DNA from: Alphaproteobacteria bacterium
GTDB taxonomy: Bacteria; Pseudomonadota; Alphaproteobacteria; Micavibrionales; Micavibrionaceae
Direction of reading: 5' to 3'
NCBI GenBank assembly: GCA_018000295.1
Contig: JAGNKE010000005.1
Location: 62,001-126,000 of the forward strand
DNA: 64,000 bases
Made by a program: the position numbers and the translations under genes. This document shows positions 1-64,000 of the stretch, piece by piece (positions within the stretch are counted from its first letter, which is position 1; each line of letters starts with the position of its first letter). The notes beneath the pieces are model-generated. The model made no database searches. It saw only the letters and a list, made by a program, of their open reading frames with translations, and was not told where the DNA came from.

Positions 1-2
1 AA

Positions 3-1076
3 ATGTTAGCTCCCGGGTCAGGCAGAGCTATACAAAACCTGACAAGGGAGGAGGTTATTGCTCTTGAACGATTGAACAGGGCAGACAGTTTTTTGAACAA
101 CTATTTTATCGATACCTTGTATTTAAAGGAACCACAGACACAAACACCCGATGCAGACCTTGCGCCAGGAGAAGTCATACCCAACCCCTCAGTAACAAAA
201 ACGGTGATCGCCTTTCTGCCGGGAGAAACCTTTTCTTTTGCAGAAAACAGCAAACGCCACCCATCCCTCCTGCAGGCAAATACGCCACCCCCAGGCACAA
301 ATAAAGAATGGGCCGCCCTCGTCGCCGCCCACGAGACAGAGCATTTCATCGACGCCTCGAAAGACAGGGATCCGAAAATAATCCCCCCGGAAGTCAGGGC
401 CGCCATGAAAACGATTGAAGGTCCGGGCGCTAAAATGCTGGCGGCTCTGGAGCCGGCGATGGCAAACTTGCGGGAAACGGAATCCGATATGTCAGCGCTT
501 CAAGCTCTTGACGGAAAAATCGATCCGCAGATTCCCGCTTACTGGACAGCTCTAAGAATCGGGGACAGCATGATTGACACGCTTCCAAGACTGGCGCGTG
601 ACAAGTTGACGGTTACAGAGAACAACACGATCCTTTTTTCAGCGCCTAATTTAAGCAGTCATGACACGGGGTACTTTCTCTCCGAGTACAACGAAACCGG
701 GACCATCCCGGATTACCTCACCACAGCCGCGACCACACTAAGTTTTTATGAAAAAACAGCCGACCAGTACGCGGAACGCGTTAAAGAAGCGGGAGGCAAG
801 GCAGGCGTTCAAAGCAACAGGCTTGCGGAGATTAAACCACTGACCCTCTCGGAAACCGTCGATCTCGTTCAGCGAACGCTGGCGCAAGACCCTCCGGTCT
901 ACACACCTGCAGAGGCGCAGATCGCGCAGACCTTTGTCCAGAACATGACCGAACAGCTGGGAATAGAAAGAGGGGATATGGATCTCGCAATCAGGAACAA
1001 CCTCCAGTCGCTCCCGCCCGCTCCGGCAGTAACACCGCCAGCCCCTGCTCCTGAAGCACAAAGGCCCGCACTCTAA
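3..1076 (+). CDS. Unknown protein with an HExxH motif (start may lie before the window)
   Basis: Function not recognised. The frame is open from the left edge, so the ATG at position 3 may be internal and the true start may lie upstream. An AAHETEH segment puts an HExxH signature at about residues 110-114, which in many families is the zinc site of a metallopeptidase. I see no further zincin hallmark, so this is suggestive only. The rest looks mainly helical, and the last 25 or so residues are rich in Pro and Ala. There is no signal peptide at the visible start. It converges on parB with a gap of only about 6 bases and no clear terminator between them. Confidence 0.6.
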   Translation: MLAPGSGRAIQNLTREEVIALERLNRADSFLNNYFIDTLYLKEPQTQTPDADLAPGEVIPNPSVTKTVIAFLPGETFSFAENSKRHPSLLQANTPPPGTNKEWAALVAAHETEHFIDASKDRDPKIIPPEVRAAMKTIEGPGAKMLAALEPAMANLRETESDMSALQALDGKIDPQIPAYWTALRIGDSMIDTLPRLARDKLTVTENNTILFSAPNLSSHDTGYFLSEYNETGTIPDYLTTAATTLSFYEKTADQYAERVKEAGGKAGVQSNRLAEIKPLTLSETVDLVQRTLAQDPPVYTPAEAQIAQTFVQNMTEQLGIERGDMDLAIRNNLQSLPPAPAVTPPAPAPEAQRPAL

Positions 1077-1082
1077 AAACGA

Positions 1083-2036
1083 CTAACCGCTCTGGCGGCT
1101 TTTCGGATAATGCGACAGGCGCTGCAAAACCTCATCAAGCTGATCAAGGGTCTTGAACTCGATTTTAAGAACGCCGCTGACTCCGTCATCCGTATCGATC
1201 GTAAACTTCAAACCCAGCAGTTCGGACATCGTCCGCTCAAGCTCAAGCGTATCGGCATCCTTCGTGCGTACAACCGTAACACCGCGCCCCGAGCCCTTCC
1301 GGCTGCGCTCCTGTTGAACACGGCCGCTCGAAACGGCGGCCAGCTTCTCAGCCTCCCGAACACTCAAACCGTCACGGATAATCTGTTCAGCAAGACTTTC
1401 AGGGTTTTCCACGGTCACGAGCGTCCGCGCATGACCCATCGAAAGCTTGCCCTCGCTCACCCGCTCCCGTACAGCTTCCGGCAAAGCCAGCAAACGAATC
1501 ATATTGGCGATGTGCGAACGGCTCTTGCCAACGGACTTCGCAAGCTCGTCTTGTGTCTGCCCGTACGTCTCAAGCAGTTTAAAATATCCTGTCGCTTCCT
1601 CGATCGGGTCAAGATCCTCGCGCTGCAAATTTTCGATAAGCGCAATTTTAAGCGCCTCGATATCATCCAGATCAAGAACAATGACCGGAACTTCATGCAG
1701 CTGAGCAAGCTGAGCAGCGCGCCAACGGCGTTCCCCCGCAATAATTTCATAACCGCCGGAACCTTCGCGGACGAGCAGGGGCTGCAAAATTCCATGCTCA
1801 CGAATAGATAAAGCCAACTCTTCGAGAGCCTGCTGATCGAAATGCTTGCGCGGTTGCTGTGGCCCCGGCGACACTTCGGCCACACCGACGGTGATTCGCG
1901 TACGCCCCTTTGCGGCAGCAGCCGCTTCGTCATAACTTGGGTAATCATGCTCCTCATCTTCGAAAAGCGCATTCAACCCACGCCCTAAACCGCGCAGTTT
2001 AACCAGTTCGTCGGATTTTTGCTTCGCATCGGTCAT
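1083..2036 (-). CDS. parB: ParB chromosome-partitioning protein
   Basis: ParB is a CTP-dependent DNA clamp that loads at parS and organises and segregates the chromosome origin with ParA. The 317 residues are a normal length. An N-terminal LGRGLNALFED segment (about residues 17-27) matches the ParA-contacting motif of chromosomal ParB. A GERRWRA box near residue 101 is the CTP-binding and arginine-rich motif. A helix-turn-helix, GKSRSHIANMIRLL, follows near residue 168. A C-terminal dimerisation segment follows a basic linker. The gene lies 6 bases downstream of parA, so they form one operon. One perfect parS and two near-perfect ones lie in the same window. Confidence 0.97.
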   Translation of the reverse strand: MTDAKQKSDELVKLRGLGRGLNALFEDEEHDYPSYDEAAAAAKGRTRITVGVAEVSPGPQQPRKHFDQQALEELALSIREHGILQPLLVREGSGGYEIIAGERRWRAAQLAQLHEVPVIVLDLDDIEALKIALIENLQREDLDPIEEATGYFKLLETYGQTQDELAKSVGKSRSHIANMIRLLALPEAVRERVSEGKLSMGHARTLVTVENPESLAEQIIRDGLSVREAEKLAAVSSGRVQQERSRKGSGRGVTVVRTKDADTLELERTMSELLGLKFTIDTDDGVSGVLKIEFKTLDQLDEVLQRLSHYPKSRQSG

Positions 2037-2042
2037 CAGAAT

Positions 2043-2846
2043 CTAAGCCACATTTTGTTGTCGAATAAGGTCTCGCTCGCGTCCAATGACTTCCTTCGCC
2101 AGATGGATGTACGCCTGAGCGCCGGGAGATTTCATATCATAGATTATGGCGGGCAGTCCATAAGAAGGCGCCTCGGACAGCCGGACATTTCGGGGAATCT
2201 GGGTTTGATAGACCTTATCGCCAAAAAACTTCCGCACATCCTCTGCCACCTGCCCCGAGAGGTTATTCCGTCGATCCACCATCGTCAGGACAATTCCCTG
2301 AATATCCAACTCGGGATTCAGCGTCTTGCGGACCCGCCGGATCGTCTTGGTCAGGTGGCTGAGGCCTTCCAGAGCGTAAAACTCGCACTGCAGAGGCACG
2401 ATCAGCGATTCAACAGCAACAAAAGCATTAAGGGTCAGCAGGTTAAGAGAGGGGGGGCAATCCACGATCACATAATCATAAGGCAAAGGACGGCGAATCG
2501 CATTTTTTAGGCGGTACTCGCGGTAATGCGCCGTCACAAGCTCAATCTCCGCCCCCGCCAGGTGGATTGAAGAGGGAACGACAGAAAGATTCCGAACCTT
2601 AGTCAGCAAAGCCACGTCAGTGACGGAAACATCGTCAAACAACACATCATAGATGCTTTTTTCGATTTCACTGCGTTTAACGCCTAATCCGGTCGTCGCA
2701 TTCCCCTGCGGGTCGAGATCGATCAACAGGACGCGCTGCCCGACGGCACAAAGAGCCGTAGAAAGGTTAATGGCGGTCGTCGTCTTGCCAACTCCACCCT
2801 TTTGATTCGCAACCGCCAGAAGGCGGGGATTTAAATGATTATTCAT
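2043..2846 (-). CDS. parA: ParA (Soj-type) partition ATPase
   Basis: ParA is the MinD/ParA-type ATPase that forms a nucleoid gradient and pulls ParB-parS complexes. The deviant Walker A, KGGVGKTTT, starts at residue 16. A LIDLDPQGNAT segment near residue 40 and DCPPS near residue 128 complete the nucleotide site. At 267 residues it is a chromosomal short-form ParA without an N-terminal HTH. It is the first gene of the parA-parB pair. The 118-base gap behind rsmG carries a perfect TTAA-N7-TTAA box, so parAB may have its own cell-cycle-controlled promoter besides read-through from mnmG-rsmG. Confidence 0.97.
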   Translation of the reverse strand: MNNHLNPRLLAVANQKGGVGKTTTAINLSTALCAVGQRVLLIDLDPQGNATTGLGVKRSEIEKSIYDVLFDDVSVTDVALLTKVRNLSVVPSSIHLAGAEIELVTAHYREYRLKNAIRRPLPYDYVIVDCPPSLNLLTLNAFVAVESLIVPLQCEFYALEGLSHLTKTIRRVRKTLNPELDIQGIVLTMVDRRNNLSGQVAEDVRKFFGDKVYQTQIPRNVRLSEAPSYGLPAIIYDMKSPGAQAYIHLAKEVIGRERDLIRQQNVA

Positions 2847-2881
2847 GACAGAGACTTAACGGGACGTTTGATCAAAGGATG

Positions 2882-2896
2882 TTAAGGAAAAATTAA
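2882..2896. promoter_or_regulatory. Candidate CtrA-binding box upstream of parA
   Basis: A perfect TTAA-N7-TTAA (spacer GGAAAAA) lies 36 bases upstream of the parA start codon. This is the consensus of the alphaproteobacterial cell-cycle regulator CtrA. The surroundings are AT-rich, so a chance match is possible. A copy differing at one base lies immediately before the RP001-like gene at 17766-17780. Confidence 0.4.
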
Positions 2897-2964
2897 GGAA
2901 TCGATAAGGCAGCATCGCACAAATTCGCCAAAAAAATCAAGAAATTCAAAAGCCTGAAATACCA

Positions 2965-3597
2965 TTACTCACAAGACAAATGAGAAATCCTTAAGATCCG
3001 AGCCTTAGGATGAGTCAGGCTTGGAAACGATTCGACGAAGAGCGAAAAGCGCGTACGCGCTTTTTCTATTTCATCATCGGCACTTTCTCCTTTCAGGAGA
3101 ATCAGTTGCAGGGTCTTGTTTTTACGATTCCATACGGATGATAATTCCAATAAAGCGGAGAGATCGGCAAAGGCTCGTGCCGTGACAATTTCAGGCACAA
3201 ATGACTCGCTGACTCGCTCGATGCGCCCATGATGAATCGAAACGTTGGTATCTGTTTCACGTGAAACAGTCCGCAGGAAAAGGCATTTCCTCTCATCCGA
3301 TTCGATCAGGTTCATATCGAGGTCAGGGCTCAAAATCGCCAGAACCATGCCCGGAAACCCCGCACCTGATCCTAAATCAGCAACAACCCGCCTATCCTTC
3401 GGTAAATACTGCAAGATTTGCGCTGAGTCATAAAAATGCCGATGCCAAGCATCAGGCAGGGTCGAATCAGAGACAAGATTAATACTCTTTTGCCATTTAA
3501 CGAGAAGGGAGTGATAAATGCACAACCTCTCCATCACGGATGAAGAAAGCGAAAGCTCCCTTTTCAAATCTTCAGAAGTAAACACCTCAGGCCGCAT
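2965..3597 (-). CDS. rsmG: RsmG, 16S rRNA (guanine-N7) methyltransferase
   Basis: RsmG (GidB) methylates N7 of a guanine in the 530 loop of 16S rRNA, using S-adenosylmethionine. The SAM-binding motif [12 protein letters not shown] is clear, and 210 residues is the usual size. I chose the ATG at 3597, which overlaps the 3' end of mnmG by 11 bases. The longer reading frame would need a TTG at 3639 with no visible ribosome binding site. It sits between mnmG and parA, the standard alphaproteobacterial order. A perfect parS site lies inside its coding sequence. Confidence 0.95.
3253..3268. promoter_or_regulatory. parS site (perfect) inside rsmG
   Basis: The 16-base palindrome TGTTTCACGTGAAACA matches the universal bacterial parS consensus at every position. 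ParB loads onto such sites. It lies about 400 bases upstream of parA, within rsmG. Confidence 0.95.
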
Positions 3598-5485
3598 CTT
3601 GATCCGAGGACTTGTTTCGGACAAAACGGAGCAGGGCAATCACCGCCGCCGGGGTCACCCCCGGAATGCGCGAAGCCTCGCCAAGCGTCAAAGGCCGGAC
3701 ACGCTCCAGCTTCTGCCGCACCTCGTTCGACAGGCTTCCCACCCTCGAATAGTCGAGATCGGGAGGCAGACGCAAAGCCTCATCTTTCCGGTAAGCCTCG
3801 ATATCCGACCGATGCCGCTCCATATATCCCGCATAAAGCGCATCAATTTCAATCTGCCCCCGAATGGCAGGCAAAATGTCGCAAAGCTCAGGCCAAAACC
3901 CCGCCAGCTGCTCCCATGTAACATGCGGAAACCCCAAAAGGGAGGCCGCTGATCTCCGAATTCCGTCCTGATTGATGTTAAGTCCTTGTTTTACTAGGAA
4001 AGTAGGCGTAGCCTGCAGCGAGGAGACCAAAGCCCGCCCCTCGGCCAGCGCCCGCGCTTTGTCCGCCCAAGCCGCCTCCCGCGCAACGCCGATGCAGCCC
4101 ACGGCAAGCCCCTTATCCGTCAAACGTTGATCGGCATTATCCGCCCGCAGCCATAACCGATATTCCGCCCGGCTGGTAAACATCCGGTAAGGCTCCGGCG
4201 CCCCCCGAGTGGTCAGATCGTCGATCAGAACCCCGATATAGGCATCCGCCCGGTCCAGAATAAAGGTTTCCGCATCGTTACGGGCCTCAATCCCCACTCC
4301 ACCTTTCGCCTGAAGAGCTGCATTGACCCCGGCCATCAGCCCTTGCGCCCCGGCCTCCTCATACCCCGTCGTCCCATTGATCTGTCCGGCCAGAAACAGC
4401 CCCGGCAACCGCTTGGACTCCAGCGTTTTCTTTAAATCTCGTGGATCGACATAGTCATATTCGATCGCATAGCCCCATTCCATGACGGAAACCCTCTCCA
4501 GCCCCGGAATCGTGCGGATCATGACGTCCTGAACATCAACGGGCAGGGAGGTTGAAATCCCGTTCGGATAGACGGTAGGATCCTCCAGCCCCTCCGGTTC
4601 CAGAAAGATTTGGTGCCGTGGCTTATCGGCAAAACGATGGATTTTATCTTCGATGGACGGGCAATAGCGCGGCCCCGTGGTCTTGATCCGCCCGGAATAC
4701 ATGGCCGAACGGTGGATATTCTCCTGAATAACCCTGTGGGTAGCTGCGGTCGTATACGTCATATAGCAGGAAACCTGCGGCACCGTGACTTTATCCGTCA
4801 GTGTGGAAAACGGCACCGGCGGATCATCGCCCTTCTGTTCCTCCAGAATCCCCCAGCTAATCGTCCGACCGTCCAGCCGTGCGGGCGTTCCTGTCTTCAG
4901 CCGCCCCAAAGGAAACCCCAGTCGCTCTAGGGTCTCAGCCAGCCCGATCGTCGGCTCTTCTCCAACACGTCCGGCGGGCTTTGTCTCTTCGCCCCGGTGA
5001 ATCAACCCCCTCAGAAAGGTTCCCGTAGTCAAAACCACGGTCCGGCAGGTAAAATCCCGTCCGTCCAGCGTCCGCAGCCCGCAGACTGTGCCTTGGGCAT
5101 CAAGGATCAGATCATCTGCCGCACCGGCCACAAGACTGAGATTCTCAATCCCGCCCAGAATCTCCTGCATGGCGAACTTGTAAAGCTTCCGGTCGGCCTG
5201 CGCCCGTGGGCCACGCACCGCCGGCCCCTTGGAGGCGTTCAGCATCCTGAACTGAATACCGGCCCGGTCGATCACCCGGCCCATCAACCCGTCCAAGGCG
5301 TCGATCTCCCGCACCAGATGTCCCTTGCCCAGCCCCCCGATCGCCGGATTGCAGGACATGACCCCGACCGTTTCAATCTTATGGGTGAGCAGGGCGGTTT
5401 TGGCCCCAACCCGCGCAGAAGCAGCCGCAGCCTCGCATCCCGCGTGCCCGCCCCCGACAACGATGACGTCAAAATCCGTTTTCAT
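3587..5485 (-). CDS. mnmG: MnmG, tRNA uridine-34 carboxymethylaminomethyl synthesis subunit
   Basis: MnmG (GidA) is the FAD- and NADH-binding partner of MnmE. Together they install the cmnm5 group on U34 of certain tRNAs. The N-terminal dinucleotide fold [14 protein letters not shown] starts around residue 9. The family signature [20 protein letters not shown] follows, with [11 protein letters not shown] in the middle and the helical MnmE-binding domain at the C-terminus. The 632 residues are full length. It lies directly downstream of mnmE on the same strand with a gap of about 50 bases, so the two interacting subunits are probably co-transcribed. Confidence 0.97.
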
Positions 5486-5538
5486 AGCGCCGTGTTATAC
5501 AGATTTTCTGCGCCAAACGCCATAAAAGAACAAAGCAG

Positions 5539-6882
5539 CTACTTCCCGATACAAAAATCCCGGAAAACGATATCCAGAAGATCCTCGATATCCACCCGCC
5601 CGGTAATCCGCCCCAGATGCCGCACCGCCAGCCGCAAATCCTCTGCCAGCAGTTCCGGCAATCGGGCCTGCTGACAACGCCACAAGGCCTCAAGACAGGC
5701 ATTCAAGGCCTCCCGATGCCTGAGGCGTGTAAGGGCAGGGGCTTCGGCAGCCCTCTCAACGAAGGTAGAGGCAATTAGCCCCTCCAAGGCCTTAAGAAAA
5801 ACATCCAGCCCCTCTCCCATCTTGATAGAAACAGGAATAAACGGCTCCGACAAATCAACCCTGACGCCAAGATCGCTTTTATTGACAACCCTTAGGCTGA
5901 ACGAATGAGCCAGAGCCTCGGTAGAGGGATCAGTCTGCACCTGCGTCCCATCATAAACCAGCACCCTTATATCCGCCGTAAGCGCACACTCTCTCGCTCG
6001 CCGGATTCCTTCCGCCTCGACTTGAGCATGGCCATCCTCTGAAAAAAGGTCTTCGGGCCTCAATCCCGCCGTATCGCTTAGAATAACCGGATACCCGCCA
6101 ATATCCAGATGCACCTCGATTATATCCCGCGTTGTTCCAGCCAGATCGGAGACAATCGCCACGTCTCTTTGAGCTAAAGCATTGACAAGGCTCGATTTTC
6201 CTGCATTCGGAGCTCCGATGACCGCCACGCTGACCCCCTCGCGCAACCGCTCACCCCGCCGCCCGTCATTCAAATGCCCGAGCAAGGCTCGAATAAGCTC
6301 CTGAAGGTCAGGAGTGACCTCTTCCAACAGATTACGCGGCAAATCTTCATCCGGAAACTCGATCTCTGCCTCCACATAAGCCAGAATCCGGCTTAATTCC
6401 GTACGCCACCCGTCATAAAGCCGCGAAAGCGCCCCGCCCATCTGCGCCAGAGCCTGTTCTTTCTGTAAGGCCGTTTCGGCATTGACCAGATCGGCAACCG
6501 CCTCCGCCGCCGTCAAATCCATCTTGCCGTTTTCAAACGCCCGCCGGGTGAATTCCCCCGGCTCCGCCATCCGATGCCCCTTCTGCTGCCCCAACACCTC
6601 GAGCATCTGCCGAACCACCGCCGGACTGCCATGGAGGTGATATTCCACCACATCCTCACCCGTATAGCTCCCCGGACCCGGAAAGGCGACCACCATCGCC
6701 CGATCGATCGTTTCACGTGAAACGGGCTCCCGGAGACTCTTACAGAGGAGTTGACGAGGAAAAAGATCGGAAACGCCGGTCAGGCTTTGCAGACTTTCAA
6801 GCGCACCCGGCCCTGAAACCCGGATCACAGCCACCCCGGCCCGTCCGGCTCCGCTGGCCAGAGCAAAAATCGTGTCTCTCAT
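5539..6882 (-). CDS. mnmE: MnmE, tRNA-modifying GTPase
   Basis: MnmE is the K+-dependent GTPase partner of MnmG in tRNA wobble-uridine modification. The N-terminal formyl-THF-binding domain (MRDTIFALASGAGRAGVAVIRVSGP) is intact. The inserted G domain shows GAPNAGKSS (P-loop), AGTTRD (switch), DTAGLR and NKSD. The protein ends in CIGK, the C-terminal signature with the catalytically required Cys. The start codon overlaps the stop of the upstream 90-residue gene (ATGA). Its coding sequence carries a parS-like palindrome at 6709-6724. Confidence 0.97.
   Translation of the reverse strand: MRDTIFALASGAGRAGVAVIRVSGPGALESLQSLTGVSDLFPRQLLCKSLREPVSRETIDRAMVVAFPGPGSYTGEDVVEYHLHGSPAVVRQMLEVLGQQKGHRMAEPGEFTRRAFENGKMDLTAAEAVADLVNAETALQKEQALAQMGGALSRLYDGWRTELSRILAYVEAEIEFPDEDLPRNLLEEVTPDLQELIRALLGHLNDGRRGERLREGVSVAVIGAPNAGKSSLVNALAQRDVAIVSDLAGTTRDIIEVHLDIGGYPVILSDTAGLRPEDLFSEDGHAQVEAEGIRRARECALTADIRVLVYDGTQVQTDPSTEALAHSFSLRVVNKSDLGVRVDLSEPFIPVSIKMGEGLDVFLKALEGLIASTFVERAAEAPALTRLRHREALNACLEALWRCQQARLPELLAEDLRLAVRHLGRITGRVDIEDLLDIVFRDFCIGK
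6709..6724. promoter_or_regulatory. parS-like site inside mnmE
   Basis: CGTTTCACGTGAAACG is a perfect 16-base palindrome. It matches the parS consensus in the central 14 bases and differs only at the symmetric outermost pair. It lies 3.4 kb from the perfect site in rsmG and is a likely secondary ParB loading site. Confidence 0.8.
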
Positions 6883-7151
6883 TTTTTATCTTTGTCTTTT
6901 TCCGGTTTAATCCCCATGGTTCGCGCCGTTTCCATCTGCGACCAGAAGATTTTCTGGAATTCCGTCATGCTCTGCAGGGTCAGCGGCATCCAGGTCTTGA
7001 CCATCTCCTCGGGGCTGAGGCTGCGGATATTATCCTGCATCTTTTTCTCAAGCTCCTTCATCATCTTTTCCTGCAAAGGCGCCACGTTGGGCAGCCCAAT
7101 GAACAAACGGGCCTCCTCGGGCGTACACTCGATATCGAATTTGAATTTCAT
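6879..7151 (-). CDS. Small conserved protein, DUF6489-like
   Basis: This is a 90-residue protein starting MKFKFDIECTPEEARLFIG and ending in a charged EKDKDKK tail. From memory this N-terminus and the FQKIFWSQM segment match a conserved alphaproteobacterial family of unknown function (DUF6489). The open frame continues upstream, but I chose the ATG at 7151. A good AAGGGAG ribosome binding site precedes it, and the upstream extension has no family character. It overlaps the mnmE start by ATGA and is probably the first gene of the mnmE-mnmG-rsmG-parAB run. It has no signal peptide and is likely cytosolic and helical. Confidence 0.85.
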   Translation of the reverse strand: MKFKFDIECTPEEARLFIGLPNVAPLQEKMMKELEKKMQDNIRSLSPEEMVKTWMPLTLQSMTEFQKIFWSQMETARTMGIKPEKDKDKK

Positions 7152-7244
7152 CGTCTCCCTTTCTTGCGGCAAAGCCGCAGAGCCTCTATAGTAACGGCGT
7201 GATCTGAAACTAGCGCAGTTTAACCCGCAGGCAAAGACGTTATC

Positions 7245-9029
7245 GTGACCGACACGCCCGAAAACCCGTTCGAAAACCCTGAACTGCCCGAAACCTTGCC
7301 CGCAGAGGGTCAGGAAACGCAAAGCCCGACAAAGGTCAAAATCCACAAGCTCGAAATCGACCCGGATTATAAAAACAAGGCACTGCAGCGTGTCCATAAA
7401 ATCATCGAGGGCAACAAATACGATCTCGAAAAAGTGCTGCTGGTCAACTTTGATGGGGAAATACTGCAATTCCCCGCCGAAACCACTCTCAAAGTCTCAA
7501 CAAAAATCAGCAAAAAGAAAATGCCCGGGCGTGTGAAGGGGCCGATTCTTGTCGATAACGAACAGGCTTTGAAAGTCGCCTTTGCCAAAGAATACGACAA
7601 GCTCGCGCAGGATCCTGAAGCAATCCGCCAGATCACGGAAATCGCTACAGCCAGAGAGGACCGCTGCTTCGCCCAGCAAAATCTGGTTCTGCAACTACCC
7701 TTCTGGAAAAAGGAATTCGTCTGGTTCGAAGGCTGCACGAGCTGCCGCACCACCGGCAAAACCAAATGCCAACGTTGCGCGGGAAAGGGTGTAGACCAAT
7801 GCCCGCGCTGCAATGGCTCGGGAATGTGTCCCTGCACCCAATGCCGCGGCGCCCAGATGATCAACGGTCCGCAGGGGCGCAAGATTCAATGCCCGACTTG
7901 CCATAGCCGCGGCCGCATGAGCTGCGTCCTTTGCAGCCAGAGCGGCCGTGTTCAATGCCCGGTCTGCCGCACGAAAGGTTTTACGGTCTGTCCGGTTTGC
8001 CAAGGCAACGGCTGGAGCAGCAATCTGGAAATCATAGAGATCGAGGCCAAAACTGACTTCACCTACCCGGAAGAGGAACTACCGGAAAAAATCGCCGCCT
8101 TGATGAAGGAACTCGGCCCGAAAATGAGTCAGCACGCTCAGATTCAACTTGTTCTCCCCGAGGACGACCCAGAAAAAATCAAACTCGAAGAGGAGAACAA
8201 AACCGAGGAAGAAAAAAAGAAGGACCGCCAGAACATCGACGTTTTCACCATCCCGATCAAATACGACGTCCTGCTCCCGTACGGCCATGTCGAATTCGAT
8301 ATCGGCGGCCAGACGTATTACGCCTTCATGTTTGGTCACACCGGCACGGTCATCCACGTCTCGCCGTTCCTCGAGGAAATCATCAAAAACGGCATCCGCA
8401 AGCTGGAGGACGCCGTGGACGGACGTGGCGACGTGGCCGCCAATCTCCGCATGGCCGCGGAATACAGAACAATGAAAGACATCATCATCTGCGCCGCCCG
8501 CCTGCCGCTGCTCAAGGCCATCGAAAAGGTGAAGGAAAGAAACGCGCTCGGCATCCGCGATGAAACGGTGAACGACCTCGTCGTCAAGGCCGACCGGGCG
8601 ATCAAGAAAATCACCGACCGCCCGCGCCTCTTTGGTCTGCTGACGGGTCTGACACTCAACGCAGGAATGTTCGGCGCTTATTTCCTCGGCCCTGTGCGGG
8701 GAATATTGGGAACGAAATTGCCCGCGGACATTCTCCTGAACCTGGCCGACTTTGCGCTTCTCGGACTCGGCATCTACATGGGCATCCTGCTCATGAAGTC
8801 CTTCGCCTCCGGCGCGATAAAAAAAGCGATGGCGGGCATAGTGCCGAAGGGCAAGGAAGGAAAGATGACGCCCAAACTGGGCACAAAGGGCTTCTGGGCC
8901 TTCATTATGATCGCCGCCCTGTTCTTTGTGTGCGTGGAAACAACCCGCCACACCGCCGGAGCGACAGTTCCCGGCTGGTACCAGGGTTTCATCGGCCGCC
9001 TGATCCCCGGCAGCGTCCCAAAACCTTAG
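7245..9029 (+). CDS. Zinc-ribbon (DnaJ-type CxxC repeat) protein with C-terminal membrane segments
   Basis: This is a 594-residue protein starting at GTG. Residues about 163-256 hold at least eight CxxC pairs separated by Gly-rich turns (CTSCRTTGKTKCQRC, CPRCNGSG, CPVCRTKG and others). This is the style of the DnaJ central zinc domain but longer, and I see no J domain (no HPD). A charged stretch near residues 310-330 follows. Hydrophobic segments lie near 461-485, 492-512 and 548-566, so it is probably anchored in the inner membrane with the cysteine domain in the cytosol. A role in protein folding or redox and metal sensing is possible but not shown. It diverges from the DUF6489-mnmE operon. 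Confidence 0.85.
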   Translation: MTDTPENPFENPELPETLPAEGQETQSPTKVKIHKLEIDPDYKNKALQRVHKIIEGNKYDLEKVLLVNFDGEILQFPAETTLKVSTKISKKKMPGRVKGPILVDNEQALKVAFAKEYDKLAQDPEAIRQITEIATAREDRCFAQQNLVLQLPFWKKEFVWFEGCTSCRTTGKTKCQRCAGKGVDQCPRCNGSGMCPCTQCRGAQMINGPQGRKIQCPTCHSRGRMSCVLCSQSGRVQCPVCRTKGFTVCPVCQGNGWSSNLEIIEIEAKTDFTYPEEELPEKIAALMKELGPKMSQHAQIQLVLPEDDPEKIKLEEENKTEEEKKKDRQNIDVFTIPIKYDVLLPYGHVEFDIGGQTYYAFMFGHTGTVIHVSPFLEEIIKNGIRKLEDAVDGRGDVAANLRMAAEYRTMKDIIICAARLPLLKAIEKVKERNALGIRDETVNDLVVKADRAIKKITDRPRLFGLLTGLTLNAGMFGAYFLGPVRGILGTKLPADILLNLADFALLGLGIYMGILLMKSFASGAIKKAMAGIVPKGKEGKMTPKLGTKGFWAFIMIAALFFVCVETTRHTAGATVPGWYQGFIGRLIPGSVPKP

Positions 9030-9265
9030 CATCACAGACGCACAGCTTTTATAAAGTCATCGAAAACACGGGCTTTCGAGAACCGCATCACAGAATACTC
9101 AAACGTATTTGAGAAGCGGAAGCGAAGAAAGACAGTGTTTGCAGGTCTTTAGAAAAGCTGTGGATTTAGAGCTGAAAAAAATCGGCCGTTCTGAGCCCGA
9201 AGGCTGCAGAACGACCAGCGACGTGAGGGACGTCTAAGACCCGCCGCGATTGGCGGGGTTCGCTG

Positions 9266-9793
9266 CTATCGGCTCCACCGGAAAGTCTGGGACAAGTCGC
9301 GCAACGCCATCTCTTTCCGGCAATCGCGGTACAGGGCGACCGCGAGAGCAGAGCGGTGGCCGTTGACCGCGTCCGGGGAGAACCCGACGCTGAGCAAAGT
9401 CTCAGATTTTTCATTTCCGGCCTTCTCCAGCGGTCCGGGGGCAAGTCGGACACCAAGAAGCAGGCCAATCACAGCAATTTGACCAGCCGGGCGCTGGCTT
9501 CGATCGAGAACGGATGGTGAGGAGATGTGAGGGATGGATGTGAGCAGGGGAAGGCATTCATCCGCGTTCGTCGAGGTGGGAACTTGTTTAAAAATATCTC
9601 GCGCATGATCATCGGGAAATGCGCTGGGGGTTTGAGGGTCATTAAACGGCAGGGACGCCTTGAGCGGTCCATACGACCAGGCGCTGCCGACGGGGAAACT
9701 GATGAGGGCGAGGGCGATAAGCGGGCGCGCAGCCTTGCGGACCGTCTGCAAAGACGGGCGCGGAAGAAGGGTGCTGTTGATACGCCGTTTCAT
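9266..9793 (-). CDS. Hypothetical exported protein
   Basis: This 175-residue protein is not recognised. The N-terminus has basic residues followed by a hydrophobic stretch (RPLIALALISFPVGSAWS) ending near residue 40, consistent with a signal peptide with a long n-region. A second hydrophobic patch (GQIAVIGLLLGVRLAP) lies near residue 107. The rest has no motif I can name. An AT-rich leader of more than 200 bases precedes it, so it probably has its own promoter. A weak hairpin (9239-9258) follows the stop. It could still be a chance frame, because one overlapping frame here is also open. Confidence 0.45.
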   Translation of the reverse strand: MKRRINSTLLPRPSLQTVRKAARPLIALALISFPVGSAWSYGPLKASLPFNDPQTPSAFPDDHARDIFKQVPTSTNADECLPLLTSIPHISSPSVLDRSQRPAGQIAVIGLLLGVRLAPGPLEKAGNEKSETLLSVGFSPDAVNGHRSALAVALYRDCRKEMALRDLSQTFRWSR

Positions 9794-10066
9794 TTGATAC
9801 CACCGTGTTGTTCTCTGGAGTGGCGCTTTTCGCGCCTTGTGTAATTCCCCTAAAGGGGGACAGAGAAAGAAGCATTCACTTCCCTAATTTGAACACAGCA
9901 AATGTTTTATGACAAACATTTTCGTTTCGGATTTTTTGCGGTTTTTCCTGTTATTTCAATAAAATAAAGAAAAAATTTGCGCGAAGTTTTTCTAAAATTT
10001 TAAGGGAATCGTAACCCCGCCGAAGCAATATTGGGAAGCCGGGAACACCACACCGCGATTAAGCTC

Positions 10067-11332
10067 ATGATTTCAAAAGCTTTAAAATTACTCCTGCTCA
10101 GCGCCGCCTCACTGCTCTTTCTCCTCAGCTTCGGGCTGGGCTTCATATATCTGCAGAATCTATTCGCCTACAACACCATAGCAACCTATGAGACATGGGC
10201 CTCCCTAGGACTGGCCGACGCGAAATACCGCCTCGCTTTAAGCTATATAAAAGGCGGCGTTTTGAAAAAGGACATTCCCAAAGCACTCGAGCTTCTAACA
10301 GAGGCCAGCGATCAAAATCATTCTAAGGCACTCATCGAATTGGGAGTTCTATATTTCGAAGGCAAGGAAGTTCAAAAAGATGAAGAAAAGGCATTACGCT
10401 ACTTTGAAAAAGCCGCATCCTTGAACGACTCGCAGGGGGTCTTCAACCTTGGAATAATGTATCAATTCGGTTATGGAACAGATCAGAATTTTGAAAAGGC
10501 ATATTCCCTGTATGAACAATCTGAAAAAATGGACAATCCCGATGCGTCTCTTAAATTGGGAGGAATGAATTACAATGGGGTTGGTCGAAAAGCGGATGTA
10601 AACAAAGCCTTCTCACATTTTTTAAAGGGCGCAGAAAAAGGCAACGCCACCGCACAATATTGGGTCGGCTGGTACTATGAACTTGGTGAAGGTGATATAG
10701 ACATAGACTATAAAACAGCCTACGAATGGTACAAAAAATCAGCAGACCAAAACAGTCCTGATGGACTTTATATGCTCGGCAACCTTTATTTTTGGGGCCA
10801 TGGCGTAGATCAGGACTATCTCAAATCGGGAGAATACTATACTCGTGCCGCAGCGATCGGCGATACAAAGGCCATAGACTTTCTAAACAGTCAGAAAGAG
10901 TTCTGTCAGACAGAAACTAAAAATCGTCGTGTAAAAAATGCTCTAATTTCATGCTTTATAGCGGCCTCAACCCGGGACCCCGCATCCATGCACGCGGTTG
11001 GCTTTGCCTATCACGCTGGCCTTATGAATTTGAAAAGGAGCTATGAAAACGCCTTCTCGTGGTTTTTGCCATGTGCCGAATACGGATATGCACCATGCCA
11101 GGTATCAGTCGCAAGCTTTTACAAAAATGGTTCAGGTGTGGAGAAAAACCCTATAGAAGCCTATGCATGGTTAAGTGCAGCCGTAAATTCAAAAGATTTA
11201 GGAGATATGGAACGAAGACTTTCTGAAGTGATGATAAAGATAATTTACAAAGACTTGACCGCCGAAGAAAAAATCAAGGCCGAAAAAAAAGCCCGCGAAT
11301 ACGGCCAGCTTTATAGTAACCTCCCTGAATGA
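10067..11332 (+). CDS. Sel1-like repeat protein, membrane-anchored
   Basis: A 421-residue protein. It has an N-terminal hydrophobic anchor or signal (LLLLSAASLLFLLSFGLGFIYL), then about eight Sel1-type repeats of about 36 residues, with the pattern A-x2-LG-x2-Y-x2-G-x-G-V-x2-D-x2-KA-x2-YY-x2-AA. Such solenoids are protein-interaction scaffolds in the periplasm or at the envelope. The frame could begin at a TTG at 10031, but the ATG at 10067 puts the hydrophobic segment at the N-terminus. The stop overlaps the start of the next gene (ATGA), so it is coupled to the phosphatase-like gene. Base composition is more AT-rich than its neighbours. The partner is unknown. Confidence 0.85.
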   Translation: MISKALKLLLLSAASLLFLLSFGLGFIYLQNLFAYNTIATYETWASLGLADAKYRLALSYIKGGVLKKDIPKALELLTEASDQNHSKALIELGVLYFEGKEVQKDEEKALRYFEKAASLNDSQGVFNLGIMYQFGYGTDQNFEKAYSLYEQSEKMDNPDASLKLGGMNYNGVGRKADVNKAFSHFLKGAEKGNATAQYWVGWYYELGEGDIDIDYKTAYEWYKKSADQNSPDGLYMLGNLYFWGHGVDQDYLKSGEYYTRAAAIGDTKAIDFLNSQKEFCQTETKNRRVKNALISCFIAASTRDPASMHAVGFAYHAGLMNLKRSYENAFSWFLPCAEYGYAPCQVSVASFYKNGSGVEKNPIEAYAWLSAAVNSKDLGDMERRLSEVMIKIIYKDLTAEEKIKAEKKAREYGQLYSNLPE

Positions 11333-11661
11333 ACCTCCTCTTCATCTGCACCGCGAACAAACTCCGCAGCGCCACCGCCGAAACCATCTTCAGCGAAGTT
11401 GAGGGCATCAACGCCATCGGCGCCGGAACCGACAAAACCGCCCCCACGACGATCTCAAGCGACCTGATCGAATGGGCGGACGTGATTTTCTGTATGGAAC
11501 AAACCCACAAGAACAAGGTCAAGCGCCTGTTTCACAGCCTCCTGAAAAACAAGCGCCTCGTGGTCCTCGATATCCCCGATGATTACGATTATATGCAAAC
11601 CGAACTCATCCGGCTCCTGAAGGCCCGCATCTCACCCATACTGAACAAGAAGTGTGACTAA
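11329..11661 (+). CDS. Low-molecular-weight protein-tyrosine-phosphatase-like protein
   Basis: A 110-residue protein. The N-terminal strand plus CTANKLRS loop fits the C-x5-R-S phosphate-binding signature of low-molecular-weight tyrosine phosphatases and arsenate reductases. A DxPDDYDYM segment towards the C-terminus is the place where the family has its general-acid Asp (typically a DP motif). It is shorter than classical members (about 150 residues). It overlaps the Sel1 gene by ATGA and converges on a second, unrelated phosphatase with a 4-base tail overlap. The substrate is unknown. Confidence 0.8.
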   Translation: MNLLFICTANKLRSATAETIFSEVEGINAIGAGTDKTAPTTISSDLIEWADVIFCMEQTHKNKVKRLFHSLLKNKRLVVLDIPDDYDYMQTELIRLLKARISPILNKKCD

Positions 11662-12152
11662 AGCAAACTCCTCCGGTTTTGGATCAGCCAGCGCTTTTGT
11701 TCTTCGGTATCGGGCACAGGACATCTCCGCGCTTCGGAAACCCGCGCAAAAGCCTGTTCCGGCGTAAAACCCTGTAGTACAAGAACACTCGCAGACACAA
11801 GCCCGGACCGCCCGATCCCGGCGCGGCAATGCACGGCGGCATGGGCGCCGCCCTGTACCTGCTCATGCAACGATGAAATGAACGCAATAAAGCGGGTAAG
11901 GGACTCCGGCACACCCCGATCCGCGATGGGAAAGGACAAAAACGCCATTCCATGCCGTTCGGCAAGCTCCTTTTCACCTTGCAAACCCAACTCGAACGCT
12001 TCCAAATCCTCAAGCAAGGAAACGATAAGGCTGATCCCGCTATCCTTGTAAAAACGGAAATCGCCCTCCAGCCATTCCCCGGCGACAGGCTTGGCCATGA
12101 CGGAAAGCGACCCAAGACCGATCGCCTTGATCCTGTAAATTTGAGGTTTCAT
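11658..12152 (-). CDS. Dual-specificity/tyrosine phosphatase family protein
   Basis: A 164-residue cysteine phosphatase. The P-loop HCRAGIGRSG matches HC-x5-R-S/T, with the nucleophilic Cys near residue 107. A Asp-containing stretch (FPIADRGVPES) upstream is the probable general-acid loop. The size fits the bacterial DSP/PTP-like group. It is transcribed in the same direction as, and just downstream of, rho with a gap of about 20 bases, so it may be co-transcribed. It may act on phosphoproteins or small phosphorylated molecules. It has no signal peptide. Confidence 0.88.
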   Translation of the reverse strand: MKPQIYRIKAIGLGSLSVMAKPVAGEWLEGDFRFYKDSGISLIVSLLEDLEAFELGLQGEKELAERHGMAFLSFPIADRGVPESLTRFIAFISSLHEQVQGGAHAAVHCRAGIGRSGLVSASVLVLQGFTPEQAFARVSEARRCPVPDTEEQKRWLIQNRRSLL

Positions 12153-12173
12153 GAGATTTTACAAGAAGCCAGA

Positions 12174-13430
12174 TTACTGATTCATGCTCGAGAAGAAATC
12201 GGCATTGCTCTTCGTGTTCTTCATCTTGCTGAGCAGGAATTCCAGAGCATCGACGGTGCCCATCGGATTGAGAATCCGGCGCAGCATCCACATCTTCTGG
12301 AGCATCTCCTTATCCACCAGCAGCTCTTCCTTCCGCGTACCGGACTTCTGGATATCGATCGCAGGGAAAACACGCTTGTCCGCCAGTTTGCGGTCCAGCA
12401 CGATCTCGGAGTTACCCGTACCCTTGAATTCCTCGAAAATCACCTCATCCATCCGCGATCCTGTGTCGATCAGCGCCGTGGCGATAATCGTCAGAGATCC
12501 ACCCTGCTCGATATTCCGCGCCGCCCCGAAGAACCGCTTCGGACGCTGGAGAGCATTGGCGTCCACACCCCCGGTCAGAACTTTACCGGAGGAGGGCACA
12601 ACGGTGTTATAAGCCCGCGCCAGACGCGTAATCGAGTCAAGCAGGATCACGACGTCGCGCTTGTGTTCCACAAGGCGTTTGGCCTTTTCCATGACCATCT
12701 CGGCTACCTGCACGTGGCGGGAGGCCGGCTCATCGAACGTAGAGGACACAACTTCCCCCCGCACGCTGCGCGCCATGTCCGTCACCTCTTCGGGCCGCTC
12801 GTCGATCAGCAGAACGATCAGATAGGCATCTGGATGGTTGATAGCCACCGAAGTGGCGATATTCTGGAGCATCACCGTCTTACCCGTCCGCGGCGGCGCC
12901 ACGATCAGGGCACGTTGCCCGAACCCAAGCGGCGAGGTCAGCTCAATCACGCGCTGAACCCGGTGATCTTTGGTTGGATCGTCGATTTCAAGGGTGATTT
13001 TTCGTTCGGGATAAAGTGGAGTAAGGTTATCGAAGTTAATGCGGTGGCGGACTTTCTCGGGCGTTTCGTTGCCGATGGACCCCACTTTCAAAAGCGCAAA
13101 ATATCGCTCGGAATCTTTCGGGGCGCGGATTTCACCTTCGACGATATCGCCAGTCCGCAGACCGAAACGGCGCACCTGACTGGGCGAAACGTAAATATCG
13201 TCCGGTCCCGGCAGGTAATTTTCCTCAGGGGAGCGCAGGAACCCGAAACCGTCCTGCAGCACTTCCAGAACCCCGACACCCGAGATTGGCACACCCTGCA
13301 TCGCCAGCTGCTTGAGAATGGCGAACATCATGTCTTGCTTGCGCATCGCGCTGCAATTTTCGATGTCCAACTCCTCGGCAAACGCGAGCAACTCGGCAGG
13401 CGAGCGGGTCTTTAATTCCTGTAAATTCAT
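12174..13430 (-). CDS. rho: Transcription termination factor Rho
   Basis: Rho is the hexameric RNA helicase that ends transcription. The 418 residues are the typical length. It has an N-terminal Rho-N domain ([21 protein letters not shown]). The cold-shock-like RNA-binding domain contains [22 protein letters not shown]. The RecA-type core contains the Walker A PPRTGKT, the Walker [16 protein letters not shown] and the Q-loop region. A hemE-near rho is common in alphaproteobacteria. The leader of about 300 bases before the start is long enough to allow autoregulation, though no element was identified in it. Confidence 0.98.
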
Positions 13431-13730
13431 GGGATACTCATGTTTTTGTTAAATCAATCAAAAGGAAATCTCACAACGGTGTGAAAAGATGTCTGCAGTC
13501 CCAGCACAAGGTTCTTAAAACTATTTTTTCTTACTGCGCTGACCTCTGCCAAATCCTTTTGGCGAAAAAATCGGTCGGCGGCATTTCTTGGATTTCTCTA
13601 CTAGACACGTCCCTTATATCCATGGCCCTTAAGCCTGTCAAGAGATTATGTCTACGTGTAAAGCATATCCTTTATACTCTACAACCAAATTGAAAACAAG
13701 TCTGAATAAATTACTGTTATAAAAGGATTA
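13431..13730. other. Non-coding gap between rho and hemJ
   Basis: These 300 bases are AT-rich and carry the presumed rho promoter and leader, reading leftwards. A 70-codon plus-strand frame (13481-13693) lacks any recognisable feature and I do not count it. No clear terminator follows hemJ. Confidence 0.5.
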
Positions 13731-14189
13731 TTACTTCCCGAAAGACGGTTCCACCACAGCCAGAATGATGATCACAATCATCAGAATAGTCGGAACTTCG
13801 TTAAGAATCCGGAAAAATTTCGCGCTTTTTTTATTCTCGTCCCGTGCAAAAACCTTCACATGTTTGGCCAACATCCCGTGAACCCCGGACAGGATGAAAA
13901 CCAGCAGTAGCTTCGTATGCATCCACGGCGCACTCTTGTAAACCGCCCAGTTGGAATAAAGCATCAGCAGCCCGAACACCCATGCCGAAATCATGGCGGG
14001 GTTAATGATGATCTTGAGCAGCCGCCGCTCCATGATCTTGAACGTCTCCGATTTATCGGAACCGATCTCCGCCTCGGCGTGATAAACAAACAGGCGCGGC
14101 AGATAAAGCATCCCCGCCATCCACGCCATGACGCTGATGATATGCAGCGCGCGAAGCCACTCGAAATGCGCGGTCAGAAAGTCATCCAT
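13731..14189 (-). CDS. hemJ: HemJ-type protoporphyrinogen oxidase
   Basis: HemJ is a small heme-binding inner-membrane enzyme that oxidises protoporphyrinogen IX to protoporphyrin IX in many alphaproteobacteria lacking HemG/HemY. The 152 residues contain four hydrophobic helices. A conserved His lies in the first helix (RALHIISVMAWMAGMLYLPRLFVYH), and the family's WMHTKL and GVHGML segments follow. It sits close to hemH and hemE, which supports the assignment. It is on the same strand as rho, about 300 bases upstream of it. Confidence 0.92.
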   Translation of the reverse strand: MDDFLTAHFEWLRALHIISVMAWMAGMLYLPRLFVYHAEAEIGSDKSETFKIMERRLLKIIINPAMISAWVFGLLMLYSNWAVYKSAPWMHTKLLLVFILSGVHGMLAKHVKVFARDENKKSAKFFRILNEVPTILMIVIIILAVVEPSFGK

Positions 14190-14302
14190 AACGCTCTCAA
14201 CCCTCAGAAAAGTTGCAAAAATGCGGAATTTTTGACATAAGAAACGCTTATCCGCAACAACGCCTCAATGGACCACAACGCATTAACAAAAACAAGGCCG
14301 CC

Positions 14303-14656
14303 ATGACCACGGAAGAAAAACAGAAAAAATCAGATACCCAGGTCGCAGGCCTCGTCTCCGCGACTTATGTCGGCTTGGCCGGAGCCTTCGGGAAAAGCGC
14401 CGCCGAGCTGGTCAATACGCCCAATGAATTCGCCACGCCCTATCTGGCCATCGCGGCGCTGGCCTGTCTGTTCCCCGCTCTAAGAACCGCCCGCGACTAT
14501 AAGGACGAAGTGCCGCTGGAATTCGCCAAGGGTATGGTCATCCCGTTCCTGGCCCTGAATCTGATCTGGGGCAAAATCGAATACGACCACAACCCGGATG
14601 ATTTCTTTTCCCGCTACGAACAGGAATCCCGCACCATCAACGTGGACAGGAATTAA
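14303..14656 (+). CDS. Hypothetical small membrane protein
   Basis: A 117-residue protein of unknown function. I chose the ATG at 14303, with AAGG about 8 bases upstream, because the upstream extension has no protein-like character. Two hydrophobic stretches (about residues 13-60, and near 80-95 in EFAKGMVIPFLALNLIWG) suggest membrane insertion with a charged, acidic C-terminus. It diverges from hemJ and converges with the metallophosphatase gene, with a gap of 2 bases. Confidence 0.7.
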   Translation: MTTEEKQKKSDTQVAGLVSATYVGLAGAFGKSAAELVNTPNEFATPYLAIAALACLFPALRTARDYKDEVPLEFAKGMVIPFLALNLIWGKIEYDHNPDDFFSRYEQESRTINVDRN

Positions 14657-14658
14657 CT

Positions 14659-15324
14659 TCAACCAAAAATCTTCACGATCTTTTCATTGGGCGTTTCACA
14701 ATTCATATCAAAAAAATGAACGTTAAGCACAGAAAAATCGACAAGCAAACAGACAGGATTTTGGTCGTTCACCACGGTCCCTGCATTGATGATAACCAAA
14801 CCCCTGAACGCTTCAACCATCGGCACATGCGTATGGCCGTTAATCATGAACTGATATTCTCCGGCATCGACCAGATTGTTTAAGGATTTCAGGGATCGAA
14901 CATCGTACCATTTCTTCCCCGGTTCGATTCCACCCATATCGTAATCCCCGACTCCGTGGCAAAGCATGGCTTTCCCATGCGGTGTCATGAAATCCACGAT
15001 CACAGGCAAATCTTCTATAAACAGCAGTGTTTCCTGTGAAACGTCTTCGGGCCAAGTCAAATTCTTGGTATTTCTATCCATACCCATGCGTGTCGTCACA
15101 AGCCAGCGGTCATGGTTCCCCTTGACGGTAATAACCTCATAACTTTGCAAGAGCTCAACACAGCGCGTAAAATCTCCAACCCCGTCGGGAATATCGCCGA
15201 CGCATAAAATAGCTTCGGGAGATAGATTACTTAAATGAACCAGAGATCGTTCCAAAATAATGTGGTCGCAATGAACATCACCGATAACGCCGACACGCGA
15301 AAAACTCTTTACTGTGCGACCCAA
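14659..15324 (-). CDS. Metallophosphoesterase (calcineurin-like)
   Basis: A 221-residue member of the calcineurin-like phosphoesterase superfamily with the full metal-ligand series: GDVHCDH, GDIPDG, GNHDRW, CHGVGDYD and GHTH. It probably hydrolyses a phosphodiester or phosphomonoester with a di-metal centre; the substrate is unknown. I chose a TTG at 15324 because a GGAG ribosome binding site precedes it by 6 bases. The longer frame from 15390 would lie deep inside hemH. The 16-base overlap with hemH suggests translational coupling at the end of hemE-hemH. Confidence 0.85.
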   Translation of the reverse strand: MGRTVKSFSRVGVIGDVHCDHIILERSLVHLSNLSPEAILCVGDIPDGVGDFTRCVELLQSYEVITVKGNHDRWLVTTRMGMDRNTKNLTWPEDVSQETLLFIEDLPVIVDFMTPHGKAMLCHGVGDYDMGGIEPGKKWYDVRSLKSLNNLVDAGEYQFMINGHTHVPMVEAFRGLVIINAGTVVNDQNPVCLLVDFSVLNVHFFDMNCETPNEKIVKIFG

Positions 15325-16385
15325 TTCAAACTCCGCATACAACACCGCCCGAACGCCTCCGGGCAAATCCTCTTGCCGCCTTCCGCGCAAATTCCCTGAC
15401 GCCCGAGATGATCGCGCACCAGCCCCGCCAGCCCTTCGATAAAAGCCCCGTGCGTCCCGACTGTCTGCGCCCGGTAATACCCCGGCAGCTTCAACTCCTC
15501 CGCCCTATGTCGATATTCAATATCCAGTTCCACCAGCGTCTCGACGTGTTCCTGCGTAAAGGCGTGCGGGTAGATCACCACCGCCTTCTTGTCAGCCGCC
15601 GCTTTCTCCAGCGCCTCCTCGACCGACGGCCCGATCCATTTGAGCGGCCCGACCCGGCTCTGGTAGCAAATCTGCCAATCCAGCGCCTCAATCGACAGCG
15701 CCCCGCGAACCTTCTCAGCCATCGCCCGCGCACTCTGCTCACACTGCCACTGATAGGGATCACCGCCCTTGATAACCTTCTCCGGCAACCCGTGCGCGGA
15801 AAACAAAACCCGCGGCGCTTCATGCCCGTCAGCCTGCGCCTGTCTGTAAACGCTCACGATATTTTCAACCGAAGCCTCCACAAACCCGGAGTTCTCGGGA
15901 TAGCAGCAAACCACACTAGACGGCGGATGATACCCGGCAATGTCCGCCGCCTTCTTCCAGTTCTCCAGCGACGACCATGTCGTCGTCGTCGAAAATTGCG
16001 GATAAAGCGGCAGGAACACGACTTGGTCCGCACCCCAGTCCCGCACCTCCCGCACCACTTGCGGCGCCATCGGATGCCAGTACCGCATGGAGACAAAAAC
16101 CTTGAAAATCTCCCCCGCCGCACCTCCGTTCAAAACCCCCTCCAACGCCTGCGCCTGCGCCTTCGAATTTTCAAGCAGGGGAGACTTGTCGCCCAGAAGC
16201 CCATAACTATCAGAAGCTTCCTTCTTTGACCTCTTGCCGCTGATATACGCGGCAATAAAGCAGCGAAGGGGAATAGGGGCACCGATAATATTTTTATCCA
16301 TGAAGAAATTCATCAGGAACGGCTTGATCGCACCCCTGGAATCCGGCCCGCCGAGATTGAAAAGAACGACGGCAACTTTACTCAT
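15309..16385 (-). CDS. hemH: Ferrochelatase
   Basis: HemH inserts Fe2+ into protoporphyrin IX, the last step of heme synthesis. The 358 residues show the family's N-terminal NLGGPDS, the FSAHGLPEKVIKGGDPY segment with the metal-binding His, and YPHAFTQEHVETLVELDIEY with the conserved Glu and His. The C-terminal tail has four Cys (333, 341, 348, 349). Alphaproteobacterial enzymes such as Caulobacter's carry a [2Fe-2S] cluster, so cluster binding is plausible. The start overlaps the hemE stop by 4 bases, so the two are translationally coupled. Confidence 0.96.
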   Translation of the reverse strand: MSKVAVVLFNLGGPDSRGAIKPFLMNFFMDKNIIGAPIPLRCFIAAYISGKRSKKEASDSYGLLGDKSPLLENSKAQAQALEGVLNGGAAGEIFKVFVSMRYWHPMAPQVVREVRDWGADQVVFLPLYPQFSTTTTWSSLENWKKAADIAGYHPPSSVVCCYPENSGFVEASVENIVSVYRQAQADGHEAPRVLFSAHGLPEKVIKGGDPYQWQCEQSARAMAEKVRGALSIEALDWQICYQSRVGPLKWIGPSVEEALEKAAADKKAVVIYPHAFTQEHVETLVELDIEYRHRAEELKLPGYYRAQTVGTHGAFIEGLAGLVRDHLGRQGICAEGGKRICPEAFGRCCMRSLNWVAQ

Positions 16386-17434
16386 CCCTTCATCTCCCGC
16401 AGGGTATTCACCAGCAGCTCGACATTCTCAACGGGCGTATCCTTGTGAATGCCGTGTCCCAGATTAAACACAAACGGCCCACCCGCAAAATCATGAACAA
16501 TCTTCTCGACCGCCAGGATCAGCGCATCACCACCCGCCATCAGACAGACCGGATCAAGATTCCCCTGAACTGGAACCGAACTCTGCAAAACCCGCACCGC
16601 CCACTTCGTCTCAATCTGCGGATCGAGCGACAGCGCATTGACGCCCGTATCCTGCAGGTAGGAAATATAATTCACGCCCGCCCCGCGTGGAAACCCGATA
16701 ATCGGAACCTGAGGATAAGCCTCGCGGACCAGATCAACGATCTTGCGCGTGGGAACGCTGACCCATTTTTTAAACTGCTGGGCATCCACAATTCCGGCCC
16801 AGCTATCGAAAATCTGCAGAACCTCAGCCCCCGCCTTGACCTGCCGGATCAGATAAGCCGCTGTCCCCTCGACTAGTAAATCCATAAGCTTTTCAAGTAA
16901 CTCAGGATGCTGATACGCCAGTTTTTTGATCTCAAGAAAATCCCGACTCGATCCACCCTCAACCATGTAACACGCCACCGTCCAGGGCGCCCCGGCAAAC
17001 CCGATCATCGTCGTTCCTGTAAAACCTTCGGCCTCAAGCCCGGAACACACTTTTTTCACGGTTTCGTAAACAGGAGAAAGTGTCTGGTCAAAAACACTGA
17101 AATTCAGTTTGGCGATATCGGACCCACTCCGCAAAGGCTCCAGCTTCGGCCCTTCGCCCTCGACAAACTCCAGCTTCTGCCCTAAGGCCTGAGGTATAAC
17201 CAGAATATCTGAAAACAAAATCGCCCCGTCCATTCCGAACCTGCGGATCGGTTGCAAGGTCACTTCCGCCGCCAGATCAGGATCATAAACCAGATCAAGA
17301 AAACTTCCGGCCCTAGCGCGCACCTCCCGATATTCTGGCAGATACCGCCCTGCCTGACGCATCAGCCAGACCGGAACATGATCGGGCTTGTGCTTCCGAA
17401 GTGCTTCGAGCATATTTTTCTTAATCCCACGCAT
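16382..17434 (-). CDS. hemE: Uroporphyrinogen decarboxylase
   Basis: HemE decarboxylates uroporphyrinogen III to coproporphyrinogen III. The N-terminal VPVWLMRQAGRYLPEYR is the family signature with the substrate-binding Arg residues. ILFSDILVIPQALG contains the catalytic Asp, and FNLGHGIHKDTPVENV the conserved His. The 350 residues are full length. It is the first gene of hemE-hemH and lies beside the proposed replication origin, as in Caulobacter and Rickettsia. Confidence 0.97.
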   Translation of the reverse strand: MRGIKKNMLEALRKHKPDHVPVWLMRQAGRYLPEYREVRARAGSFLDLVYDPDLAAEVTLQPIRRFGMDGAILFSDILVIPQALGQKLEFVEGEGPKLEPLRSGSDIAKLNFSVFDQTLSPVYETVKKVCSGLEAEGFTGTTMIGFAGAPWTVACYMVEGGSSRDFLEIKKLAYQHPELLEKLMDLLVEGTAAYLIRQVKAGAEVLQIFDSWAGIVDAQQFKKWVSVPTRKIVDLVREAYPQVPIIGFPRGAGVNYISYLQDTGVNALSLDPQIETKWAVRVLQSSVPVQGNLDPVCLMAGGDALILAVEKIVHDFAGGPFVFNLGHGIHKDTPVENVELLVNTLREMKG

Positions 17435-17779
17435 ACAGACATTTCCCTTTCTGAAAACGCCATCAGAATATCCCTAAAAATAAAAATAAAAAGATATTTT
17501 AAAAAAGGTATTTTTAGATAGTAGAGGCTGTGCAAATCGGGGATCAAATCTATACCGAATTCTATGCACAAAATCCTTGTGCCCAAAAACCAAGAAAGAT
17601 CCGCGATTCGCTATGATTCCTCCCCGTACACGAGATCAGCCCTCAGGATCTTTTCTACAATAGGATAAGCCCCCCAATCGGCCTGATGATAGATTCGGGG
17701 TAACTTGATCCTCAGCTTCATACAAAAACAGTTCTTCGATTCCCGCACAGACTTTTGCAGAGACGTTAGGGAAAAATTA
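17435..17779. other. Candidate chromosomal replication origin (hemE / RP001-like intergenic region)
   Basis: The 345-base gap lies between hemE and an RP001-like gene on opposite strands, the position of Cori in Caulobacter. It has a strongly AT-rich stretch at about 17468-17520, suited to duplex opening. It also has a one-mismatch DnaA-box-like 9-mer, CTATGCACA, at 17562-17570 and a TTAG-N7-TTAA at 17766-17780. No perfect TTATCCACA box was seen. The call rests mainly on gene order and nearby parS/parAB. A further candidate segment with two perfect CtrA boxes follows the RP001-like gene. Confidence 0.5.
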
Positions 17780-18460
17780 ATGTATTTTATGTCAGATACA
17801 GGGCAGGGAAGAGCCAAAAAGACCTTAAGATTCGCGAATCGAAAAATGTTCAAGGAAGCCTTTAAAAAACTGGAAATGGAAGAGGTGGCCGCGATCGTTG
17901 ATCAGGTCAACAAACAGGTGGACGGCAGCCTGTTTGACCCCTTGGAAACCACGGTTTTATCCTTCGATCTCTCCTTCTATCCTGGTTATCGGTTTCTCGA
18001 CATCTCCGACCACGCCACGAACCCGCCGCTCCAGCGCTACGTCCTGCACAAAGATGAGAATTACACGCTTCTGGACTGGACCTACCGCCCGATATACAAA
18101 ACCAATGAACAGGCGCCAATTAGCCTCAACCCGAGCAATGTCTTGGATTACGTGCGCTTTTTCTTCTCCAACGTTCGCGGCCGTCACGGGCGTTTTCACA
18201 TCATCGAAAGCCTTGAGAATATTAACTGGAAGGAAGAACCTTCCCCCTCCGAACGTAAATCCTACGGCAAGCTGATCGCCCCCATGAAAATCGTTGATAA
18301 GCTCAAACACGGCGTCTTTAAACTCGAAGCCCGCATGATGCTCAAAGCCACGCTTTTCAAGGCCGATATCTACGTCGAACCGAATGGAAAAGCCGTTTTG
18401 GCCAACCACGAGATCCTGCAGGAAAATATGCCGGTCCTCGACCATGTGACGGGCCAGTAA
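17780..18460 (+). CDS. RP001-like conserved protein next to hemE
   Basis: A 226-residue protein with no known biochemical role. From memory the segment NVLDYVRFFFSNVRGRHG followed by INWKEEP matches the conserved alphaproteobacterial protein next to hemE (Rickettsia RP001 type). I chose ATG 17780 because AGGGA lies 8 bases upstream. The longer frame from 17705 has no such site. A near-CtrA box (TTAG-N7-TTAA) ends right at this start codon, so if it is used the promoter and translation start almost coincide. It has no signal peptide or membrane helix. Confidence 0.85.
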   Translation: MYFMSDTGQGRAKKTLRFANRKMFKEAFKKLEMEEVAAIVDQVNKQVDGSLFDPLETTVLSFDLSFYPGYRFLDISDHATNPPLQRYVLHKDENYTLLDWTYRPIYKTNEQAPISLNPSNVLDYVRFFFSNVRGRHGRFHIIESLENINWKEEPSPSERKSYGKLIAPMKIVDKLKHGVFKLEARMMLKATLFKADIYVEPNGKAVLANHEILQENMPVLDHVTGQ

Positions 18461-18480
18461 CCCTCCAAAACTCCCCTTTA

Positions 18481-18517
18481 TTAAACCTTCGTTAATCACA
18501 CCTTAACTATATGTTAA
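18481..18517. promoter_or_regulatory. Two tandem perfect CtrA boxes
   Basis: TTAA-ACCTTCG-TTAA (18481-18495) and TTAA-CTATATG-TTAA (18503-18517) are both perfect matches to the CtrA consensus. Their starts are 22 bases apart, about two helical turns, on the same face of the DNA. They lie in the 207-base gap between the RP001-like gene and the next gene. Either cell-cycle control of the downstream gene or part of an extended origin would fit. Confidence 0.55.
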
Positions 18518-18667
18518 GCCATTGTGAACAATAGAAAATTTTTTCAAAAAACCATCGATTTTTTTCCGTCTTGGTAGGAAAGCTTTAACATCTCACGCGC
18601 ATAATGAACTCATACCCTAGGAAATCCGCGGGTTTCAGAGTTTTGAGCAGGAAAATCTGGATCAGGT

Positions 18668-20008
18668 ATGAGCGACATTATTGAAAAAACCTTCGGCCAA
18701 AGGGGACAAAACGAACGCGTTTGCCGCGTAGCCTATACGCTGAATCATTCGCAACCCATCCTCTGCACAATCATTGACGACACGCCCCTCTTTTATTTCG
18801 ATGAGGAGCCTCTCGATGACGAAATCAACATCGAGGATTTCGAGGGAACGGCCCTCGAACGCGAGATACACCTGCTGAAGGAAGAAATCGCCACCTATGA
18901 CCGTTACGCCTTATTCAGCAAGAAAGATGAGGAAAAACGGCTGCAGGAGTTTTCCGAAAATTTCACGTCAATCGAAAATTTTCACACAGGTGAAACAAGC
19001 GAAGAAATCAACCCGCTTCTGTCCATTCTTGAAAAAAGCAGATTGGCTTCGGCATTCTTGGAGCTGGCAGAAAAACACAAAATCACGATTAAAAAAAGCC
19101 GTCAGGTCGAAGACGTCTTTTACGACCGCCGCGCCGGAACAATTCTTCTAAATCCTGAAATGAGCGAAGAGGATCAAATTCTCCTCCTCTCCCGCGAACT
19201 GCGCCGCCACTGGCAGCACCGTCAGGGCGCATTGATCAACCCGCTGCTCTTTCATCCTGACAACGCCATTCTCGTAAACAGGCTTCAGGAAGCGGACCTG
19301 TCCGCATCAATGATCCGTATTGCGTGGGAACTCCAACTCTCGGGCAATCGCGCCGTCTGGGACCGGATCGAGGATTCACCGATGAGCGACCTCGCCCGCG
19401 CTTACGTCCGTGAGGCCAATCAGGATTTCCGCACGATCAACAACGGCACCGCCAGCGCAGCCGTCTTCGAAGCTTGGTTCCTCTCCGAACGTTGCCGCCA
19501 ACAGGACAAAAAACTTGTGCAGGCAATGCTTGCCGACTATAACGGATACGTTTTCGAAGACATTCAGTCCTCCCGCACTTTAACTGCAGAATTGATCTCA
19601 GGACTGGGTAGTATGCCATACGGCAAAAATTACCTGTCGGTCCATGCCAACATCATCATGAACGACCCCATTTTCACCGAAGTCCGTGACCGCTCAAACG
19701 CGAATTTCCTATGGTTTATAAAGTTCGAGCGCTCCTTCAAGGAAACGGAACACGAATTGCAAAACGATCCTGACTTATCCACACACGACATTCGTCATGT
19801 GGTCAAATCTCAGACTCAGGATCCCCTCCATGCAAGCGAACCAGCCGCAAAAATTGTCCAACTTTTCGGAACTCAAGAGACAAATTCAAAGACAGAGAAT
19901 TCAGGAAAGCCCTCTCGTCGTTTTGCCAAGACCGGAAAAAATGACAGACACCTTCAGCCGGGAAAGGGTGAGAATATCATCCACCTCCGTTTCGGCTCCG
20001 AGGAATGA
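18668..20008 (+). CDS. Unknown protein, related to the next gene (DUF6782-like?)
   Basis: A 446-residue soluble protein of unknown function. The middle region (FYDRRAGTILLNPEMSEEDQ, then LLSRELRRHWQHRQGAL, about residues 155-195) resembles an alphaproteobacterial family that I associate tentatively with putative metallopeptidases (DUF6782), but I see no clear HExxH. The next gene repeats this architecture (a WIDVEEKLILLDSNAL block, then a helical block and a YL-x9-I-x-DP-x-F segment), so they are ancient duplicates. The C-terminal 60 residues are low in hydrophobics and overlap the next frame. The upstream gap carries two perfect CtrA boxes. Confidence 0.7.
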   Translation: MSDIIEKTFGQRGQNERVCRVAYTLNHSQPILCTIIDDTPLFYFDEEPLDDEINIEDFEGTALEREIHLLKEEIATYDRYALFSKKDEEKRLQEFSENFTSIENFHTGETSEEINPLLSILEKSRLASAFLELAEKHKITIKKSRQVEDVFYDRRAGTILLNPEMSEEDQILLLSRELRRHWQHRQGALINPLLFHPDNAILVNRLQEADLSASMIRIAWELQLSGNRAVWDRIEDSPMSDLARAYVREANQDFRTINNGTASAAVFEAWFLSERCRQQDKKLVQAMLADYNGYVFEDIQSSRTLTAELISGLGSMPYGKNYLSVHANIIMNDPIFTEVRDRSNANFLWFIKFERSFKETEHELQNDPDLSTHDIRHVVKSQTQDPLHASEPAAKIVQLFGTQETNSKTENSGKPSRRFAKTGKNDRHLQPGKGENIIHLRFGSEE

Positions 20009-21086
20009 CGATCCTGTCTGCGAAATAGAGTTTTTGAAGAGTAACGGGTACACTCAAGTGAAGTCGAAATGGACTCCGAAGAACACCTACGACCTGATCG
20101 CCGAAGACCGCGTGTTTGGTTTCTCGGAGCTTGAGCGTTGGACTCTAGGTACTCTTCTTCAAAATACCCAAAACCCCGAAACCGACCGGGATCTCTGCTC
20201 CTACGGCGAAGTGCTGGCCCACTGTTTCGGCCTCATCAACGAAAGCCCAGCCGCCCGCCTGATGATTCAAGAAGCGGTTGCAGGAAAATGGCAGATCACG
20301 CTTTTCGATCTTAAAGGCGGAGATTACTGGATCGACGTCGAGGAAAAACTGATTCTGCTCGACAGCAATGCCCTGACCCCCGCGGCCTTGGGCCGGTCCG
20401 TTTATTTCAAAAACGCCGTGATCGTAACGCTGATTAAAGCGTTGCGCGATATATGGCAGGAAAAACGCCACGGCGGCTTCGATGAAAAATACCGCACGGA
20501 ATTCGTCCTGACCATGGAGCGCATCCGCTCTGCCGATTGCGATGTTCTTTCAATTCTTGTGGCCTGGGAGTTACGCAGCGGCGCTTATCCCGATCTCTGG
20601 CGCCACCTGATCGGTTCTGAAAACGGTGACATGGCGATGGCCTTTTCCGGCTTCCTTGAGCGCAACCCCTCCGGCCAGTTCAACGGTCAGGCGCTGGCGG
20701 CGTCTTTCCGCCAGTGGTTCCGTTGCGAACACCGCGTCAATACCTGCGACCACAACACGCTGGAAAATCTTGATGACATCCTCAGAGAGACGCAGGAGCA
20801 AAATCCTTTCGGCGAGAGAAAACCAAAAGCCGTTGAAATTGAAATGCTCTCCTGCCTGCCCGACCGCACGGCCTATCTTCAGGGCTACGGTGCAGAAATT
20901 CTCTCCGATCCTCTGTTCTCCGGCATGGACGACCCGATAAACCAGTCGCATCTCTTTCACATCCTCTACGATTTGGAAGCCACCATCGTGGAAAATGTTC
21001 CCTTCCGGGATTCCGAACTGGCGAAAAAAATATTCCCCGCGCAGCCCTTGCTGCTCGAAAAGAAAACCACAAAAGCCGATCAGTAG
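19830..21086 (+). CDS. Unknown protein, paralogue of the preceding gene
   Basis: About 418 residues, function unknown. It shares with the preceding gene an order of blocks: an isolated short strand (YWIDVEEKLILLDS), a helical segment with a basic IWQEKRHG, a WELRSGAYPDLWRHLI block (compare WELQLSGNRAVWDRI) and a C-terminal ILSDPLFSGM (compare IMNDPIFTEV). The start is unsure: 19830 gives a 179-base overlap with the upstream gene, and ATG 19941 (after GGAAAAA) gives 68 bases. Both frames look protein-like in the overlap. The two are probably translationally coupled. It converges on dnaQ with a gap of 4 bases. Confidence 0.65.
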   Translation: MQANQPQKLSNFSELKRQIQRQRIQESPLVVLPRPEKMTDTFSRERVRISSTSVSAPRNDDPVCEIEFLKSNGYTQVKSKWTPKNTYDLIAEDRVFGFSELERWTLGTLLQNTQNPETDRDLCSYGEVLAHCFGLINESPAARLMIQEAVAGKWQITLFDLKGGDYWIDVEEKLILLDSNALTPAALGRSVYFKNAVIVTLIKALRDIWQEKRHGGFDEKYRTEFVLTMERIRSADCDVLSILVAWELRSGAYPDLWRHLIGSENGDMAMAFSGFLERNPSGQFNGQALAASFRQWFRCEHRVNTCDHNTLENLDDILRETQEQNPFGERKPKAVEIEMLSCLPDRTAYLQGYGAEILSDPLFSGMDDPINQSHLFHILYDLEATIVENVPFRDSELAKKIFPAQPLLLEKKTTKADQ

Positions 21087-21090
21087 AAAG

Positions 21091-21792
21091 TCAGCCCGTT
21101 TCTTTAAGTTTTTTCCACAGCGGGTCTTTGATCCCTGCAAGCATCTCTTCATGCGCGGCCAATTCCTCGGCACTTGCCTGATGCGGGCGGGCGGGTCGGA
21201 GGGGTTTTTCTCCCGTAACCTTGGTCTGAGAGACACGTTGAGGCGAAGTGTTCTCGGTCATCAGGCCAAGCCCGTGCTGCCGGCCTCCGAGCAGTTCAAG
21301 ATAAACTTCCGCCAGCAATTCGGAATCCAGTAAAGCCCCGTGAAAAGTACGGTTGGAATTATCGATCCCAAATCTTCGGCAAAGCGCATCCAGATTGGCG
21401 GGCGACCCTGGAAATTTCTTCCGCGCCAGTGCTGCTGTATCCAGCGCACGGCTCCAAGGCAAAGGCGAATGACCGACCTGCTTGAGTTCCGTATTCAGGA
21501 ATTTCATATCGAACTCGGCGTTATGAATGACCAGTTTACTGTCGTCACCGATGAAATCCAGAAACTGTGTGTATACCTGCGAAAAGACGGGCTTGTCTTT
21601 AACAAACTCATTCGTAATTCCGTGAACGGCGATGCTCTCCTGCGGAATATCCCGTTCAGGATTGATATAGAGCTGTAAGGTTTTCCCCGTTGGCACGTGA
21701 TTAAACAACTCTACGGCCCCGATCTCCAGCACCCTGTGGCCCTGTTCAGGATCCAGCCCCGTCGTCTCGGTATCCAGAACGATCTCACGCAT
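21091..21792 (-). CDS. dnaQ: DNA polymerase III epsilon subunit (3'-5' proofreading exonuclease)
   Basis: DnaQ proofreads during replication as part of the Pol III core. The exonuclease motifs are present: ExoI DTETTGL near residue 7, ExoII HNAEFD near residue 97, and ExoIII with HGALLDSELLAEVY near residue 155 (DEDDh type). The frame runs upstream to 22080, but the ATG at 21792 (MREIVLDTETTG) is the family start and the extension is a shadow of the upstream gene. The C-terminal 50 residues, after the exonuclease domain, would hold the polymerase-binding tail. It overlaps the amidotransferase gene by 8 bases. Confidence 0.95.
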   Translation of the reverse strand: MREIVLDTETTGLDPEQGHRVLEIGAVELFNHVPTGKTLQLYINPERDIPQESIAVHGITNEFVKDKPVFSQVYTQFLDFIGDDSKLVIHNAEFDMKFLNTELKQVGHSPLPWSRALDTAALARKKFPGSPANLDALCRRFGIDNSNRTFHGALLDSELLAEVYLELLGGRQHGLGLMTENTSPQRVSQTKVTGEKPLRPARPHQASAEELAAHEEMLAGIKDPLWKKLKETG

Positions 21793-22507
21793 GGGAAAGC
21801 CCCTCCAGCCACTCGCGCAAAAAAAAGGCATTCTGCATTTCCAGCGTTGCGGAATGGGCTTCGGTATCCCGCCGTAATTCTTCAAGTTTTGCTTCAACGT
21901 TTCCGAACGGCTTGAGATCCTCTGCAAAATCCTCGAAACAACCGCAGAGCTGGTTTTTGCTGATCTCCGCATGGAACTGGACAGCCAGAACATTTGACCC
22001 CAGAGAAAAAGCCTGATTTCTGTAGAGATCGCTCGAAGCCAGCAGCGAAACGCCCTTCGGCAGGTCGAACGTATCCCCATGCCAGTGGAACATATTCGTC
22101 TTTTCGGCCGCGAGATGTCTGAGGGCGGATGTCTTTCCCTCTTCGGTCAGGCGCAACGGCCTCCACCCGATTTCCTTGCCGTTCGGGCCCTTATAAACAT
22201 CAGCTCCCAGCGCAGCCGCAAGAATCTGCGAACCAAGGCAAACACCAAGAGTCGGCTTACTCGCATCGACCCTTCTGCGGGCGATTTTAATTTCCTCAAG
22301 CAGATAAGGATGCGCCTCTGTTTCATAAACCCCCATCGGCCCGCCCATAATGACCAGAAGATCGGCCTTCATTATCTCTTGTGCATCGAGGGCTTCTGTA
22401 GGCGTATTGATATAACGGTAAGAATACCCGCAGGCGCTCAGGATCGGTGCGAAGGTGCTGAGGTCTTCGCCGTCATAATGCCGGAAAACAAGGGCGCGTC
22501 GCATCAT
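21785..22507 (-). CDS. Class I glutamine amidotransferase (GMP-synthase-like)
   Basis: A 240-residue stand-alone type 1 glutamine amidotransferase domain. The nucleophile elbow GVCLGSQ near residue 90 and the C-terminal QFHAE supply Cys and His-Glu of the catalytic triad. The MGGPMGVYE oxyanion-region loop is also present. Such single-domain proteins are annotated as GMP-synthase-like, and their acceptor substrate is usually unknown; gamma-glutamyl hydrolysis is another possibility. It sits in the coaE-dnaQ run, overlapping dnaQ by 8 bases. Confidence 0.9.
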   Translation of the reverse strand: MMRRALVFRHYDGEDLSTFAPILSACGYSYRYINTPTEALDAQEIMKADLLVIMGGPMGVYETEAHPYLLEEIKIARRRVDASKPTLGVCLGSQILAAALGADVYKGPNGKEIGWRPLRLTEEGKTSALRHLAAEKTNMFHWHGDTFDLPKGVSLLASSDLYRNQAFSLGSNVLAVQFHAEISKNQLCGCFEDFAEDLKPFGNVEAKLEELRRDTEAHSATLEMQNAFFLREWLEGLSHA

Positions 22508-22510
22508 CTC

Positions 22511-23188
22511 TTACCTCTGGATGGGCATCGTCAAGGGGTTGGTATCTGAAATATTATCTCCCGCGCTATCGCCGTAAACCTCCTGACGGATAATCTGAAG
22601 AATCTCCTGAAGCGAACTGAAACTATGCGCGCGCCCAAGCCCTGTTTGGATGACGAAATCCGACCGCGCCCGCTTTTCGGCGTCCGGCATCTGCCGCGCC
22701 AAAATCGCAAGAAATTTTTCCTCGCTCATATCCGGCCGTGCCAGCACCCGCGCCCGTTGCAGAAAATAGGGGGCGCTGACGGTGATCGTATAATCGACCC
22801 GCGCCTCTGCGCCGGTCTCAAACAAAAGCGGAATATCCAGAGCGGCGATCCGGGCACCTTTGATTTTCGAAGCTCTCAAAAACTCTGTCTGCGATTTTCG
22901 CACCATCGGATGGATGATGGCTTCAAGCCGCTTCCGCGCCTCATCGTCCGAAAAGACGATTTTTCCCAGTTCACGCCTGTTGATATTATAGGTTTTTTTC
23001 TCATAAATCTGCGGATATTGATAATGCGGAAAAGCGGCAGCGATGGCCAGACGCGCCTCGCTTTTCGGCTCCAGCAGACGATGCGCGGCAATATCGGAAT
23101 CATGGACGGGAATGCCCAGAGCGTTCATCATCGCCGCAACGGTCGATTTCCCCATGCCGATAGAACCGGTAAGGCCCAGAACGATCAT
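22511..23188 (-). CDS. coaE: Dephospho-CoA kinase
   Basis: CoaE phosphorylates dephospho-CoA, the last step of coenzyme A synthesis. The P-loop GSIGMGKST starts near residue 8. HDSDIAAHRLL follows with the conserved Asp, and DIPLLFETG carries the family motif. The 225 residues are slightly long owing to a C-terminal tail. The start overlaps the aroE stop by 4 bases, so it belongs to the secB-ppsR-maf-aroE-coaE-dnaQ run, which is typical of alphaproteobacteria. Confidence 0.96.
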   Translation of the reverse strand: MIVLGLTGSIGMGKSTVAAMMNALGIPVHDSDIAAHRLLEPKSEARLAIAAAFPHYQYPQIYEKKTYNINRRELGKIVFSDDEARKRLEAIIHPMVRKSQTEFLRASKIKGARIAALDIPLLFETGAEARVDYTITVSAPYFLQRARVLARPDMSEEKFLAILARQMPDAEKRARSDFVIQTGLGRAHSFSSLQEILQIIRQEVYGDSAGDNISDTNPLTMPIQR

Positions 23189-24018
23189 CGCGTGACAATC
23201 TCCGTAAGTTCATCGGTGACTTCGGGCATAATCCCGTGCCAGCGGGAAAACGCGGGCCGCGCCTGATGCAAAAGCATCCCGATCCCGGTCACGATAGGAT
23301 TTCCTTGCTTCCGGGCCGTAATTAAAAGCTCGGTCATCAGCGGCGCATAGACGATATCATGTACCAGCGCCTTGGGGTTTAATAACGAAAGATCAATCTC
23401 CAGCTTCGGCTTCCCCGTCATGCCCAGGGAGGTGGTATTGACGATCAGGTTCGCCTCTTTCAACGCTTTACCCGACTCCCCGCTGTTCCATCCCAGCAGG
23501 GCAATTTTCGCGGGCTGCGAAGACGTTTCGATCAGCGCATCGGCTTTGGCTGCGGTCCTGTTACTCAGCAGGATCTCGGGAACACCCTCCTGCAGCAACC
23601 CTTGGACGACGGCTCGTGCCGCTCCCCCCGCGCCAAGAACGACGGCGGGTCCGGCGGTAAAATCGAAATCCGGCGCATGGCTCTTGATATTCTCGATAAA
23701 CCCGAACACGTCGGTATTGGTTGCGATCAGACGGCCTTTCTCAATCGTCACGGTATTGACCGCACCCACGACCCGCGCCAATTCATCGACCTCGTCACAA
23801 AGTTCAAGCAAAGCCACCTTGTGCGGAACCGTCACGTTAAATCCCCGGAAACCGTCCGCCTTGATTTTTTTAATCCCGCTTTCTAGCGCTTCGCAAGCGA
23901 GATCGACCAAAGTATAACTTCCGTTCAAACCGTGCTTCCTGATCCAGTACGAATGGATCAGCGGCGATTTGCTGTGGCTGACCGGATGACCGATCAGTCC
24001 GATTTTGGTCCCTGTCAT
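23185..24018 (-). CDS. aroE: Shikimate dehydrogenase
   Basis: AroE reduces 3-dehydroshikimate to shikimate with NADPH in aromatic amino acid synthesis. The substrate motif GHPVSHSKSPLIH is N-terminal. The catalytic Lys is in VTVPHK near residue 66 and the paired Asp in ATNTDVFGF near residue 102. The NADP-binding GAGGAARAV follows. The 277 residues are full length. It overlaps both coaE and maf by 4 bases, which indicates tight coupling. Confidence 0.97.
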   Translation of the reverse strand: MTGTKIGLIGHPVSHSKSPLIHSYWIRKHGLNGSYTLVDLACEALESGIKKIKADGFRGFNVTVPHKVALLELCDEVDELARVVGAVNTVTIEKGRLIATNTDVFGFIENIKSHAPDFDFTAGPAVVLGAGGAARAVVQGLLQEGVPEILLSNRTAAKADALIETSSQPAKIALLGWNSGESGKALKEANLIVNTTSLGMTGKPKLEIDLSLLNPKALVHDIVYAPLMTELLITARKQGNPIVTGIGMLLHQARPAFSRWHGIMPEVTDELTEIVTR

Positions 24019-24635
24019 GGCCCGATCCTGTGTTCCTCATAAAGATAACCCAGAAGCGGCAGCAAAGGCATCCCCATAATCGTAAAAAAATCGCCCACGA
24101 CCTTGCTGAAAAGCCATGCCCCGGCTCCCTCGATCTGATACGCCCCAACACAGGAGGTCAGGGCATCGCCCGCTGCATCTGCGTAGGCTCTTAAAAAATC
24201 CTCATCCAAAACCCGCATGGTCAGATCGGCATGATCGGCATGATCCCAGAGAACCCTGCCGTCCCGCGCCACGGCAACGCCCGAAATCAGGCGGTGCGTG
24301 TGCCCGCTCAGCATCCGCAGCTTTTCGAGAGCATCCCCGCGGCTATTCGCTTTGCTGAAAATGATTTCGCCAAGACAAAGAATCTGATCCGACCCGATCA
24401 CCAGCGCCTCGGGAATTTCACGTGAAACATTCAGGGCTTTTTCACGTGCCAGAAACAAAGCCTTCTCGGCAGGACTCTCAAGAGCGCGATCCTGCAAAAG
24501 CTTTGCCTCATGAAGGCTTGCAGGAAGGATATCAAAATTTAACCCGGCTTGCCGCAGCATTACCTGCCGCGCAGCGCTGCCGGAGGCCAGAATCAAGGAA
24601 GACCCATCAGACTTGGTCGAAGGTGCCGGACGCAT
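24015..24635 (-). CDS. maf: Maf-family nucleoside triphosphate pyrophosphatase
   Basis: Maf/YceF proteins hydrolyse non-canonical or modified nucleoside triphosphates (house-cleaning). The opening LILASGSAARQVML is the family signature. VIGSDQILCLGEIIFSK contains the catalytic Asp. The 206 residues are normal. The start overlaps ppsR by 29 bases; a later start is possible but would cut into the signature. A near-consensus parS lies inside this gene. Confidence 0.94.
   Translation of the reverse strand: MRPAPSTKSDGSSLILASGSAARQVMLRQAGLNFDILPASLHEAKLLQDRALESPAEKALFLAREKALNVSREIPEALVIGSDQILCLGEIIFSKANSRGDALEKLRMLSGHTHRLISGVAVARDGRVLWDHADHADLTMRVLDEDFLRAYADAAGDALTSCVGAYQIEGAGAWLFSKVVGDFFTIMGMPLLPLLGYLYEEHRIGP
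24414..24429. promoter_or_regulatory. parS-like site inside maf
   Basis: AATTTCACGTGAAACA matches 14 of 16 bases of the parS consensus; only the first two bases differ. It lies about 21 kb from the perfect site in rsmG, on the other side of the proposed origin. A second half site (TTCACGTG) lies about 25 bases further on. Confidence 0.7.
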
Positions 24636-25473
24636 CGCCGCTCTCGCGCTCCCGCTTGGCCTGAAGAAGGCTCATGATCTCCGCGGCGGTTTCCTCGACG
24701 GATTTTTTAGTCACGTCGATGACAGGCCAGCCATGCCGACCGAAAATTTTTCGGGCCTTGCGGATTTCATCTTCGATCTTCTCCTCATCAAGATAAAGGT
24801 TTTCAGAAAGGATTTTCTGATCGGCCTTATCGGATTTCAGTCTCGACTTTCTTATATGCATCAAGCGTTCAGGCGTGGCAATCAGCCCGACATAAAGCGG
24901 AAATTCCAGATTGAGGTGTTCCTCGGGAACTTCCACCCCGGGAACCAGAGGGATATTAGCGGCTTTGATCCCGCGACGCGCAAGAAAAACGCACGTCGGC
25001 GTCTTGGACGTTCGTGAAACGCCAACAAGAATGACATCGGCCTTTTTCAGGTCTTTGAGATTTCGGCCATCATCGAACCGCATGGCGAAATCAACCGCCG
25101 CCACGCGCTTGAAATAGGCATCATCCATCGTGTGCTGTAAGCCTGGAACTCCCTTGGGCGAACGCCCCAGAAAGGTCGAAAGCCCGTGAAAAATCGGGTC
25201 GAGAACAGGAATGCAAGGAACGCCGAGATGCTCGCAGCAATCAATCACCCGCCGCCGCATCTTTTCGTTGACGAAAGTAAAGATCACCGGCCCCGGATTT
25301 TCCTCAATCCTCTGGATCACTTTCTCAAGTTGTTTTTCCGTCCGCACCAGCGGCCAGAATTTTTGATTCGGCTCGATATGCTCGAATTGTGCAAGGCACG
25401 CCCGCGAAAGCCCAAGCAGAGTCGTACCCGTCGCATCGGAAACAAGGTGCAGGGTGAATTTACGCGCCTTCAT
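24607..25473 (-). CDS. ppsR: PpsR-type kinase/pyrophosphorylase (DUF299)
   Basis: This family phosphorylates (ADP-dependent) and dephosphorylates (Pi-dependent) a Thr of phosphoenolpyruvate synthase or pyruvate phosphate dikinase, switching gluconeogenic flux. The N-terminal LHLVSDATGTT signature is present, and so is the P-loop-like GVSRTSKTPT near residue 152. The 288 residues are full length. It lies 2 bases downstream of secB and overlaps maf. The target enzyme is not in the window. Confidence 0.94.
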   Translation of the reverse strand: MKARKFTLHLVSDATGTTLLGLSRACLAQFEHIEPNQKFWPLVRTEKQLEKVIQRIEENPGPVIFTFVNEKMRRRVIDCCEHLGVPCIPVLDPIFHGLSTFLGRSPKGVPGLQHTMDDAYFKRVAAVDFAMRFDDGRNLKDLKKADVILVGVSRTSKTPTCVFLARRGIKAANIPLVPGVEVPEEHLNLEFPLYVGLIATPERLMHIRKSRLKSDKADQKILSENLYLDEEKIEDEIRKARKIFGRHGWPVIDVTKKSVEETAAEIMSLLQAKRERESGDASGTFDQV

Positions 25474-25475
25474 AA

Positions 25476-26000
25476 TCAGGCCGCCTGTTCGGAATCACCG
25501 GCACCCTGCAGACGGTCTTTAAACCGCTCCAGATAAAGCGCGTGGAAATCAACGGGCGAGAGCAGCACGGGCGGAAAACCGCCTTGCTGCGTTAGCGCGG
25601 ACAGTATCTGCCGGACAAAGGGAAACGAAAGGCGGGGAACCTCGATCAGCAGGATCGGGTGGTGCTGCTCATGCGGCACGGCATCGCCGATGGAAACGGT
25701 CGAGCAATAAACGACCTCGGCGATGAAAACCGTGTCCTTCCCCCGCCGGGCGTTCACATGGGCGCTCAGAGCAACCTCGAAATAATTATCGAACTTGGCG
25801 TGTTTCAGCTTCCGTGCATCCATGCTGATATTGATCTCCAACTCCGGGACAGGAAGATTTCCGCTCAAAGCCTGCGGGGCATGGGGATTCTCGAAGGAGA
25901 GATCCTTCACATACTGCGAATGGATCGTCACCGGAATATTCCTGACTTCCGTCTTGTTTTCGCTCTCTTGGGGATGACCCGATCCGTTCGTCTCGCTCAT
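25476..26000 (-). CDS. secB: SecB preprotein-export chaperone
   Basis: SecB is the tetrameric cytosolic chaperone that keeps preproteins unfolded and delivers them to SecA. The family blocks QYVKDLSFENPHAP, a beta-rich core, and a FPFVRQILSALTQQGGFPPVLLSPVDF segment are all present. The last is the SecA-contacting region. The 174 residues include acidic N- and C-terminal tails. It appears to head the secB-ppsR-maf-aroE-coaE run. A 6-base-pair hairpin without a U-tract lies in the gap upstream, after fxsA. Confidence 0.95.
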   Translation of the reverse strand: MSETNGSGHPQESENKTEVRNIPVTIHSQYVKDLSFENPHAPQALSGNLPVPELEINISMDARKLKHAKFDNYFEVALSAHVNARRGKDTVFIAEVVYCSTVSIGDAVPHEQHHPILLIEVPRLSFPFVRQILSALTQQGGFPPVLLSPVDFHALYLERFKDRLQGAGDSEQAA

Positions 26001-26082
26001 AAAGTTGTCCTTACTGAAGATAAATATGTCATTTTAACTGCACCTGATTAGCACGAAGCCCTAAGGCTTCTCAAGCGCAAGC

Positions 26083-26562
26083 CTATTTGGAGCCGGAGTT
26101 TTTCCTGTTTTCCCTCTCATCAAGCCGCTCATACTCCCCCTCGATAATACTGGGATCGTTGGACGGACTGCGCGTATAAGGACCGCGGTAGTCATGCGAA
26201 AAATGCGCGGCACGAAATGTGGCCGAACGCTCCAGCCTTTTTCGCAGTATCGCCCGCACGGGCGGCAGCAGCAAAAGAACGCCCAGAAAATCCGTAATGA
26301 ACCCGGGCGTCAGAAGCAAAGCTCCGGCCGCGACGATGCACAGCCCGTCGAACATTTCTCGGGAGGGAACGCCCCCGGTCATCATCTCCGCTTGGGCAGA
26401 CCTAAGCGCATTTAAGCCTTGCGCCCGCACCATGCTCCCACCGATTAAAGCGGTCAAAAAACACATCAGCAAAGTCGTGCCCAGCCCAATAAAACGGCTG
26501 ACCGTCAGAAAAACCCACAACTCCAGCAGCGGAATAACGATAAAAATCACAAAAAACGGCAT
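26083..26562 (-). CDS. fxsA: FxsA-family membrane protein
   Basis: FxsA is a small inner-membrane protein whose absence or excess affects F-plasmid exclusion of phage T7 in E. coli; its cellular role is unclear. The 159 residues begin with two or three hydrophobic helices (LLELWVFLTVSRFIG), with GGVPSREMFDGLCIVAAGALLLTPGFITDFLG as the family core and a polar tail. Its position between secB and the Tim44-like gene is a conserved alphaproteobacterial arrangement. Confidence 0.9.
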   Translation of the reverse strand: MPFFVIFIVIPLLELWVFLTVSRFIGLGTTLLMCFLTALIGGSMVRAQGLNALRSAQAEMMTGGVPSREMFDGLCIVAAGALLLTPGFITDFLGVLLLLPPVRAILRKRLERSATFRAAHFSHDYRGPYTRSPSNDPSIIEGEYERLDERENRKNSGSK

Positions 26563-26691
26563 CGACAGGCTCCTGATCGTAAGCGGCCCAGCAGTATGCC
26601 TCGAATCACACTGAATCCAAAGAAAAACTGTGGTAATATGGTCGTTTAGGCGTTAACTTAGGCGCTGGAACAAAAACCCTAGGATTGGCCC

Positions 26692-27423
26692 GTGCCCGCA
26701 GATCTTATTGTATACGCCCTTGTCGCCGCCGGCTTGATCGTCTGGCTCAGAAGCATCTTGGGAACCCGCCACGGCGATGAGCCCGAGCGCCCCGCCCCCT
26801 ACCTCAAGCCTGAAGGCCAGTCCGGCCGCATGGAATTGCCTGGCCCCTCTCGGGAGAGTAAAATCGGCCCGGAGGAGCGCATTGCCGAACTCGCTCGAAC
26901 ACCCAAGGGCAATATTTCGATCGCCAACACCGCCACCGAACTGGGCTTGATGGAAATCGCCCGCGCCGACCGCACTTTCGATGTCGATCACTTCGCGCAG
27001 GGCGCACAGGACGCCTTCGTCTATATCGTCGAATCCTTTGCGGACGGTGACCGCGAAACGCTCAGGGATCTGCTCAGCCCACCCGTTTTCGCCGCCTTCG
27101 ATGAGGCGATCACGGCCCGCCAGCAGTCCGGCCAGACCCTCCACGCCGAGATCAACGCGATCAACAAGGCCGAGCTTGTATCAGCTCAGATAGAAGGCCG
27201 CTTCAGCAAAATCACCGTCCGCTTCCTCGCCGAGGAAATCACCTACACCAAAAATGCGCTGGGCGACGTGATTGAGGGCCACCCCGAACGCATTACGCAA
27301 ATGCGCGACCTCTGGACCTTTTCCCGGGAAACGAAATCCCGCGACCCGCGCTGGCTGGTCGTGGCAACACTGATCGACACCGAAAGCGATAACGATACGT
27401 TGCCGAATTCCTCTTCTTCCTGA
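26692..27423 (+). CDS. Tim44-domain protein (TimA-like)
   Basis: A 243-residue protein starting at GTG. A single N-terminal hydrophobic anchor (LIVYALVAAGLIVWL) is followed by a polar linker and a Tim44-like domain from about residue 95, with the cystatin-like fold typical of the family. Bacterial homologues are relatives of the mitochondrial import-motor protein Tim44, and a link to membrane-protein handling is inferred. It diverges from fxsA and is followed by mltA about 46 bases on, the standard alphaproteobacterial neighbour. Confidence 0.88.
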   Translation: MPADLIVYALVAAGLIVWLRSILGTRHGDEPERPAPYLKPEGQSGRMELPGPSRESKIGPEERIAELARTPKGNISIANTATELGLMEIARADRTFDVDHFAQGAQDAFVYIVESFADGDRETLRDLLSPPVFAAFDEAITARQQSGQTLHAEINAINKAELVSAQIEGRFSKITVRFLAEEITYTKNALGDVIEGHPERITQMRDLWTFSRETKSRDPRWLVVATLIDTESDNDTLPNSSSS

Positions 27424-27469
27424 TTTTTTATCCGCGCTCCTTTTGAAGCGCCAGCAGGCATGATAAACC

Positions 27470-28633
27470 ATGTCCATGCGCCGCTTGTTCCTCATCCTGA
27501 TTCTGGTCCTGACCGCGTGCGGTGAGGAGGAATCGCCGCAAAAAACGGAGGCCGCTATGCGACTGGTTCCCGCGTCTTTTTCCGATCTTCCCGGCTGGGC
27601 GGACGACGATCTGCAGACCTTTTCTGCGGCCTTTGCCCGCACCTGCACACGGATGCTCAAGGCGCCGCCCGAAAAAACCCTCGGCCCGCTCCCGCAGGCC
27701 GGAACCTACGCCGACTGGCAACCCGCCTGCCGCGAATTCAGAAGCCTGAAGGATATCAACCCCCAAACACTCCGCGCTTTTTTGGAGAAAAACTTCACCC
27801 CCCATGCAATCTGGCTAGGCGAGCAAAACACAGGCCTCTTCACGGGTTACTACGAAGCCGCCCTCAACGGCTCAAGGACACGTCAGGAGCCCTATGTAAT
27901 TCCGCTCTATAAACGGCCCGAAGACCTCATCATGGTCGATCTGGGGCAATTCAGGGAGGAACTGAAGGGCAAGCGGATCGCGGGCCGGGTGGAGGACGGC
28001 AATCTCAGACCCTACGAAACCCGTGAACAGATTGTGGCGGGAGACTGGCCGCATAACGACAAGCCTCTGGTGTGGGTCGATGATGCTGTGGACGCCTTCT
28101 ATGTCGAAATTCAGGGCTCGGGCATCGTGACATTGCCGGACGGCTCCGAAATGCGGATCGGCTACGCGGGCCAGAACGGCCACCCTTATACCGCCATCGG
28201 CAAGGAACTCATCGCGCGCGGCGCCCTGACCAAGGACAACGTCTCGATGCAGGCGATCCGCGAGTGGCTCTCGGCCCATCCCGATCAGGCCGCCGAAATC
28301 ATGAACGTCAATAAATCTTACGTCTTTTTCACGGAAACCAAGGGGGAGGGGCCGCTGGGCGGCGAAAACGTCCCCCTGACGCCCGAACGCTCAATGGCGA
28401 TTGACCGCTCATTGTTTCCCTACGGCCTGCCTTTCTGGCTGGAGGCCGAACACCCGCTGGAGAAAACCAGACCGATCCGCCGCCTGATGATCGGGCAGGA
28501 TACCGGCGGCGCTATAAGAGGGGCTATAAGGGGCGATGTTTTCTGGGGCCACGGACCCGAGGCCGAACGCCACGCCGGCCCCATGAAATCACAGGGCCGC
28601 TATTGGGTTCTGTTGCTGAAAAGGAAAACCTAA
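27470..28633 (+). CDS. mltA: MltA-type membrane-bound lytic transglycosylase
   Basis: MltA cleaves the glycan chains of peptidoglycan to 1,6-anhydromuropeptides. It has a lipoprotein signal (LILVLTAC) with the lipid Cys near residue 19. An MltA domain (GYYEA, EIQGSGIVTLPDG, RIGYAGQNGHPYTAIG) follows, and a C-terminal 3D domain (IGQDTGGAIRGAIRGDVFWG) carries the catalytic Asp. The 387 residues are normal. It probably sits at the inner leaflet of the outer membrane and is likely co-transcribed with the Tim44-like gene. Confidence 0.94.
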   Translation: MSMRRLFLILILVLTACGEEESPQKTEAAMRLVPASFSDLPGWADDDLQTFSAAFARTCTRMLKAPPEKTLGPLPQAGTYADWQPACREFRSLKDINPQTLRAFLEKNFTPHAIWLGEQNTGLFTGYYEAALNGSRTRQEPYVIPLYKRPEDLIMVDLGQFREELKGKRIAGRVEDGNLRPYETREQIVAGDWPHNDKPLVWVDDAVDAFYVEIQGSGIVTLPDGSEMRIGYAGQNGHPYTAIGKELIARGALTKDNVSMQAIREWLSAHPDQAAEIMNVNKSYVFFTETKGEGPLGGENVPLTPERSMAIDRSLFPYGLPFWLEAEHPLEKTRPIRRLMIGQDTGGAIRGAIRGDVFWGHGPEAERHAGPMKSQGRYWVLLLKRKT

Positions 28634-28699
28634 GCTGAACCGGGTTTCATAAGACTCTACACCCTCCCATCCAGAGCACAGCGGGAAGAGCAACTGCGA

Positions 28700-29404
28700 T
28701 CAGGCAGGCCGAACCTCAGCAAGTCCGACCCGAAAGCCCAGCGGAAGCAGAATCGTAGAAATAAGCCGCACCTGTTTAGCACGCATGGAATCGCCTGGAC
28801 TCTTTACCTCGACGAAACGAATTTCTCCGTTCTTCCAAAGCGTGAGATCAGGCCAACCTGCCCGCAAGTCATAGGGAGCTTTCGCAAACAGTTTAGCAAT
28901 TTCGGCAAGCCGCGCCGCACCTATCTGCTCAAACAAGCCGATCACATGATCGAATAGTACGCTGGGATAGTAGGCTGGCGTTTCGCCTGCCGTTGCAGCT
29001 ATAATTTTCCAATTACGCTCAACTTGCTTAGCTTCAGCGCGTACTATTGTGTCCAGCAAGATACGTATCTCGAACCGATCCTGATCGAAAGCGACATTCT
29101 GAGCATACAGTGCTTCGACAAAGGTATTAGCATTCCGCATAGGAAGTGTTTCAAACGATGCCGCCTTGATAAGCGTTAACATGAGGCCACCCTCAGCGGC
29201 AGCGCCATTCCACCCGTCAGCAAGGTAGCGTTGTAAAGCGGCATTTTCTAAGTTCATCCATGGATCTGTTGATTTTAAGCGCCATTGCTTTCTATCTGCG
29301 CACTCCAGAAATACTAATTCATGCTCTATACCTAGCCTTTGAGCTTGTTGCTCAAAGCGGCCTAATTTCTGTCTCGAAGGTTCGTACGGTTTTAATATTT
29401 GCAC
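28700..29404 (-). CDS. VRR-NUC domain nuclease
   Basis: A 234-residue protein starting at GTG. The C-terminal part has the VRR-NUC restriction-endonuclease-like signature: AGWPDLTLWKNGEIRFVEVKSPGD, in which the D and E-x-K are the metal-binding catalytic residues, near residues 192-210. The N-terminal part is mainly helical and may recognise DNA structure. Such domains act in DNA repair (FAN1 type) or phage-derived nucleases. This protein lacks any partner gene. It converges on mltA. The GTG start is uncertain; an ATG near residue 50 would still retain the nuclease domain. Confidence 0.85.
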   Translation of the reverse strand: MQILKPYEPSRQKLGRFEQQAQRLGIEHELVFLECADRKQWRLKSTDPWMNLENAALQRYLADGWNGAAAEGGLMLTLIKAASFETLPMRNANTFVEALYAQNVAFDQDRFEIRILLDTIVRAEAKQVERNWKIIAATAGETPAYYPSVLFDHVIGLFEQIGAARLAEIAKLFAKAPYDLRAGWPDLTLWKNGEIRFVEVKSPGDSMRAKQVRLISTILLPLGFRVGLAEVRPA

Positions 29405-29609
29405 TTTACATTGTCACTGTTCTATCGGCAGCAAAGGCCTCTATTCCTTAGATAATTAAATAAGAGTATCGCAATAAATATCTTATAAAACTCACCATCT
29501 TCGCCAAATCTTTCAAATTAGGCCGAAAGCATCATAAATACCGGATTATATGCTTCAAGACATAGAAGAAGCGATAGAAAGCTGCACTAAAAAGGCGATA
29601 ACTAAAGGC

Positions 29610-29636
29610 AAAAAATGAAGCGCCTCGCGGCGCCTC
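29610..29636 (-). terminator. Rho-independent terminator after the heptad-repeat gene
   Basis: Read on the minus strand, this is an 8-pair stem (one G-U) GAGGCGCC/GGCGCTTC with a GCGA tetraloop, followed by ATTTTTT. It begins about 30 bases after the stop of the gene ending at 29668. Confidence 0.8.
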
Positions 29637-29667
29637 ACCATGACTCTACAAAACGCAAACCATCCAA

Positions 29668-30090
29668 TCACTGAACGGCATGTTTCTTCTTATGATCGCG
29701 GATGTCTTCCCGGTGGTCGCGAAGATCTTCCTTCCGGTCGGCGATCTGCTCCTTTTTATCGAGAATATCTTCGCGCTCATCCAGAACATCTTCCCGCGCA
29801 TCGCGGATATCCTCAAGCTCGTCCTTTTTCCCGCCGTCATGCTGAGCATCAATCACATCCTCTCGGGCATCGCGGATATCTTCTTTTTTATCTGCAATTT
29901 GCTCTTTCTTGTCGCGGATATCTTCCCGATGATCCCGAATATCTTCGCGGTGGTCGCGGAGATCCTCGGCTTTATCATGGATCGGCGGCCGGACCTTAAG
30001 CCCGGGCTTGGGGGCATCGGCAGAGGCGGGGGTCACCGCGCCACTGAAAAAAACAAGCGCCAGAGCGCAAACACAGGCAAGTAACTTCAT
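29668..30090 (-). CDS. Exported heptad-repeat protein (DIRDxRE repeats)
   Basis: A 140-residue protein with a signal peptide (LLACVCALALVFFSGAVTPASA, cleaved after ASA near residue 24). From residue 43 to about 135 it consists of 7-residue units of the type D-[ILV]-x-D-x-[RK]-E. Examples are DLRDHRE, DIRDHRE, DIRDKKE, QIADKKE and DIRDARE. Highly charged, it would form a long single helix or coiled coil in the periplasm. I know of no assigned function. A canonical AGAGG ribosome binding site and a TTAA-N7-TTAA overlap just before the start. A clear terminator follows, so it is a single-gene unit. Confidence 0.85.
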   Translation of the reverse strand: MKLLACVCALALVFFSGAVTPASADAPKPGLKVRPPIHDKAEDLRDHREDIRDHREDIRDKKEQIADKKEDIRDAREDVIDAQHDGGKKDELEDIRDAREDVLDEREDILDKKEQIADRKEDLRDHREDIRDHKKKHAVQ

Positions 30091-30210
30091 ATTAACCTCT
30101 CGTTAATAAATTAAGAAAATAAAGGCATTTTGAGTTCTACGAGCGGGGAACCAACCACCCTTCGCTGAAACCAGAATAATCAAAGAAGATGAAAATATGA
30201 TTATGAAAAA

Positions 30211-30777
30211 CTAAGTTGGTCCTGCCCCGGGTACAGGCGGCTCTTCCGCGCCTTTTGGCTGAAAAAGAAGGGTATTCCCCGGCCCGAGGGTGAAATTCGC
30301 TTCGGATCGTAAAACTTCTCCAACGGTCAAAGGACCGCCGCCGGAGGGCCGGATATGCTTGGCCAGCAGTCCGGTGAGTTCATCATCAGGGTTCATACCC
30401 CACAATTCGTGGTTATCCTGCAACGCATCTCGCATTTCGTTCAGCAGATCGACCTGCCCCTCCGGCGAAAGATAGGGAAACACGGTTTCAAACGCCTCCT
30501 GCCTCTTGGGTACATCGCTCACGCCGATCAGGCAGAAGACCAAGCGATCCGCAAGGACATCGTTAAGGGGTTCTTCTTGCGCGATTCGCCGCACCGCCTC
30601 AAGCGTGGCCTTATCCGTCACGCTGCGGGCATTCTCGGAAATCCCCTCGGTGCTGGAAAGTTCATTGACGTCATTCAGCACATCGACAAGGTCGGAAAGG
30701 GCAAGCCGCAGCGTCTGAATCTGCTCCCCCCTGACCAAAGACGCCACCATTTCCCTTTTAAGACCGAAATCCGTCAT
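30211..30777 (-). CDS. Hypothetical cytosolic protein
   Basis: A 188-residue, mostly helical, acidic protein with no motif I recognise and no signal peptide. It ends in a Pro- and Gly-rich tail (EEPPVPGAGPT), loosely similar in style to the tail of the first gene in the window. Coding potential is supported by the lack of stops and by protein-like composition. Gaps of 120 and 170 bases on either side suggest its own transcript. Confidence 0.65.
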   Translation of the reverse strand: MTDFGLKREMVASLVRGEQIQTLRLALSDLVDVLNDVNELSSTEGISENARSVTDKATLEAVRRIAQEEPLNDVLADRLVFCLIGVSDVPKRQEAFETVFPYLSPEGQVDLLNEMRDALQDNHELWGMNPDDELTGLLAKHIRPSGGGPLTVGEVLRSEANFTLGPGNTLLFQPKGAEEPPVPGAGPT

Positions 30778-30951
30778 AAAATCACCCCATCGTTCTTAAT
30801 AAACTATCACCCCGAATGCGGCGGACGCAAAAACTTTGTTCTTGTCAAAGAAGTCGCGTATAAAATACAGGAATTACAATAACTTAAAACAATTTGACGC
30901 CCACCCAAGCTCCATGTAAAATTATGGGAATTAAAGCGGGCCATAAGAAAA

Positions 30952-31926
30952 ATGAGCGGAAAATCCTTCAGAAACTGGGCGGCGGGACTGACGATTGCGG
31001 CCGCAGCGGGCTATATGCTCGTATCCGGCGATTCCGAACCGGAAGCCCCGCCCGAAGAACCAAGAAAAGAACAGGTAAGGCCGCCGCAAGCCGCTAAACC
31101 CGCACCCCCTGCGGTCCTACAGCCCCCGCCCCCTCCGGCCGCCGCCCAACCTCCTTCGGTGGCCCAGTCATGGTCGAAAGCCACAACGAAGGATAAAGAA
31201 GGCGTCCCTACAAAACCCACTTGGCTGGGTCAGGCCAGGGCTAGGAATTTTTTCGACAAATTTAAATCCGAGCCCGATTTCATCAAAAAAGTGGAGTACC
31301 TCGATTACATTTTCGATGCGTTGCAAAATGATATCAGGAACGCGGATGTTCTCGGCCTGCAGCCCAAGGAACTGTCCAGACTCATCAGGGACACGGCCTA
31401 CCGGGGCTTTCAGGATATGGCCATGCTCCCGCCGCCGCAAACGGATTTAGAGCGTCTTACGCGGGCGAACGATATGCGCTTGGCGCATTTAATGATCGGC
31501 TTGAAGGATGACGGCCAAAAGGACGAAGTTTACGCCGAGCAAATGACGGGCATGACCTATGAATCGATTGATGAGCGGAAGATCGAGGCGGCTGTTCCTG
31601 CAGCAGCCGAGGCGCTGACGATTCTAAGAGAGTTGGATTACCAGAGGCTGGCTTCTCCGCAAGCGTTCCAAAACCTCACGGACGAGCAGATTCAGGAGTA
31701 TCATACGCTCTTTAACCTCGTGCAATATGTTTTGGAATCGTACGCGGTGAACGAACAAGTTGAGAAGCGTTACGGCCACACAAATAAATGGACGGCGCTC
31801 TCGCTGAGCCGCAGTGAGTGGGAACAACTCCGTGACGAACAGCAGGAGGCTTTGCACGCCCTTGAAACAGTCCGCCTTCAAAGACAATTTGGCGCCCCTG
31901 AGTCGGCCCCCTCAATCGGCCGCTGA
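30952..31926 (+). CDS. Hypothetical membrane-anchored protein with proline-rich linker
   Basis: A 324-residue protein of unknown function. A short N-terminal hydrophobic segment (NWAAGLTIAAAAGYMLVSG) is followed by a Pro/Ala-rich linker (about residues 27-72). A helical domain fills the rest. The layout suggests an inner-membrane anchor with a periplasmic domain held away from the membrane. It converges on the nucleotidyltransferase gene with a 15-base overlap of the 3' ends. Confidence 0.7.
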   Translation: MSGKSFRNWAAGLTIAAAAGYMLVSGDSEPEAPPEEPRKEQVRPPQAAKPAPPAVLQPPPPPAAAQPPSVAQSWSKATTKDKEGVPTKPTWLGQARARNFFDKFKSEPDFIKKVEYLDYIFDALQNDIRNADVLGLQPKELSRLIRDTAYRGFQDMAMLPPPQTDLERLTRANDMRLAHLMIGLKDDGQKDEVYAEQMTGMTYESIDERKIEAAVPAAAEALTILRELDYQRLASPQAFQNLTDEQIQEYHTLFNLVQYVLESYAVNEQVEKRYGHTNKWTALSLSRSEWEQLRDEQQEALHALETVRLQRQFGAPESAPSIGR

Positions 31927-32688
31927 GCGGTCCCAAGACTCCACAAAGCTCTTCCACCCGCCCGCCAGCGACTTTTGCGCGGCGTTGGCCACCAGAGTCC
32001 GCTCGATCTTCAGCATATCGTCCGAAACGATATTCGCGGGGTTCGCGGGATCAGTTAGGCTTGAACTCTGGAAATCGGTAGCCAGATAAACCAGAACCTC
32101 CCTGATATGGGTTTCCAAATCCTTGCTCTGCGCCAGCGGCTTCTGACCCTTCAAGGCCTCAATAACCGCCAGCTCCAGCAGGAAGGAGGGAAAGAAAATA
32201 TCCTTGGAGTTCCGCCAGAGCTTCATCAACCGGATTTCGCTCAAACGACCAGACAGCGCAACATACTGCGTATGGGTCTGCAGATTGGTCACCGCCCATT
32301 CCCCTGTCTTGCGGTTGAACACGCGGTGGTTCTCGCTGCGGGAATCAGCCCGCCGTGCGGGAATCAGGTCGATCTCATGCCCCTGAACGGTCACACGGAT
32401 AGAAATGTGGTTGGCGCGGGTGCTGGGGTATCCGTTCCGCCGCAGATACTCGAACAAACCCCTGTAAATCGTCACAGGCGCATAATTATAATCATGAGCC
32501 AGGGAGATCAGCAGGTCCGAATCCGCCCCGCCGGGCACATTAGTCCCCTTGGCGAACGACCCGATAACCCGCGAATACTCAATAGCCTCGCCGCCCCACT
32601 GCTTCACATCGGGCAGGAGGGTCTTTAAAGCATCCTTGACAGAGCGGAAGCCAGCTTCCTCTGTCCTTTTTTGCGTAAAAACTTTCAT
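31912..32688 (-). CDS. Pol-beta-superfamily nucleotidyltransferase (CD-NTase/SMODS-like?)
   Basis: A 258-residue protein with the nucleotidyltransferase signature: G43-S44, D56-x-D58 (GSFAKGTNVPGGADSD) and a third acidic residue in EIDLIPAR. Helical C-terminal half. The fold family includes CCA-adding enzymes, OAS and the CD-NTases that make cyclic oligonucleotide signals in CBASS defence. The arrangement here looks closest to the OAS/CD-NTase group. No recognisable effector, Cap2/Cap3 or E1/E2 gene is adjacent, so a defence role is not supported by context. I chose ATG 32688 with AAGG just upstream rather than the longer frame from 32724. Confidence 0.8.
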   Translation of the reverse strand: MKVFTQKRTEEAGFRSVKDALKTLLPDVKQWGGEAIEYSRVIGSFAKGTNVPGGADSDLLISLAHDYNYAPVTIYRGLFEYLRRNGYPSTRANHISIRVTVQGHEIDLIPARRADSRSENHRVFNRKTGEWAVTNLQTHTQYVALSGRLSEIRLMKLWRNSKDIFFPSFLLELAVIEALKGQKPLAQSKDLETHIREVLVYLATDFQSSSLTDPANPANIVSDDMLKIERTLVANAAQKSLAGGWKSFVESWDRSAAD

Positions 32689-32745
32689 AAGACCTTGGCA
32701 GGGACTGCCCGGAATGAATAACAAGTGCGAATCAAGTATACAGCT

Positions 32746-33786
32746 TTAGTAAGGAATCGGGAAGTCCCGTCTGACGTTGTCGATATCCTCAAGCACTTCA
32801 GGGCTGAGCGTAAGATTGATCGAATCGATATTGCTCTTAAGCTGCGCCATGCTTGTCGCCCCGATAATGTTCGATGTCACGAAGGGCCGGGAATTAACGA
32901 ACGCCAGAGCCATCTGGCAGACATCCAGCCTGTGCTTTTTCGCCACCCCCATATAGGCCTTGACTGCTTTATTGGCTTGCTCGGTATCCCGTGCGGAACC
33001 TCCGGCCAGCAGCGTCCAGCGCGACCCCTTGGGCCGCTTGCCGCCCAGATATTTCCCGCTGATCATACCCGTAGCCAGCGGCGACCACGCCAGCAACCCG
33101 ATATCCTCAGCCACGGCGACCTCATGCATATCCGGCTCGAACAGACGGTAAAGCAGACTGTATTCATTTTGGATGGACGCCATACGGGGCAGGGACTTGT
33201 CCTCCGAGAGCCGCAGCCATTTCATCGTCCCCCATGCCGTTTCATTGGACAGCCCCGCATGGCGGATTTTCCCAGCCTTGACCAGTTCCCCGAGAGTCTC
33301 CAGCACTTCAAGGAAATTATCCTCAATCTTTTTGGAATCGAACTTGGGCGTATAGGTCCAGAGCTGGTTAAAGGCGTAAGATCCCCGGTTCGGCCAGTGC
33401 AACTGGTAAAGATCGATATAATCGGTCTGTAGGCGCTTCAGGCTACCCTCGACGGCGGCGATAATATTCTCGCGGTCGATCTTGGCCTTCCCGCCGCGCA
33501 CCCACGGAAGCCCCGGCCCGGCGACCTTCGTCGCCAGAATGACCTTCTCCCTGTTATTTCTGCTCTTGAACCACGTCCCGATGATAGCTTCCGTCTTGCC
33601 GTAAGTCTCCGCATTCGGCGGTACGGCGTACATCTCGGCGGTATCGAAAAAATTCATGCCCCGCTCCAGCGCATAATCCATCTGGGCATGGCCCTCAGCC
33701 TCGGTATTCTGCCGGCCCCACGTCATGGTTCCAAGGCAAATCAGGCTGACATTAATACCGGTTCGTCCAAGGGGGCGGTAGTGCAT
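32746..33786 (-). CDS. Aldo/keto reductase, Tas-like
   Basis: A 346-residue NADP-dependent aldo/keto reductase. The TIM-barrel landmarks are present: LGTMTWG, FFDTAEMY (catalytic Asp and Tyr), ATKVAG (catalytic Lys), YQLHWPN (His) and the C-terminal IIGATSMAQL cofactor site. Length and the HAQMDYALERGMNFFDTAEMY segment resemble E. coli Tas closely. The physiological substrate is unknown. It lies 10 bases downstream of the icmB-linked 199-residue gene on the same strand, so read-through from the secretion operon is possible, though no functional link is evident. Confidence 0.9.
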   Translation of the reverse strand: MHYRPLGRTGINVSLICLGTMTWGRQNTEAEGHAQMDYALERGMNFFDTAEMYAVPPNAETYGKTEAIIGTWFKSRNNREKVILATKVAGPGLPWVRGGKAKIDRENIIAAVEGSLKRLQTDYIDLYQLHWPNRGSYAFNQLWTYTPKFDSKKIEDNFLEVLETLGELVKAGKIRHAGLSNETAWGTMKWLRLSEDKSLPRMASIQNEYSLLYRLFEPDMHEVAVAEDIGLLAWSPLATGMISGKYLGGKRPKGSRWTLLAGGSARDTEQANKAVKAYMGVAKKHRLDVCQMALAFVNSRPFVTSNIIGATSMAQLKSNIDSINLTLSPEVLEDIDNVRRDFPIPY

Positions 33787-33796
33787 AAATCACCAG

Positions 33797-34396
33797 CTAG
33801 CGTCTCGAAAAGAGAGGCTTTCTGAAACGGTCGATTTCAAATTGTATATCTTCCAGACTATCCGGTATAGGCATAGGCAGGGTAAGATCGGGAGGAGACT
33901 TAACGAGATACGGGATGGCAAAATTAAATCTTTCGACAAGTTTTGGATCAACACTCAGCTTTCCAACCTTCGCTTCAGCCAGAATCAAGGAACCAGATTT
34001 TTCGTCCTTGGCAAACATACAGACAAAAGGCTCCAAACGGTAAGAGCCAAAAGAGTCAATATGAGTAAACCAAATTCGAACGCCCCCATTCCTAATAGTA
34101 CTGACTTCACTCAGCAAAATAGTATCAGGAAATGTAACATTCAACTCGATAAAGGTCTTGCAGATGCCGTAAGGAAGTCCGCCTTTAAAGGGGGCAAAAA
34201 GAAAATAGAAAAGATAAAATACCAAACAAAAACCGACAAACTTGGCAATATTTTTATACTGCTTTTTCTTTTTCTCGGTCTTTTTTTCCTTTAACTTATC
34301 TGACAAGGAGACAGCTTGCCCAAGAGCAGTATCCTCAAAAGCGGTCTGTTGAGCTATAGCCTGAGCCTGTTTGATATCCTTGATAATTTCACTCAT
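33797..34396 (-). CDS. Hypothetical bitopic membrane protein linked to icmB
   Basis: A 199-residue protein with a charged cytosolic N-terminus (Lys-rich KEKKTEKKKKQYK) and one membrane helix (FVGFCLVFYLFYFLFAPF, about residues 52-69). A periplasmic domain of about 125 residues, probably beta-rich, follows. I do not recognise the family. It overlaps the end of icmB by 4 bases and so is translationally coupled to the secretion operon. The topology resembles small inner-membrane Dot/Icm subunits, so it may be a lineage-specific component. Confidence 0.75.
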   Translation of the reverse strand: MSEIIKDIKQAQAIAQQTAFEDTALGQAVSLSDKLKEKKTEKKKKQYKNIAKFVGFCLVFYLFYFLFAPFKGGLPYGICKTFIELNVTFPDTILLSEVSTIRNGGVRIWFTHIDSFGSYRLEPFVCMFAKDEKSGSLILAEAKVGKLSVDPKLVERFNFAIPYLVKSPPDLTLPMPIPDSLEDIQFEIDRFRKPLFSRR

Positions 34397-37300
34397 CTAT
34401 CTTTCAGGCTTATACGCTTCCCTTCTTCTCTCTCTTGAATTTTTTTGCTTTCCTCAACAAGTTCATTAACAATTTCCTCGATAACGGCGCTGATCATGGC
34501 CTGCCGCGAATCTCCAGTTTCGCTGTTTGCAAGAACACGCCTTCTAATTTCATTGCGAGCACTACCGCCCGGGTAGGCAAAAGAGAGCATTTGCCGCGCA
34601 CGCGAAGCGCCAAGATAAGTGTAAAGCCGATTTCGAATAGCCACGTCCTCAGCAGAGGTGTTCAACGACCACAACTCAATCGGCCCAAGAGTATTATAAA
34701 GATGCTGCTCGTAACGGCCCGATGTCGTTCCCAGAACCAAAAGACACGGAGCTCCGATAGACTTAGGACCCGTTAGACGGTAACGTATAACGTGCCGTGC
34801 GGTATTAGAGAGACCGAACCTCTGGACAACATCGTCAACAGCCTTATCGGAAATCGCTGTACCGAGAACCCAGACACCCGTAGCCAGATCGACCATATCC
34901 TTGTCGAAGTCATCAAGAAGCTGGGAGGTGAGAACAATCTGAACGCCGCGCTTCCGGCCCTCACGAACGTCACGTATGACCTGCGCACGAACTGAATTCG
35001 ATTTGCTCGTTCTATGAAACTCGTCAAAGTTGAGTCGCTTTGGCGTTTCAGCGACTTCTTGCAGTCTCAGGGAGTGGAACTGCTGGAACTTCTCAGGAAT
35101 ATGCTGAATGGACTCCTGACTCATCCACCAAGAGCGCACCAGCGCATGACGGGCCAGCATATACATGATCGAAGTCTGACGATCCGCCGCCTCATCGCCT
35201 TGAGGGGCGACGTCCATCAAGTCCAGCGAACACAGGCGGGTATCGGCGATATCGAACTGGGTAACAGAAGAAAGGATCGGATACTCGCGGATGGCCGAAG
35301 TAACCATACGCTCAAAAGCGCTAAGGACAGTCTCTGCACTAAATCCAACGGAAGTTTCTTCAAGCAGGTTTCTGATCTGCGGCCGTCTCGAGGCGGTAAT
35401 AGAGTCATTGAGAGTCGGAACGGCATGACGCTGTGCAACGTTGGCCAAATGAAATTGTTCCAGTTCGAAGAGTTTGTCAACGATATCCCACCAGAACGGA
35501 TCAGTGGGCAGATGGATATTATACTTGTTGATGGCCGCGTCAATGTCGGCTTCCAAGCGGGGCAGATAAGGCCTTGCCTCGGCGTTCGCAGCCGAATCAT
35601 CTCTCCACCGGAACATCTCATCAACCACCAAGCCGCAAAGCTGCTGCATCCCGTCATAAGGTTTGTCATATCCAGGAGGTGTGGTTAAAAGGGTAAGCAA
35701 TTCAACAAGATAAGAACGCTCGTCAGGAAGAGGGTAACGACAGCCTAACTGCGTATCGAACGGGTTGATGGCGTACTGGTGAGCCATTTGTAGCCTGAAG
35801 TAGGAGGCTTCATGATGGCGGGCCAAAGGCAAAGCCTCTTTGATCAGGGAGACAAGACCGGAAGACGATGGCCCAATATCAACAACTGCGACATAAGGTA
35901 GCTTCGAAAGCCCAGGAGAGATACAAGTGCCTAAATTGAGAGAGTTAAGCAATACGGACTTTCCCGCCCCAGGTTGGGCGAAGATCAAATCAAACCACGT
36001 CGTTGTAAGATTCGTTCCAGTTTGATAAGGCCAAAGTTTACCATCAGGAGTTCTGAAGATAATGGCTCCCTCATCGAAGGGACTCGAAGGCCGCTGCCAA
36101 GGCAACAGCTTCATAATCTCAATCATCGGGGCAATCCCGGTTGGGGCGGTGCCACCGCAATGAATACCCATGGCGGACGACATAACACAATCAAGCGGGT
36201 CACCGGAAAATTCGCTCACCTGAGCGTAGCCCCAACTTTCAATAGCCTGAAGGAGTACTGACAGACGGTCCAGGATTTTATCTTTTTCCTCGATCACACA
36301 CCAAGTGGCAAAGGAAAGCCTGAATTTTACGACAGGCTCCTTACGCGCCAGAGCCATCAGACTTTCCAGAGAGTACTTAATTTGTTTGTTTGAACCATTG
36401 GTAGGCCCAAGTATCGTGGCAGCAAAAGCCCGAAAGGCCAGTGCGGATGCGCCGCCACCCTCGATCAGAAAAGATATCCTGAAGGGAATATCTGCTTCAA
36501 CCAAACGGTTCATAAGAATGGGAAAAGCCGTCGAATCCATCGGGCCCAAAGTCATATCGCCCCCGGCCCATAAAAGGTTGCCTATCCTGACCACTGACTT
36601 ACCAAGAACGCGAGCGTCTGCAGCAGTAATCTGGTTAGGAAGGGTGGGCCACAGGATATCCGACATATCAACAGTGCTTTGCGGCGCACGCGGAGGGATC
36701 GGATCACCAGGAAGACAGGCCCGCCAGTTCTCATTGGCACGATCAGGAAACATATTATTACGAACGGCCGTGATGGCATCGTGAACTTCCATAAGTTTGC
36801 ATCCGATGCCCATCTCATCCAATCCCGACAAAATAGCGCTCACAAAACTTTTATGTCGGGTTCGTAGAGGTTCCATAACTCCGAGCGGATACTGGGCGTG
36901 CCCAGCCGGAAGCCAGTTTTTAGCTTCATCTTTTACGCCCTGCACAGCTCTCTTAACTTCGCTCTTGCTGAGGATTAATGGCCTGGTCCACACAACAAAA
37001 TAACACTCCTCATGCGTACAAAAACGCTCAAGGTTCTTGATCCTTTCCTCCAAAAGATCATCAACTTCCAATCCAATATTACTCGCAGAGGTACGACTGG
37101 GTTTGACATAGTTTTCCAGCATCTGTCGAACCCTGCCAGGATCTCTAACAAAATAGACCTGCATGGCATGACCCTGTCGGTCGAAACGCGAGCCAATCTT
37201 GATAGTTGAAGAGCTGACAATTGTGTTATACTCATCATCACCGATTATCTGCCTGCTACCTTCAATTTTAATGTAAGAAAGCAAAGAACCGTCAGAGGAA

Positions 37301-37404
37301 ACGATGGTCGTCTCATTTTCCATCGTTTCAAGTCGGATAAACGACGAAACTGAAAACTTTAGGCCTTTTTGAAAAGGCAAAAGCATTTTATCAAGTAACT
37401 TCAT
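34393..37404 (-). CDS. icmB: IcmB/DotO-type secretion ATPase (TraU/VirB4-like)
   Basis: The large cytosolic ATPase that powers type IVB secretion or conjugation. At 1003 residues it is close to Legionella DotO (about 1000). The P-loop FAQPGAGKS lies near residue 475, LNFDEFHRTSKS is a Walker-B-like motif near residue 800, and QIVLTSQLLDDFD follows as in VirB4-type enzymes. I chose ATG 37404 (MKLLDKMLLPFQKG) over a TTG nine codons earlier. It follows icmJ by 115 bases and is the penultimate gene of the icmL-to-icmB run, in Legionella order. Confidence 0.95.
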   Translation of the reverse strand: MKLLDKMLLPFQKGLKFSVSSFIRLETMENETTIVSSDGSLLSYIKIEGSRQIIGDDEYNTIVSSSTIKIGSRFDRQGHAMQVYFVRDPGRVRQMLENYVKPSRTSASNIGLEVDDLLEERIKNLERFCTHEECYFVVWTRPLILSKSEVKRAVQGVKDEAKNWLPAGHAQYPLGVMEPLRTRHKSFVSAILSGLDEMGIGCKLMEVHDAITAVRNNMFPDRANENWRACLPGDPIPPRAPQSTVDMSDILWPTLPNQITAADARVLGKSVVRIGNLLWAGGDMTLGPMDSTAFPILMNRLVEADIPFRISFLIEGGGASALAFRAFAATILGPTNGSNKQIKYSLESLMALARKEPVVKFRLSFATWCVIEEKDKILDRLSVLLQAIESWGYAQVSEFSGDPLDCVMSSAMGIHCGGTAPTGIAPMIEIMKLLPWQRPSSPFDEGAIIFRTPDGKLWPYQTGTNLTTTWFDLIFAQPGAGKSVLLNSLNLGTCISPGLSKLPYVAVVDIGPSSSGLVSLIKEALPLARHHEASYFRLQMAHQYAINPFDTQLGCRYPLPDERSYLVELLTLLTTPPGYDKPYDGMQQLCGLVVDEMFRWRDDSAANAEARPYLPRLEADIDAAINKYNIHLPTDPFWWDIVDKLFELEQFHLANVAQRHAVPTLNDSITASRRPQIRNLLEETSVGFSAETVLSAFERMVTSAIREYPILSSVTQFDIADTRLCSLDLMDVAPQGDEAADRQTSIMYMLARHALVRSWWMSQESIQHIPEKFQQFHSLRLQEVAETPKRLNFDEFHRTSKSNSVRAQVIRDVREGRKRGVQIVLTSQLLDDFDKDMVDLATGVWVLGTAISDKAVDDVVQRFGLSNTARHVIRYRLTGPKSIGAPCLLVLGTTSGRYEQHLYNTLGPIELWSLNTSAEDVAIRNRLYTYLGASRARQMLSFAYPGGSARNEIRRRVLANSETGDSRQAMISAVIEEIVNELVEESKKIQEREEGKRISLKDR

Positions 37405-37519
37405 GTGCGGCTGTGAATGTGTTCTTCCCAAGAGTACTCTTGCCTGCTCATATTACACAAACAAAATAAGAAGGAAAGGCTTAAGAAAAAACAGAGCCCG
37501 ATTCGTAAGGTTAATAAAA

Positions 37520-38233
37520 TTAACTGCTATGAATGCTGTTATAAATACTGAACCATTGCTGTGGAGGCTTGCCGCCGAAAGGCCCGTCCTTTGAACGCCA
37601 ATAGGCAAGAATTTGAGGAAACTGATTAAATTCAAGATCTGCTTCCTTAATAATACGGCGATCAAGTGGAAAAAGCTTGACACCCTCAAGCTTCTGGGCG
37701 CGGATACCGTAGTGATGGTCGCTTAGATAATCCTTCAAAACCGTTGCGAGGGTATAAGCGTCATCAGTTCCAATTCTCTTACGAATAGGATCCCTTCTTT
37801 TCATAAGTCCATCCAGAGCTTTTCGGGCAGCCTCTGCGATCGGTCCCTGAGAAATTCGAGCAACATAAATAGCGCGGGCCATATGATGGAGATCAGCTTG
37901 ATCAATCTCAGGTAGCCACAACAAAACACCCGACTTCATAACTCCGACTTGATCTAGGTTAAAGCACTGGTGACAAAAAATACACACCGTGGCGAGGTTG
38001 CCCTCACTGATATCCGCCACGTTACCATTAACCTGGATGACTTCCTGATATTTCTTAGACTGGAACCCGCAGCACCTGCAGGAAAAACCATCGCGTTCGA
38101 ATATTGTTTGCTTAAGGTCTTTCGATACAGTCTCTCTAGCAGAAGAGGAGCCGGAATCTCCGGCTCCCTCCTTTTTCTTTTTTGACCTTCCGGTAAACTT
38201 GGAAAGCCCCAAAGTGATCGGTATACGATCCAC
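37520..38233 (-). CDS. icmJ: IcmJ/DotN-like protein with HNH-type zinc fold
   Basis: In Legionella DotN (IcmJ) is a small cytosolic part of the type IV coupling complex that binds zinc. Here 237 residues contain IFERDGFSCRCCGFQSKKYQEV, then CIFCHQCF, giving a C-x2-C ... C-x2-C(x2)C metal site with an HNH-like layout. The segment matches the recalled Legionella pattern CQFCGFQA...NLVTACCFCAQCF and the following VGVM-x-SGVLLWLPE. The position between icmD and icmB is conserved. The N-terminus has an extra Lys/Ser-rich linker. It lies 14 bases after icmD. Confidence 0.88.
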   Translation of the reverse strand: MDRIPITLGLSKFTGRSKKKKEGAGDSGSSSARETVSKDLKQTIFERDGFSCRCCGFQSKKYQEVIQVNGNVADISEGNLATVCIFCHQCFNLDQVGVMKSGVLLWLPEIDQADLHHMARAIYVARISQGPIAEAARKALDGLMKRRDPIRKRIGTDDAYTLATVLKDYLSDHHYGIRAQKLEGVKLFPLDRRIIKEADLEFNQFPQILAYWRSKDGPFGGKPPQQWFSIYNSIHSS

Positions 38234-38247
38234 TTCTTGTTCCTGAC

Positions 38248-38658
38248 TTAAGAAACGTTAAAGCTGACAGAGTTCATCAGAGCAGCAGAAGAGTTCTGAC
38301 CTTGGTTGTTGCTGTCAAGCGTTTCTGCCATCGCTTCCATCAGGATCGGGAGAGCGAAGAGGATACCACCGGCAGCAAGACGGATCGCACCATCTTTCAG
38401 CGGGGTCTGGGTGGGGTTTTCAACGTGGTCTTTAATCTTCAGAACACCGAGAACGCCAAGGAGCAAACCGAAAAGGTAGCAAAGAGCGGTCAAGAGACCG
38501 GGGATGCTGGCAATAGACGTTGTGATGTTTTGAGCGATAGAGCTGAAGTTGTTCGCGCCCCCTGCTGCAGCGTACGCGCTGGTAGCAGAAGATGCAATAG
38601 CACCAGCCGTCATGGCTGCGCCGAGTTTGTAGTAGGTGAGTTTGGTTGTCTTGAACAT
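38248..38658 (-). CDS. icmD: IcmD/DotP-like small membrane protein
   Basis: A 136-residue protein with a cleavable-looking signal (GAIASSATSAYA) and two membrane helices flanking the conserved module IKDHVENPTQTPLKDGAIRL. This helix-loop-helix module is typical of IcmD/DotP (TraQ-like). Its exact role in the apparatus is unknown; it is an inner-membrane or periplasmic component. The same module recurs five times in the upstream gene. A perfect CtrA-type box lies 118 bases upstream, so icmD may have its own promoter. Confidence 0.9.
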   Translation of the reverse strand: MFKTTKLTYYKLGAAMTAGAIASSATSAYAAAGGANNFSSIAQNITTSIASIPGLLTALCYLFGLLLGVLGVLKIKDHVENPTQTPLKDGAIRLAAGGILFALPILMEAMAETLDSNNQGQNSSAALMNSVSFNVS

Positions 38659-38775
38659 TTAAGTTCCTCCTCTTACCAAAGTTTTGCTTACTTAATAACC
38701 AATAGTAACAAGAATAACATAATTTTGCCACAATTATTTTTGGCAAAAACTACAAAGTTTTGAGAAAAAGAAACA

Positions 38776-38790
38776 TTAAGGAACTATTAA
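38776..38790. promoter_or_regulatory. Candidate CtrA box upstream of icmD
   Basis: A perfect TTAA-GGAACTA-TTAA overlaps the stop codon of the 562-residue gene and lies in the AT-rich 128-base gap before icmD. Confidence 0.35.
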
Positions 38791-40475
38791 GCGAAGGTTA
38801 CGCCAAAGGCTGTAATTCCTATTGTTTGCTGGACAGCGTTAAGAAGAGGCCCGAGATTGACCGCCATAGCGCCGCCGATGATATGAGTCATTGACGACAT
38901 AAGAGAAGCTTGCTGGTTGCCCTCGGCAACCTGTCTCATGATAAACAGACCACGGACGAAACTGATCGAGCCCACAATAATCATAAAACGGAGGACGGCG
39001 CTGACGACATGGTAAACGGCGTCGGTCTCTGCAGCAGCCATACCGGCGGTGTAAGTTAAAGTAGCGAAAGTAGCCGTCTGCGGGTCTCCGAACAAAGTCG
39101 AAGAAAAGGCGCGCATGATAACGTTCGCAGAAATAAGGATTCCCCCAATCGTAAAAGTAGACACGGTGCCCATACCACCCGGCCCTCTCGGGCCGTCTTG
39201 TGCAGTTTTGACGAGCCTAGAGATGCCGATCATGATAAAAATCATGCCAGCAACAAAACAGAAGAAGTTAAGAACAACCTGGCTGGGGCCAAGAACCTCA
39301 CCCATGAAACAGGCCATGACCATATCAAGGGAATTAGTGCCCACGCCGCAAGCATTGGCGCCGAAAAGAAGAGAAAGATCCCCCTCGTACCCAGTAGTAG
39401 TGCCAAGTCCGGGTAAGCGATAGGCATTTAACGGAGAAAGATCGGGTAGAAAAGTCATTTGCAGAGCAGAAACTACAGTGGGGAGAGAGAAAAAAGCGCC
39501 ACCCGCAATTAACCTGGAAACCCCATCCCACAAAGAAGTCTGCTGGGGGTTTAAAACATGGTTCTTGATTTTTACCAAAGCCCAGACCCCGAAGACTAAG
39601 CCAAGCATATAAGCAATTCCCGACAAAAATGCAGCTATACCTGAGGAATTTAGCCATGCCGCGCAAATGACCTCACCGACCCTGGTTGGAGCCGTCGCGG
39701 TCAGGGGGTTACAGGCTATACCTGTAGAAAGCGTCACATAAAGCCAATCGTCAGACGCAAAGGTAAACGATGCAACGTTAAGTAAGCCCGCCGTAACCTC
39801 CCAAACACCAAGCCCCCCTCCGCCTACAGTGTTCCACATAGCTTCAAAAACCGCAGGCAGACCGAACATGGCACCGCCTATAATCAGGTTAATGACACCC
39901 TCCTTGAGAGAAACCCGGGCGGGATCCTCCACATGATCCTTAAGCTTAAGAATACCGATAACCCCCATGAGCAGACCAAGAAGGTATGCAACAGCGGTAA
40001 TAAGACCGGGCAGCAGTTGGGTTTCGGCGACGATATAGGACAAGAGAGAGTTGAAATTCATACCGCCAAGGCCTGTAAAAAGCCCCAAAAGTGCGGAGGC
40101 ACTGTTAAAGAAAGTGACAGTATCAACACCAACCCAACCACCACCGCCGTAAATAGTTTCCGTCATGGCCTCGTAAACGATAGGCAGGGAAAAAAGTGCA
40201 CCGCCAGCGATATAACGGACAACGGGAACGCGAAAAGGGGTCTGATTCGGATTGTTGACGTGCTCAATAGTCTTCATGACCGCCTGGTAGGCGATATAAA
40301 GCCCGAGAGTATAGGAAAAGGCCGTAATCAGTCCCGGAATAAGGGACGCTGAGGTAGTCATATTCTCCGCGATATCGTCAACACCCTGCGCCCAAGCCAA
40401 ACCGGATAGAACCGCAGACGCAAGAAAAGCTGAAATACCAGCAAAACAACGCGAAAAAAGGCTATTTCTCATCAT
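38787..40475 (-). CDS. Multi-module IcmC/IcmD-like membrane protein
   Basis: A 562-residue, very hydrophobic protein with an N-terminal signal (AFLASAVLSGLAWA). It carries the IcmD-type module (two helices around H-V-x-N/D-P-x-Q-T/S-x-L) near residues 69-98 (IEHVNNPNQTP), 176-205 (LKDHVEDPARVS) and 303-332 (IKNHVLNPQQTS). Degenerate copies lie near 420-450 (VKTAQDGPRG) and 505-540 (MRQVAEGNQQAS). Legionella has separate small icmC and icmD genes here. This gene sits in the icmC position and looks like serial duplication and fusion. Extra-module loops carry Cys residues and would face the periplasm. It is probably an inner-membrane component. Confidence 0.85.
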   Translation of the reverse strand: MMRNSLFSRCFAGISAFLASAVLSGLAWAQGVDDIAENMTTSASLIPGLITAFSYTLGLYIAYQAVMKTIEHVNNPNQTPFRVPVVRYIAGGALFSLPIVYEAMTETIYGGGGWVGVDTVTFFNSASALLGLFTGLGGMNFNSLLSYIVAETQLLPGLITAVAYLLGLLMGVIGILKLKDHVEDPARVSLKEGVINLIIGGAMFGLPAVFEAMWNTVGGGGLGVWEVTAGLLNVASFTFASDDWLYVTLSTGIACNPLTATAPTRVGEVICAAWLNSSGIAAFLSGIAYMLGLVFGVWALVKIKNHVLNPQQTSLWDGVSRLIAGGAFFSLPTVVSALQMTFLPDLSPLNAYRLPGLGTTTGYEGDLSLLFGANACGVGTNSLDMVMACFMGEVLGPSQVVLNFFCFVAGMIFIMIGISRLVKTAQDGPRGPGGMGTVSTFTIGGILISANVIMRAFSSTLFGDPQTATFATLTYTAGMAAAETDAVYHVVSAVLRFMIIVGSISFVRGLFIMRQVAEGNQQASLMSSMTHIIGGAMAVNLGPLLNAVQQTIGITAFGVTFA

Positions 40476-40616
40476 GACACACTTTTTCTGCCTAAGTATT
40501 CCCTTGCTCTATTAGAGCATAATTACGCTCTAAAACGCAAACTTTCTGTTAAACAAGGAGAAAAGCCCATGCCTTAACTCCCCATCAAAAAAACGTACAA
40601 TAAAAGCAAACAAAAG

Positions 40617-40631
40617 TTAACAAAAAATTAA
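40617..40631. promoter_or_regulatory. Candidate CtrA box before the icmC-like gene
   Basis: A perfect TTAA-CAAAAAA-TTAA lies in the 159-base, AT-rich gap between icmG and the multi-module gene, 142 bases before the latter's start. Confidence 0.3.
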
Positions 40632-40634
40632 CTC

Positions 40635-42110
40635 TTACTGGCTTAGGCTCCCCATCGTACCTTTGATAACCCACTTACCGTTAACTTTGGTAATGGATTT
40701 AATTTTGCCGAAACCCGCAACGCGGTCCCCAATTTCAACAGACTTCACATCTCCAGTACGGCTGTCATAAAGAACGGCACTCCCGGGTTGTGCGGACCTT
40801 AACTTCCAAGAGGAAGCAGGGGCGGTTTTCTTGGAAACGACAACGGGTTTCTGGGGCGATGTTTCGACTTTTTTATCGGGGACAACTGGGTTCTGTGCCA
40901 GCATTTCCGGCTTATCGACGCGAACATCCACGGCCTCAGGTTGAACTCCGCTGTTCGAGGACGTCCCACCAGTGCTATCCTTCGCGGGAACCAAAGACAC
41001 AGAAGGAGAAGGCGAAGCAAGAGGCTCAGAAGCTGATATCTGATCTGGTTGTTCGTTCGAATCGCCCAAAGCGGAACTCTCGGCGAGATCACCATCGCTG
41101 ACCATTTCCAAACCTTCCTTGCTGGAGCTTTCTGAAACGGCCATAGGAGAATCATCTGAATTTTCGGGTTCCTCCAAAGAAGACAAGTCGTTCGGTTGAC
41201 TCAAAATACCGCCTTTCTCAGCTGTCAGGTCAGCTGAAGCGGCCAAAGAAGAAGAGGCCGCGTCAAGGCTGCCGTCCAAAGTTTCGGCAGATTCCAGAAC
41301 CTCATCGACCTGTTTGCCGAGATCTAACTCACTCAAAGAATCAGACTCGGAAGCAATAACAACAGTATTCGCTGCCTCCGGGGTCTGTAAATCAACCGCC
41401 TGCCCGTCAGAAAGGCCGACGTCAGGTAAAGACTCACTTTCGGAGCCTGTCGAGGCAATAGTCCCAGGGGCCACTTCGGGAGCAAGAACCTGACCCGAAG
41501 GATCCTGAGCCAGCATTCCATCTTTTTCAGCCAGAGGAGCAATCTCTCGGATCTCCCCGTCAGCCATTTCTAAAGGCTGCAAATCTGAAGTTGAAACATC
41601 AGCACCAGGAAATGGAGTCAACACACCATCCCCATCGCTGTCGCCAGTCAAGGAGGTTGAATCAGCCGACACGCCGGCGGCATCACTTTCATTGGACGCA
41701 GGGCCTTCTTCCTTGGCAGATTCCAGATCCAGCTCTTGCGGAGCAGAGCTATCCTGCGGCATAGGGGGCAAATTCTGTAGCTCTGAAGATGTTAACGAGT
41801 CGGACGATGAAGGTATCGCTTCCTCTATTACAGACGAGCTCGCAGAAACGGCAGAAACACTTTTTTCAGTCTCCAATCCAGGGATAAGCTGGTTCTGGTA
41901 GGCGTACCAAGAGCCCCCACCCAAAAGTGAAATCAAAACCAAGCCAAATAACAATCCACCAGAAGACTTCTTTTTAGCGCCGCGCAAAACGTCTTCAGGC
42001 GAGGAAGCGCCCTCCTCAGAAGCTACAGCACTATCAGTCTCCTCACCCCACTGATCTTCATCAATAGTATCGAGATCGTCGAAATTTTCGACCTTTCCCT
42101 TGCCTGTCAT
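40635..42110 (-). CDS. icmG: IcmG/DotF-like inner-membrane protein
   Basis: A 491-residue bitopic protein. It has an acidic cytosolic N-terminus, one membrane helix near residues 52-70 (GGLLFGLVLISLLGGGSWYAY), then a very long Ser/Glu/Ala-rich disordered or helical stalk of about 350 residues. A small C-terminal domain (AVLYDSRTG, then VEIGDRVAGFGKIKSI) has the pattern of the PilP/TraP/IcmG C-terminal domain. In Legionella DotF helps assemble the core complex and recruits substrates. The stalk is far longer than in Legionella DotF (about 270 residues in all). The assignment rests on synteny plus the C-terminal domain. Confidence 0.75.
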   Translation of the reverse strand: MTGKGKVENFDDLDTIDEDQWGEETDSAVASEEGASSPEDVLRGAKKKSSGGLLFGLVLISLLGGGSWYAYQNQLIPGLETEKSVSAVSASSSVIEEAIPSSSDSLTSSELQNLPPMPQDSSAPQELDLESAKEEGPASNESDAAGVSADSTSLTGDSDGDGVLTPFPGADVSTSDLQPLEMADGEIREIAPLAEKDGMLAQDPSGQVLAPEVAPGTIASTGSESESLPDVGLSDGQAVDLQTPEAANTVVIASESDSLSELDLGKQVDEVLESAETLDGSLDAASSSLAASADLTAEKGGILSQPNDLSSLEEPENSDDSPMAVSESSSKEGLEMVSDGDLAESSALGDSNEQPDQISASEPLASPSPSVSLVPAKDSTGGTSSNSGVQPEAVDVRVDKPEMLAQNPVVPDKKVETSPQKPVVVSKKTAPASSWKLRSAQPGSAVLYDSRTGDVKSVEIGDRVAGFGKIKSITKVNGKWVIKGTMGSLSQ

Positions 42111-42189
42111 CAGCGAATCCTCTTCCGCTCAAATATTTAGAGAAAGCCACAAGAGTACTTAAACTCAAGAATAAAAACCAGCTTAAGGA

Positions 42190-43455
42190 CTAGGTATCGT
42201 CATTCTCAGAAGTCACAGCCTCGGTAAAAAGAATACCGATAGGCGTACCAGCATGGATCTTGACGAGAACCTGAACATCATCATTGATCTCTTCAATAAT
42301 ATCTCTGACTTCCGCACCAGCCTCTTTCACACCAAGAGCAACCTCCTCTTCTGTGTTTAAGTCTTGCTGTGTATCAGTCGTAGTCGTACCGCTCGATCCC
42401 GTTTCGATAACGATGCTCGTGGCGTCAGATTGTGCGATGGCTTCGGAAAAGCCCTCGATAAAAGCCGCCGCCGCAGGCAAAAGAATTCTCTGTAAATAAC
42501 GGTGATCGACTTCCGTGGCCATACCAGGCAAAGAAGTGTCAGGATCCAGAGCTATAGCAGAAATTCTGCTGTCACGCCCGTCGACGACAATTCTATCGAA
42601 CTGGAGGGTAAGGTAGTCGTTCTGAACAGTGAACGAGCCGATCATTTTCGAACCTCTCAAAGGGCCGGAAACGAGAAGTACGAGAACGGGACCAGGTATG
42701 TCAGAGTTAGCCTCAAGTAAAAGCTGACCATATTCAATCTCTCCGGCGGGAATAATAATCTCGGGGTCGACCTCTTCTTCCTCTCCGTCGAACTCTCCAT
42801 TCCCCTCAGCGTCACCTTTAGGGGCACCTCCACCTCCGCCGGCTCCTTCAGCTTCAACTTTATAAATGCGCTTGTACTGCATACGAATACGCTCACCTTG
42901 GCGGGAAAGAACATTCTGCATCTGCTTGGCCATGGAGTCAGCCATCTGCTTCATGGCTTCATTCTGCTGTTCAGAATCAAGAACAGTAACCGGCTCTACA
43001 TCCTCAGAGTCGCCAGTATCCCTAAGAACGCGCTCTTCCTGCAGACGTCTCCACCGATGCAGAGGATCCTCCGTCTCCTCCTGCTCCTCAGGAAGCTGAA
43101 GACGGTCGGAGGGGGTTTCAACAGGGACAGGAATGGTACTTTCTCCAGTCTTTATAGCCTTCTCAAAATCGGCCTCGTTAGCTTCTTCAACTGCCTCGAC
43201 ATAAGCAGGCGAAGCCTCGGCACCGCCCGGCGGGGAGTTCACCTGTGACGGCGCAGGAACCATAGACTTCTTAACCTCGTCAGGTTTAGCCCCAAAGAAG
43301 TAAAGAGCGCCAATAAAAAGTGCAACGACACCAAGAACGACCCCGACCTTTACGACCGGACTGTTCCGCCACATATCTCCAAGCGTGTTCTTCTGTACAA
43401 ACTCACCAAACCCCTCTTCAGAGCCAATGATTTCCTCGTCAAGATCGTCATTCAT
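42190..43455 (-). CDS. icmE: IcmE/DotG (TraO/VirB10-like) core-complex protein
   Basis: DotG spans the envelope and forms the central channel of the type IVB core with DotH and DotF. The 421 residues show a membrane helix near residues 35-54, a Pro/Glu-rich linker and a C-terminal VirB10-like domain: PAGEIEYGQLLLEANSDIPG, then VLVSGPLRGSKMIGSF and the terminal VHAGTPIGILF-like segment. It lacks the long pentapeptide-repeat region of Legionella DotG (over 1000 residues), so it resembles IncI TraO. It overlaps icmK by 8 bases. Confidence 0.93.
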   Translation of the reverse strand: MNDDLDEEIIGSEEGFGEFVQKNTLGDMWRNSPVVKVGVVLGVVALFIGALYFFGAKPDEVKKSMVPAPSQVNSPPGGAEASPAYVEAVEEANEADFEKAIKTGESTIPVPVETPSDRLQLPEEQEETEDPLHRWRRLQEERVLRDTGDSEDVEPVTVLDSEQQNEAMKQMADSMAKQMQNVLSRQGERIRMQYKRIYKVEAEGAGGGGGAPKGDAEGNGEFDGEEEEVDPEIIIPAGEIEYGQLLLEANSDIPGPVLVLLVSGPLRGSKMIGSFTVQNDYLTLQFDRIVVDGRDSRISAIALDPDTSLPGMATEVDHRYLQRILLPAAAAFIEGFSEAIAQSDATSIVIETGSSGTTTTDTQQDLNTEEEVALGVKEAGAEVRDIIEEINDDVQVLVKIHAGTPIGILFTEAVTSENDDT

Positions 43456-44674
43456 CTAGCAACTCCTCACGCTCAGAAAGATAAGCACGAACCATACGCC
43501 CTTTATCGGACAACAGAAGGACAGGGGCATCGGCAAGCGCATAAACTCTAGTCCCATCAGCGGACGACACTGAACTCTCCCAGCCGGGCGACAAAAGCGT
43601 CAAAGGCGTCCGCACGTAAGTATAGTTATTATACTTAAAAGCGCTTGTACGACCGTCTACGCCGGTAACGGAAAGCTTCACAGCTTCCTTAGGCATAACC
43701 CCGGACAAAGCCGCTGACATATCAACATCTCCGGCCGCCAAAGTCACACCGGGTTGCATGAGGGGAGCCTTGGCAAAGGGCCCGTTACCAGGAATAACAG
43801 CATCAAAACGGTAATAGACAATATCCCTGTTGGTCTCCAGAGTGAAAATAATAGGGGTATCAAGACCAACCATCTTCATGGACATATTGCCGTGACCGAA
43901 ATCGTTCTGTGCTGAAACCCGCACCATATTCACAAGATCAGCCTTCCCGTCACTCTGAATTGCAAAGTTCCCAACCCACGAAATATCCTCGATAGGCCAA
44001 GGCGACCCGGAGCTGTCGACCATACTGATACTGGTAACATACCCGAAGGCTAGCTTTATGGTAAGAGGGGGACTCCCAGGATCAAGGGAGATGTTCTGAA
44101 CAACACTCTCAGGCCTGGGATAAGGATGAACAGGAGTCTCGGTAGACTCTACAGTCCTGTCCAAGCGCTCAAGCAGGGTTCGAATTTCATTTGGCCGCAA
44201 AGGAAGAATTCTGTTAAGAGCGGCTTGAAAAGCACCCTTTCTGAAATCATCCTCAAGCTGCTCGGAGGTTTTCTGAAATTCATCAAGACCCTCATCTTCC
44301 TCAAATTCAAAAGGATCCTTCTCAGGATTTTCAACATCGAGAGCTGGCATAGACTCAAGCACACTCTCATCAGGAGCATCATTCTTATCATTATCCTGGC
44401 CGGCAACCTCTGCTGACTCGCCACCGCCGACTCCATCTTCCAGATCGGAAAGGCCGCCATCTTCAAGGGCCCCATCACCAGAAGAATCGTCGTCGACGGC
44501 TGGAGAACCTAATTCCCCTGCGGCATCCTCGACCTCAGAGGTTGGAGATGCGCCCCCATCCTCCTGCGCGTGAGCCGGAAACGCAACGGTTGCAGAAACA
44601 AAGAGCGCACCAGCAGACAAGCAACTGGCGACCCCAACTAATAAGAAATTAAAATTCGATGTTTTATTTTTCAT
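43448..44674 (-). CDS. icmK: IcmK/DotH (TraN-like) outer-membrane core protein
   Basis: DotH forms the outer-membrane ring of the type IVB core with DotC, DotD and DotG. I chose ATG 44674 (408 residues) because it puts a signal peptide (LLVGVASCLSAGALFVSATVAFPAHA) at the N-terminus; the longer frame adds 39 residues. A Gly/Asp/Glu-rich region to about residue 110 is followed by the family core: FGYVTSISMVDSSGSPWPI, ISWVGNFAIQ, and the terminal YVRTPLTLLSPGWESSVSSA and ADAPVLLLSDKGRMVRA. The 206-base gap to icmL may hold an internal promoter. Confidence 0.94.
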   Translation of the reverse strand: MKNKTSNFNFLLVGVASCLSAGALFVSATVAFPAHAQEDGGASPTSEVEDAAGELGSPAVDDDSSGDGALEDGGLSDLEDGVGGGESAEVAGQDNDKNDAPDESVLESMPALDVENPEKDPFEFEEDEGLDEFQKTSEQLEDDFRKGAFQAALNRILPLRPNEIRTLLERLDRTVESTETPVHPYPRPESVVQNISLDPGSPPLTIKLAFGYVTSISMVDSSGSPWPIEDISWVGNFAIQSDGKADLVNMVRVSAQNDFGHGNMSMKMVGLDTPIIFTLETNRDIVYYRFDAVIPGNGPFAKAPLMQPGVTLAAGDVDMSAALSGVMPKEAVKLSVTGVDGRTSAFKYNNYTYVRTPLTLLSPGWESSVSSADGTRVYALADAPVLLLSDKGRMVRAYLSEREELLDE

Positions 44675-44880
44675 GACGAAAGATCTAACCCAGAAACTCA
44701 AAAACTTCGTTAAACGATACAATGGAAAATTCTGATTGTCACGTACTATCAACACCGTATCACAAATAATATTAAAACAAAACAACAACAACGCTCACAG
44801 AAGATAAGAAAAAACAAAACTTAAGGCATGGTCCATGCTGCAGCTAAGGAAGCAGGGGGGGGGCGGTGCCCAAAAGCAGG

Positions 44881-45585
44881 TTAGCGGGGAACCGCGACCC
44901 ATTGCTCAATACCCACTCCATTGGGGCTTTCAAGGCGGGGGACGCGAACAACAACAACCGTTACGAGTAGTCCCGTATTCTGTGTGCGGGCTCCGGATTG
45001 ATAAGTTAAAATCAGTGGAACCTGAACCACCCACTGGTAGCGGCCGGCAACCAGTCCTTCAGATTCAAGAATGGGGGCGCCTTTGGGGGCGGCGGTAAGA
45101 ACCTGCTGATTGACCTCCACCATTTCAATAATTCTTGATCGTTGAAGTGCTTGTGTAAAGCTCTCCCATCCGCGCTTGGTAAAATTACGAGACGCCTCTT
45201 GGAGTCTCCGGCGGTAATCGCTAAATCCGAAAGTCATGACCTCGGTGGAGGCTTGGGCAACCCAAGACATGAGCGCTGGAGCGCTAAGGTTGGGTTGATT
45301 AAGGGGGACCATAGGAACAAGGCGACCGTCCTCTGTTGTCGCAAAATATCGATGCTCGGGCTGGTGGGCGTAGATGACATAATACATCGCACCAATTAGG
45401 CCTAAGATAATAAGGCTCTGTATGAGCGTAAGCTTAAGAAGGCTCCGGTAGCCGTCCCTGTAAAACTCATTCCGTATGACCACGGTACCCAACCCGGAGG
45501 TGTCGGCCTCAGGCTCAGCATCAGCCCCTTCCTCAGTTGTTTGCGGCTCCGAGGGGGGGTGTTTTTTAGTGATTTTGCCTAGCAT
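44881..45585 (-). CDS. icmL: IcmL/DotI (TraM-like) inner-membrane protein
   Basis: DotI forms inner-membrane rings in the type IVB apparatus and has a periplasmic VirB8-like domain. The 234 residues comprise a polar N-terminus, one membrane helix near residues 52-71 (LTLIQSLIILGLIGAMYYVIY), and the periplasmic domain with PLNQPNLSAPALMSWVAQA and FSDYRRRLQEASRNFT. The C-terminal YQWVVQVPLILTYQSGARTQ strand pair is typical. It is the first gene of the minus-strand block and diverges from the five-paralogue cluster. Confidence 0.93.
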   Translation of the reverse strand: MLGKITKKHPPSEPQTTEEGADAEPEADTSGLGTVVIRNEFYRDGYRSLLKLTLIQSLIILGLIGAMYYVIYAHQPEHRYFATTEDGRLVPMVPLNQPNLSAPALMSWVAQASTEVMTFGFSDYRRRLQEASRNFTKRGWESFTQALQRSRIIEMVEVNQQVLTAAPKGAPILESEGLVAGRYQWVVQVPLILTYQSGARTQNTGLLVTVVVVRVPRLESPNGVGIEQWVAVPR

Positions 45586-45852
45586 AACATTCTATTCTGG
45601 GAGTTAACTGCAAACCCATTATCTTTTTTTGGAGAAAAAAAATCAATCCCAAGTATCAATTATTAATGATATTTATACTTTTGGTTAAAAATCGTGCCTT
45701 TACCAAAACCGTTATGCTAGTATAACCTCTAAAGGAAGGCGGGCGCTTACGCTTGTATCTTTGTGCGTTTTGTGGGCAACTCAGGATCAGTCCATATTAC
45801 ATTGCCCGTTGTTTTCATTTGCCAGTTTGGTTATATTACTAAAGACCTCATT
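45586..45852. promoter_or_regulatory. Divergent promoter region between icmL and the paralogue array
   Basis: These 267 AT-rich bases separate two outward-facing transcription units and must carry both promoters. For the rightward one, TTTACC (45699-45704) and TATAAC (45721-45726) are spaced by 16 bases and look like a sigma-70 promoter. No perfect CtrA box or inverted repeat was found. Confidence 0.45.
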
Positions 45853-47334
45853 ATGACGAAGATGCTAACGATCCGTAACCTTAAAAACTCCAGTATTATT
45901 GGGCGTATGATTTTTCACATCTTCGCCCCTCTCGCGATTGCTGTCGTAATTACGCTTCTTTTAACCCACTCGGCTTATGCAGCTTGTGGATGTTTGGTTG
46001 GCACGTGTTCGTCAGCGGATTGCTCGGCCGCAAGCAGTCAGCTCGATCAGTATCATGACGACATTGAGCAAAACACTCAGGATGAGTTTGATGACGATCT
46101 AGAGGCCTTTGAGGACTGGCTTGTAGAGCAGTTTTTTGAAGGGGAGGTGGTGCCGGCAATGGCTGACATGACCACCCAGATGAATGCCGTTGCGATGCAG
46201 CAAATGAATATCATTGGCGCTTTCATGGACGCTGACATTCAAATGGATACGCAAAGACTTTTCCAGCAACTTCAGGCGGAGGCTCACAAGGATTACCGCC
46301 CCTCCGATGATTTTTGCTGGTTTGGGACAAACGTCAAGAGCATGGCGCACTCGGAAATCAAAGGAAATCACAATGCTTTGGCGTTATCGGCCATGAGCAT
46401 TAAGCGACAGATTGGAAACGCAAATCTAAACTCTTCTGCTGGCGTTGAGCAGGATTTGAGGGGAAGATGGGGGCAGTTTGTCGATACTTACTGTGATCCT
46501 AAAGACAACAATTGGCTGGTTCCTTCTGCGCTGCCTCCTGAAATAGACGCCACTGATAATCCGCCGGGCAGTTTTTACGGCCAGCTGTCCGGGCTTGAGT
46601 ACGCCTGTGATCGTGATGGCGATTTCCCCGGACCTGATGCGAATCGTGGGGGGCCCAAGGGCGCGACAGATCCATGGCGCACAAACATAGATATTGACTA
46701 TACCCGTTTGGTGGAAGCACCAAGGACGCTCGATATAGATATTTCAAATGCCACAATGACCGATGACGAGGAAGATGTCTGGGCTCTTTCAAGAAATATT
46801 TTTGGTCACGAGGTTCTTACAAGAGATCTTTCTCGGCAAAAGACCCAGTCGAATAATGGTAAGAAGCTTTATCTGGCGGTAAGAAGCATTGCCGCAAAGC
46901 GCAGTGTCGCGCAATATTCTTTCGACAGTATAATAGGTCTGAAAACGGCCGGTACGGGATCTAATTTGGCTGCCGGTTCTCAGGTCCGCGAGTTTCTTGG
47001 GTCGATCATTAAGGAGATTATGCCTCTATCCACGCCTGACGAAGAAATATACGAATATATGGGAGAAGAGCCGAGCTATTATTCCCAATTGGAAATCATG
47101 AGCAAAAAACTATATCAGAATCCAGATTTTTACGCCAATCTCTATGATACACCGGCTAACATCAAGCGTAAACACGTGGCCATGCAGGCTATTGAGGTGA
47201 TGCTTGACAGGGCGATTTATGAAAGTCAGCTAAGAAAAGAGATGGTGGTCTCAGTTCTCCTTTCCAGTAAAATAAGGGCGGCCCAAAGAGAGGCCAATAA
47301 GCAGGTGGTAAACGCAACCGGGGGGCAAAAATGA
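45853..47334 (+). CDS. Exported protein of the five-member AHKDY family, copy 1
   Basis: A 493-residue protein of a family I do not recognise. The signal peptide ends near HSAYA, and the mature N-terminus is Cys-rich (CGCLVGTCSSADC). An acidic helix follows, then the shared core: AVAMQQMNIIGAFMDADIQM, AEAHKDYRPS (A at residue 144), FCWFGTNVKSMAHSE, QIGNANLN and TYCDPKDNNW. The C-terminal block PSYYSQLEIMSKKLYQNPDF then YANLYDTPANIKRK starts near residue 407. Probably periplasmic or surface. The longer frame from 45763 would precede the signal peptide by 30 residues, so I chose ATG 45853. The next gene overlaps by ATGA. Confidence 0.85.
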   Translation: MTKMLTIRNLKNSSIIGRMIFHIFAPLAIAVVITLLLTHSAYAACGCLVGTCSSADCSAASSQLDQYHDDIEQNTQDEFDDDLEAFEDWLVEQFFEGEVVPAMADMTTQMNAVAMQQMNIIGAFMDADIQMDTQRLFQQLQAEAHKDYRPSDDFCWFGTNVKSMAHSEIKGNHNALALSAMSIKRQIGNANLNSSAGVEQDLRGRWGQFVDTYCDPKDNNWLVPSALPPEIDATDNPPGSFYGQLSGLEYACDRDGDFPGPDANRGGPKGATDPWRTNIDIDYTRLVEAPRTLDIDISNATMTDDEEDVWALSRNIFGHEVLTRDLSRQKTQSNNGKKLYLAVRSIAAKRSVAQYSFDSIIGLKTAGTGSNLAAGSQVREFLGSIIKEIMPLSTPDEEIYEYMGEEPSYYSQLEIMSKKLYQNPDFYANLYDTPANIKRKHVAMQAIEVMLDRAIYESQLRKEMVVSVLLSSKIRAAQREANKQVVNATGGQK

Positions 47335-48794
47335 CCGGAGAGGGCAAACCTCAGTCAGAGGCAGGCGGCTTTGCTCGCCCCAAAACGACACTGGGGTGGG
47401 GTCTGAAACTGTCGCCTTTTGTAAAAAAGTTTCTTCTGGTATTTATCATGATTTCGGTTTTGGCAGGGTCAACCCTGACAATGAAAAGCCGGGAATCCGA
47501 AGCCCTTTGTATTCCTTGCTGGATGTGCGGCCCTATAGATTGCATCATTGTGCCCATTTTGGTGGAGATTATCGCTGAGATTTTTGAGCTCATCATTGAA
47601 GAAAACATCGAAGACCATATCAACAATGAAATAAACTGGATCGTCGAGGATTTCTTCGAGGATTTCTGGGTTATTGGTTTGGCGGAAATGACAGAGTTTC
47701 TCTCCGCCATGGGGATGTATCAGATGGAAATTGTAGGCGCGATGCTTGATGCAAAGCATCAGCTTGAGACCCAACGTCTGTTCTGGCAGTTGCACGCCGA
47801 AGCTCACAAGGATTACCACCCCAGCGATGAAATTTGCTGGATGGGGACGGCAGCCAGAAGTATGGCTGCTTCGGAAGCTCGCGGCCTTTTTAATAAGCGG
47901 GTATTGGCAGATTTTGGACTTGATCGGCAGCTTGGCAACGCAAATATGACCGGAGCCCAGTCTGTACAAAGAGACAAGGCTTCGCGATGGAGGCAGTTTG
48001 TAAGAACCTACTGCGATCCTAAGGATAATGACTGGGGGGGGCCAGGAACCGGTTTGGATTTGGCCTGTGATCATGACGGTCCCGGAGGGGCCGGAACGAC
48101 TGGGGCGACGAATCCGGCCAGAAAAAATATAGATATTGACTATGCGCGGTTAATTGACCAAAGGCGCACACTCGAAGTTAATTTTGAAGGCGCCACGGCC
48201 ATTCCACCCCCTGCGGACGAAGAGGATGTATTCGCTATGTCCGCCAATCTTTACGGGAACAGCGTCCTCTCGCGTAACCTGTCCCGTTTGAAACTAAGAA
48301 GCAAAAGTGGACAAAAATTATATTTGGATCTTCGCAGTGTCGCCGCAAAGCGAAGTGTGGCGCAGAATACGTTTAACTCGATTGTAGGGATGAAGTCTGC
48401 CGGAACATCGGATACATCCCTTGTTTCTGGTGGTCCACCCTTGACTCGGACCTTTTTAGCGGCGGCATTTAAAGAGCTGATGCCTCCGGCTACCCCTGAC
48501 TCAGAGATTTACGCCATTATTGGCGAGAACCCGAGCTACTATGCACAGTTGGAGGTTTTAGCAAAGAAGATATACCAGAATCCTGACTTCTACTCTGGTC
48601 TTTACGACAAGCCCGCTAACATTGCACGCAAGAGTACCGCCATGAAGGCAATAGACCTGATGCTTGATAGGGTCCTTTTTGAAAGCGAACTGAGACAGGA
48701 GATGATTCTTTCGGTTCTCCTCTCAAGCTATTCAAGGGACGATTTCAGGGCCCTTAACAACACCATAATCAACACACAAAAAGCGAGAGATTAA
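47331..48794 (+). CDS. Exported protein of the AHKDY family, copy 2
   Basis: A 487-residue second member. The signal/anchor helix KKFLLVFIMISVLAGSTL near residues 32-50 lies behind a longer cytosolic N-terminus. The mature N-terminus carries CIPCWMCGPIDC. The core follows: MEIVGAMLDAKHQLETQRL, AEAHKDYHPS (A at residue 158), ICWMGTAARSMAASE, QLGNANM and TYCDPKDNDW. The C-terminal GENPSYYAQLEVLAKKIYQN block is present. It is closest to copy 1; both have CDPKDN and an EEDV-xA-S-N-LYG-xSVLSR segment. It overlaps copy 1 by 4 bases, so expression is coupled. Function unknown. Confidence 0.85.
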   Translation: MTGEGKPQSEAGGFARPKTTLGWGLKLSPFVKKFLLVFIMISVLAGSTLTMKSRESEALCIPCWMCGPIDCIIVPILVEIIAEIFELIIEENIEDHINNEINWIVEDFFEDFWVIGLAEMTEFLSAMGMYQMEIVGAMLDAKHQLETQRLFWQLHAEAHKDYHPSDEICWMGTAARSMAASEARGLFNKRVLADFGLDRQLGNANMTGAQSVQRDKASRWRQFVRTYCDPKDNDWGGPGTGLDLACDHDGPGGAGTTGATNPARKNIDIDYARLIDQRRTLEVNFEGATAIPPPADEEDVFAMSANLYGNSVLSRNLSRLKLRSKSGQKLYLDLRSVAAKRSVAQNTFNSIVGMKSAGTSDTSLVSGGPPLTRTFLAAAFKELMPPATPDSEIYAIIGENPSYYAQLEVLAKKIYQNPDFYSGLYDKPANIARKSTAMKAIDLMLDRVLFESELRQEMILSVLLSSYSRDDFRALNNTIINTQKARD

Positions 48795-48816
48795 ACAGTT
48801 GAGATAATATGCTGTC

Positions 48817-50217
48817 ATGATGATCAAGTTTCTGAAGCTAAACGGCGAATCGAAATACAAAAAGACTTTTAGACGGAGTCTGGTTTTTGCTGTTGTTTTA
48901 TCTCTTCTTCTAACCCCCTCACGGCAGGCCTACTCGATTTGCTGTTCCTGTGCTGCCCTGCTTGCGCTTATAGATCCTTTTGTATGGCAAGAGGCAGAAG
49001 ACGATTTCAATGAGAAGCTGAATGAAGAGTTTCTCAGGTTGGAGCGTTTTATTGTTCACGAAATGTGGGAACAAAGCATCCTGCCGACGATGATGCTGGC
49101 AGCCGAACAATTTACTGCAGTGGCCATTCAGCAGGTTATGGCGATAGGAACCTTGTTCGATGCCAAGCAACAGTTGGAGACGCAACAGCTCATGCAGGTG
49201 ATGCAGGCAAGAGCCCACAAGGACTACATACCCAGCGTAGAAATGTGCTATTACGGGACGATGATTAAAAGCTTGGCCGCGACGGAAAGAAAGGCTGAGG
49301 TGAATGCCGTCATAATCAGTCAACGTTCCCAGGACCGTCAATTGGGCAACGCTCATCAATCTGCCACTTACGGCAATGATATAGATAAAGCGAATCGCTT
49401 GGCTCAATTCACAGCAAAATATTGCGACGAGCATGACCGGGATACGGCACTTTCAACTTACTGTTCAGCTCTTGCTTGGGCAGGCCTTACCGTAGCTCAG
49501 AGACAGCAGTTAAACAGAGATATCGATTATTTTTCTGTAATTGATTCTCCTTGGACAATAAAAATGGATTTCACGAACACGACAATATCGGCTGCTGGTC
49601 CTCCTGCAGTCGACAATATTGAGGAAGAGGACGTTCTCTCCCTGGCCAGCAACCTTTTCGCACACAACGTTTTCCCGCGGGTTCCGGCCCGGCTTCTGGC
49701 AAATAACATTGATCCAAGGCACCCGGCCTTAAGCGATATGCAGCAAGCGTATATGGAGCTTCGCTCTATCGTGGCAAAACGTAGCGTAGCTGAAAACAGT
49801 TATAACGCTATAGCAGCGATGAAATCCGATGGAAGTACAGCCTTGGATGCGGGGGGTAACGTAGTGCCCATGAACGCAAGAATTTTTCTTGAGCCAGTCC
49901 TGACGGAACTTGGGGTGCCCGCTGCAGAAGTTTTGGCTCTCATAGGCGAAAACCCGAGCTACTATGCCCAAATGGAGCTCTTAACCAAGAAAGTGTATCA
50001 AAACCCTGACTTCTTCACGAGCCTGTATGATACCCCGGCCAACGTAGACAGGAAATTGGTCGCTTTGCAGGCAATAAAGCTAATGCAGAAGTTTGATCTT
50101 TTCAAAAGCTTCCTCCGTAACGAGGCATCTTTTGCAGTTTTGTTAGAACTAGCCGTGGTGGATCTTCAGCGAGAGATTGAAGATCAAATAAAGACCGCTA
50201 ATACGACGGATGATTAA
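48817..50217 (+). CDS. Exported protein of the AHKDY family, copy 3
   Basis: A 466-residue third member. The signal peptide RSLVFAVVLSLLLTPSRQAYS is followed directly by ICCSC. An amphipathic acidic helix (residues about 50-85) leads into FTAVAIQQVMAIGTLFDAKQ, ARAHKDYIPS (A at residue 133), MCYYGTMIKSLAATE and a QDRQLGNAH segment. The YC-x-E-HDRDT region replaces CDPKDN. The C-terminal GENPSYYAQMELLTKKVYQN and FDLFKSFLRNEASF blocks are very close to copy 4. It lies 22 bases after copy 2. Function unknown. Confidence 0.85.
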   Translation: MMIKFLKLNGESKYKKTFRRSLVFAVVLSLLLTPSRQAYSICCSCAALLALIDPFVWQEAEDDFNEKLNEEFLRLERFIVHEMWEQSILPTMMLAAEQFTAVAIQQVMAIGTLFDAKQQLETQQLMQVMQARAHKDYIPSVEMCYYGTMIKSLAATERKAEVNAVIISQRSQDRQLGNAHQSATYGNDIDKANRLAQFTAKYCDEHDRDTALSTYCSALAWAGLTVAQRQQLNRDIDYFSVIDSPWTIKMDFTNTTISAAGPPAVDNIEEEDVLSLASNLFAHNVFPRVPARLLANNIDPRHPALSDMQQAYMELRSIVAKRSVAENSYNAIAAMKSDGSTALDAGGNVVPMNARIFLEPVLTELGVPAAEVLALIGENPSYYAQMELLTKKVYQNPDFFTSLYDTPANVDRKLVALQAIKLMQKFDLFKSFLRNEASFAVLLELAVVDLQREIEDQIKTANTTDD

Positions 50218-50219
50218 TC

Positions 50220-51542
50220 ATGGTTTTTGTAACGATAAGAAAATACTTTAAGAAGCCTATTCTTCTTGTTCTTTTTGTTATTTTTCTCTGTACGGCGCCT
50301 GTGACTGTAAAAAAGGCAGAGGCCATCTGTTGCGGCTGCTGCAGCTGTCTTACAGACGTTGTTTTTCCAGATGATCTGATCGCGTGGATCGAGAATTGGA
50401 TCAACATCAACATTCATATTTTTATTGAACTCACACTTCACCGGATATTTTTCATGGATTGGGAGTTTTGGCAGGAAAATCTTCTTCCGGCCATGATGGC
50501 GATGGCTGAGCAGCTGGCTGCGGTCGCTATGCAGCAAATGACCATATTAGGGGCATTTATTGACGCTCAGGAGCAGTTGGAAACCCAAAGGCTTTTTCAG
50601 CAACTCATGGCAAAGGCCCATAAAGATTACCATCCCAGCATCGAGATGTGCGAATTCGGAACGAGAATAAAAAGTTTGGCTGCAACGGAGCGCAGGGGTG
50701 AATTGGCTGCATACGCTCTAAGCCAGCGCTCGCAAGACAGGAATCTTGGTAACGCGAACGTTGCGGCTTTTGGTGGCCCGAGAAGCGATATCAAAAGTCG
50801 GGTTAACCAATATCTCTCAACCTACTGCGATCGCAGGGACAACAACGATGCTCTGGGTTTGATTTGTACGACGGGTGCAGGCGCCGCACAAAGAGAAAGG
50901 TACAACAAGGATATCGACTTCCCTCGGACTATTGCACACCCTTGGACGATCAACGTAAACCTTACGAACTTCGGTGCCGCAACGCCCCATGAGGAAGATA
51001 TCTTTGCCTTGGCTCAAAATCTTTATGCATTTGATACATACGATCGGCCTAACGCAAAAACGCTTGAGAACAACCCGACTCGGGAGGTAAACGGAGCGCA
51101 GCAGGCCTATCTGGATATGCGTTCCCGTGTGGCGCAGTTAAGTGTCGCAGAGTCAAGCTACAACGCTATAGTTGGGTTGAAGGCAGAGGGCACAGGCGGC
51201 TCACGCACTTTTATTGAGGCGTTTCTTCAGAATTTAGGACTGGCGGCTGCAGACGCCACAGCGTTGCTGGGGAATAACCCAAGTTACGACGCGCAAATGG
51301 AGATACTGACAAAAAAAGCTTATCAGGATCCAAGATTTTACACCAACCTCTACGATAAACCTGCGAACGTTGAAAGAAAGGGCGCTGCCATTCAGGCAAT
51401 AGGGCTGATTCAAAAGTTCGATTTATTCAAGAGTTATCTGCGAACGGAGGCGTCTCTGTCTATCTTGTTGGAGTTGGCCGTGGAAGACCTTCAAAACGAA
51501 ATAGAGGACGCTATCGATGATATCCATACTGCGTCTGAATAA
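50220..51542 (+). CDS. Exported protein of the AHKDY family, copy 4
   Basis: A 440-residue fourth member, the shortest. The signal peptide KPILLVLFVIFLCTAPVTVKKAEA is followed by ICCGCCSC. The core: LAAVAMQQMTILGAFIDAQE, AKAHKDYHPS (A at residue 133, same as copy 3), MCEFGTRIKSLAATERRGE, QDRNLGNANV and TYCDRRDNND. The C-terminal block has NNPSYDAQMEILTKKAYQDP, so one Tyr of the usual SYYAQ is Asp here. It starts 2 bases after the copy 3 stop. A close copy 3/copy 4 relationship suggests the latest duplication. Function unknown. Confidence 0.85.
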   Translation: MVFVTIRKYFKKPILLVLFVIFLCTAPVTVKKAEAICCGCCSCLTDVVFPDDLIAWIENWININIHIFIELTLHRIFFMDWEFWQENLLPAMMAMAEQLAAVAMQQMTILGAFIDAQEQLETQRLFQQLMAKAHKDYHPSIEMCEFGTRIKSLAATERRGELAAYALSQRSQDRNLGNANVAAFGGPRSDIKSRVNQYLSTYCDRRDNNDALGLICTTGAGAAQRERYNKDIDFPRTIAHPWTINVNLTNFGAATPHEEDIFALAQNLYAFDTYDRPNAKTLENNPTREVNGAQQAYLDMRSRVAQLSVAESSYNAIVGLKAEGTGGSRTFIEAFLQNLGLAAADATALLGNNPSYDAQMEILTKKAYQDPRFYTNLYDKPANVERKGAAIQAIGLIQKFDLFKSYLRTEASLSILLELAVEDLQNEIEDAIDDIHTASE

Positions 51543-51563
51543 CTTATCTCTAGGATGGTTGAC

Positions 51564-53357
51564 ATGACTGAAAAACGCAAAAAAAACAAGAAAGTCTTAG
51601 CCGCCGCTTCACTCTTGGCGATCTGTGTTACTTTTTTTGCAGCCTCGTCACTTTATTTCGACTCCAGCAAAAGCTTGAACGATTCATATCTAAATCTATC
51701 CCATTTCAATCCAAATGCGACTCTGAACTACGAAATCTTTAGCAATGGAGAAATTATTGAAAAAGGAAACAAGCAATTTGATAAGTCTGGAAGTATAAAA
51801 ATAGACACATCGTCATACTTAACTCCTGAAAAGGAAGGGAAACTGGCCTATAGGTTTGATATACAGTCCGGGCCACAGCAAAATCAAACGGACAATTCTG
51901 CTGTCAACTTTCTAATTAAACTGGACAGAAAGACGGGAGGGATTGAATACACAGGATCGGGTCTGGCCGAGTTTTCAAAAATTCTTGTATCAGATGGAAG
52001 CAACACACTCGAAACCAGCGCTGATTGGGCAGGATATTTTGCTGGAGACAACCTATTCAATACCATGGATAGCAAAAACCGCAACCTCATGAAACTGGCA
52101 TTCCAAAACTACAATCTGCAGAATGACGGTGACGTTGATCGTGAACCGCCGGTTGTGGAGGTTTTGTTTGGTGACCCTTCCGCAGACGGTGTATCGGACG
52201 TCCAGGCGCGTTACAGCGCGGCTATGATCATGATGACCGAGCAACTCTCGGCGGTCATGATGCAGCAGGCTTTCATTATTGGAACCTTCTTCGATGCAAA
52301 GATGCAGTTGGAGACACAACGGAAGCTCCAGGAGCTTATGGCCCGCGCCCACAAGGATTACCACCCCAGTGAACAGATATGTCGCTTTGGTACCTTTGTC
52401 AAAAGTCTTGCTCATTCTGAGCGTGCATTCGAGTTGGACATGAGGGCTCTGAATAAGGCTCTTTTGAATGAGGCTCTGAGTGTGCAGCACGACAGTGCGG
52501 GGGAAGGTTCGAAACAATCTGTCTTAAACCGCATCAATCAGTTCTCAACAAAATATTGTAATCCACGGGACAACAACGACAGTTTGGATGCTTTATGTTC
52601 AACCCTGACTGCCGCGACTCCTGCCCAAAGGGAAAGGTTTAATAAGGATGTTGATTTCTTCCGCACGATTGATGGCAAGCTTACTCTAGATGCAAACTTT
52701 GCAGATGGGACACTGACAAATGAGGAAGAGGACATTTTTGCGCTTGCATTGAATCTTTATATGCCCAACTCTTTCGACACTATGGAAACCAACGACGTTA
52801 CTGAAAATCCTGTGAGCCAATATAACGCACGTAGGCATGCCTCTATAGTCGCCGCGGCTCAGAACAGCTTTATCAATATTGTTGGAATGAAGACAAGCGC
52901 GCCCCCGGGACAGGCAACGGTTGCACCAGGAGCTTGGCCTCCGAATATACTACCTCCCCCACCCCCGGCCCCCGCTTTAACGGAAAATACGGGTTGGACT
53001 TTTATGAAGGCATTCATACGGGAATTGGGCTTACCTGGGATGACTGACGCAGAAATCCATGCGTATTTAGGCGAACGTCCAAGCTACTATGCCCAGATGG
53101 AGGTTCTGACGAAGAAAATTTATGAAAGCCCGAACTTTTATACCAATCTTTATGACAAACCAGAGAACGTCGATAGAATCGGTGCTGCAATAGATGCAAT
53201 TGGATTGATGAGTATGAGAGACAGGTTTGACTCCTCCCTGCGCCGCGAAATGCTGACGGGGCTCCTAGTTGAGGACGCCCTTCAAACTCACATCGAAAGC
53301 AATACCGTAAGAATTTTCAAGAACATTCAGGATGAGCAGCCGACTCTTAGAAATTAG
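51564..53357 (+). CDS. Fused member of the AHKDY family, copy 5, with extra N-terminal domain
   Basis: A 597-residue fifth member. I chose ATG 51564 because AGGA lies 8 bases upstream. A membrane anchor or signal (VLAAASLLAICVTFFAASSLYF) precedes a beta-rich domain of about 130 residues (about 35-165) not found in copies 1-4, which replaces their Cys-rich N-terminus. The core then follows: LSAVMMQQAFIIGTFFDAKM, ARAHKDYHPS (A at residue 262), ICRFGTFVKSLAHSER and KYCNPRDNND. A Pro-rich insert (ILPPPPPAPALTE) precedes the C-terminal GERPSYYAQMEVLTKKIYES. It is the last gene of the array, with no obvious terminator after it. Confidence 0.85.
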   Translation: MTEKRKKNKKVLAAASLLAICVTFFAASSLYFDSSKSLNDSYLNLSHFNPNATLNYEIFSNGEIIEKGNKQFDKSGSIKIDTSSYLTPEKEGKLAYRFDIQSGPQQNQTDNSAVNFLIKLDRKTGGIEYTGSGLAEFSKILVSDGSNTLETSADWAGYFAGDNLFNTMDSKNRNLMKLAFQNYNLQNDGDVDREPPVVEVLFGDPSADGVSDVQARYSAAMIMMTEQLSAVMMQQAFIIGTFFDAKMQLETQRKLQELMARAHKDYHPSEQICRFGTFVKSLAHSERAFELDMRALNKALLNEALSVQHDSAGEGSKQSVLNRINQFSTKYCNPRDNNDSLDALCSTLTAATPAQRERFNKDVDFFRTIDGKLTLDANFADGTLTNEEEDIFALALNLYMPNSFDTMETNDVTENPVSQYNARRHASIVAAAQNSFINIVGMKTSAPPGQATVAPGAWPPNILPPPPPAPALTENTGWTFMKAFIRELGLPGMTDAEIHAYLGERPSYYAQMEVLTKKIYESPNFYTNLYDKPENVDRIGAAIDAIGLMSMRDRFDSSLRREMLTGLLVEDALQTHIESNTVRIFKNIQDEQPTLRN

Positions 53358-53401
53358 AAGAGCGACCTCTAATGTCTATGCGTCCGAGCTAACCTGATTT
53401 C

Positions 53402-53419
53402 TTGGCACCCTCCTTGCAT
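53402..53419 (+). promoter_or_regulatory. Sigma-54-type promoter for flgK-flgL
   Basis: TTGGCAC-CCTCC-TTGCAT matches the -24/-12 sigma-54 consensus (TGGCAC-N5-TTGCW) in all conserved positions and in spacing. It ends 69 bases before the flgK start. Sigma-54 control of hook-associated protein genes is standard in Caulobacter-type flagellar cascades. Confidence 0.85.
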
Positions 53420-53488
53420 ATCTCCTCCATGAGTCGGCAATAACGTCGGCCAGCGCGGATTCGCCGCGCCGCTGCAACGGAGTAGATT

Positions 53489-55885
53489 ATGGGCCTTTCA
53501 GGACTGGATGCCGCGCTTTCCGGCCTAAAAATATACCAGAAACAGATCGAAACCATCTCCGCCAACGTCTCTAACGTTGGCACGGAGGGCTATACCCGGA
53601 AAATTTTGCCGCAGGCGGCGCAATCGGTCGGTGGTCAAACCGTAGGGGTCTTGGCCCGCACGGTTATCAGGAACGTGGATATCAACCTGGAGCGCGATCT
53701 CTGGACGCAGGTCAGCGCCGTGGGTTTCTATGACGTCCAGAAAACCTATCTGGAACGAATCGACCAGTTCCACGGCGAACCGGGTGCGGGAATCTCCGTG
53801 GCCGCCGAAGTGACAAAGCTCCACGAATCTTTCGTGGCTCTGGCCGACACGCCCGAAGACCGATTCCTGCGCGCCGATGTGGTCGATCAGGCTGCTGATA
53901 CGGCCAATAAAATCAATGAGTTATCCGATTACATCACAACCTTACGCAACGACGCGCAATCCGAGGCGGAAGTGGTCGTACAGAGCATCAACGACCTTCT
54001 TGAGCAGATCGCCGAACTCAACCAGCAGGTCCGCTACGCCATGGCTGCGGGGAACACATCGGCAGCCATGGAGGACAGCCGCGATCTGGCCATCAAGGAA
54101 CTCTCCTCTCTGATAGAGATCAGCCTTTTCCGGCGCGGCGATGGCGTTCTGGTCGTCCAGACAGTCGAGGGGGCCGAACTGGTAGGCGAACAGCCCAATC
54201 TCCTGACTTTCGATCCTTCGCCCCTCTCGGCCAATAATGCCTATCCGGCAACGGCGGCGGGTGTCTTCGTCGGCGATCCCAACACGGATCCTTCGGCCCT
54301 TGACATCACCGCCCGCACGGTGGGAGGCAGGCTGGGTGGCCTTCTGCAGCTCAGGGACGAGATTTTTCCCAAACAGATGGCCCAGATCGACGAACTGGCC
54401 CACAAGCTGGCCCTCCGGTTCGAGGCGCAGGGGCTGAGGCTCTTCACCGATTCCTCCGGCGGTATCCCCTCCGACAACCCGCCCGACACCGGGGTCAGCC
54501 CGGCCGATCCGGTGGATTATGTTGGCTTTTCCGCCCTGATTCAGGTGAACGGCCGTATCGTAAACGACCACAGCTTATTACAGAAGGGCACCTACGGGGC
54601 CGCCCCACCTCCCGGCTCGAACGAGATAATCCGGCGCGTATTGGAATTTACTTTCTCGGGAACCGAATTTCAGGAAGCGATAAACCAGGTGGAGGCAACC
54701 TCGGTCGATATCCGCGCCGCAGCGACCGGTGCGACGACCCTCCAGAACTGGCTGGGCCTACGCTCCAGCAACCAACTCGCGGGCAGTGTGGATTTAACCG
54801 CCTACAGCAGCATCGCCGATCTGGTGAATACGGGCGGCACGAACGTCTTCGGCATCGGCGGCGCGGAAACCGACCGCTTCATCATCCGCTTCGATGATCC
54901 GGATTTCGGCGGCGGCCCGTACGATATCGAAATCGACCTCAGAACCGTGGCGGTTTCGGGTAGCGGCGCGGTGCAGGATCTCATCAACCACATAACGGCC
55001 GACGCCGACTGGGCTAACGCCGTGGCCGATTATGGCGCCAGCGTTTCGGCTGGAGCCGACGGCGAACTCCTCATCCAGAGCCGCGGCAACATCCAGACTC
55101 TGGCCAGCGGTACCGAGCCTCTCTCCGATACGGGTTTCGCCTTCCTCGGCCTGAAGCCCGAACTCAAGGAAGCCACGGACCCATACTTCGACGTTAGCGT
55201 CGGCAACAACGCTGCGGTGCGAATCACCATCGAACCGACGGATACGGAAACAGACCTCCTCGCCAAGCTCAACGCCGTGCCCGGTCTGGTAGCCCAGACC
55301 GATGCCAATGGTTTTCTGTCTCTGCGTCCTGGCGGCAGCTTCGTGTCCCCCGATTTCGGCGGCGATATCAAGCTGGTGGGCGGCCCCTTCGAGACCGATA
55401 CGGCGGCGCTGGCGGGCACGGCTGCAGGCCGCGCCTCGATCAATGACGGCGTGAACATCGTTTCGGCGCTGTTCGGCACATATTCCGTCCTCTCAGGCGG
55501 CGCGATCAACGACGAATCGCCCATAGTGGACGTCCCCTATACCTCTGAAACCGAAAACGGCACGGGCTCTTTTGTTCATTTCCGCTCGGAATTTTTGGGG
55601 CCGGGGGCGAATATTGAATCCGAAGTCGTCGGTGCCCTGACGTTGGAGGATTACGCCCAGAAGATGGTAAACCAGCATGGGCAGGAACTGAACCTCATTA
55701 AGGAGCGCCGTGCGGATGAGGAAACTCTGCAAGGTTTGCTCGAAAAGGAACTGGTGGACAGCTCCGGCGTCAATCTGGACGAGGAACTGGGTTTTCTGAT
55801 CGTGGTCCAGACCGCCTATGCCGCCTCGGCACGGGTGATCAACGCGATCGACGAGATTTTTCAGGAACTGTTAAGAGTCGTATAG
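53489..55885 (+). CDS. flgK: FlgK, flagellar hook-associated protein 1
   Basis: FlgK forms the hook-filament junction. The N-terminal GLSGLDAALSGLKIYQKQIE and NVSNVGTEGYTRK segments are the flagellar rod/hook signature. The C-terminal VNLDEELGFLIVVQTAYAAS and a final helix form the coiled-coil D0 pair. The 798 residues are longer than the Enterobacterial protein (about 550), owing to an enlarged variable middle domain. It is exported by the flagellar type III system and has no signal peptide. A sigma-54 promoter precedes it, and flgL follows 13 bases on. Confidence 0.93.
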   Translation: MGLSGLDAALSGLKIYQKQIETISANVSNVGTEGYTRKILPQAAQSVGGQTVGVLARTVIRNVDINLERDLWTQVSAVGFYDVQKTYLERIDQFHGEPGAGISVAAEVTKLHESFVALADTPEDRFLRADVVDQAADTANKINELSDYITTLRNDAQSEAEVVVQSINDLLEQIAELNQQVRYAMAAGNTSAAMEDSRDLAIKELSSLIEISLFRRGDGVLVVQTVEGAELVGEQPNLLTFDPSPLSANNAYPATAAGVFVGDPNTDPSALDITARTVGGRLGGLLQLRDEIFPKQMAQIDELAHKLALRFEAQGLRLFTDSSGGIPSDNPPDTGVSPADPVDYVGFSALIQVNGRIVNDHSLLQKGTYGAAPPPGSNEIIRRVLEFTFSGTEFQEAINQVEATSVDIRAAATGATTLQNWLGLRSSNQLAGSVDLTAYSSIADLVNTGGTNVFGIGGAETDRFIIRFDDPDFGGGPYDIEIDLRTVAVSGSGAVQDLINHITADADWANAVADYGASVSAGADGELLIQSRGNIQTLASGTEPLSDTGFAFLGLKPELKEATDPYFDVSVGNNAAVRITIEPTDTETDLLAKLNAVPGLVAQTDANGFLSLRPGGSFVSPDFGGDIKLVGGPFETDTAALAGTAAGRASINDGVNIVSALFGTYSVLSGGAINDESPIVDVPYTSETENGTGSFVHFRSEFLGPGANIESEVVGALTLEDYAQKMVNQHGQELNLIKERRADEETLQGLLEKELVDSSGVNLDEELGFLIVVQTAYAASARVINAIDEIFQELLRVV

Positions 55886-55898
55886 ACGGAGAGAAACG

Positions 55899-57095
55899 AT
55901 GACAGGCATATCGACATTAGGCCAGGCGCTCAGGCAGATAGAAAATATCAAAAAGCAGCAAACCACTTTTTCCGACCTGTCCACGCAACTGGCAACCGGC
56001 AAGAAAAGCCAGAATTTCTCGGGTCTGGGAACCGATGCTTTAACCACGATTCGCTCCCGCTCCAGCATCGTCTCCCTTGATTCGTATATCAGCAACATCG
56101 GCAAGGCCGATACGCGCCTGAAGATCATGCTCTCCTCGATCGAGGAGTTCCAAGCCCAGGGCAATAACCTTGCTGACGGCTTTATCGGCTTCGTCCAGCA
56201 AGGCACCCACCAGCTGGGCGAGATCGTCACCTATGACGATCCCTCGACCCCGTTCGTGCATGAGGAGGTCGCCGTGGGCATGACCTCGGCCACGCCCGAT
56301 GAGGAGCTGCAGGGGCTGATCGACCTGTCGAAAAATCTCTACAACTACATGACCGAACTCATCAACAGCAAGGACGGCGACCGTTACGTCTTCGGCGGGG
56401 CCGAAACCCTGACCCCGCCCCTGAACGACACCGGAACGCTGGACGCGGCGGTCAGCACCCTGCTGACCAGCTGGAAAAACGGCACGATCACGACCGACCA
56501 GCTTCTGGCCGATATCCGCGACCGCACGGCGACCGCCGGCAACCCTGATGCCCTGACCGACAGCGTGATTGGCTACTCCGCGCCGCTCAGCGCCGGTAAC
56601 GCGGGCCGCGTATTCGTGCGGGTGGACGATGATTCGGAACTCGAATACACGGTCCATGCCAACGAGGACCCCTTCCGGGATATCCTTGTGGCGCTATCCT
56701 TCCTGAAAAACGAAAGCTTCCCACCGATTGCCGACACCTACGAGGACGGTGTATTCCCCGGAACGCCGGACGTGCAGGGCGCACCCGGTTACACTCTGGC
56801 GCAGCAGCAGGAAAGCTTCTACACCCTCTACAACGAACTGACAGAGATGGTGAGCCGTTCCCTTGATGAAATCGACAATATCCGCTTCGATATGGAGGGG
56901 GTGCGTGTCTCCATGAACGAAACCAAGGAGTTCCACGTCGATCAGAAAAATCTCTTCCAGAGCATTGTCTCAGGGATTGAGGATGCCGACACCAACGACG
57001 TCGCGCTCAAGCTGAACACGTTGCAGGTCCAGCTCGAAGCCACCTTCAGGGTCACAGCCCTGGTCAGCCAGCTTTCACTGGTCAACTTCATATAA
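55899..57095 (+). CDS. flgL: FlgL, flagellar hook-associated protein 3
   Basis: FlgL is the second junction protein between hook and filament. The 398 residues have flagellin-like N- and C-terminal helices: ISTLGQALRQIENIKKQQ and DLSTQLATGKKS at the N-terminus, and LNTLQVQLEATFRVTALVSQLSLVNFI at the C-terminus. It contains YVFGGAETLTPP, a recurrent feature of the family. It is co-transcribed with flgK, and a strong terminator follows immediately. No other flagellar gene lies in the window. Confidence 0.92.
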   Translation: MTGISTLGQALRQIENIKKQQTTFSDLSTQLATGKKSQNFSGLGTDALTTIRSRSSIVSLDSYISNIGKADTRLKIMLSSIEEFQAQGNNLADGFIGFVQQGTHQLGEIVTYDDPSTPFVHEEVAVGMTSATPDEELQGLIDLSKNLYNYMTELINSKDGDRYVFGGAETLTPPLNDTGTLDAAVSTLLTSWKNGTITTDQLLADIRDRTATAGNPDALTDSVIGYSAPLSAGNAGRVFVRVDDDSELEYTVHANEDPFRDILVALSFLKNESFPPIADTYEDGVFPGTPDVQGAPGYTLAQQQESFYTLYNELTEMVSRSLDEIDNIRFDMEGVRVSMNETKEFHVDQKNLFQSIVSGIEDADTNDVALKLNTLQVQLEATFRVTALVSQLSLVNFI

Positions 57096-57108
57096 AGCCA
57101 ACCCAAAC

Positions 57109-57137
57109 AAAAACCCCCGCAGGTGCGCGGGGGTTTT
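57109..57137. terminator. Bidirectional Rho-independent terminator
   Basis: AACCCCCGC (57111-57119) pairs with GCGGGGGTT (57126-57134) across a 6-base loop. T-runs lie on the right (TTTT) and A-runs on the left (CAAAAAC...), so it can stop both flgK-flgL and the convergent TcpQ-domain gene. Confidence 0.9.
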
Positions 57138-57155
57138 ATTAATTTCTTCAACAGC

Positions 57156-58769
57156 TTAACCGCTGGCGGCCTCGTCTATGACCAAGGCGGCTTCCGGCCC
57201 GGTCTTCAAATTATGGTTAGGACCATTCTTCACGGCCTGAGCGAACAGAACCTTGACCGCATTGTCGAACGTCCCGCTGATCAGGATATTGCTGCTCAGC
57301 GTATAGTCCTTCTCGGCATTCCATTGCAGAGGCACGTTGGCCTGCTTGGACCAGCTATCCAGGGTTTCCTTCAGGCTCGACCCCTGCTTGGCTTCCCATA
57401 TCCGCGGCTGGAACAGCTGCTCGTTCGAACGGGAGGAGGGTGCAGGCTTTTCTGTTTCCTCGGCTTTGGCGGTTTTCAGAGCATCGTCGGAGGGAGGTGT
57501 AGGTTCGTCGGCCTTTGCCAGAATGACCTCCTCAATCTCTTCCTCATCCGATTTCTCGGCCTTTTGCGCTTCATCGGCAACAGGGGCTTTTACATCGCCG
57601 GGATCAAGAATGACGTTGCGTCCGGGCGCCTTCTTAACTTGCGGCTCCGGCGCAGCCTCAGGGGCGGAGGCAACCTTTAGAGTTTTTTCAGAGACAGGCT
57701 CTTCAGCAACCGCAGCTTCGACAGCGGTCTCCTCATCGGCCTTCTCTTCAAGCACCTTGGCCTTTTTAGCCAGCTTCTCGGCCTCTTTCTTGCTCAGCTT
57801 TTCAGCCTTCTTGTCAGCTTTCACGGGCAAAGACTCCGCTTCGGGAGTCTCGACAGGAGCGGCCTCAGGCAGAGGCGCAAGAGCGGCGCTATCCTCGGCT
57901 ACTGGAACAGGTTCCGGCGCGGGAACAACAGGCGCAGCACCCGAAACCACCTTGACGACATTGCCTTGGATCAAAGCCTTAATATTGAGAGGCCGAAGCA
58001 TATCGTCCAGAACCAGATTCCAAGGCTTGCCTCCCTCCCAGGACACGAGGTACCCGGGATTAACCCCCCGGCCGAACGAAAACGCATACTGGGCGGGAAC
58101 AACCTGACGCAGGGCCAGAGCCAGCGGCATATCGGACCCGAATCCCTCGATCACGTCAAAAGCCCCGCCTTTCCAGGCAATCACTTCCGGCTGGGCAGGA
58201 GCAGAGGTAAGTGCAGGCTCTGTATGGTCGGCGTCTGCAAGCGGGTAAGGATTGATGTTGAGCCCCGGAGGAGGTTCTTTATTAGCAGGCTCGTAAACAC
58301 TCTCGGCGGGTTCAGGCATAACCGTGTCGGTTCCCTGATGCGTTTCGGTGATTGGGAACGGCTCGGGTGCAGCTTCAACACCCTCTGACTTGGGAACAAG
58401 GGGGGCGCTCATAACGACAGGCTCAGCAACGCTATCATCATTGTCAAGGTCGCGTTCTTGGGTGCTAGCTTCATCGTGGGGGGTGATAACTTTGACCTTT
58501 AGACGCCCATCAGTATGCGGGGGCTGCACATCTTCCATAACTTGGTGTGCGGGCTCCTCGCTAATTTCAACGTCTCCGACCTCGGGAAGGCCGCTTGATT
58601 CACTTGAAAAGTCTTGTGTCGAAGAGGATTTCGGCAGCGGCGCGGCTACCTGCCTTTCTGGCGGGGTCCATTCAAATCCCGCAAAAACAGGGCTAGGAAT
58701 CAAAAAAAGTGGAAAAGCCAGAAAACCAAGGCACGTAGAAGTCAAAAAACGATTCGTTCTTACAGACAT
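57156..58769 (-). CDS. TcpQ/PilL-like protein with disordered linker
   Basis: A 537-residue exported protein. I chose ATG 58769 with GGGAA 8 bases upstream; the signal ends near SPVFA. A domain around residues 190-260 (FDVIEGFGSDMPLALALRQVVPAQYAFSFG) resembles the STN/PilL secretin-assembly domain. Ala/Glu/Lys-rich low-complexity sequence fills about 260-420. The last 90 residues (WEAKQGSSLKETLDSWSKQA, then LQWNAEKDYTL) match the TcpQ C-terminal domain of pilus-assembly proteins such as PilL of IncI plasmids. It lies downstream of dotD-dotC-dotB-icmT, so a role in the outer-membrane part of the system is likely. Confidence 0.82.
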   Translation of the reverse strand: MSVRTNRFLTSTCLGFLAFPLFLIPSPVFAGFEWTPPERQVAAPLPKSSSTQDFSSESSGLPEVGDVEISEEPAHQVMEDVQPPHTDGRLKVKVITPHDEASTQERDLDNDDSVAEPVVMSAPLVPKSEGVEAAPEPFPITETHQGTDTVMPEPAESVYEPANKEPPPGLNINPYPLADADHTEPALTSAPAQPEVIAWKGGAFDVIEGFGSDMPLALALRQVVPAQYAFSFGRGVNPGYLVSWEGGKPWNLVLDDMLRPLNIKALIQGNVVKVVSGAAPVVPAPEPVPVAEDSAALAPLPEAAPVETPEAESLPVKADKKAEKLSKKEAEKLAKKAKVLEEKADEETAVEAAVAEEPVSEKTLKVASAPEAAPEPQVKKAPGRNVILDPGDVKAPVADEAQKAEKSDEEEIEEVILAKADEPTPPSDDALKTAKAEETEKPAPSSRSNEQLFQPRIWEAKQGSSLKETLDSWSKQANVPLQWNAEKDYTLSSNILISGTFDNAVKVLFAQAVKNGPNHNLKTGPEAALVIDEAASG

Positions 58770-58922
58770 CTTATTATTCCCAAAAAAACATAAAGCCAAG
58801 CCCCGACGGACAGACAAGAGAGAATATCGTTAAATCTTTGAAAAAACAAGAGATAAGAAGACGGCTAACACCAACAAAAAACAACTGCAATAAAGGAAAG
58901 GCAGGAGATATTTAGTTTGGAG

Positions 58923-59222
58923 TTAACCCCAATCGATAAAACGGTGCCTCCAAGCCTTTACCAAGCCCGGACGTTCCCTTCCGACAATCCAGGACCGCAA
59001 CGCACGCAAAGCAGAGGGTAAAGACAGCCCCTTATTCTCAAGAAACCTAAAAATATAGAAAACGGCAAAGCTAATGATTATTGTCGACCATCTAAGATAA
59101 AAGAGCCACACGGGAATCATAAACGCAACGCGACCATCAAAGCCCAAAAATCGGACAGTTCTCATACTGTCCCGCCAGTGCCAATTAATCTTGGCCTCAA
59201 GGTTCTCTAGCTCTTTAATCAC
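58923..59222 (-). CDS. icmT: IcmT (TraK-like) small membrane protein
   Basis: IcmT is a small inner-membrane protein of the Dot/Icm system (about 86 residues in Legionella). Here 99 residues contain WRDSMRTVRFLGFDGRVAFM with the family's W-x5-R-x-x-R-x-LG-x-D-x-R pattern. Two short hydrophobic segments (IPVWLFYLRWSTIIISFAVF) follow, and a basic C-terminus with LRALRSWIVGRERP. It sits 40 bases downstream of dotB on the same strand. A one-mismatch CtrA-type box (TTAG-N7-TTAA) overlaps its stop codon. Confidence 0.88.
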   Translation of the reverse strand: MIKELENLEAKINWHWRDSMRTVRFLGFDGRVAFMIPVWLFYLRWSTIIISFAVFYIFRFLENKGLSLPSALRALRSWIVGRERPGLVKAWRHRFIDWG

Positions 59223-59262
59223 GGTAGCACCCTATAAAAAAATACAAAAAACTCCAAAAAAT

Positions 59263-60423
59263 CTAACCTGATCCCGTGCTTGATGACAATAATAAATAAG
59301 CGCGGCGATCAATGAGCTTCGCCTCGAAAGCGATTTCAGCTGATTTCTGCATACTGCGGCCGTATTGATTGAGAATACGCTGGATCTCGTTGGACCACTT
59401 TGTAAAATGCATATCCATCAGCTTTTCACGTACATCGTCGGGAAACTGCATCCACTCCCGCACACCACAACGTCCGCCGCCGACTCGCGGCACAAGCGCC
59501 TGTGTGACAATTAGCCTAAGGGTTTCCATAAGAGCAACAGCGCGCTCCTCGCGCTCACTGATATCGTAGGTCGAAAGCAGACGCGAGACAGTGTTGGCCA
59601 CACCGAGAGTGTGCGTAGTGGTGTAGACCGCATGGCCCGTCTGCGCGGCTTCGATGGAGGCGTTGATCGTTTCGCGATCCCGGGATTCTCCCACAAGAAT
59701 CACTTCCGGTTTACGGCGCAGGGCGTTACGGATTCCATGGGCAAAACTCGGCAAATGTCGGGGTATTTCAGTCTGGGAAACGAGGGAGCGCGGACTGTGA
59801 ATGCTGTCGTAGACATATTCGATCGGCGCTTCGTATGTCAGCATTTTACCGCAGCCCTTAGGGCGTTCGAGCAACATACGGTTTCCTGCCGCCAGAAGCG
59901 TCGTCTTGCCGGAACCCGTCGGTCCTGTGATAATGACAATCCCCTGGCGCGGTGCCCAGGCATCGATGATTTCCCGCTCGATATTCAGATCGCGCATCGT
60001 CGGCGGTTCGCTGGGCAAGGCGCGCATGGTGATCTGCGCGGCATCGCGTCCGCGGGAGAGAACGGCGGTGATATTGACCCGGAAACGGATGCGGGTATAC
60101 CGATCGGGACGGATTTCATAAGAAACGTCAAGGTCTTTGGCTGAAGCAAGGCGGGCGCGAGCCTCTGGGCCATAGAGTTTTTGCAAAAAAATACCCATAT
60201 CGGCCGCGTCAACATCCCTGAAAGTCGCGGGATAGAGAACGCCATGTATCTCGTTATAAACGGGGCGGTCGCTCTGGATGGTGATATCTGAAGAGTTTTG
60301 TTTTACACACCAAAGGAGAAACTTGTCTATATGCTCCTCTGTAAACCTGTTGGGCTCATCCGGCCAGGTTTGCGCGAAACTGTCCTGCTTTTTTAGAAGG
60401 CTTACTGGTTTGCGGGCTTCCAC
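59263..60423 (-). CDS. dotB: DotB (TraJ-like) secretion ATPase
   Basis: DotB is the hexameric ATPase of type IVB secretion, related to PilT and VirB11. The 386 residues include GPTGSGKTTLL (Walker A), MLTYEAPIEYVYD (Asp box), VILVGESRDRET (Walker B) and TGHAVYTTTHT (His box). The N-terminal PAS-like domain (SDITIQSDRPVYNEIHGVLYP) is typical. The start overlaps the end of dotC by 22 bases. No membrane segment; cytosolic. Confidence 0.96.
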   Translation of the reverse strand: MEARKPVSLLKKQDSFAQTWPDEPNRFTEEHIDKFLLWCVKQNSSDITIQSDRPVYNEIHGVLYPATFRDVDAADMGIFLQKLYGPEARARLASAKDLDVSYEIRPDRYTRIRFRVNITAVLSRGRDAAQITMRALPSEPPTMRDLNIEREIIDAWAPRQGIVIITGPTGSGKTTLLAAGNRMLLERPKGCGKMLTYEAPIEYVYDSIHSPRSLVSQTEIPRHLPSFAHGIRNALRRKPEVILVGESRDRETINASIEAAQTGHAVYTTTHTLGVANTVSRLLSTYDISEREERAVALMETLRLIVTQALVPRVGGGRCGVREWMQFPDDVREKLMDMHFTKWSNEIQRILNQYGRSMQKSAEIAFEAKLIDRRAYLLLSSSTGSG

Positions 60424-61265
60424 TGGTCCGCTCCCGTAACAAACTCTGGTACTCCAGTGATTTGGACGGCGCGGTCGCCAACTTTCATCTCTTCCCCTCC
60501 ACCTGTCACTCCGCGGTCAACCTGAAGCGCATAAGGAGGAGAAACCATGCCCTGCGCGAGCAAAAGCTTGTAGCGAACCATCCCCTCAAAATCAAGGGTC
60601 AGACGGCTCAAATCATCGTTAAAAATCTCATCGGCCTGCTCATAGCCTACTTTCCAGCCTTTACGTACGTGTTCTTCCCAAATAACCCTCTCATCGTCAT
60701 CTCTGGGCAAAAGAATGGCCGGAGGGGGGATAACCTCGCCCCACTCGCGCTCAAGATACTGACGCCAGTTCCGGGGAGCCGAGACGATACGGGCATTTTT
60801 GATAATGTTGTAAATCCGGTCGGAAACCGCAGCCTCCTGTCCAGAAAAATCGACAATCATTGCGTTCATGGCCTCAGTCACGATAGGAGGCTCGATCTTG
60901 AAGCCTGAAGGCGCGGCAACGAGGAGTTGCTCGAAATCGTAGACTTTATCAAGGTAGCGTGCACGGGTTTCAAGATTCTTACGAATCTCCCACGTTCTCT
61001 TGGCTAGGCCACCACGGGCTCCAAAAGAAATCGCAGCTTCCTTCAAGGCATCTTCTCGGATATCGAAGGGAAGAGCCGTGTCATCGTCTGGATCCTCCTC
61101 AACCTCATAGCCCAAAAGAACTTCGATATCGACAGGCTCGGCGTCACTTTGCACAAGAGGCCTATCCTCGTCAGTGGGAAGCATACCGAAAGAGACACTC
61201 GGGAAACCAAAAGTCCCCAGCAGCAGAAGAAACGAACAGGCACCAATCTTGAGGGTCTTACGCAT
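60402..61265 (-). CDS. dotC: DotC (TraI-like) core-complex protein
   Basis: DotC is part of the outer-membrane ring with DotD and DotH. The 287 residues have a signal peptide (FLLLLGTFGFPSVSFG) and the family blocks IREDALKEAAISFGARGGLAKR, LEREWGEVIPPPAILLPRDDDE and WKVGYEQADEIFNDDLSRLTLDFEGM. Legionella DotC is a lipoprotein. Here I see no lipobox Cys at the end of the signal, so anchoring may be protein-mediated. It is flanked by dotD upstream (17 bases) and dotB downstream (overlapping). Confidence 0.95.
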   Translation of the reverse strand: MRKTLKIGACSFLLLLGTFGFPSVSFGMLPTDEDRPLVQSDAEPVDIEVLLGYEVEEDPDDDTALPFDIREDALKEAAISFGARGGLAKRTWEIRKNLETRARYLDKVYDFEQLLVAAPSGFKIEPPIVTEAMNAMIVDFSGQEAAVSDRIYNIIKNARIVSAPRNWRQYLEREWGEVIPPPAILLPRDDDERVIWEEHVRKGWKVGYEQADEIFNDDLSRLTLDFEGMVRYKLLLAQGMVSPPYALQVDRGVTGGGEEMKVGDRAVQITGVPEFVTGADQWKPANQ

Positions 61266-61282
61266 AGGTCAATCGGCCTTTC

Positions 61283-61792
61283 TTATCCACCAAGTCCGGC
61301 ATTGGGAGCATAATAGATTTCAACCATGCGGCTCTTGGCGTCAACTCTGACATCGCCGCGCATACCCAGTTGCAGGCCGATATCGCGCAGCGTATCGACG
61401 ACGCGCTGGTTTTCAGCGTCAATCGAGACAACCACAGGGGTGGAGGGCTTGTTTCCGAGGACAAGGAAACCATATCCCGCACGATCCGCAAGTGTCTTGG
61501 CAATCGGTTCGATCGGCCCGACCCAGTTGACCGTGATCGCCCGTCCAAGTTCCGGCGGGACGTTATCGATCGGTGAAACGGTCGTCGCCGGGGTTCTGGC
61601 ACGCTCAACAGCCGCCAGAGTTTCCAAGGCGGTCGATGCCCGGTCCGCTGACTCGGCCAGCATGGCAGTGACCTTGTCCGGGGAGGCGACAAGCTGAGGA
61701 CTTCCGCCGCTGAAAGCAGCATCGGAGGACTCGCATCCTGTGACCAAAACCATACTGAATAAGAGCAAGAGAGAGAGCTGTTTACGTGACAT
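61283..61792 (-). CDS. dotD: DotD (TraH-like) outer-membrane lipoprotein
   Basis: DotD is a secretin-N-like lipoprotein of the outer-membrane ring. The 169 residues have a lipobox signal (MVLVTGCES, lipid Cys at residue 20), a helical linker and a C-terminal domain: VNWVGPIEPIAKTLADRAGYG then VVDTLRDIGLQLGMR, similar to the peptide-binding N0/N1 fold. It heads the dotD-dotC-dotB-icmT-tcpQ run; the 200-base AT-rich gap upstream probably carries the promoter. Confidence 0.94.
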   Translation of the reverse strand: MSRKQLSLLLLFSMVLVTGCESSDAAFSGGSPQLVASPDKVTAMLAESADRASTALETLAAVERARTPATTVSPIDNVPPELGRAITVNWVGPIEPIAKTLADRAGYGFLVLGNKPSTPVVVSIDAENQRVVDTLRDIGLQLGMRGDVRVDAKSRMVEIYYAPNAGLGG

Positions 61793-61992
61793 AACTTTTA
61801 AAAACCCTAATAAGACAACTTAGTCTATTGGAAATACTAGACAAAATAATACTCCAAATCAAGAATAACTGCACTTTACGGTAAAGATCAAGTCGAGTTT
61901 TACCGAAAGGCCCACACTATCTCCACAAATTTTTCAACAGAACCGCGGATTTCAGCCAAATTTTAACAAAACGGCGGGAGCAGAAAAAATCG

Positions 61993-62406
61993 TTAACGCT
62001 CTGATTTTAGAAGCCCGTGCCCCCTCAGAATCCCCACAACGCGGTCCTGATAGCGTTCACCATAATAAGAAGTCCGTGAATGATAGTAGGAAAGGGCGCG
62101 TCCGAGACTCTGCGTTTCACTCAGATGATTCCTCAAAATCCAGGCGGCAACACTGACATTGGTACAGGCATTGTCGCGCAGCTCCTTGCGGGCCTTTGTA
62201 TTGCTGACACCCCACTTTTTCGCAACGACCGGAACCCAGAGCGTATTGATTTGCATAGGCCCAAGGTCATGGGTTCCGTTGGTATTGGCCACCTCCTGGC
62301 CCACACGTCCGCCCTCGGCTTTATATATACCCGCGAGCAGAACCGGCGGCACATTATAAGTCTGCGCGGCCAGTAACAGGCAGGTCATAAGCTCTTTTGC
62401 GGCCAT
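61993..62406 (-). CDS. Lytic transglycosylase-like protein (VirB1/SLT type)
   Basis: A 137-residue SLT-domain enzyme. The motif GIYKAEGGRVGQ contains the presumed catalytic Glu (about residue 31), followed by HDLGPMQINTLW (the GLMQI-type segment) and a C-terminal YYHSRTSYYGERY. These enzymes open peptidoglycan for passage of secretion machines. No signal peptide is visible, although the start is preceded by no alternative upstream Met. Its place between dotD and the unknown 311-residue gene suggests it serves the type IV apparatus. Confidence 0.88.
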   Translation of the reverse strand: MAAKELMTCLLLAAQTYNVPPVLLAGIYKAEGGRVGQEVANTNGTHDLGPMQINTLWVPVVAKKWGVSNTKARKELRDNACTNVSVAAWILRNHLSETQSLGRALSYYHSRTSYYGERYQDRVVGILRGHGLLKSER

Positions 62407-62473
62407 ATCCTTTATCTCTCGTAAGAAAAAAGCACCATCGCCACATTATATATATCTGCGATACGAGCCGTCA

Positions 62474-63409
62474 TCATTTTTTAAAGAAAGCCATGGGAGT
62501 GCCCGAAGGCTGACCGTCCGAGCCTGCTTCTCCACCTTCGTCGCTCTCGGTATTCTCGTTTACGGCAGAAAGATGAACCGCGGGCGTTTCCGGGGGTGCA
62601 CTGTCCGAAGCTTGAGGATCCCCCCCTTGGGCAAGCGGGATGAAGCTGGTCGCCAGGGCCTCAAGCATAAGCATTCTCTGCTCGAACAGATCCCAGATCG
62701 TGGACGGCTGAATCACCAGCCGGGCGGATTCGTGAAGTTTGATGAAACGTTCAGTTTCGGAAATATGGCAGTCGGCGTAAAGCGAAGCCAGAATGCGGAG
62801 CAGGGACAACTCGGCGATTCGGGCTTGATTAAGGTCAAGCCCACCTCCGAAAAGCTTCCCGCGTAACTCGGTAGCGCGCAGGATAAGCTTGTCGCAAATA
62901 TCCTTGACCATCTTGCTCCCGGCTTGCCCGAACGAAAAAATACTGACGGCGCGGATAATGGGCAAAAACGCATGAAGCAGATGAACGTGAATCTGATAGC
63001 CGCCGAAAAGGGCAAAATCCTCGCCAAGCTTGCGCAGGGGTTCAAGGCTCTCTTCCTCCGGAATAAGATCATCGGAAAAAGCCAGGACGGCCTCGAATCC
63101 TTTTGTAACCCTCTGGACATCCTGTTCGGAAAAGGCTTTTCCCGAATTCTTTTGATGGGCGGCGATCATTTGCGCGGCAAGGACGGTCAGGGCGATCCGT
63201 ATTGATTTTTTATCGCCGTCTGCAGGAAGGTGAAGGGCTTTACGCAACTCTTGCCCCAGACTCTTGGATGCGGCGAGTAAATCCTTAAGCCGCTCGGCCT
63301 CCTTAGCGGGATCCGGGGCAGACTTCCAGGAACTGCTGTCGACAGCCTGAATAAGGGGCAGGCCCAGATTTTCAAGCAAAGAAAGCAGCAGGTCCGAGCG
63401 TGGGGTCAT
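62474..63409 (-). CDS. Hypothetical protein next to the secretion genes
   Basis: A 311-residue, mainly helical cytosolic-looking protein. The middle contains a moderately hydrophobic stretch (HLLHAFLPIIRAVSIFSFGQAG, about residues 145-166). The C-terminal 60 residues are Gly/Ser/Glu-rich and disordered. I do not recognise the family. It lies between the DsbC-like and the transglycosylase genes, all on the same strand, so it may be a lineage-specific secretion factor. Confidence 0.75.
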   Translation of the reverse strand: MTPRSDLLLSLLENLGLPLIQAVDSSSWKSAPDPAKEAERLKDLLAASKSLGQELRKALHLPADGDKKSIRIALTVLAAQMIAAHQKNSGKAFSEQDVQRVTKGFEAVLAFSDDLIPEEESLEPLRKLGEDFALFGGYQIHVHLLHAFLPIIRAVSIFSFGQAGSKMVKDICDKLILRATELRGKLFGGGLDLNQARIAELSLLRILASLYADCHISETERFIKLHESARLVIQPSTIWDLFEQRMLMLEALATSFIPLAQGGDPQASDSAPPETPAVHLSAVNENTESDEGGEAGSDGQPSGTPMAFFKK

Positions 63410-63433
63410 CCTGAATCCGAAAAACGCAAAAAT

Positions 63434-64000
63434 TTAACTCCGCGCACCGAGATCGCCAATCAGGGATTGCAGATTTTTCGGCTTGCCCTCAATGATCTTC
63501 ACGCTCTCATCCTTGGCGCGGTAGATCAGGGTCGGCGTTCCGGAAAGCTTCCAGGCCTGCATGATCGACAGGTTGCGTTGAACGCCCTGCGTATTGATTT
63601 CGCTCTTGGCGGGTAGGGCGTTTGTATCGCCGTCCAGATTGCGCCACCACAGTTCGATCGGATCGGGCGCTGCCAGAAGGAAGGCGGCCTGCGCCTCGGT
63701 CTCTGGCCGGAACCCGATGGGGATCAGCCGAACCTGCGCTTTCCCTTCATCCAGCAGAGGTTTGAGTTCCTTCATCATCTCATGGCAATGCGGGCACTGC
63801 GGATCGATGAAGGAGTAGAAAACGGGCGTTCCGGCCTTGCCGAACGGAATCCAGTTGCTGTTCTCGACATCGTAGAAAAACTGCTCGGACGGGGTCTTGA
63901 AATCGTATTTTGTTTTATCCGGCGAAGCCTCAGAAGGTTTATTGGGGGTCTCGCTGGCCAGACGGTCAAGCAGGTCGTCCCCCTGTCCGCGTAAGCGCTG
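63434..64000 (-). CDS. DsbC/TrbB-like thioredoxin-fold protein, 5' end outside the window
   Basis: The minus-strand frame is open to the right edge, so the visible part is the C-terminal 188 residues of a longer protein. A CPHC active site (DPQCPHCHEMM) follows a FDFKTPSEQFFYDV-like strand, and a cis-Pro loop (SGTPTLIY) lies downstream; these are the marks of DsbC/DsbG-type disulfide isomerases. IncI plasmids carry such a gene (trbB) with their Tra system. It may fold the Cys-rich exported proteins of this locus. The visible ATG at 63778 is internal. Confidence 0.9.
   Translation of the reverse strand, partial: QRLRGQGDDLLDRLASETPNKPSEASPDKTKYDFKTPSEQFFYDVENSNWIPFGKAGTPVFYSFIDPQCPHCHEMMKELKPLLDEGKAQVRLIPIGFRPETEAQAAFLLAAPDPIELWWRNLDGDTNALPAKSEINTQGVQRNLSIMQAWKLSGTPTLIYRAKDESVKIIEGKPKNLQSLIGDLGARS

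Follow-up and report, generated by a model that had tools for sequence, protein, structure and literature searches.

An enlarged IcmC/DotE-like protein with IcmD-type modules in a Dot/Icm-type secretion cluster of Micavibrionales

In a place that a small membrane protein occupies in other secretion systems, a type IV machine of the Micavibrionales has a single long chain. We analyzed a window of 64,000 nucleotides (the whole stretch of DNA, to which coordinates refer unless stated otherwise) and found a gene whose product appears to stack three IcmD-type hairpins in front of a two-module core of the IcmC/TraQ kind. The sequence-only reading had described five IcmC/IcmD modules; the number five stood, and the naming gave way to three IcmD-type modules plus one IcmC, which itself makes up two modules.

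Results

The long gene occupies the icmC slot of a Dot/Icm-type cluster

The genes of the cluster, all on the minus strand, are as follows.

61283..61792, minus strand, DotD-like lipoprotein gene (NF033882, 105 bits, cut-off 140)
59263..60423, minus strand, DotB-like ATPase gene (TIGR02524, 391 bits, cut-off 463)
44881..45585, minus strand, IcmL/DotI gene, over both cut-offs (PF11393, 222.7 bits, cut-off 27.7)
43448..44791, minus strand, IcmK/DotH-like gene (PF12293, 240 bits, cut-off 25)
42190..43455, minus strand, IcmE/DotG-like gene with a TrbI/VirB10 domain
40635..42110, minus strand, IcmG/DotF-like gene (NF038218, E 8.4e-5, under cut-off)
38787..40475, minus strand, multi-module IcmC/DotE-like gene, 562 aa, ten predicted transmembrane helices
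38248..38658, minus strand, IcmD/DotP-like gene, single module, 136 aa, predicted signal peptide
37520..38233, minus strand, IcmJ/DotN-like gene (NF038221, 92.5 bits, cut-off 100)
34393..37431, minus strand, ATPase in the IcmB/DotO/TraU position, 1012 aa, with a Walker A-like AQPGAGKS and only weak VirB4/TraC matches

Read along the minus strand, the order is icmL-K-E-G-C-D-J-B, with IcmB assigned by position, size, and motif. This is the icm gene order of Legionella, and the long gene therefore occupies the icmC slot. The cluster is a Dot/Icm-type T4BSS in a Micavibrionales genome, with the family signatures DotH and DotI in the window and DotA (TIGR04346, 243.6 bits, cut-off 100) on another contig. 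That contig holds three tandem DotA/TraY genes (127419-136628; frames of 998, 968, and 1102 aa with 30-43% identity), which rules out the multi-module protein as a DotA replacement. Among genomes of the order, three DotA copies are found in G045 and G046, the latter with a DotG-DotF-IcmC-IcmD-IcmJ-IcmB stretch, and f5 and f7 genomes mostly give one match.

Several further features were observed in and around the cluster. Between the icm and dotB-dotD genes lies a gene (57156-58817, minus strand) whose 553-aa product carries a TcpQ domain at its C-terminus (1.7e-12). Five tandem paralogues of a secreted family (45763-53357, plus strand; 523, 487, 466, 440, and 600 aa; 32-46% identity) adjoin icmL on the opposite strand, and the family is present in 127 of 142 genomes of the order; it gave no Pfam or NCBIfam match except a sub-threshold DUF2524, and with IcmX and VirB5 as candidate identities, profile, PDB sequence, and plasmid searches gave no match. 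A second, solitary icmD-like gene (131 aa, 9779-10174 of a fetched stretch of the same genome) sits away from the cluster, between what we take to be an rdgB-like and a hemW-like gene. Several genomes of genera g2, g3, g19, g22, and g39, both three- and five-module ones, have icmB and the next gene inverted relative to icmC, with no icmD or icmJ on the stretch. Elsewhere in the window are a 140-aa protein (29668-30090, minus strand) built of charged repeats of the DIRDHRED/DIRDAREDV type, its start resembling a signal peptide, and a 594-aa protein (7245-9029, plus strand) with C-terminal transmembrane helices and repeated CxxC motifs, presumably of the DnaJ zinc-finger type.

Five modules in one intact reading frame

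The frame at 38787-40475 begins with ATG, has no internal stops, and is intact. Its parts, all on the minus strand, are the following.

40386..40475, minus strand, predicted signal peptide, residues 1-30 (hydrophobic stretch 10-28, then AWA-Q)
40152..40376, minus strand, module M1, residues 34-108, IcmD-type hairpin with HVNNPNQTP loop
39822..40037, minus strand, module M2, residues 147-218, IcmD-type hairpin with HVEDPARVS loop
39639..39824, minus strand, M2-M3 linker, residues 218-279, predicted periplasmic, cysteines 255 and 271
39450..39671, minus strand, module M3, residues 269-342, IcmD-type hairpin with HVLNPQQTS loop
39090..39320, minus strand, module M4, residues 386-462, first half of the IcmC/TraQ core
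38817..39014, minus strand, module M5, residues 488-553, second half of the IcmC/TraQ core

The three clear copies named in the sequence-only reading carry their loop motifs as described, and the internal repeats are significant on self-alignment: pairwise scores are 162 for M1-M2, 140 for M2-M3, and 116 for M1-M3, against a top score of 55 in 500 plain and 500 hydrophobicity-preserving shuffles per pair, which rules out chance repeats for M1-M3. Each of the three also resembles the single-module IcmD correctly placed downstream (scores of 147-219; top shuffle 69). M3 is the counterpart of the single N-terminal module in three-module relatives. The two copies that had been called degenerate are insecure in pairwise comparison, M4-M5 scoring 33, a chance-level value equalled by 96 of 500 shuffles. 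Yet profile-profile comparison links both to a profile of N-terminal modules and IcmD, M4 at 92% (E 5.3e-7; reversed M4, E 0.066) and M5 at 91% (E 1e-6; reversed M5, E 0.071), with circularity only partly avoided, as this profile holds no M4 or M5 rows but its N-terminal modules were located by the iterated model. Compared directly, the M4 and M5 profiles gave no match (0.7%). Module counts rest on the iterated model, which absorbed M4 and M5 during iteration, making their E-values in that model circular. Modules start at residues 34, 147, 269, 386, and 488 by HMM, a spacing of 102-122 residues that falls within the predicted 90-130. The modules share only about 35-46% identity on average and the architecture recurs in 41 proteins, ruling out recent duplication or assembly error; an assembly artefact is ruled out because 40 other five-module orthologues are closed at the 5' end.

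A TraQ-like core preceded by IcmD-type hairpins

Residues 407-554 match the TraQ equivalog model NF033883 (40.7 bits, E 2.1e-10), under its cut-off of 80 bits, and the same model is matched by 61 of 65 relatives in an alignment of 40 five-module and 25 three-module proteins. By these matches the core is homologous to TraQ, and we do not class it as a TraQ equivalog. DUF6750 (PF20535) is matched by 42 of the 65 multi-module proteins (best 2.7e-14) and by 44 of 76 IcmD-like proteins (best 9.3e-8). The Pfam TrbC/VirB2 pilin model finds 28 of the 76 IcmD-like proteins at E 0.1 (best 8.8e-5) and a single one of the 65 multi-module proteins, at 0.025. For the window itself the scores are below the curated limits: against PF20535, 16.2 bits for IcmD and 11 bits for the multi-module protein (cut-off 27), and against TrbC, 12.6 bits for IcmD (cut-off 27.9). 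A DUF6750 protein is encoded directly after traQ on a conjugative plasmid. Taken alone, its sequence gave no match to the IcmD profile (E 0.074); on a Shinella plasmid, the gene following a TraQ-like gene does match that profile (82%, E 1e-5).

TraQ of plasmid pCTX-M3 has 176 aa and is reported to be similar to DotE/IcmC, and TraQ and TraR have been assigned to the VirB2 pilin family (PMC6112013). TraQ of IncI/IncM plasmids and DotE/IcmC of Legionella share the operon slot of the window protein and, through residues 407-554, its TraQ profile match, but they consist of the two-module core only, at about 176 aa, whereas the Micavibrionales protein has 562 aa with three extra hairpins ahead of the core. 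DotP/IcmD of Legionella and TraR (DUF6750) of IncI-type plasmids are likewise single hairpins with a signal peptide, encoded next to the IcmC/TraQ slot and linked by profile to DUF6750 and TrbC/VirB2; they are separate small proteins, whereas in Micavibrionales the hairpin is also built into IcmC. These comparisons indicate that M4 and M5 correspond to the canonical IcmC/TraQ and that M1-M3 are IcmD-type hairpins added at the N-terminus. Because IcmD and TraQ/TraR belong to a VirB2-pilin-like group, the multi-module protein would be a covalently linked row of VirB2-pilin-like hairpins. IcmD and each module have the pilin traits of a signal peptide, two helices, a basic cytoplasmic loop, and both ends outside, as judged from sequence and predicted structure. 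PDB sequence searches with both alignments returned designed coiled coils and chance matches alone.

Topology, linkers, and structure models

Across the 40 five-module rows, K+R+H amount to 8.9-22.9 per 100 residues in the five loops versus 0.3-5.3 in the periplasmic stretches. Because of this charge pattern, we predict ten helices with both ends outside and the loops in the cytoplasm. All 40 five-module rows have cysteines 255 and 271 in the M2-M3 linker, as do 36% of the 25 three-module rows. Only the signal peptide varies more than the linkers M1-M2, M2-M3, and M3-M4, whose identity to the window protein is 26-30%, compared with 37-78% in the hairpin parts. Extra modules could thus raise the number of variable segments, periplasmic or extracellular, in contact with prey, and DotA and a secreted family have multiplied as well. 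Surface diversification has been proposed for the amplified trwL (VirB2) and trwJ (VirB5) genes of the Bartonella Trw system, in which pilus components of a T4SS are likewise multiplied, but as tandem genes rather than fused modules and in a T4ASS. We consider this explanation improbable here, as variable linkers are common to most membrane proteins and the two linker cysteines are invariant.

AlphaFold2 modeled the whole chain with a mean pLDDT of 82.6 and a pTM of 0.82, and IcmD with 74.0 and 0.48. Cleavage of a precursor between modules into separate pilin-like subunits would suit the long linkers that join them, and mature VirB2-like subunits are about the size of one module. No internal signal peptide was seen, however, and the linkers contain conserved cysteines and predicted helices within a full-length model of pTM 0.82, so that a polyprotein is very improbable. 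Foldseek gave no PDB match at E 0.001 for either model; that no T4SS pilin was among the best 50 listed for IcmD shows nothing either way. In a second structural search (VIA, 988 chains), two TrwI/VirB6 chains of the R388 stalk came first (model residues 41-312; alignments of 213-216 residues at Z 9.4 and 9.3, with rmsd 4.7 and 4.6), ahead of a designed helical repeat (Z 8.6), and all three fall below the Z of about 13 under which the tool issues a warning for such helical folds. The archaeal conjugation pilin 8dfu ranked 11 (Z 6.6) among unrelated hairpins. The VirB6 match is a hint and no evidence for membership, and it may reflect a generic helical arrangement; VirB6 families were absent from the sequence-profile matches of the multi-module protein.

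The number of modules varies within the order

A match was found in 138 of 142 genomes of the order, and 130 rows gave a core; 12 genomes were left out (4 with no match, 8 with short matches alone). After removal of 5 of the 130 rows that were open at the 5' end, the remaining 125 proteins had three modules in 73 cases, four in 8, five in 41, and six in 3, where one five-module row (G023) is cut at the C-terminus and five rows (G017, G043, G097, G098, and G116) are counted as three-module although more than 200 residues precede the first recognized module. A sample of the class gave matches in 18 of 385 genomes. Of these, 4 belong to the order, and 13 of the other 14 yielded a core, with three modules in 7 and two in 6. 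The phylum sample yielded 3 matching genomes of 398. Dot/Icm-type systems have already been reported in seven marine Micavibrionales (PMC9418006), and the genome paper on Micavibrio aeruginosavorus ARL-13 reports that neither a type III nor a type IV system was evident (PMC3189940).

The suggestion that module number fixes a ring or a stoichiometry is not supported, with relatives ranging from 2 to 6. The same range bears on the idea that the chain is a covalent pilin oligomer, itself part of the conduit or pilus with one pilin position per module, so that five modules could equal one five-subunit layer. The modules are VirB2-group hairpins, pili are reported as five-start with five VirB2 units at the base (PMC9259494), and five is the commonest enlarged form, found in 41 of the 52 closed-end proteins of the order with more than three modules. 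But close relatives have 3, 4, 5, or 6 modules, with 3 the commonest, and five is thus not privileged; the last two modules are strongly different, and it is difficult to see how ten helices would be extracted from the membrane together. We regard an oligomer of this kind as unlikely.

Stepwise addition and apparent spread between lineages

In a tree of the core only (138 rows), five- and six-module rows form one group (support 95/45, or 97/85 without one fragmentary row), which adjoins four-module rows of genus g4 (94/60) and a three-module row (91/90). The tree implies 13 changes of module count; six modules arose three times, and four modules arose elsewhere too. Stepwise addition predicts that resemblance to IcmD rises toward the N-terminus. 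In the 28 five-module genomes with IcmD on the fetched stretch, M1 and M2 are each closer than M3 to the genome's own IcmD in 26 of 28, and M1 is closer than M2 in 18 of 28; mean identities are 50, 47, and 40% for M1, M2, and M3, and 58, 48, 43, and 38% along the six-module chains of two genomes. This gradient fits stepwise N-terminal addition from an IcmD-like source, though it would look the same if the outer modules had changed more slowly. The first proposal, in which a small membrane subunit was serially duplicated and fused, is supported, with IcmD-type modules stacked N-terminally on a two-module IcmC/TraQ core. A fusion that merely absorbed pre-existing separate icmD copies is unsupported, since one icmD is retained at most three-module loci (53 of 80) and at most five-module loci (30 of 42), on fetched stretches that are unequal in length and sometimes cut.

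For 43 of the 92 closed-end f1 rows (47 with usable IcmB, 4 left out as too gappy), the five-or-more-module rows form one clade in the core tree (98) and not in the IcmB tree of the same genomes. Forcing the IcmB tree to that clade lowers the log-likelihood by 111 (p-AU 7e-59), and the core rejects IcmB groupings for genus g3 (p 0.038) and for g18 + g24 + g38 (p 0.0013), in tests whose groups were chosen after the trees were seen. On the simplest reading of these trees, the five-module icmC seems to have spread between lineages without icmB; the alternative is convergent change of the core.

These wandering counts would also be compatible with neutral accretion, in which extra hairpins are tolerated and then hard to lose, with no new function. 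Module number and copy number of the neighboring secreted family correlate weakly over 92 genomes (rho 0.25, p 0.018) and show no link at the genus level (rho 0.16, p 0.33, 37 genera), which speaks for such drift; lockstep of the two can be dismissed. On the other hand, loop motif and charge pattern are kept in the added modules, and the five-module gene seems to have displaced shorter versions in other lineages, suggesting some advantage. Neutral accretion is in our judgment rather unlikely.

Discussion

Our tentative preference is for a model in which the gene encodes the IcmC/DotE (TraQ) component of a Dot/Icm-type system, enlarged by stepwise N-terminal addition of IcmD/DotP-type hairpins into a membrane-resident platform at the base of the conduit. 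The repeats, the relation to IcmD and TraQ, the charge pattern, the variable module number, and the cluster context were computed; the platform role, the disulfide, and contact with IcmD and DotA are what we infer. Once the signal peptide is removed, the chain would span the inner membrane with ten helices, its two ends in the periplasm and its five short basic loops in the cytoplasm; the variable linkers would be periplasmic, perhaps partly stapled by a disulfide. The tethered row of pilin-like hairpins would stay in the inner membrane at the conduit base, where it could gather or template free IcmD subunits through putative contacts near a pentameric DotA/IcmX channel. The icmG-C-D-J-B slot, the TraQ-like core, the IcmD-like N-terminal modules, the 2-3-4-5-6 ladder, and the separate IcmD gene kept downstream count in favor of a platform. 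Counted against it are the Foldseek search without a PDB match, a VirB6 match that is perhaps generic, and the unreached curated cut-offs of TraQ and Pfam.

The R388 stalk contains pentamers of VirB6 and of VirB5, and a role in recruiting VirB2 has been proposed for VirB6; conjugative pili are described as five-start assemblies with five VirB2 units at the base (PMC9259494). In Legionella, DotA-IcmX is reported in a review as a pentameric protochannel (PMC12981334). DotA, present in three copies, is the accepted VirB6 counterpart, so the multi-module protein need not fill the VirB6 part. We place no weight on five as a symmetry number because 3, 4, and 6 modules also occur. A bolder proposal, that a concatenated T4SS pilin builds or seeds a cell-contact conduit in a machine serving predation, one chain supplying several (often five) pilin positions to match five-fold stalk symmetry and IcmD modules tuning the number, strikes us as quite unlikely. 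The T4SS of an epibiotic Patescibacterium, a bacterium living on other bacteria, also has several VirB2-like units (six separate pilins, PMC12857230), but these are separate genes in an unrelated host lineage, in contrast to the one chain of Micavibrionales.

The use of VirB2-like pilins by Dot/Icm systems is unsettled, and a 2025 table has no VirB2 entry in its apparent Dot/Icm column (PMC12624023). Searches of an open-access library, which lacks most subscription journals, brought up no account of IcmC, TraQ, or VirB2-like proteins in fused or multi-module form. Nearly all genomes of the order, to which cultured bacterial predators belong, carry the system. A protein that is small elsewhere has here grown into a chain of up to six copies in relatives of Micavibrio, and this natural series of 2 to 6 linked pilin-like hairpins would make it possible to test the position of each module and the effect of tethering on the conduit, and so to ask why secretion machines would tether their parts.

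Follow-up and report, generated by a model that had tools for sequence, protein, structure and literature searches.

The five tandem genes at 45853-53357 (plus strand) of the window, the 64,000-nucleotide stretch of DNA analysed here, probably encode IcmX/TraW (VirB5-class) subunits of a chromosomal T4BSS that together form a heteropentameric ring. The assignment to IcmX/TraW, drawn from profiles and structural models, is close to settled. The mixed ring is something that we infer rather than a mixed assembly directly observed, and we rate it slightly above an even chance. The gate of Dot/Icm machines consists of IcmX and DotA: the literature places the IcmX/VirB5 and DotA/VirB6 pentamers on the machine's central axis, where they gate substrates, and reviews equate IcmX/TraW with VirB5 and seat its pentamer on the VirB6/DotA pentamer (PMC12624023, PMC12857230, PMC12981334).

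The five-gene array and its assignment to IcmX/TraW

The array is formed by five co-directional ORFs in a 2.68-Mb draft genome that is 100% complete. From first to last, and with the types defined by the gene tree described below, these are paralogue 1 (type A, 45853-47334, 493 amino acids, with a signal-like N-terminal stretch and a possible alternative in-frame GTG at 45763), paralogue 2 (type A, 47331-48794, 487 amino acids), paralogue 3 (type B, 48817-50217, 466 amino acids), paralogue 4 (type B, 50220-51542, 440 amino acids) and paralogue 5 (type C, 51555-53357, 600 amino acids), all on the plus strand. Their junctions are a 4-bp overlap and gaps of 22, 2 and 12 bp. The five products are 39-50% identical pairwise, have one full-length IcmX core in common and align with dozens of invariant columns, among them the motifs picked out by a sequence-only reading of this DNA. 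They are true paralogues, and the ORFs, spacing and motif columns are as that reading had described them. A sixth copy is absent from the window's genome assembly. Copies 1-4 possess an N-terminal hydrophobic stretch followed, by eye, by A-x-A/C-rich sites; copy 5 has a predicted helix at residues 10-32, and the models of copies 4 and 5 both start with N-terminal helices. The export proposed earlier is thus predicted from these stretches and helices. The array is not a chance arrangement, since the family turns up at 66 loci and its synteny is conserved there; the closest relatives of the array are found in MAGs named Micavibrio sp., Micavibrio aeruginosavorus or Alphaproteobacteria.

No Pfam or NCBIfam model identifies the array family, and matches of individual copies to DUF2524, DUF2756, DUF4179 and BALF1, below the Pfam/NCBIfam cut-off, were discarded. 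Direct sequence and profile searches of the PDB did not match IcmX with any profile. The family had been called unrecognised, a description that gives way, by the refuting condition set along with it, to a match with TraW of the IncI1 plasmid R64 and its relatives. An order-wide profile, which also takes in homologues, diverged or present as a single copy, that other families of the order carry, aligns co-linearly with TraW residues 73-385 of 400 over 288 columns (hhalign probability 98.8, E 5.4e-17). The 16 control profiles of this test (six column shuffles, reversed TraW, other families of the locus and DotA) stayed flat at E 0.026-0.94, while an independent, wider profile matched TraW with E 7.5e-13; the window family alone is marginal against the TraW profile (E 0.008). 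Common to both sides is a C-terminal Y-x-N-x-x-[FY]-x(3)-L block with a conserved R after it. It is this profile match, with its flat controls, that leads to the assignment to IcmX/TraW.

Structural models point the same way. With 108 aligned sequences, AlphaFold yields a confident all-helical model of copy 4 (pLDDT 87.7). A Foldseek search of the PDB returns chain 9ngy_AP1 first (E 1.1e-3, prob 1.00), ahead of the next hit (E 0.7) by almost three orders of magnitude. VIA-align superimposes the same pair with a Z of 13.2 over 260 residues, the next entry reaching 6.2, and the core of copy 5 also has its best structural alignment with this chain (Z 11.5 over 266 residues). Chain AP1 (residues 23-458) is taken as Legionella IcmX because the entry names chain FP1 as DotA. 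TM-scores to 9ngy are low (about 0.3), the rmsd is high and the protein is helical, so the structural match only corroborates the assignment; helical proteins may score well by accident, which is why the profile comparison with TraW was made. Compatibility with IcmX/TraW-type proteins, which had been suggested from length and export, has become membership.

The Dot/Icm locus around the array

The array diverges, as reported earlier, from a Dot/Icm operon. Immediately to its left and on the minus strand lies dotI/icmL (VirB8 class, 44881-45585, PF11393 E 3.2e-66), followed on the same strand by DotH/IcmK (43448-44791, PF12293 E 2.6e-71), a DotG/IcmE C-terminal (VirB10) protein (42190-43455, PF03743 and NF033900 with E 1.7e-55, the latter below cut-off), a DotF/IcmG-like protein (40635-42110, NF038218 E 8e-5 at its C-terminus only, below cut-off), a multi-TM TraQ-like protein with internal repeats (38787-40475) and a DotO/IcmB-like (VirB4-class) ATPase (34393-37431), the last identified by its conserved position and size, its VirB4/TraC matches being weak (E 0.03-0.05). 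To the right, also on the minus strand, are IcmT (VirB3 class, 58923-59222, NF038220 E 9e-23, above cut-off), the DotB ATPase (59263-60423, TIGR02524 E 4.9e-117), DotC (60402-61265, PF16932 E 2.8e-79) and DotD (61283-61792, PF16816 E 2e-35). With DotA elsewhere in the genome, the set of a protein-exporting T4BSS (pT4SSi, Dot/Icm) is present: DotA, DotB, DotC, DotD, DotG, DotH, DotI and IcmT. Relaxase-free pT4SSi have previously been reported in seven Micavibrionales (PMC9418006).

The linkage to Dot/Icm, a further claim made from the sequence, held in a co-occurrence check. DotH is present in 118 of the 123 genomes of the order that carry the array family, the remaining five genomes being 77-90% complete, and DotA exceeds its cut-off in 100 of the 104 genomes from the window's family. 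Whereas traW of R64 is a single gene adjoining traX-traY, the array adjoins dotI and lies away from dotA.

Several other features of the locus deserve mention. The TraQ-like protein is 562 amino acids long and apparently built of repeated multi-TM units, of which only the last resembles TraQ of IncI1 (NF033883 E 2e-10, residues 407-554, below cut-off); in many loci the corresponding region is matched as two ORFs. The genes flgK and flgL lie directly downstream of the array on its own strand (53489-57095, plus), as they do in most relatives, and these flagellar hook-filament junction genes may share a transcript with the secretion tip genes. Between flgL and icmT, a TcpQ-domain protein with a long low-complexity linker (57156-58817, minus) is kept at the locus across relatives. 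Four more diverged DotI-like (PF11393) proteins are encoded outside the main locus (G000:C11:139929, C29:93124, C44:55090 and C1:46237), the one on C44 lying no more than about 5 kb from a DotG-like ORF (L107:14219-16000).

Copy number and duplication history

An array was counted as complete when dotI or upstream sequence of more than 2.5 kb anchored it and at least 0.8 kb followed downstream. The 54 complete arrays comprise three (n=14), four (n=8) or five genes (n=32), and none goes above five. An apparent sixth copy in L043 is a split gene, and eight genomes with six to seven raw family matches each resolve to five genes, the surplus stemming from split hits, frameshifts or contig breaks. 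A stepwise model of copy number with a ceiling at five beats a no-ceiling model by 6.9 lnL with equal parameters, bearing in mind that copy numbers of related genomes are not independent of each other. The no-ceiling model prefers a five-copy ancestor and losses only, a history that fits badly with the recent sister pairs described below. DotH is single-copy wherever it is found, and the whole locus is therefore not amplified. The array family was not found on plasmids. A first look beyond the order, with limited candidates, gave it in 0 of 381 sampled genomes of the class outside the window's family.

Other families of the order carry different numbers. In family f5, genome G121 has a single IcmX gene exactly between dotI and flgK and G118 a single one adjoining dotI, and G140 of family f7 has two; these f5 and f7 counts are minima, because the profile can miss distant copies. 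In f2/f6 (G002, G005, G006, G125, G128, G132 and G138), four tandem IcmX genes are accompanied by one elsewhere. The distant copy is the long copy in G005, G006, G125, G132 and G138, while G002 has its long copy at the end of the four-gene tandem. With three to five IcmX genes in the window's family and one in G121 and G118, a single IcmX gene is a habit of the described systems rather than a defining trait of the protein family.

In the gene tree, the last copies of the arrays, mostly N-terminally extended (type C), separate from all others. Type-specific clades have support near 1.0, and the gene order A-B-C is conserved. Within the window's larger group, three-copy arrays complete the set with one A and one B. 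The longer array types seen are AABBC, AABC and ABBC; C is single in every typed array, and the window clade reads A1 A2 B1 B2 C. L071 arrived at AABBC on its own, by duplicating both A and B, and in the L050 clade AABBC has arisen within its own lineage. L043 displays its own recent duplication of B, and L027/L049 (ABBC) a separate recent one. L040, L042 and L044/L065 are AABC, with separate recent A duplications in L040 and in L044/L065. In L041, L045, L046, L051, L057, L067, L072, L075 and L076 the non-last copies do not split into A and B, and the group around L067 reaches five copies with A and B not told apart. Five copies thus appear, from the tree, to have been reached several times by separate A and B duplications, type C never being duplicated, with the caveat that gene conversion between neighbouring copies can mimic recent duplication. 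Orthologues are position-specific, and their identity between genera tracks that of DotG and FlgL, with similar divergence.

DotA/TraY has its own history. In the window's genome it is encoded by three tandem genes, 12 bp apart (G000:C10:127434-130415, 130428-133322 and 133335-136631), a triplet located away from the array (G000:C10:127434-136631, corresponding to L104:9434-18631, plus strand). Three tandem copies occur in 17 of the 20 dotA loci examined in the family, and four in G096, G097 and G110. Open frames of 1812-1876 amino acids that suggested fused DotA pairs were rejected, the DNA containing adjacent genes separated by stops. A joint rise of IcmX and DotA was considered and abandoned: it fits f5 (one and one) and f1 (three to five and three to four), but not f2/f6 (five and one to two). 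As DotA is single in several five-IcmX genomes (G125, G132, G138, G006 and G002), the two rings do not expand together and the IcmX expansion stands alone.

A candidate heteropentameric ring

The ceiling of five suggests that each IcmX gene supplies one position of a five-part ring. In the proposed history, the ring of the order would have begun as a homopentamer encoded by one gene, as in f5. Types A, B and C would have arisen first, probably giving an A2B2C1 ring, which the three-gene genomes would use, and repeated duplications of A and B, never of C, would then have split the paired positions until each had a gene of its own, each gene filling one position of one ring. The lone type-C subunit, with its N-terminal extension (Ig-like here), would mark a unique asymmetric position and could contact the target cell or time the opening. 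The full transition, from a homopentamer to an obligate heteropentamer with five gene-encoded positions above a DotA ring that would itself be partly heteromeric (three or four genes in the window's family) in an asymmetric gate, has in our view equal chances of being right or wrong. The sequence-only reading had suggested a hetero-oligomeric surface structure, or secreted or pilus-like components. Of these, the hetero-oligomer is judged probable; the pilus-like character finds no direct support, and the evidence favours a tip, plug or protochannel component of the VirB5 type.

The paralogues might alternatively each build their own homopentamer, yielding machines that recognise different prey or surfaces. 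By analogy this would resemble Bartonella, where trwJ (VirB5) and trwI/trwH are tandemly amplified and linked to host-specific adhesion in the excerpted text of PMC2883598, and the extra modules on some relatives' copies (Ig-like, M23 peptidase, C1q) suit surface contact. Copy number in Bartonella varies and orthology is hard to assign according to the same excerpt, unlike here, where orthologues are position-stable rather than hypervariable and diverge between genera in step with DotG and FlgL. Copy number moreover halts at five in each lineage checked and type C is never duplicated, which makes such a repertoire unlikely. A little less likely still is a hetero-oligomer of other geometry, in which A, B and C are stacked in tiers (tip, shaft, base) and the ceiling of five is coincidental. 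Different tiers could accommodate the three types, of which one has a long N-terminal extension, and DotA has three or four genes, not five; against this, five copies were reached independently, which agrees, as does the ceiling model, with the five-fold symmetry already known, and one full-length IcmX core is common to all copies. Neutral amplification with a dosage benefit only and interchangeable paralogues is highly improbable, for although tandem arrays form easily and arrays of three and four occur, the copies are only 39-50% identical, fall into well-supported type-specific clades in a conserved order and never exceed five.

The heteropentameric ring compares with several known systems. 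The Legionella Dot/Icm IcmX, seen in the DotA-IcmX protochannel of 9ngy, is alike in fold (Z 13.2 for copy 4), predicted export, Dot/Icm linkage and the presence of a DotA partner in the genome; it is a pentamer encoded by one gene, whereas the present array has five paralogues in close succession, of which one bears an added N-terminal Ig-like domain, and DotA is tripled. The closest precedents are the Bartonella trwJ/trwIH and the rickettsial rvhB6a-e arrays. Bartonella trw (tandem trwJ, trwI, trwH and trwL), an alphaproteobacterial T4SS, likewise combines VirB5-class tandem amplification with VirB6-class co-amplification. It is a T4ASS whose copy number varies with recombination; the excerpt of PMC2883598 interprets this in terms of variant tips that serve host adhesion, with variant pilus forms proposed for the tandem trwL and trwJ copies, and describes no ceiling at five. 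The rvhB6a-e of Rickettsiales are the closest numerical parallel, with five paralogues whose subunit class forms a pentamer in R388, but they belong to the VirB6 and not the VirB5 class, in a T4ASS, and the passages on them in PMC13203960 and PMC2653234 do not tie their number to a pentamer. The open-access literature yielded no link of IcmX paralogue arrays to Micavibrio, most Dot/Icm subscription papers lying outside its reach. The components are familiar; their arrangement and the series from one to five genes appear to be new.

If the ring is indeed heteropentameric, the individualisation of its subunits would let the role of each position of a secretion gate be tested. With one to five genes, the relatives would offer a natural series in which to follow how hetero-oligomeric rings evolve. 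The expansion would be a prokaryotic counterpart of those of the proteasome or V-ATPase rings, with intermediates (1, 2, 3, 4 and 5 genes) still living. The same question could be raised for the five rickettsial VirB6 genes and for Bartonella TrwJ. Micavibrio is a bacteria-hunting genus. To judge from this lineage, the machine would deliver proteins, plausibly into bacterial prey, and the array singles out a candidate device for such delivery in Micavibrio-like predators.

Added domains are found on several copies. In copy 5, the N-terminal helix is followed by a tandem Ig-like domain (residues 41-186) and then by the IcmX core. The Ig-like domain aligns with a designed Ig dimer (Z 9.3) and counts adhesin Ig repeats among its top Foldseek matches. 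An IcmX paralogue of one relative (L070:11182-13377, plus) harbors a Peptidase_M23 domain (residues 138-211) and a copy of another a C1q domain, both consistent with contact with the target envelope. By eye, the N-terminal stretches of several type-C copies are lysozyme-like.
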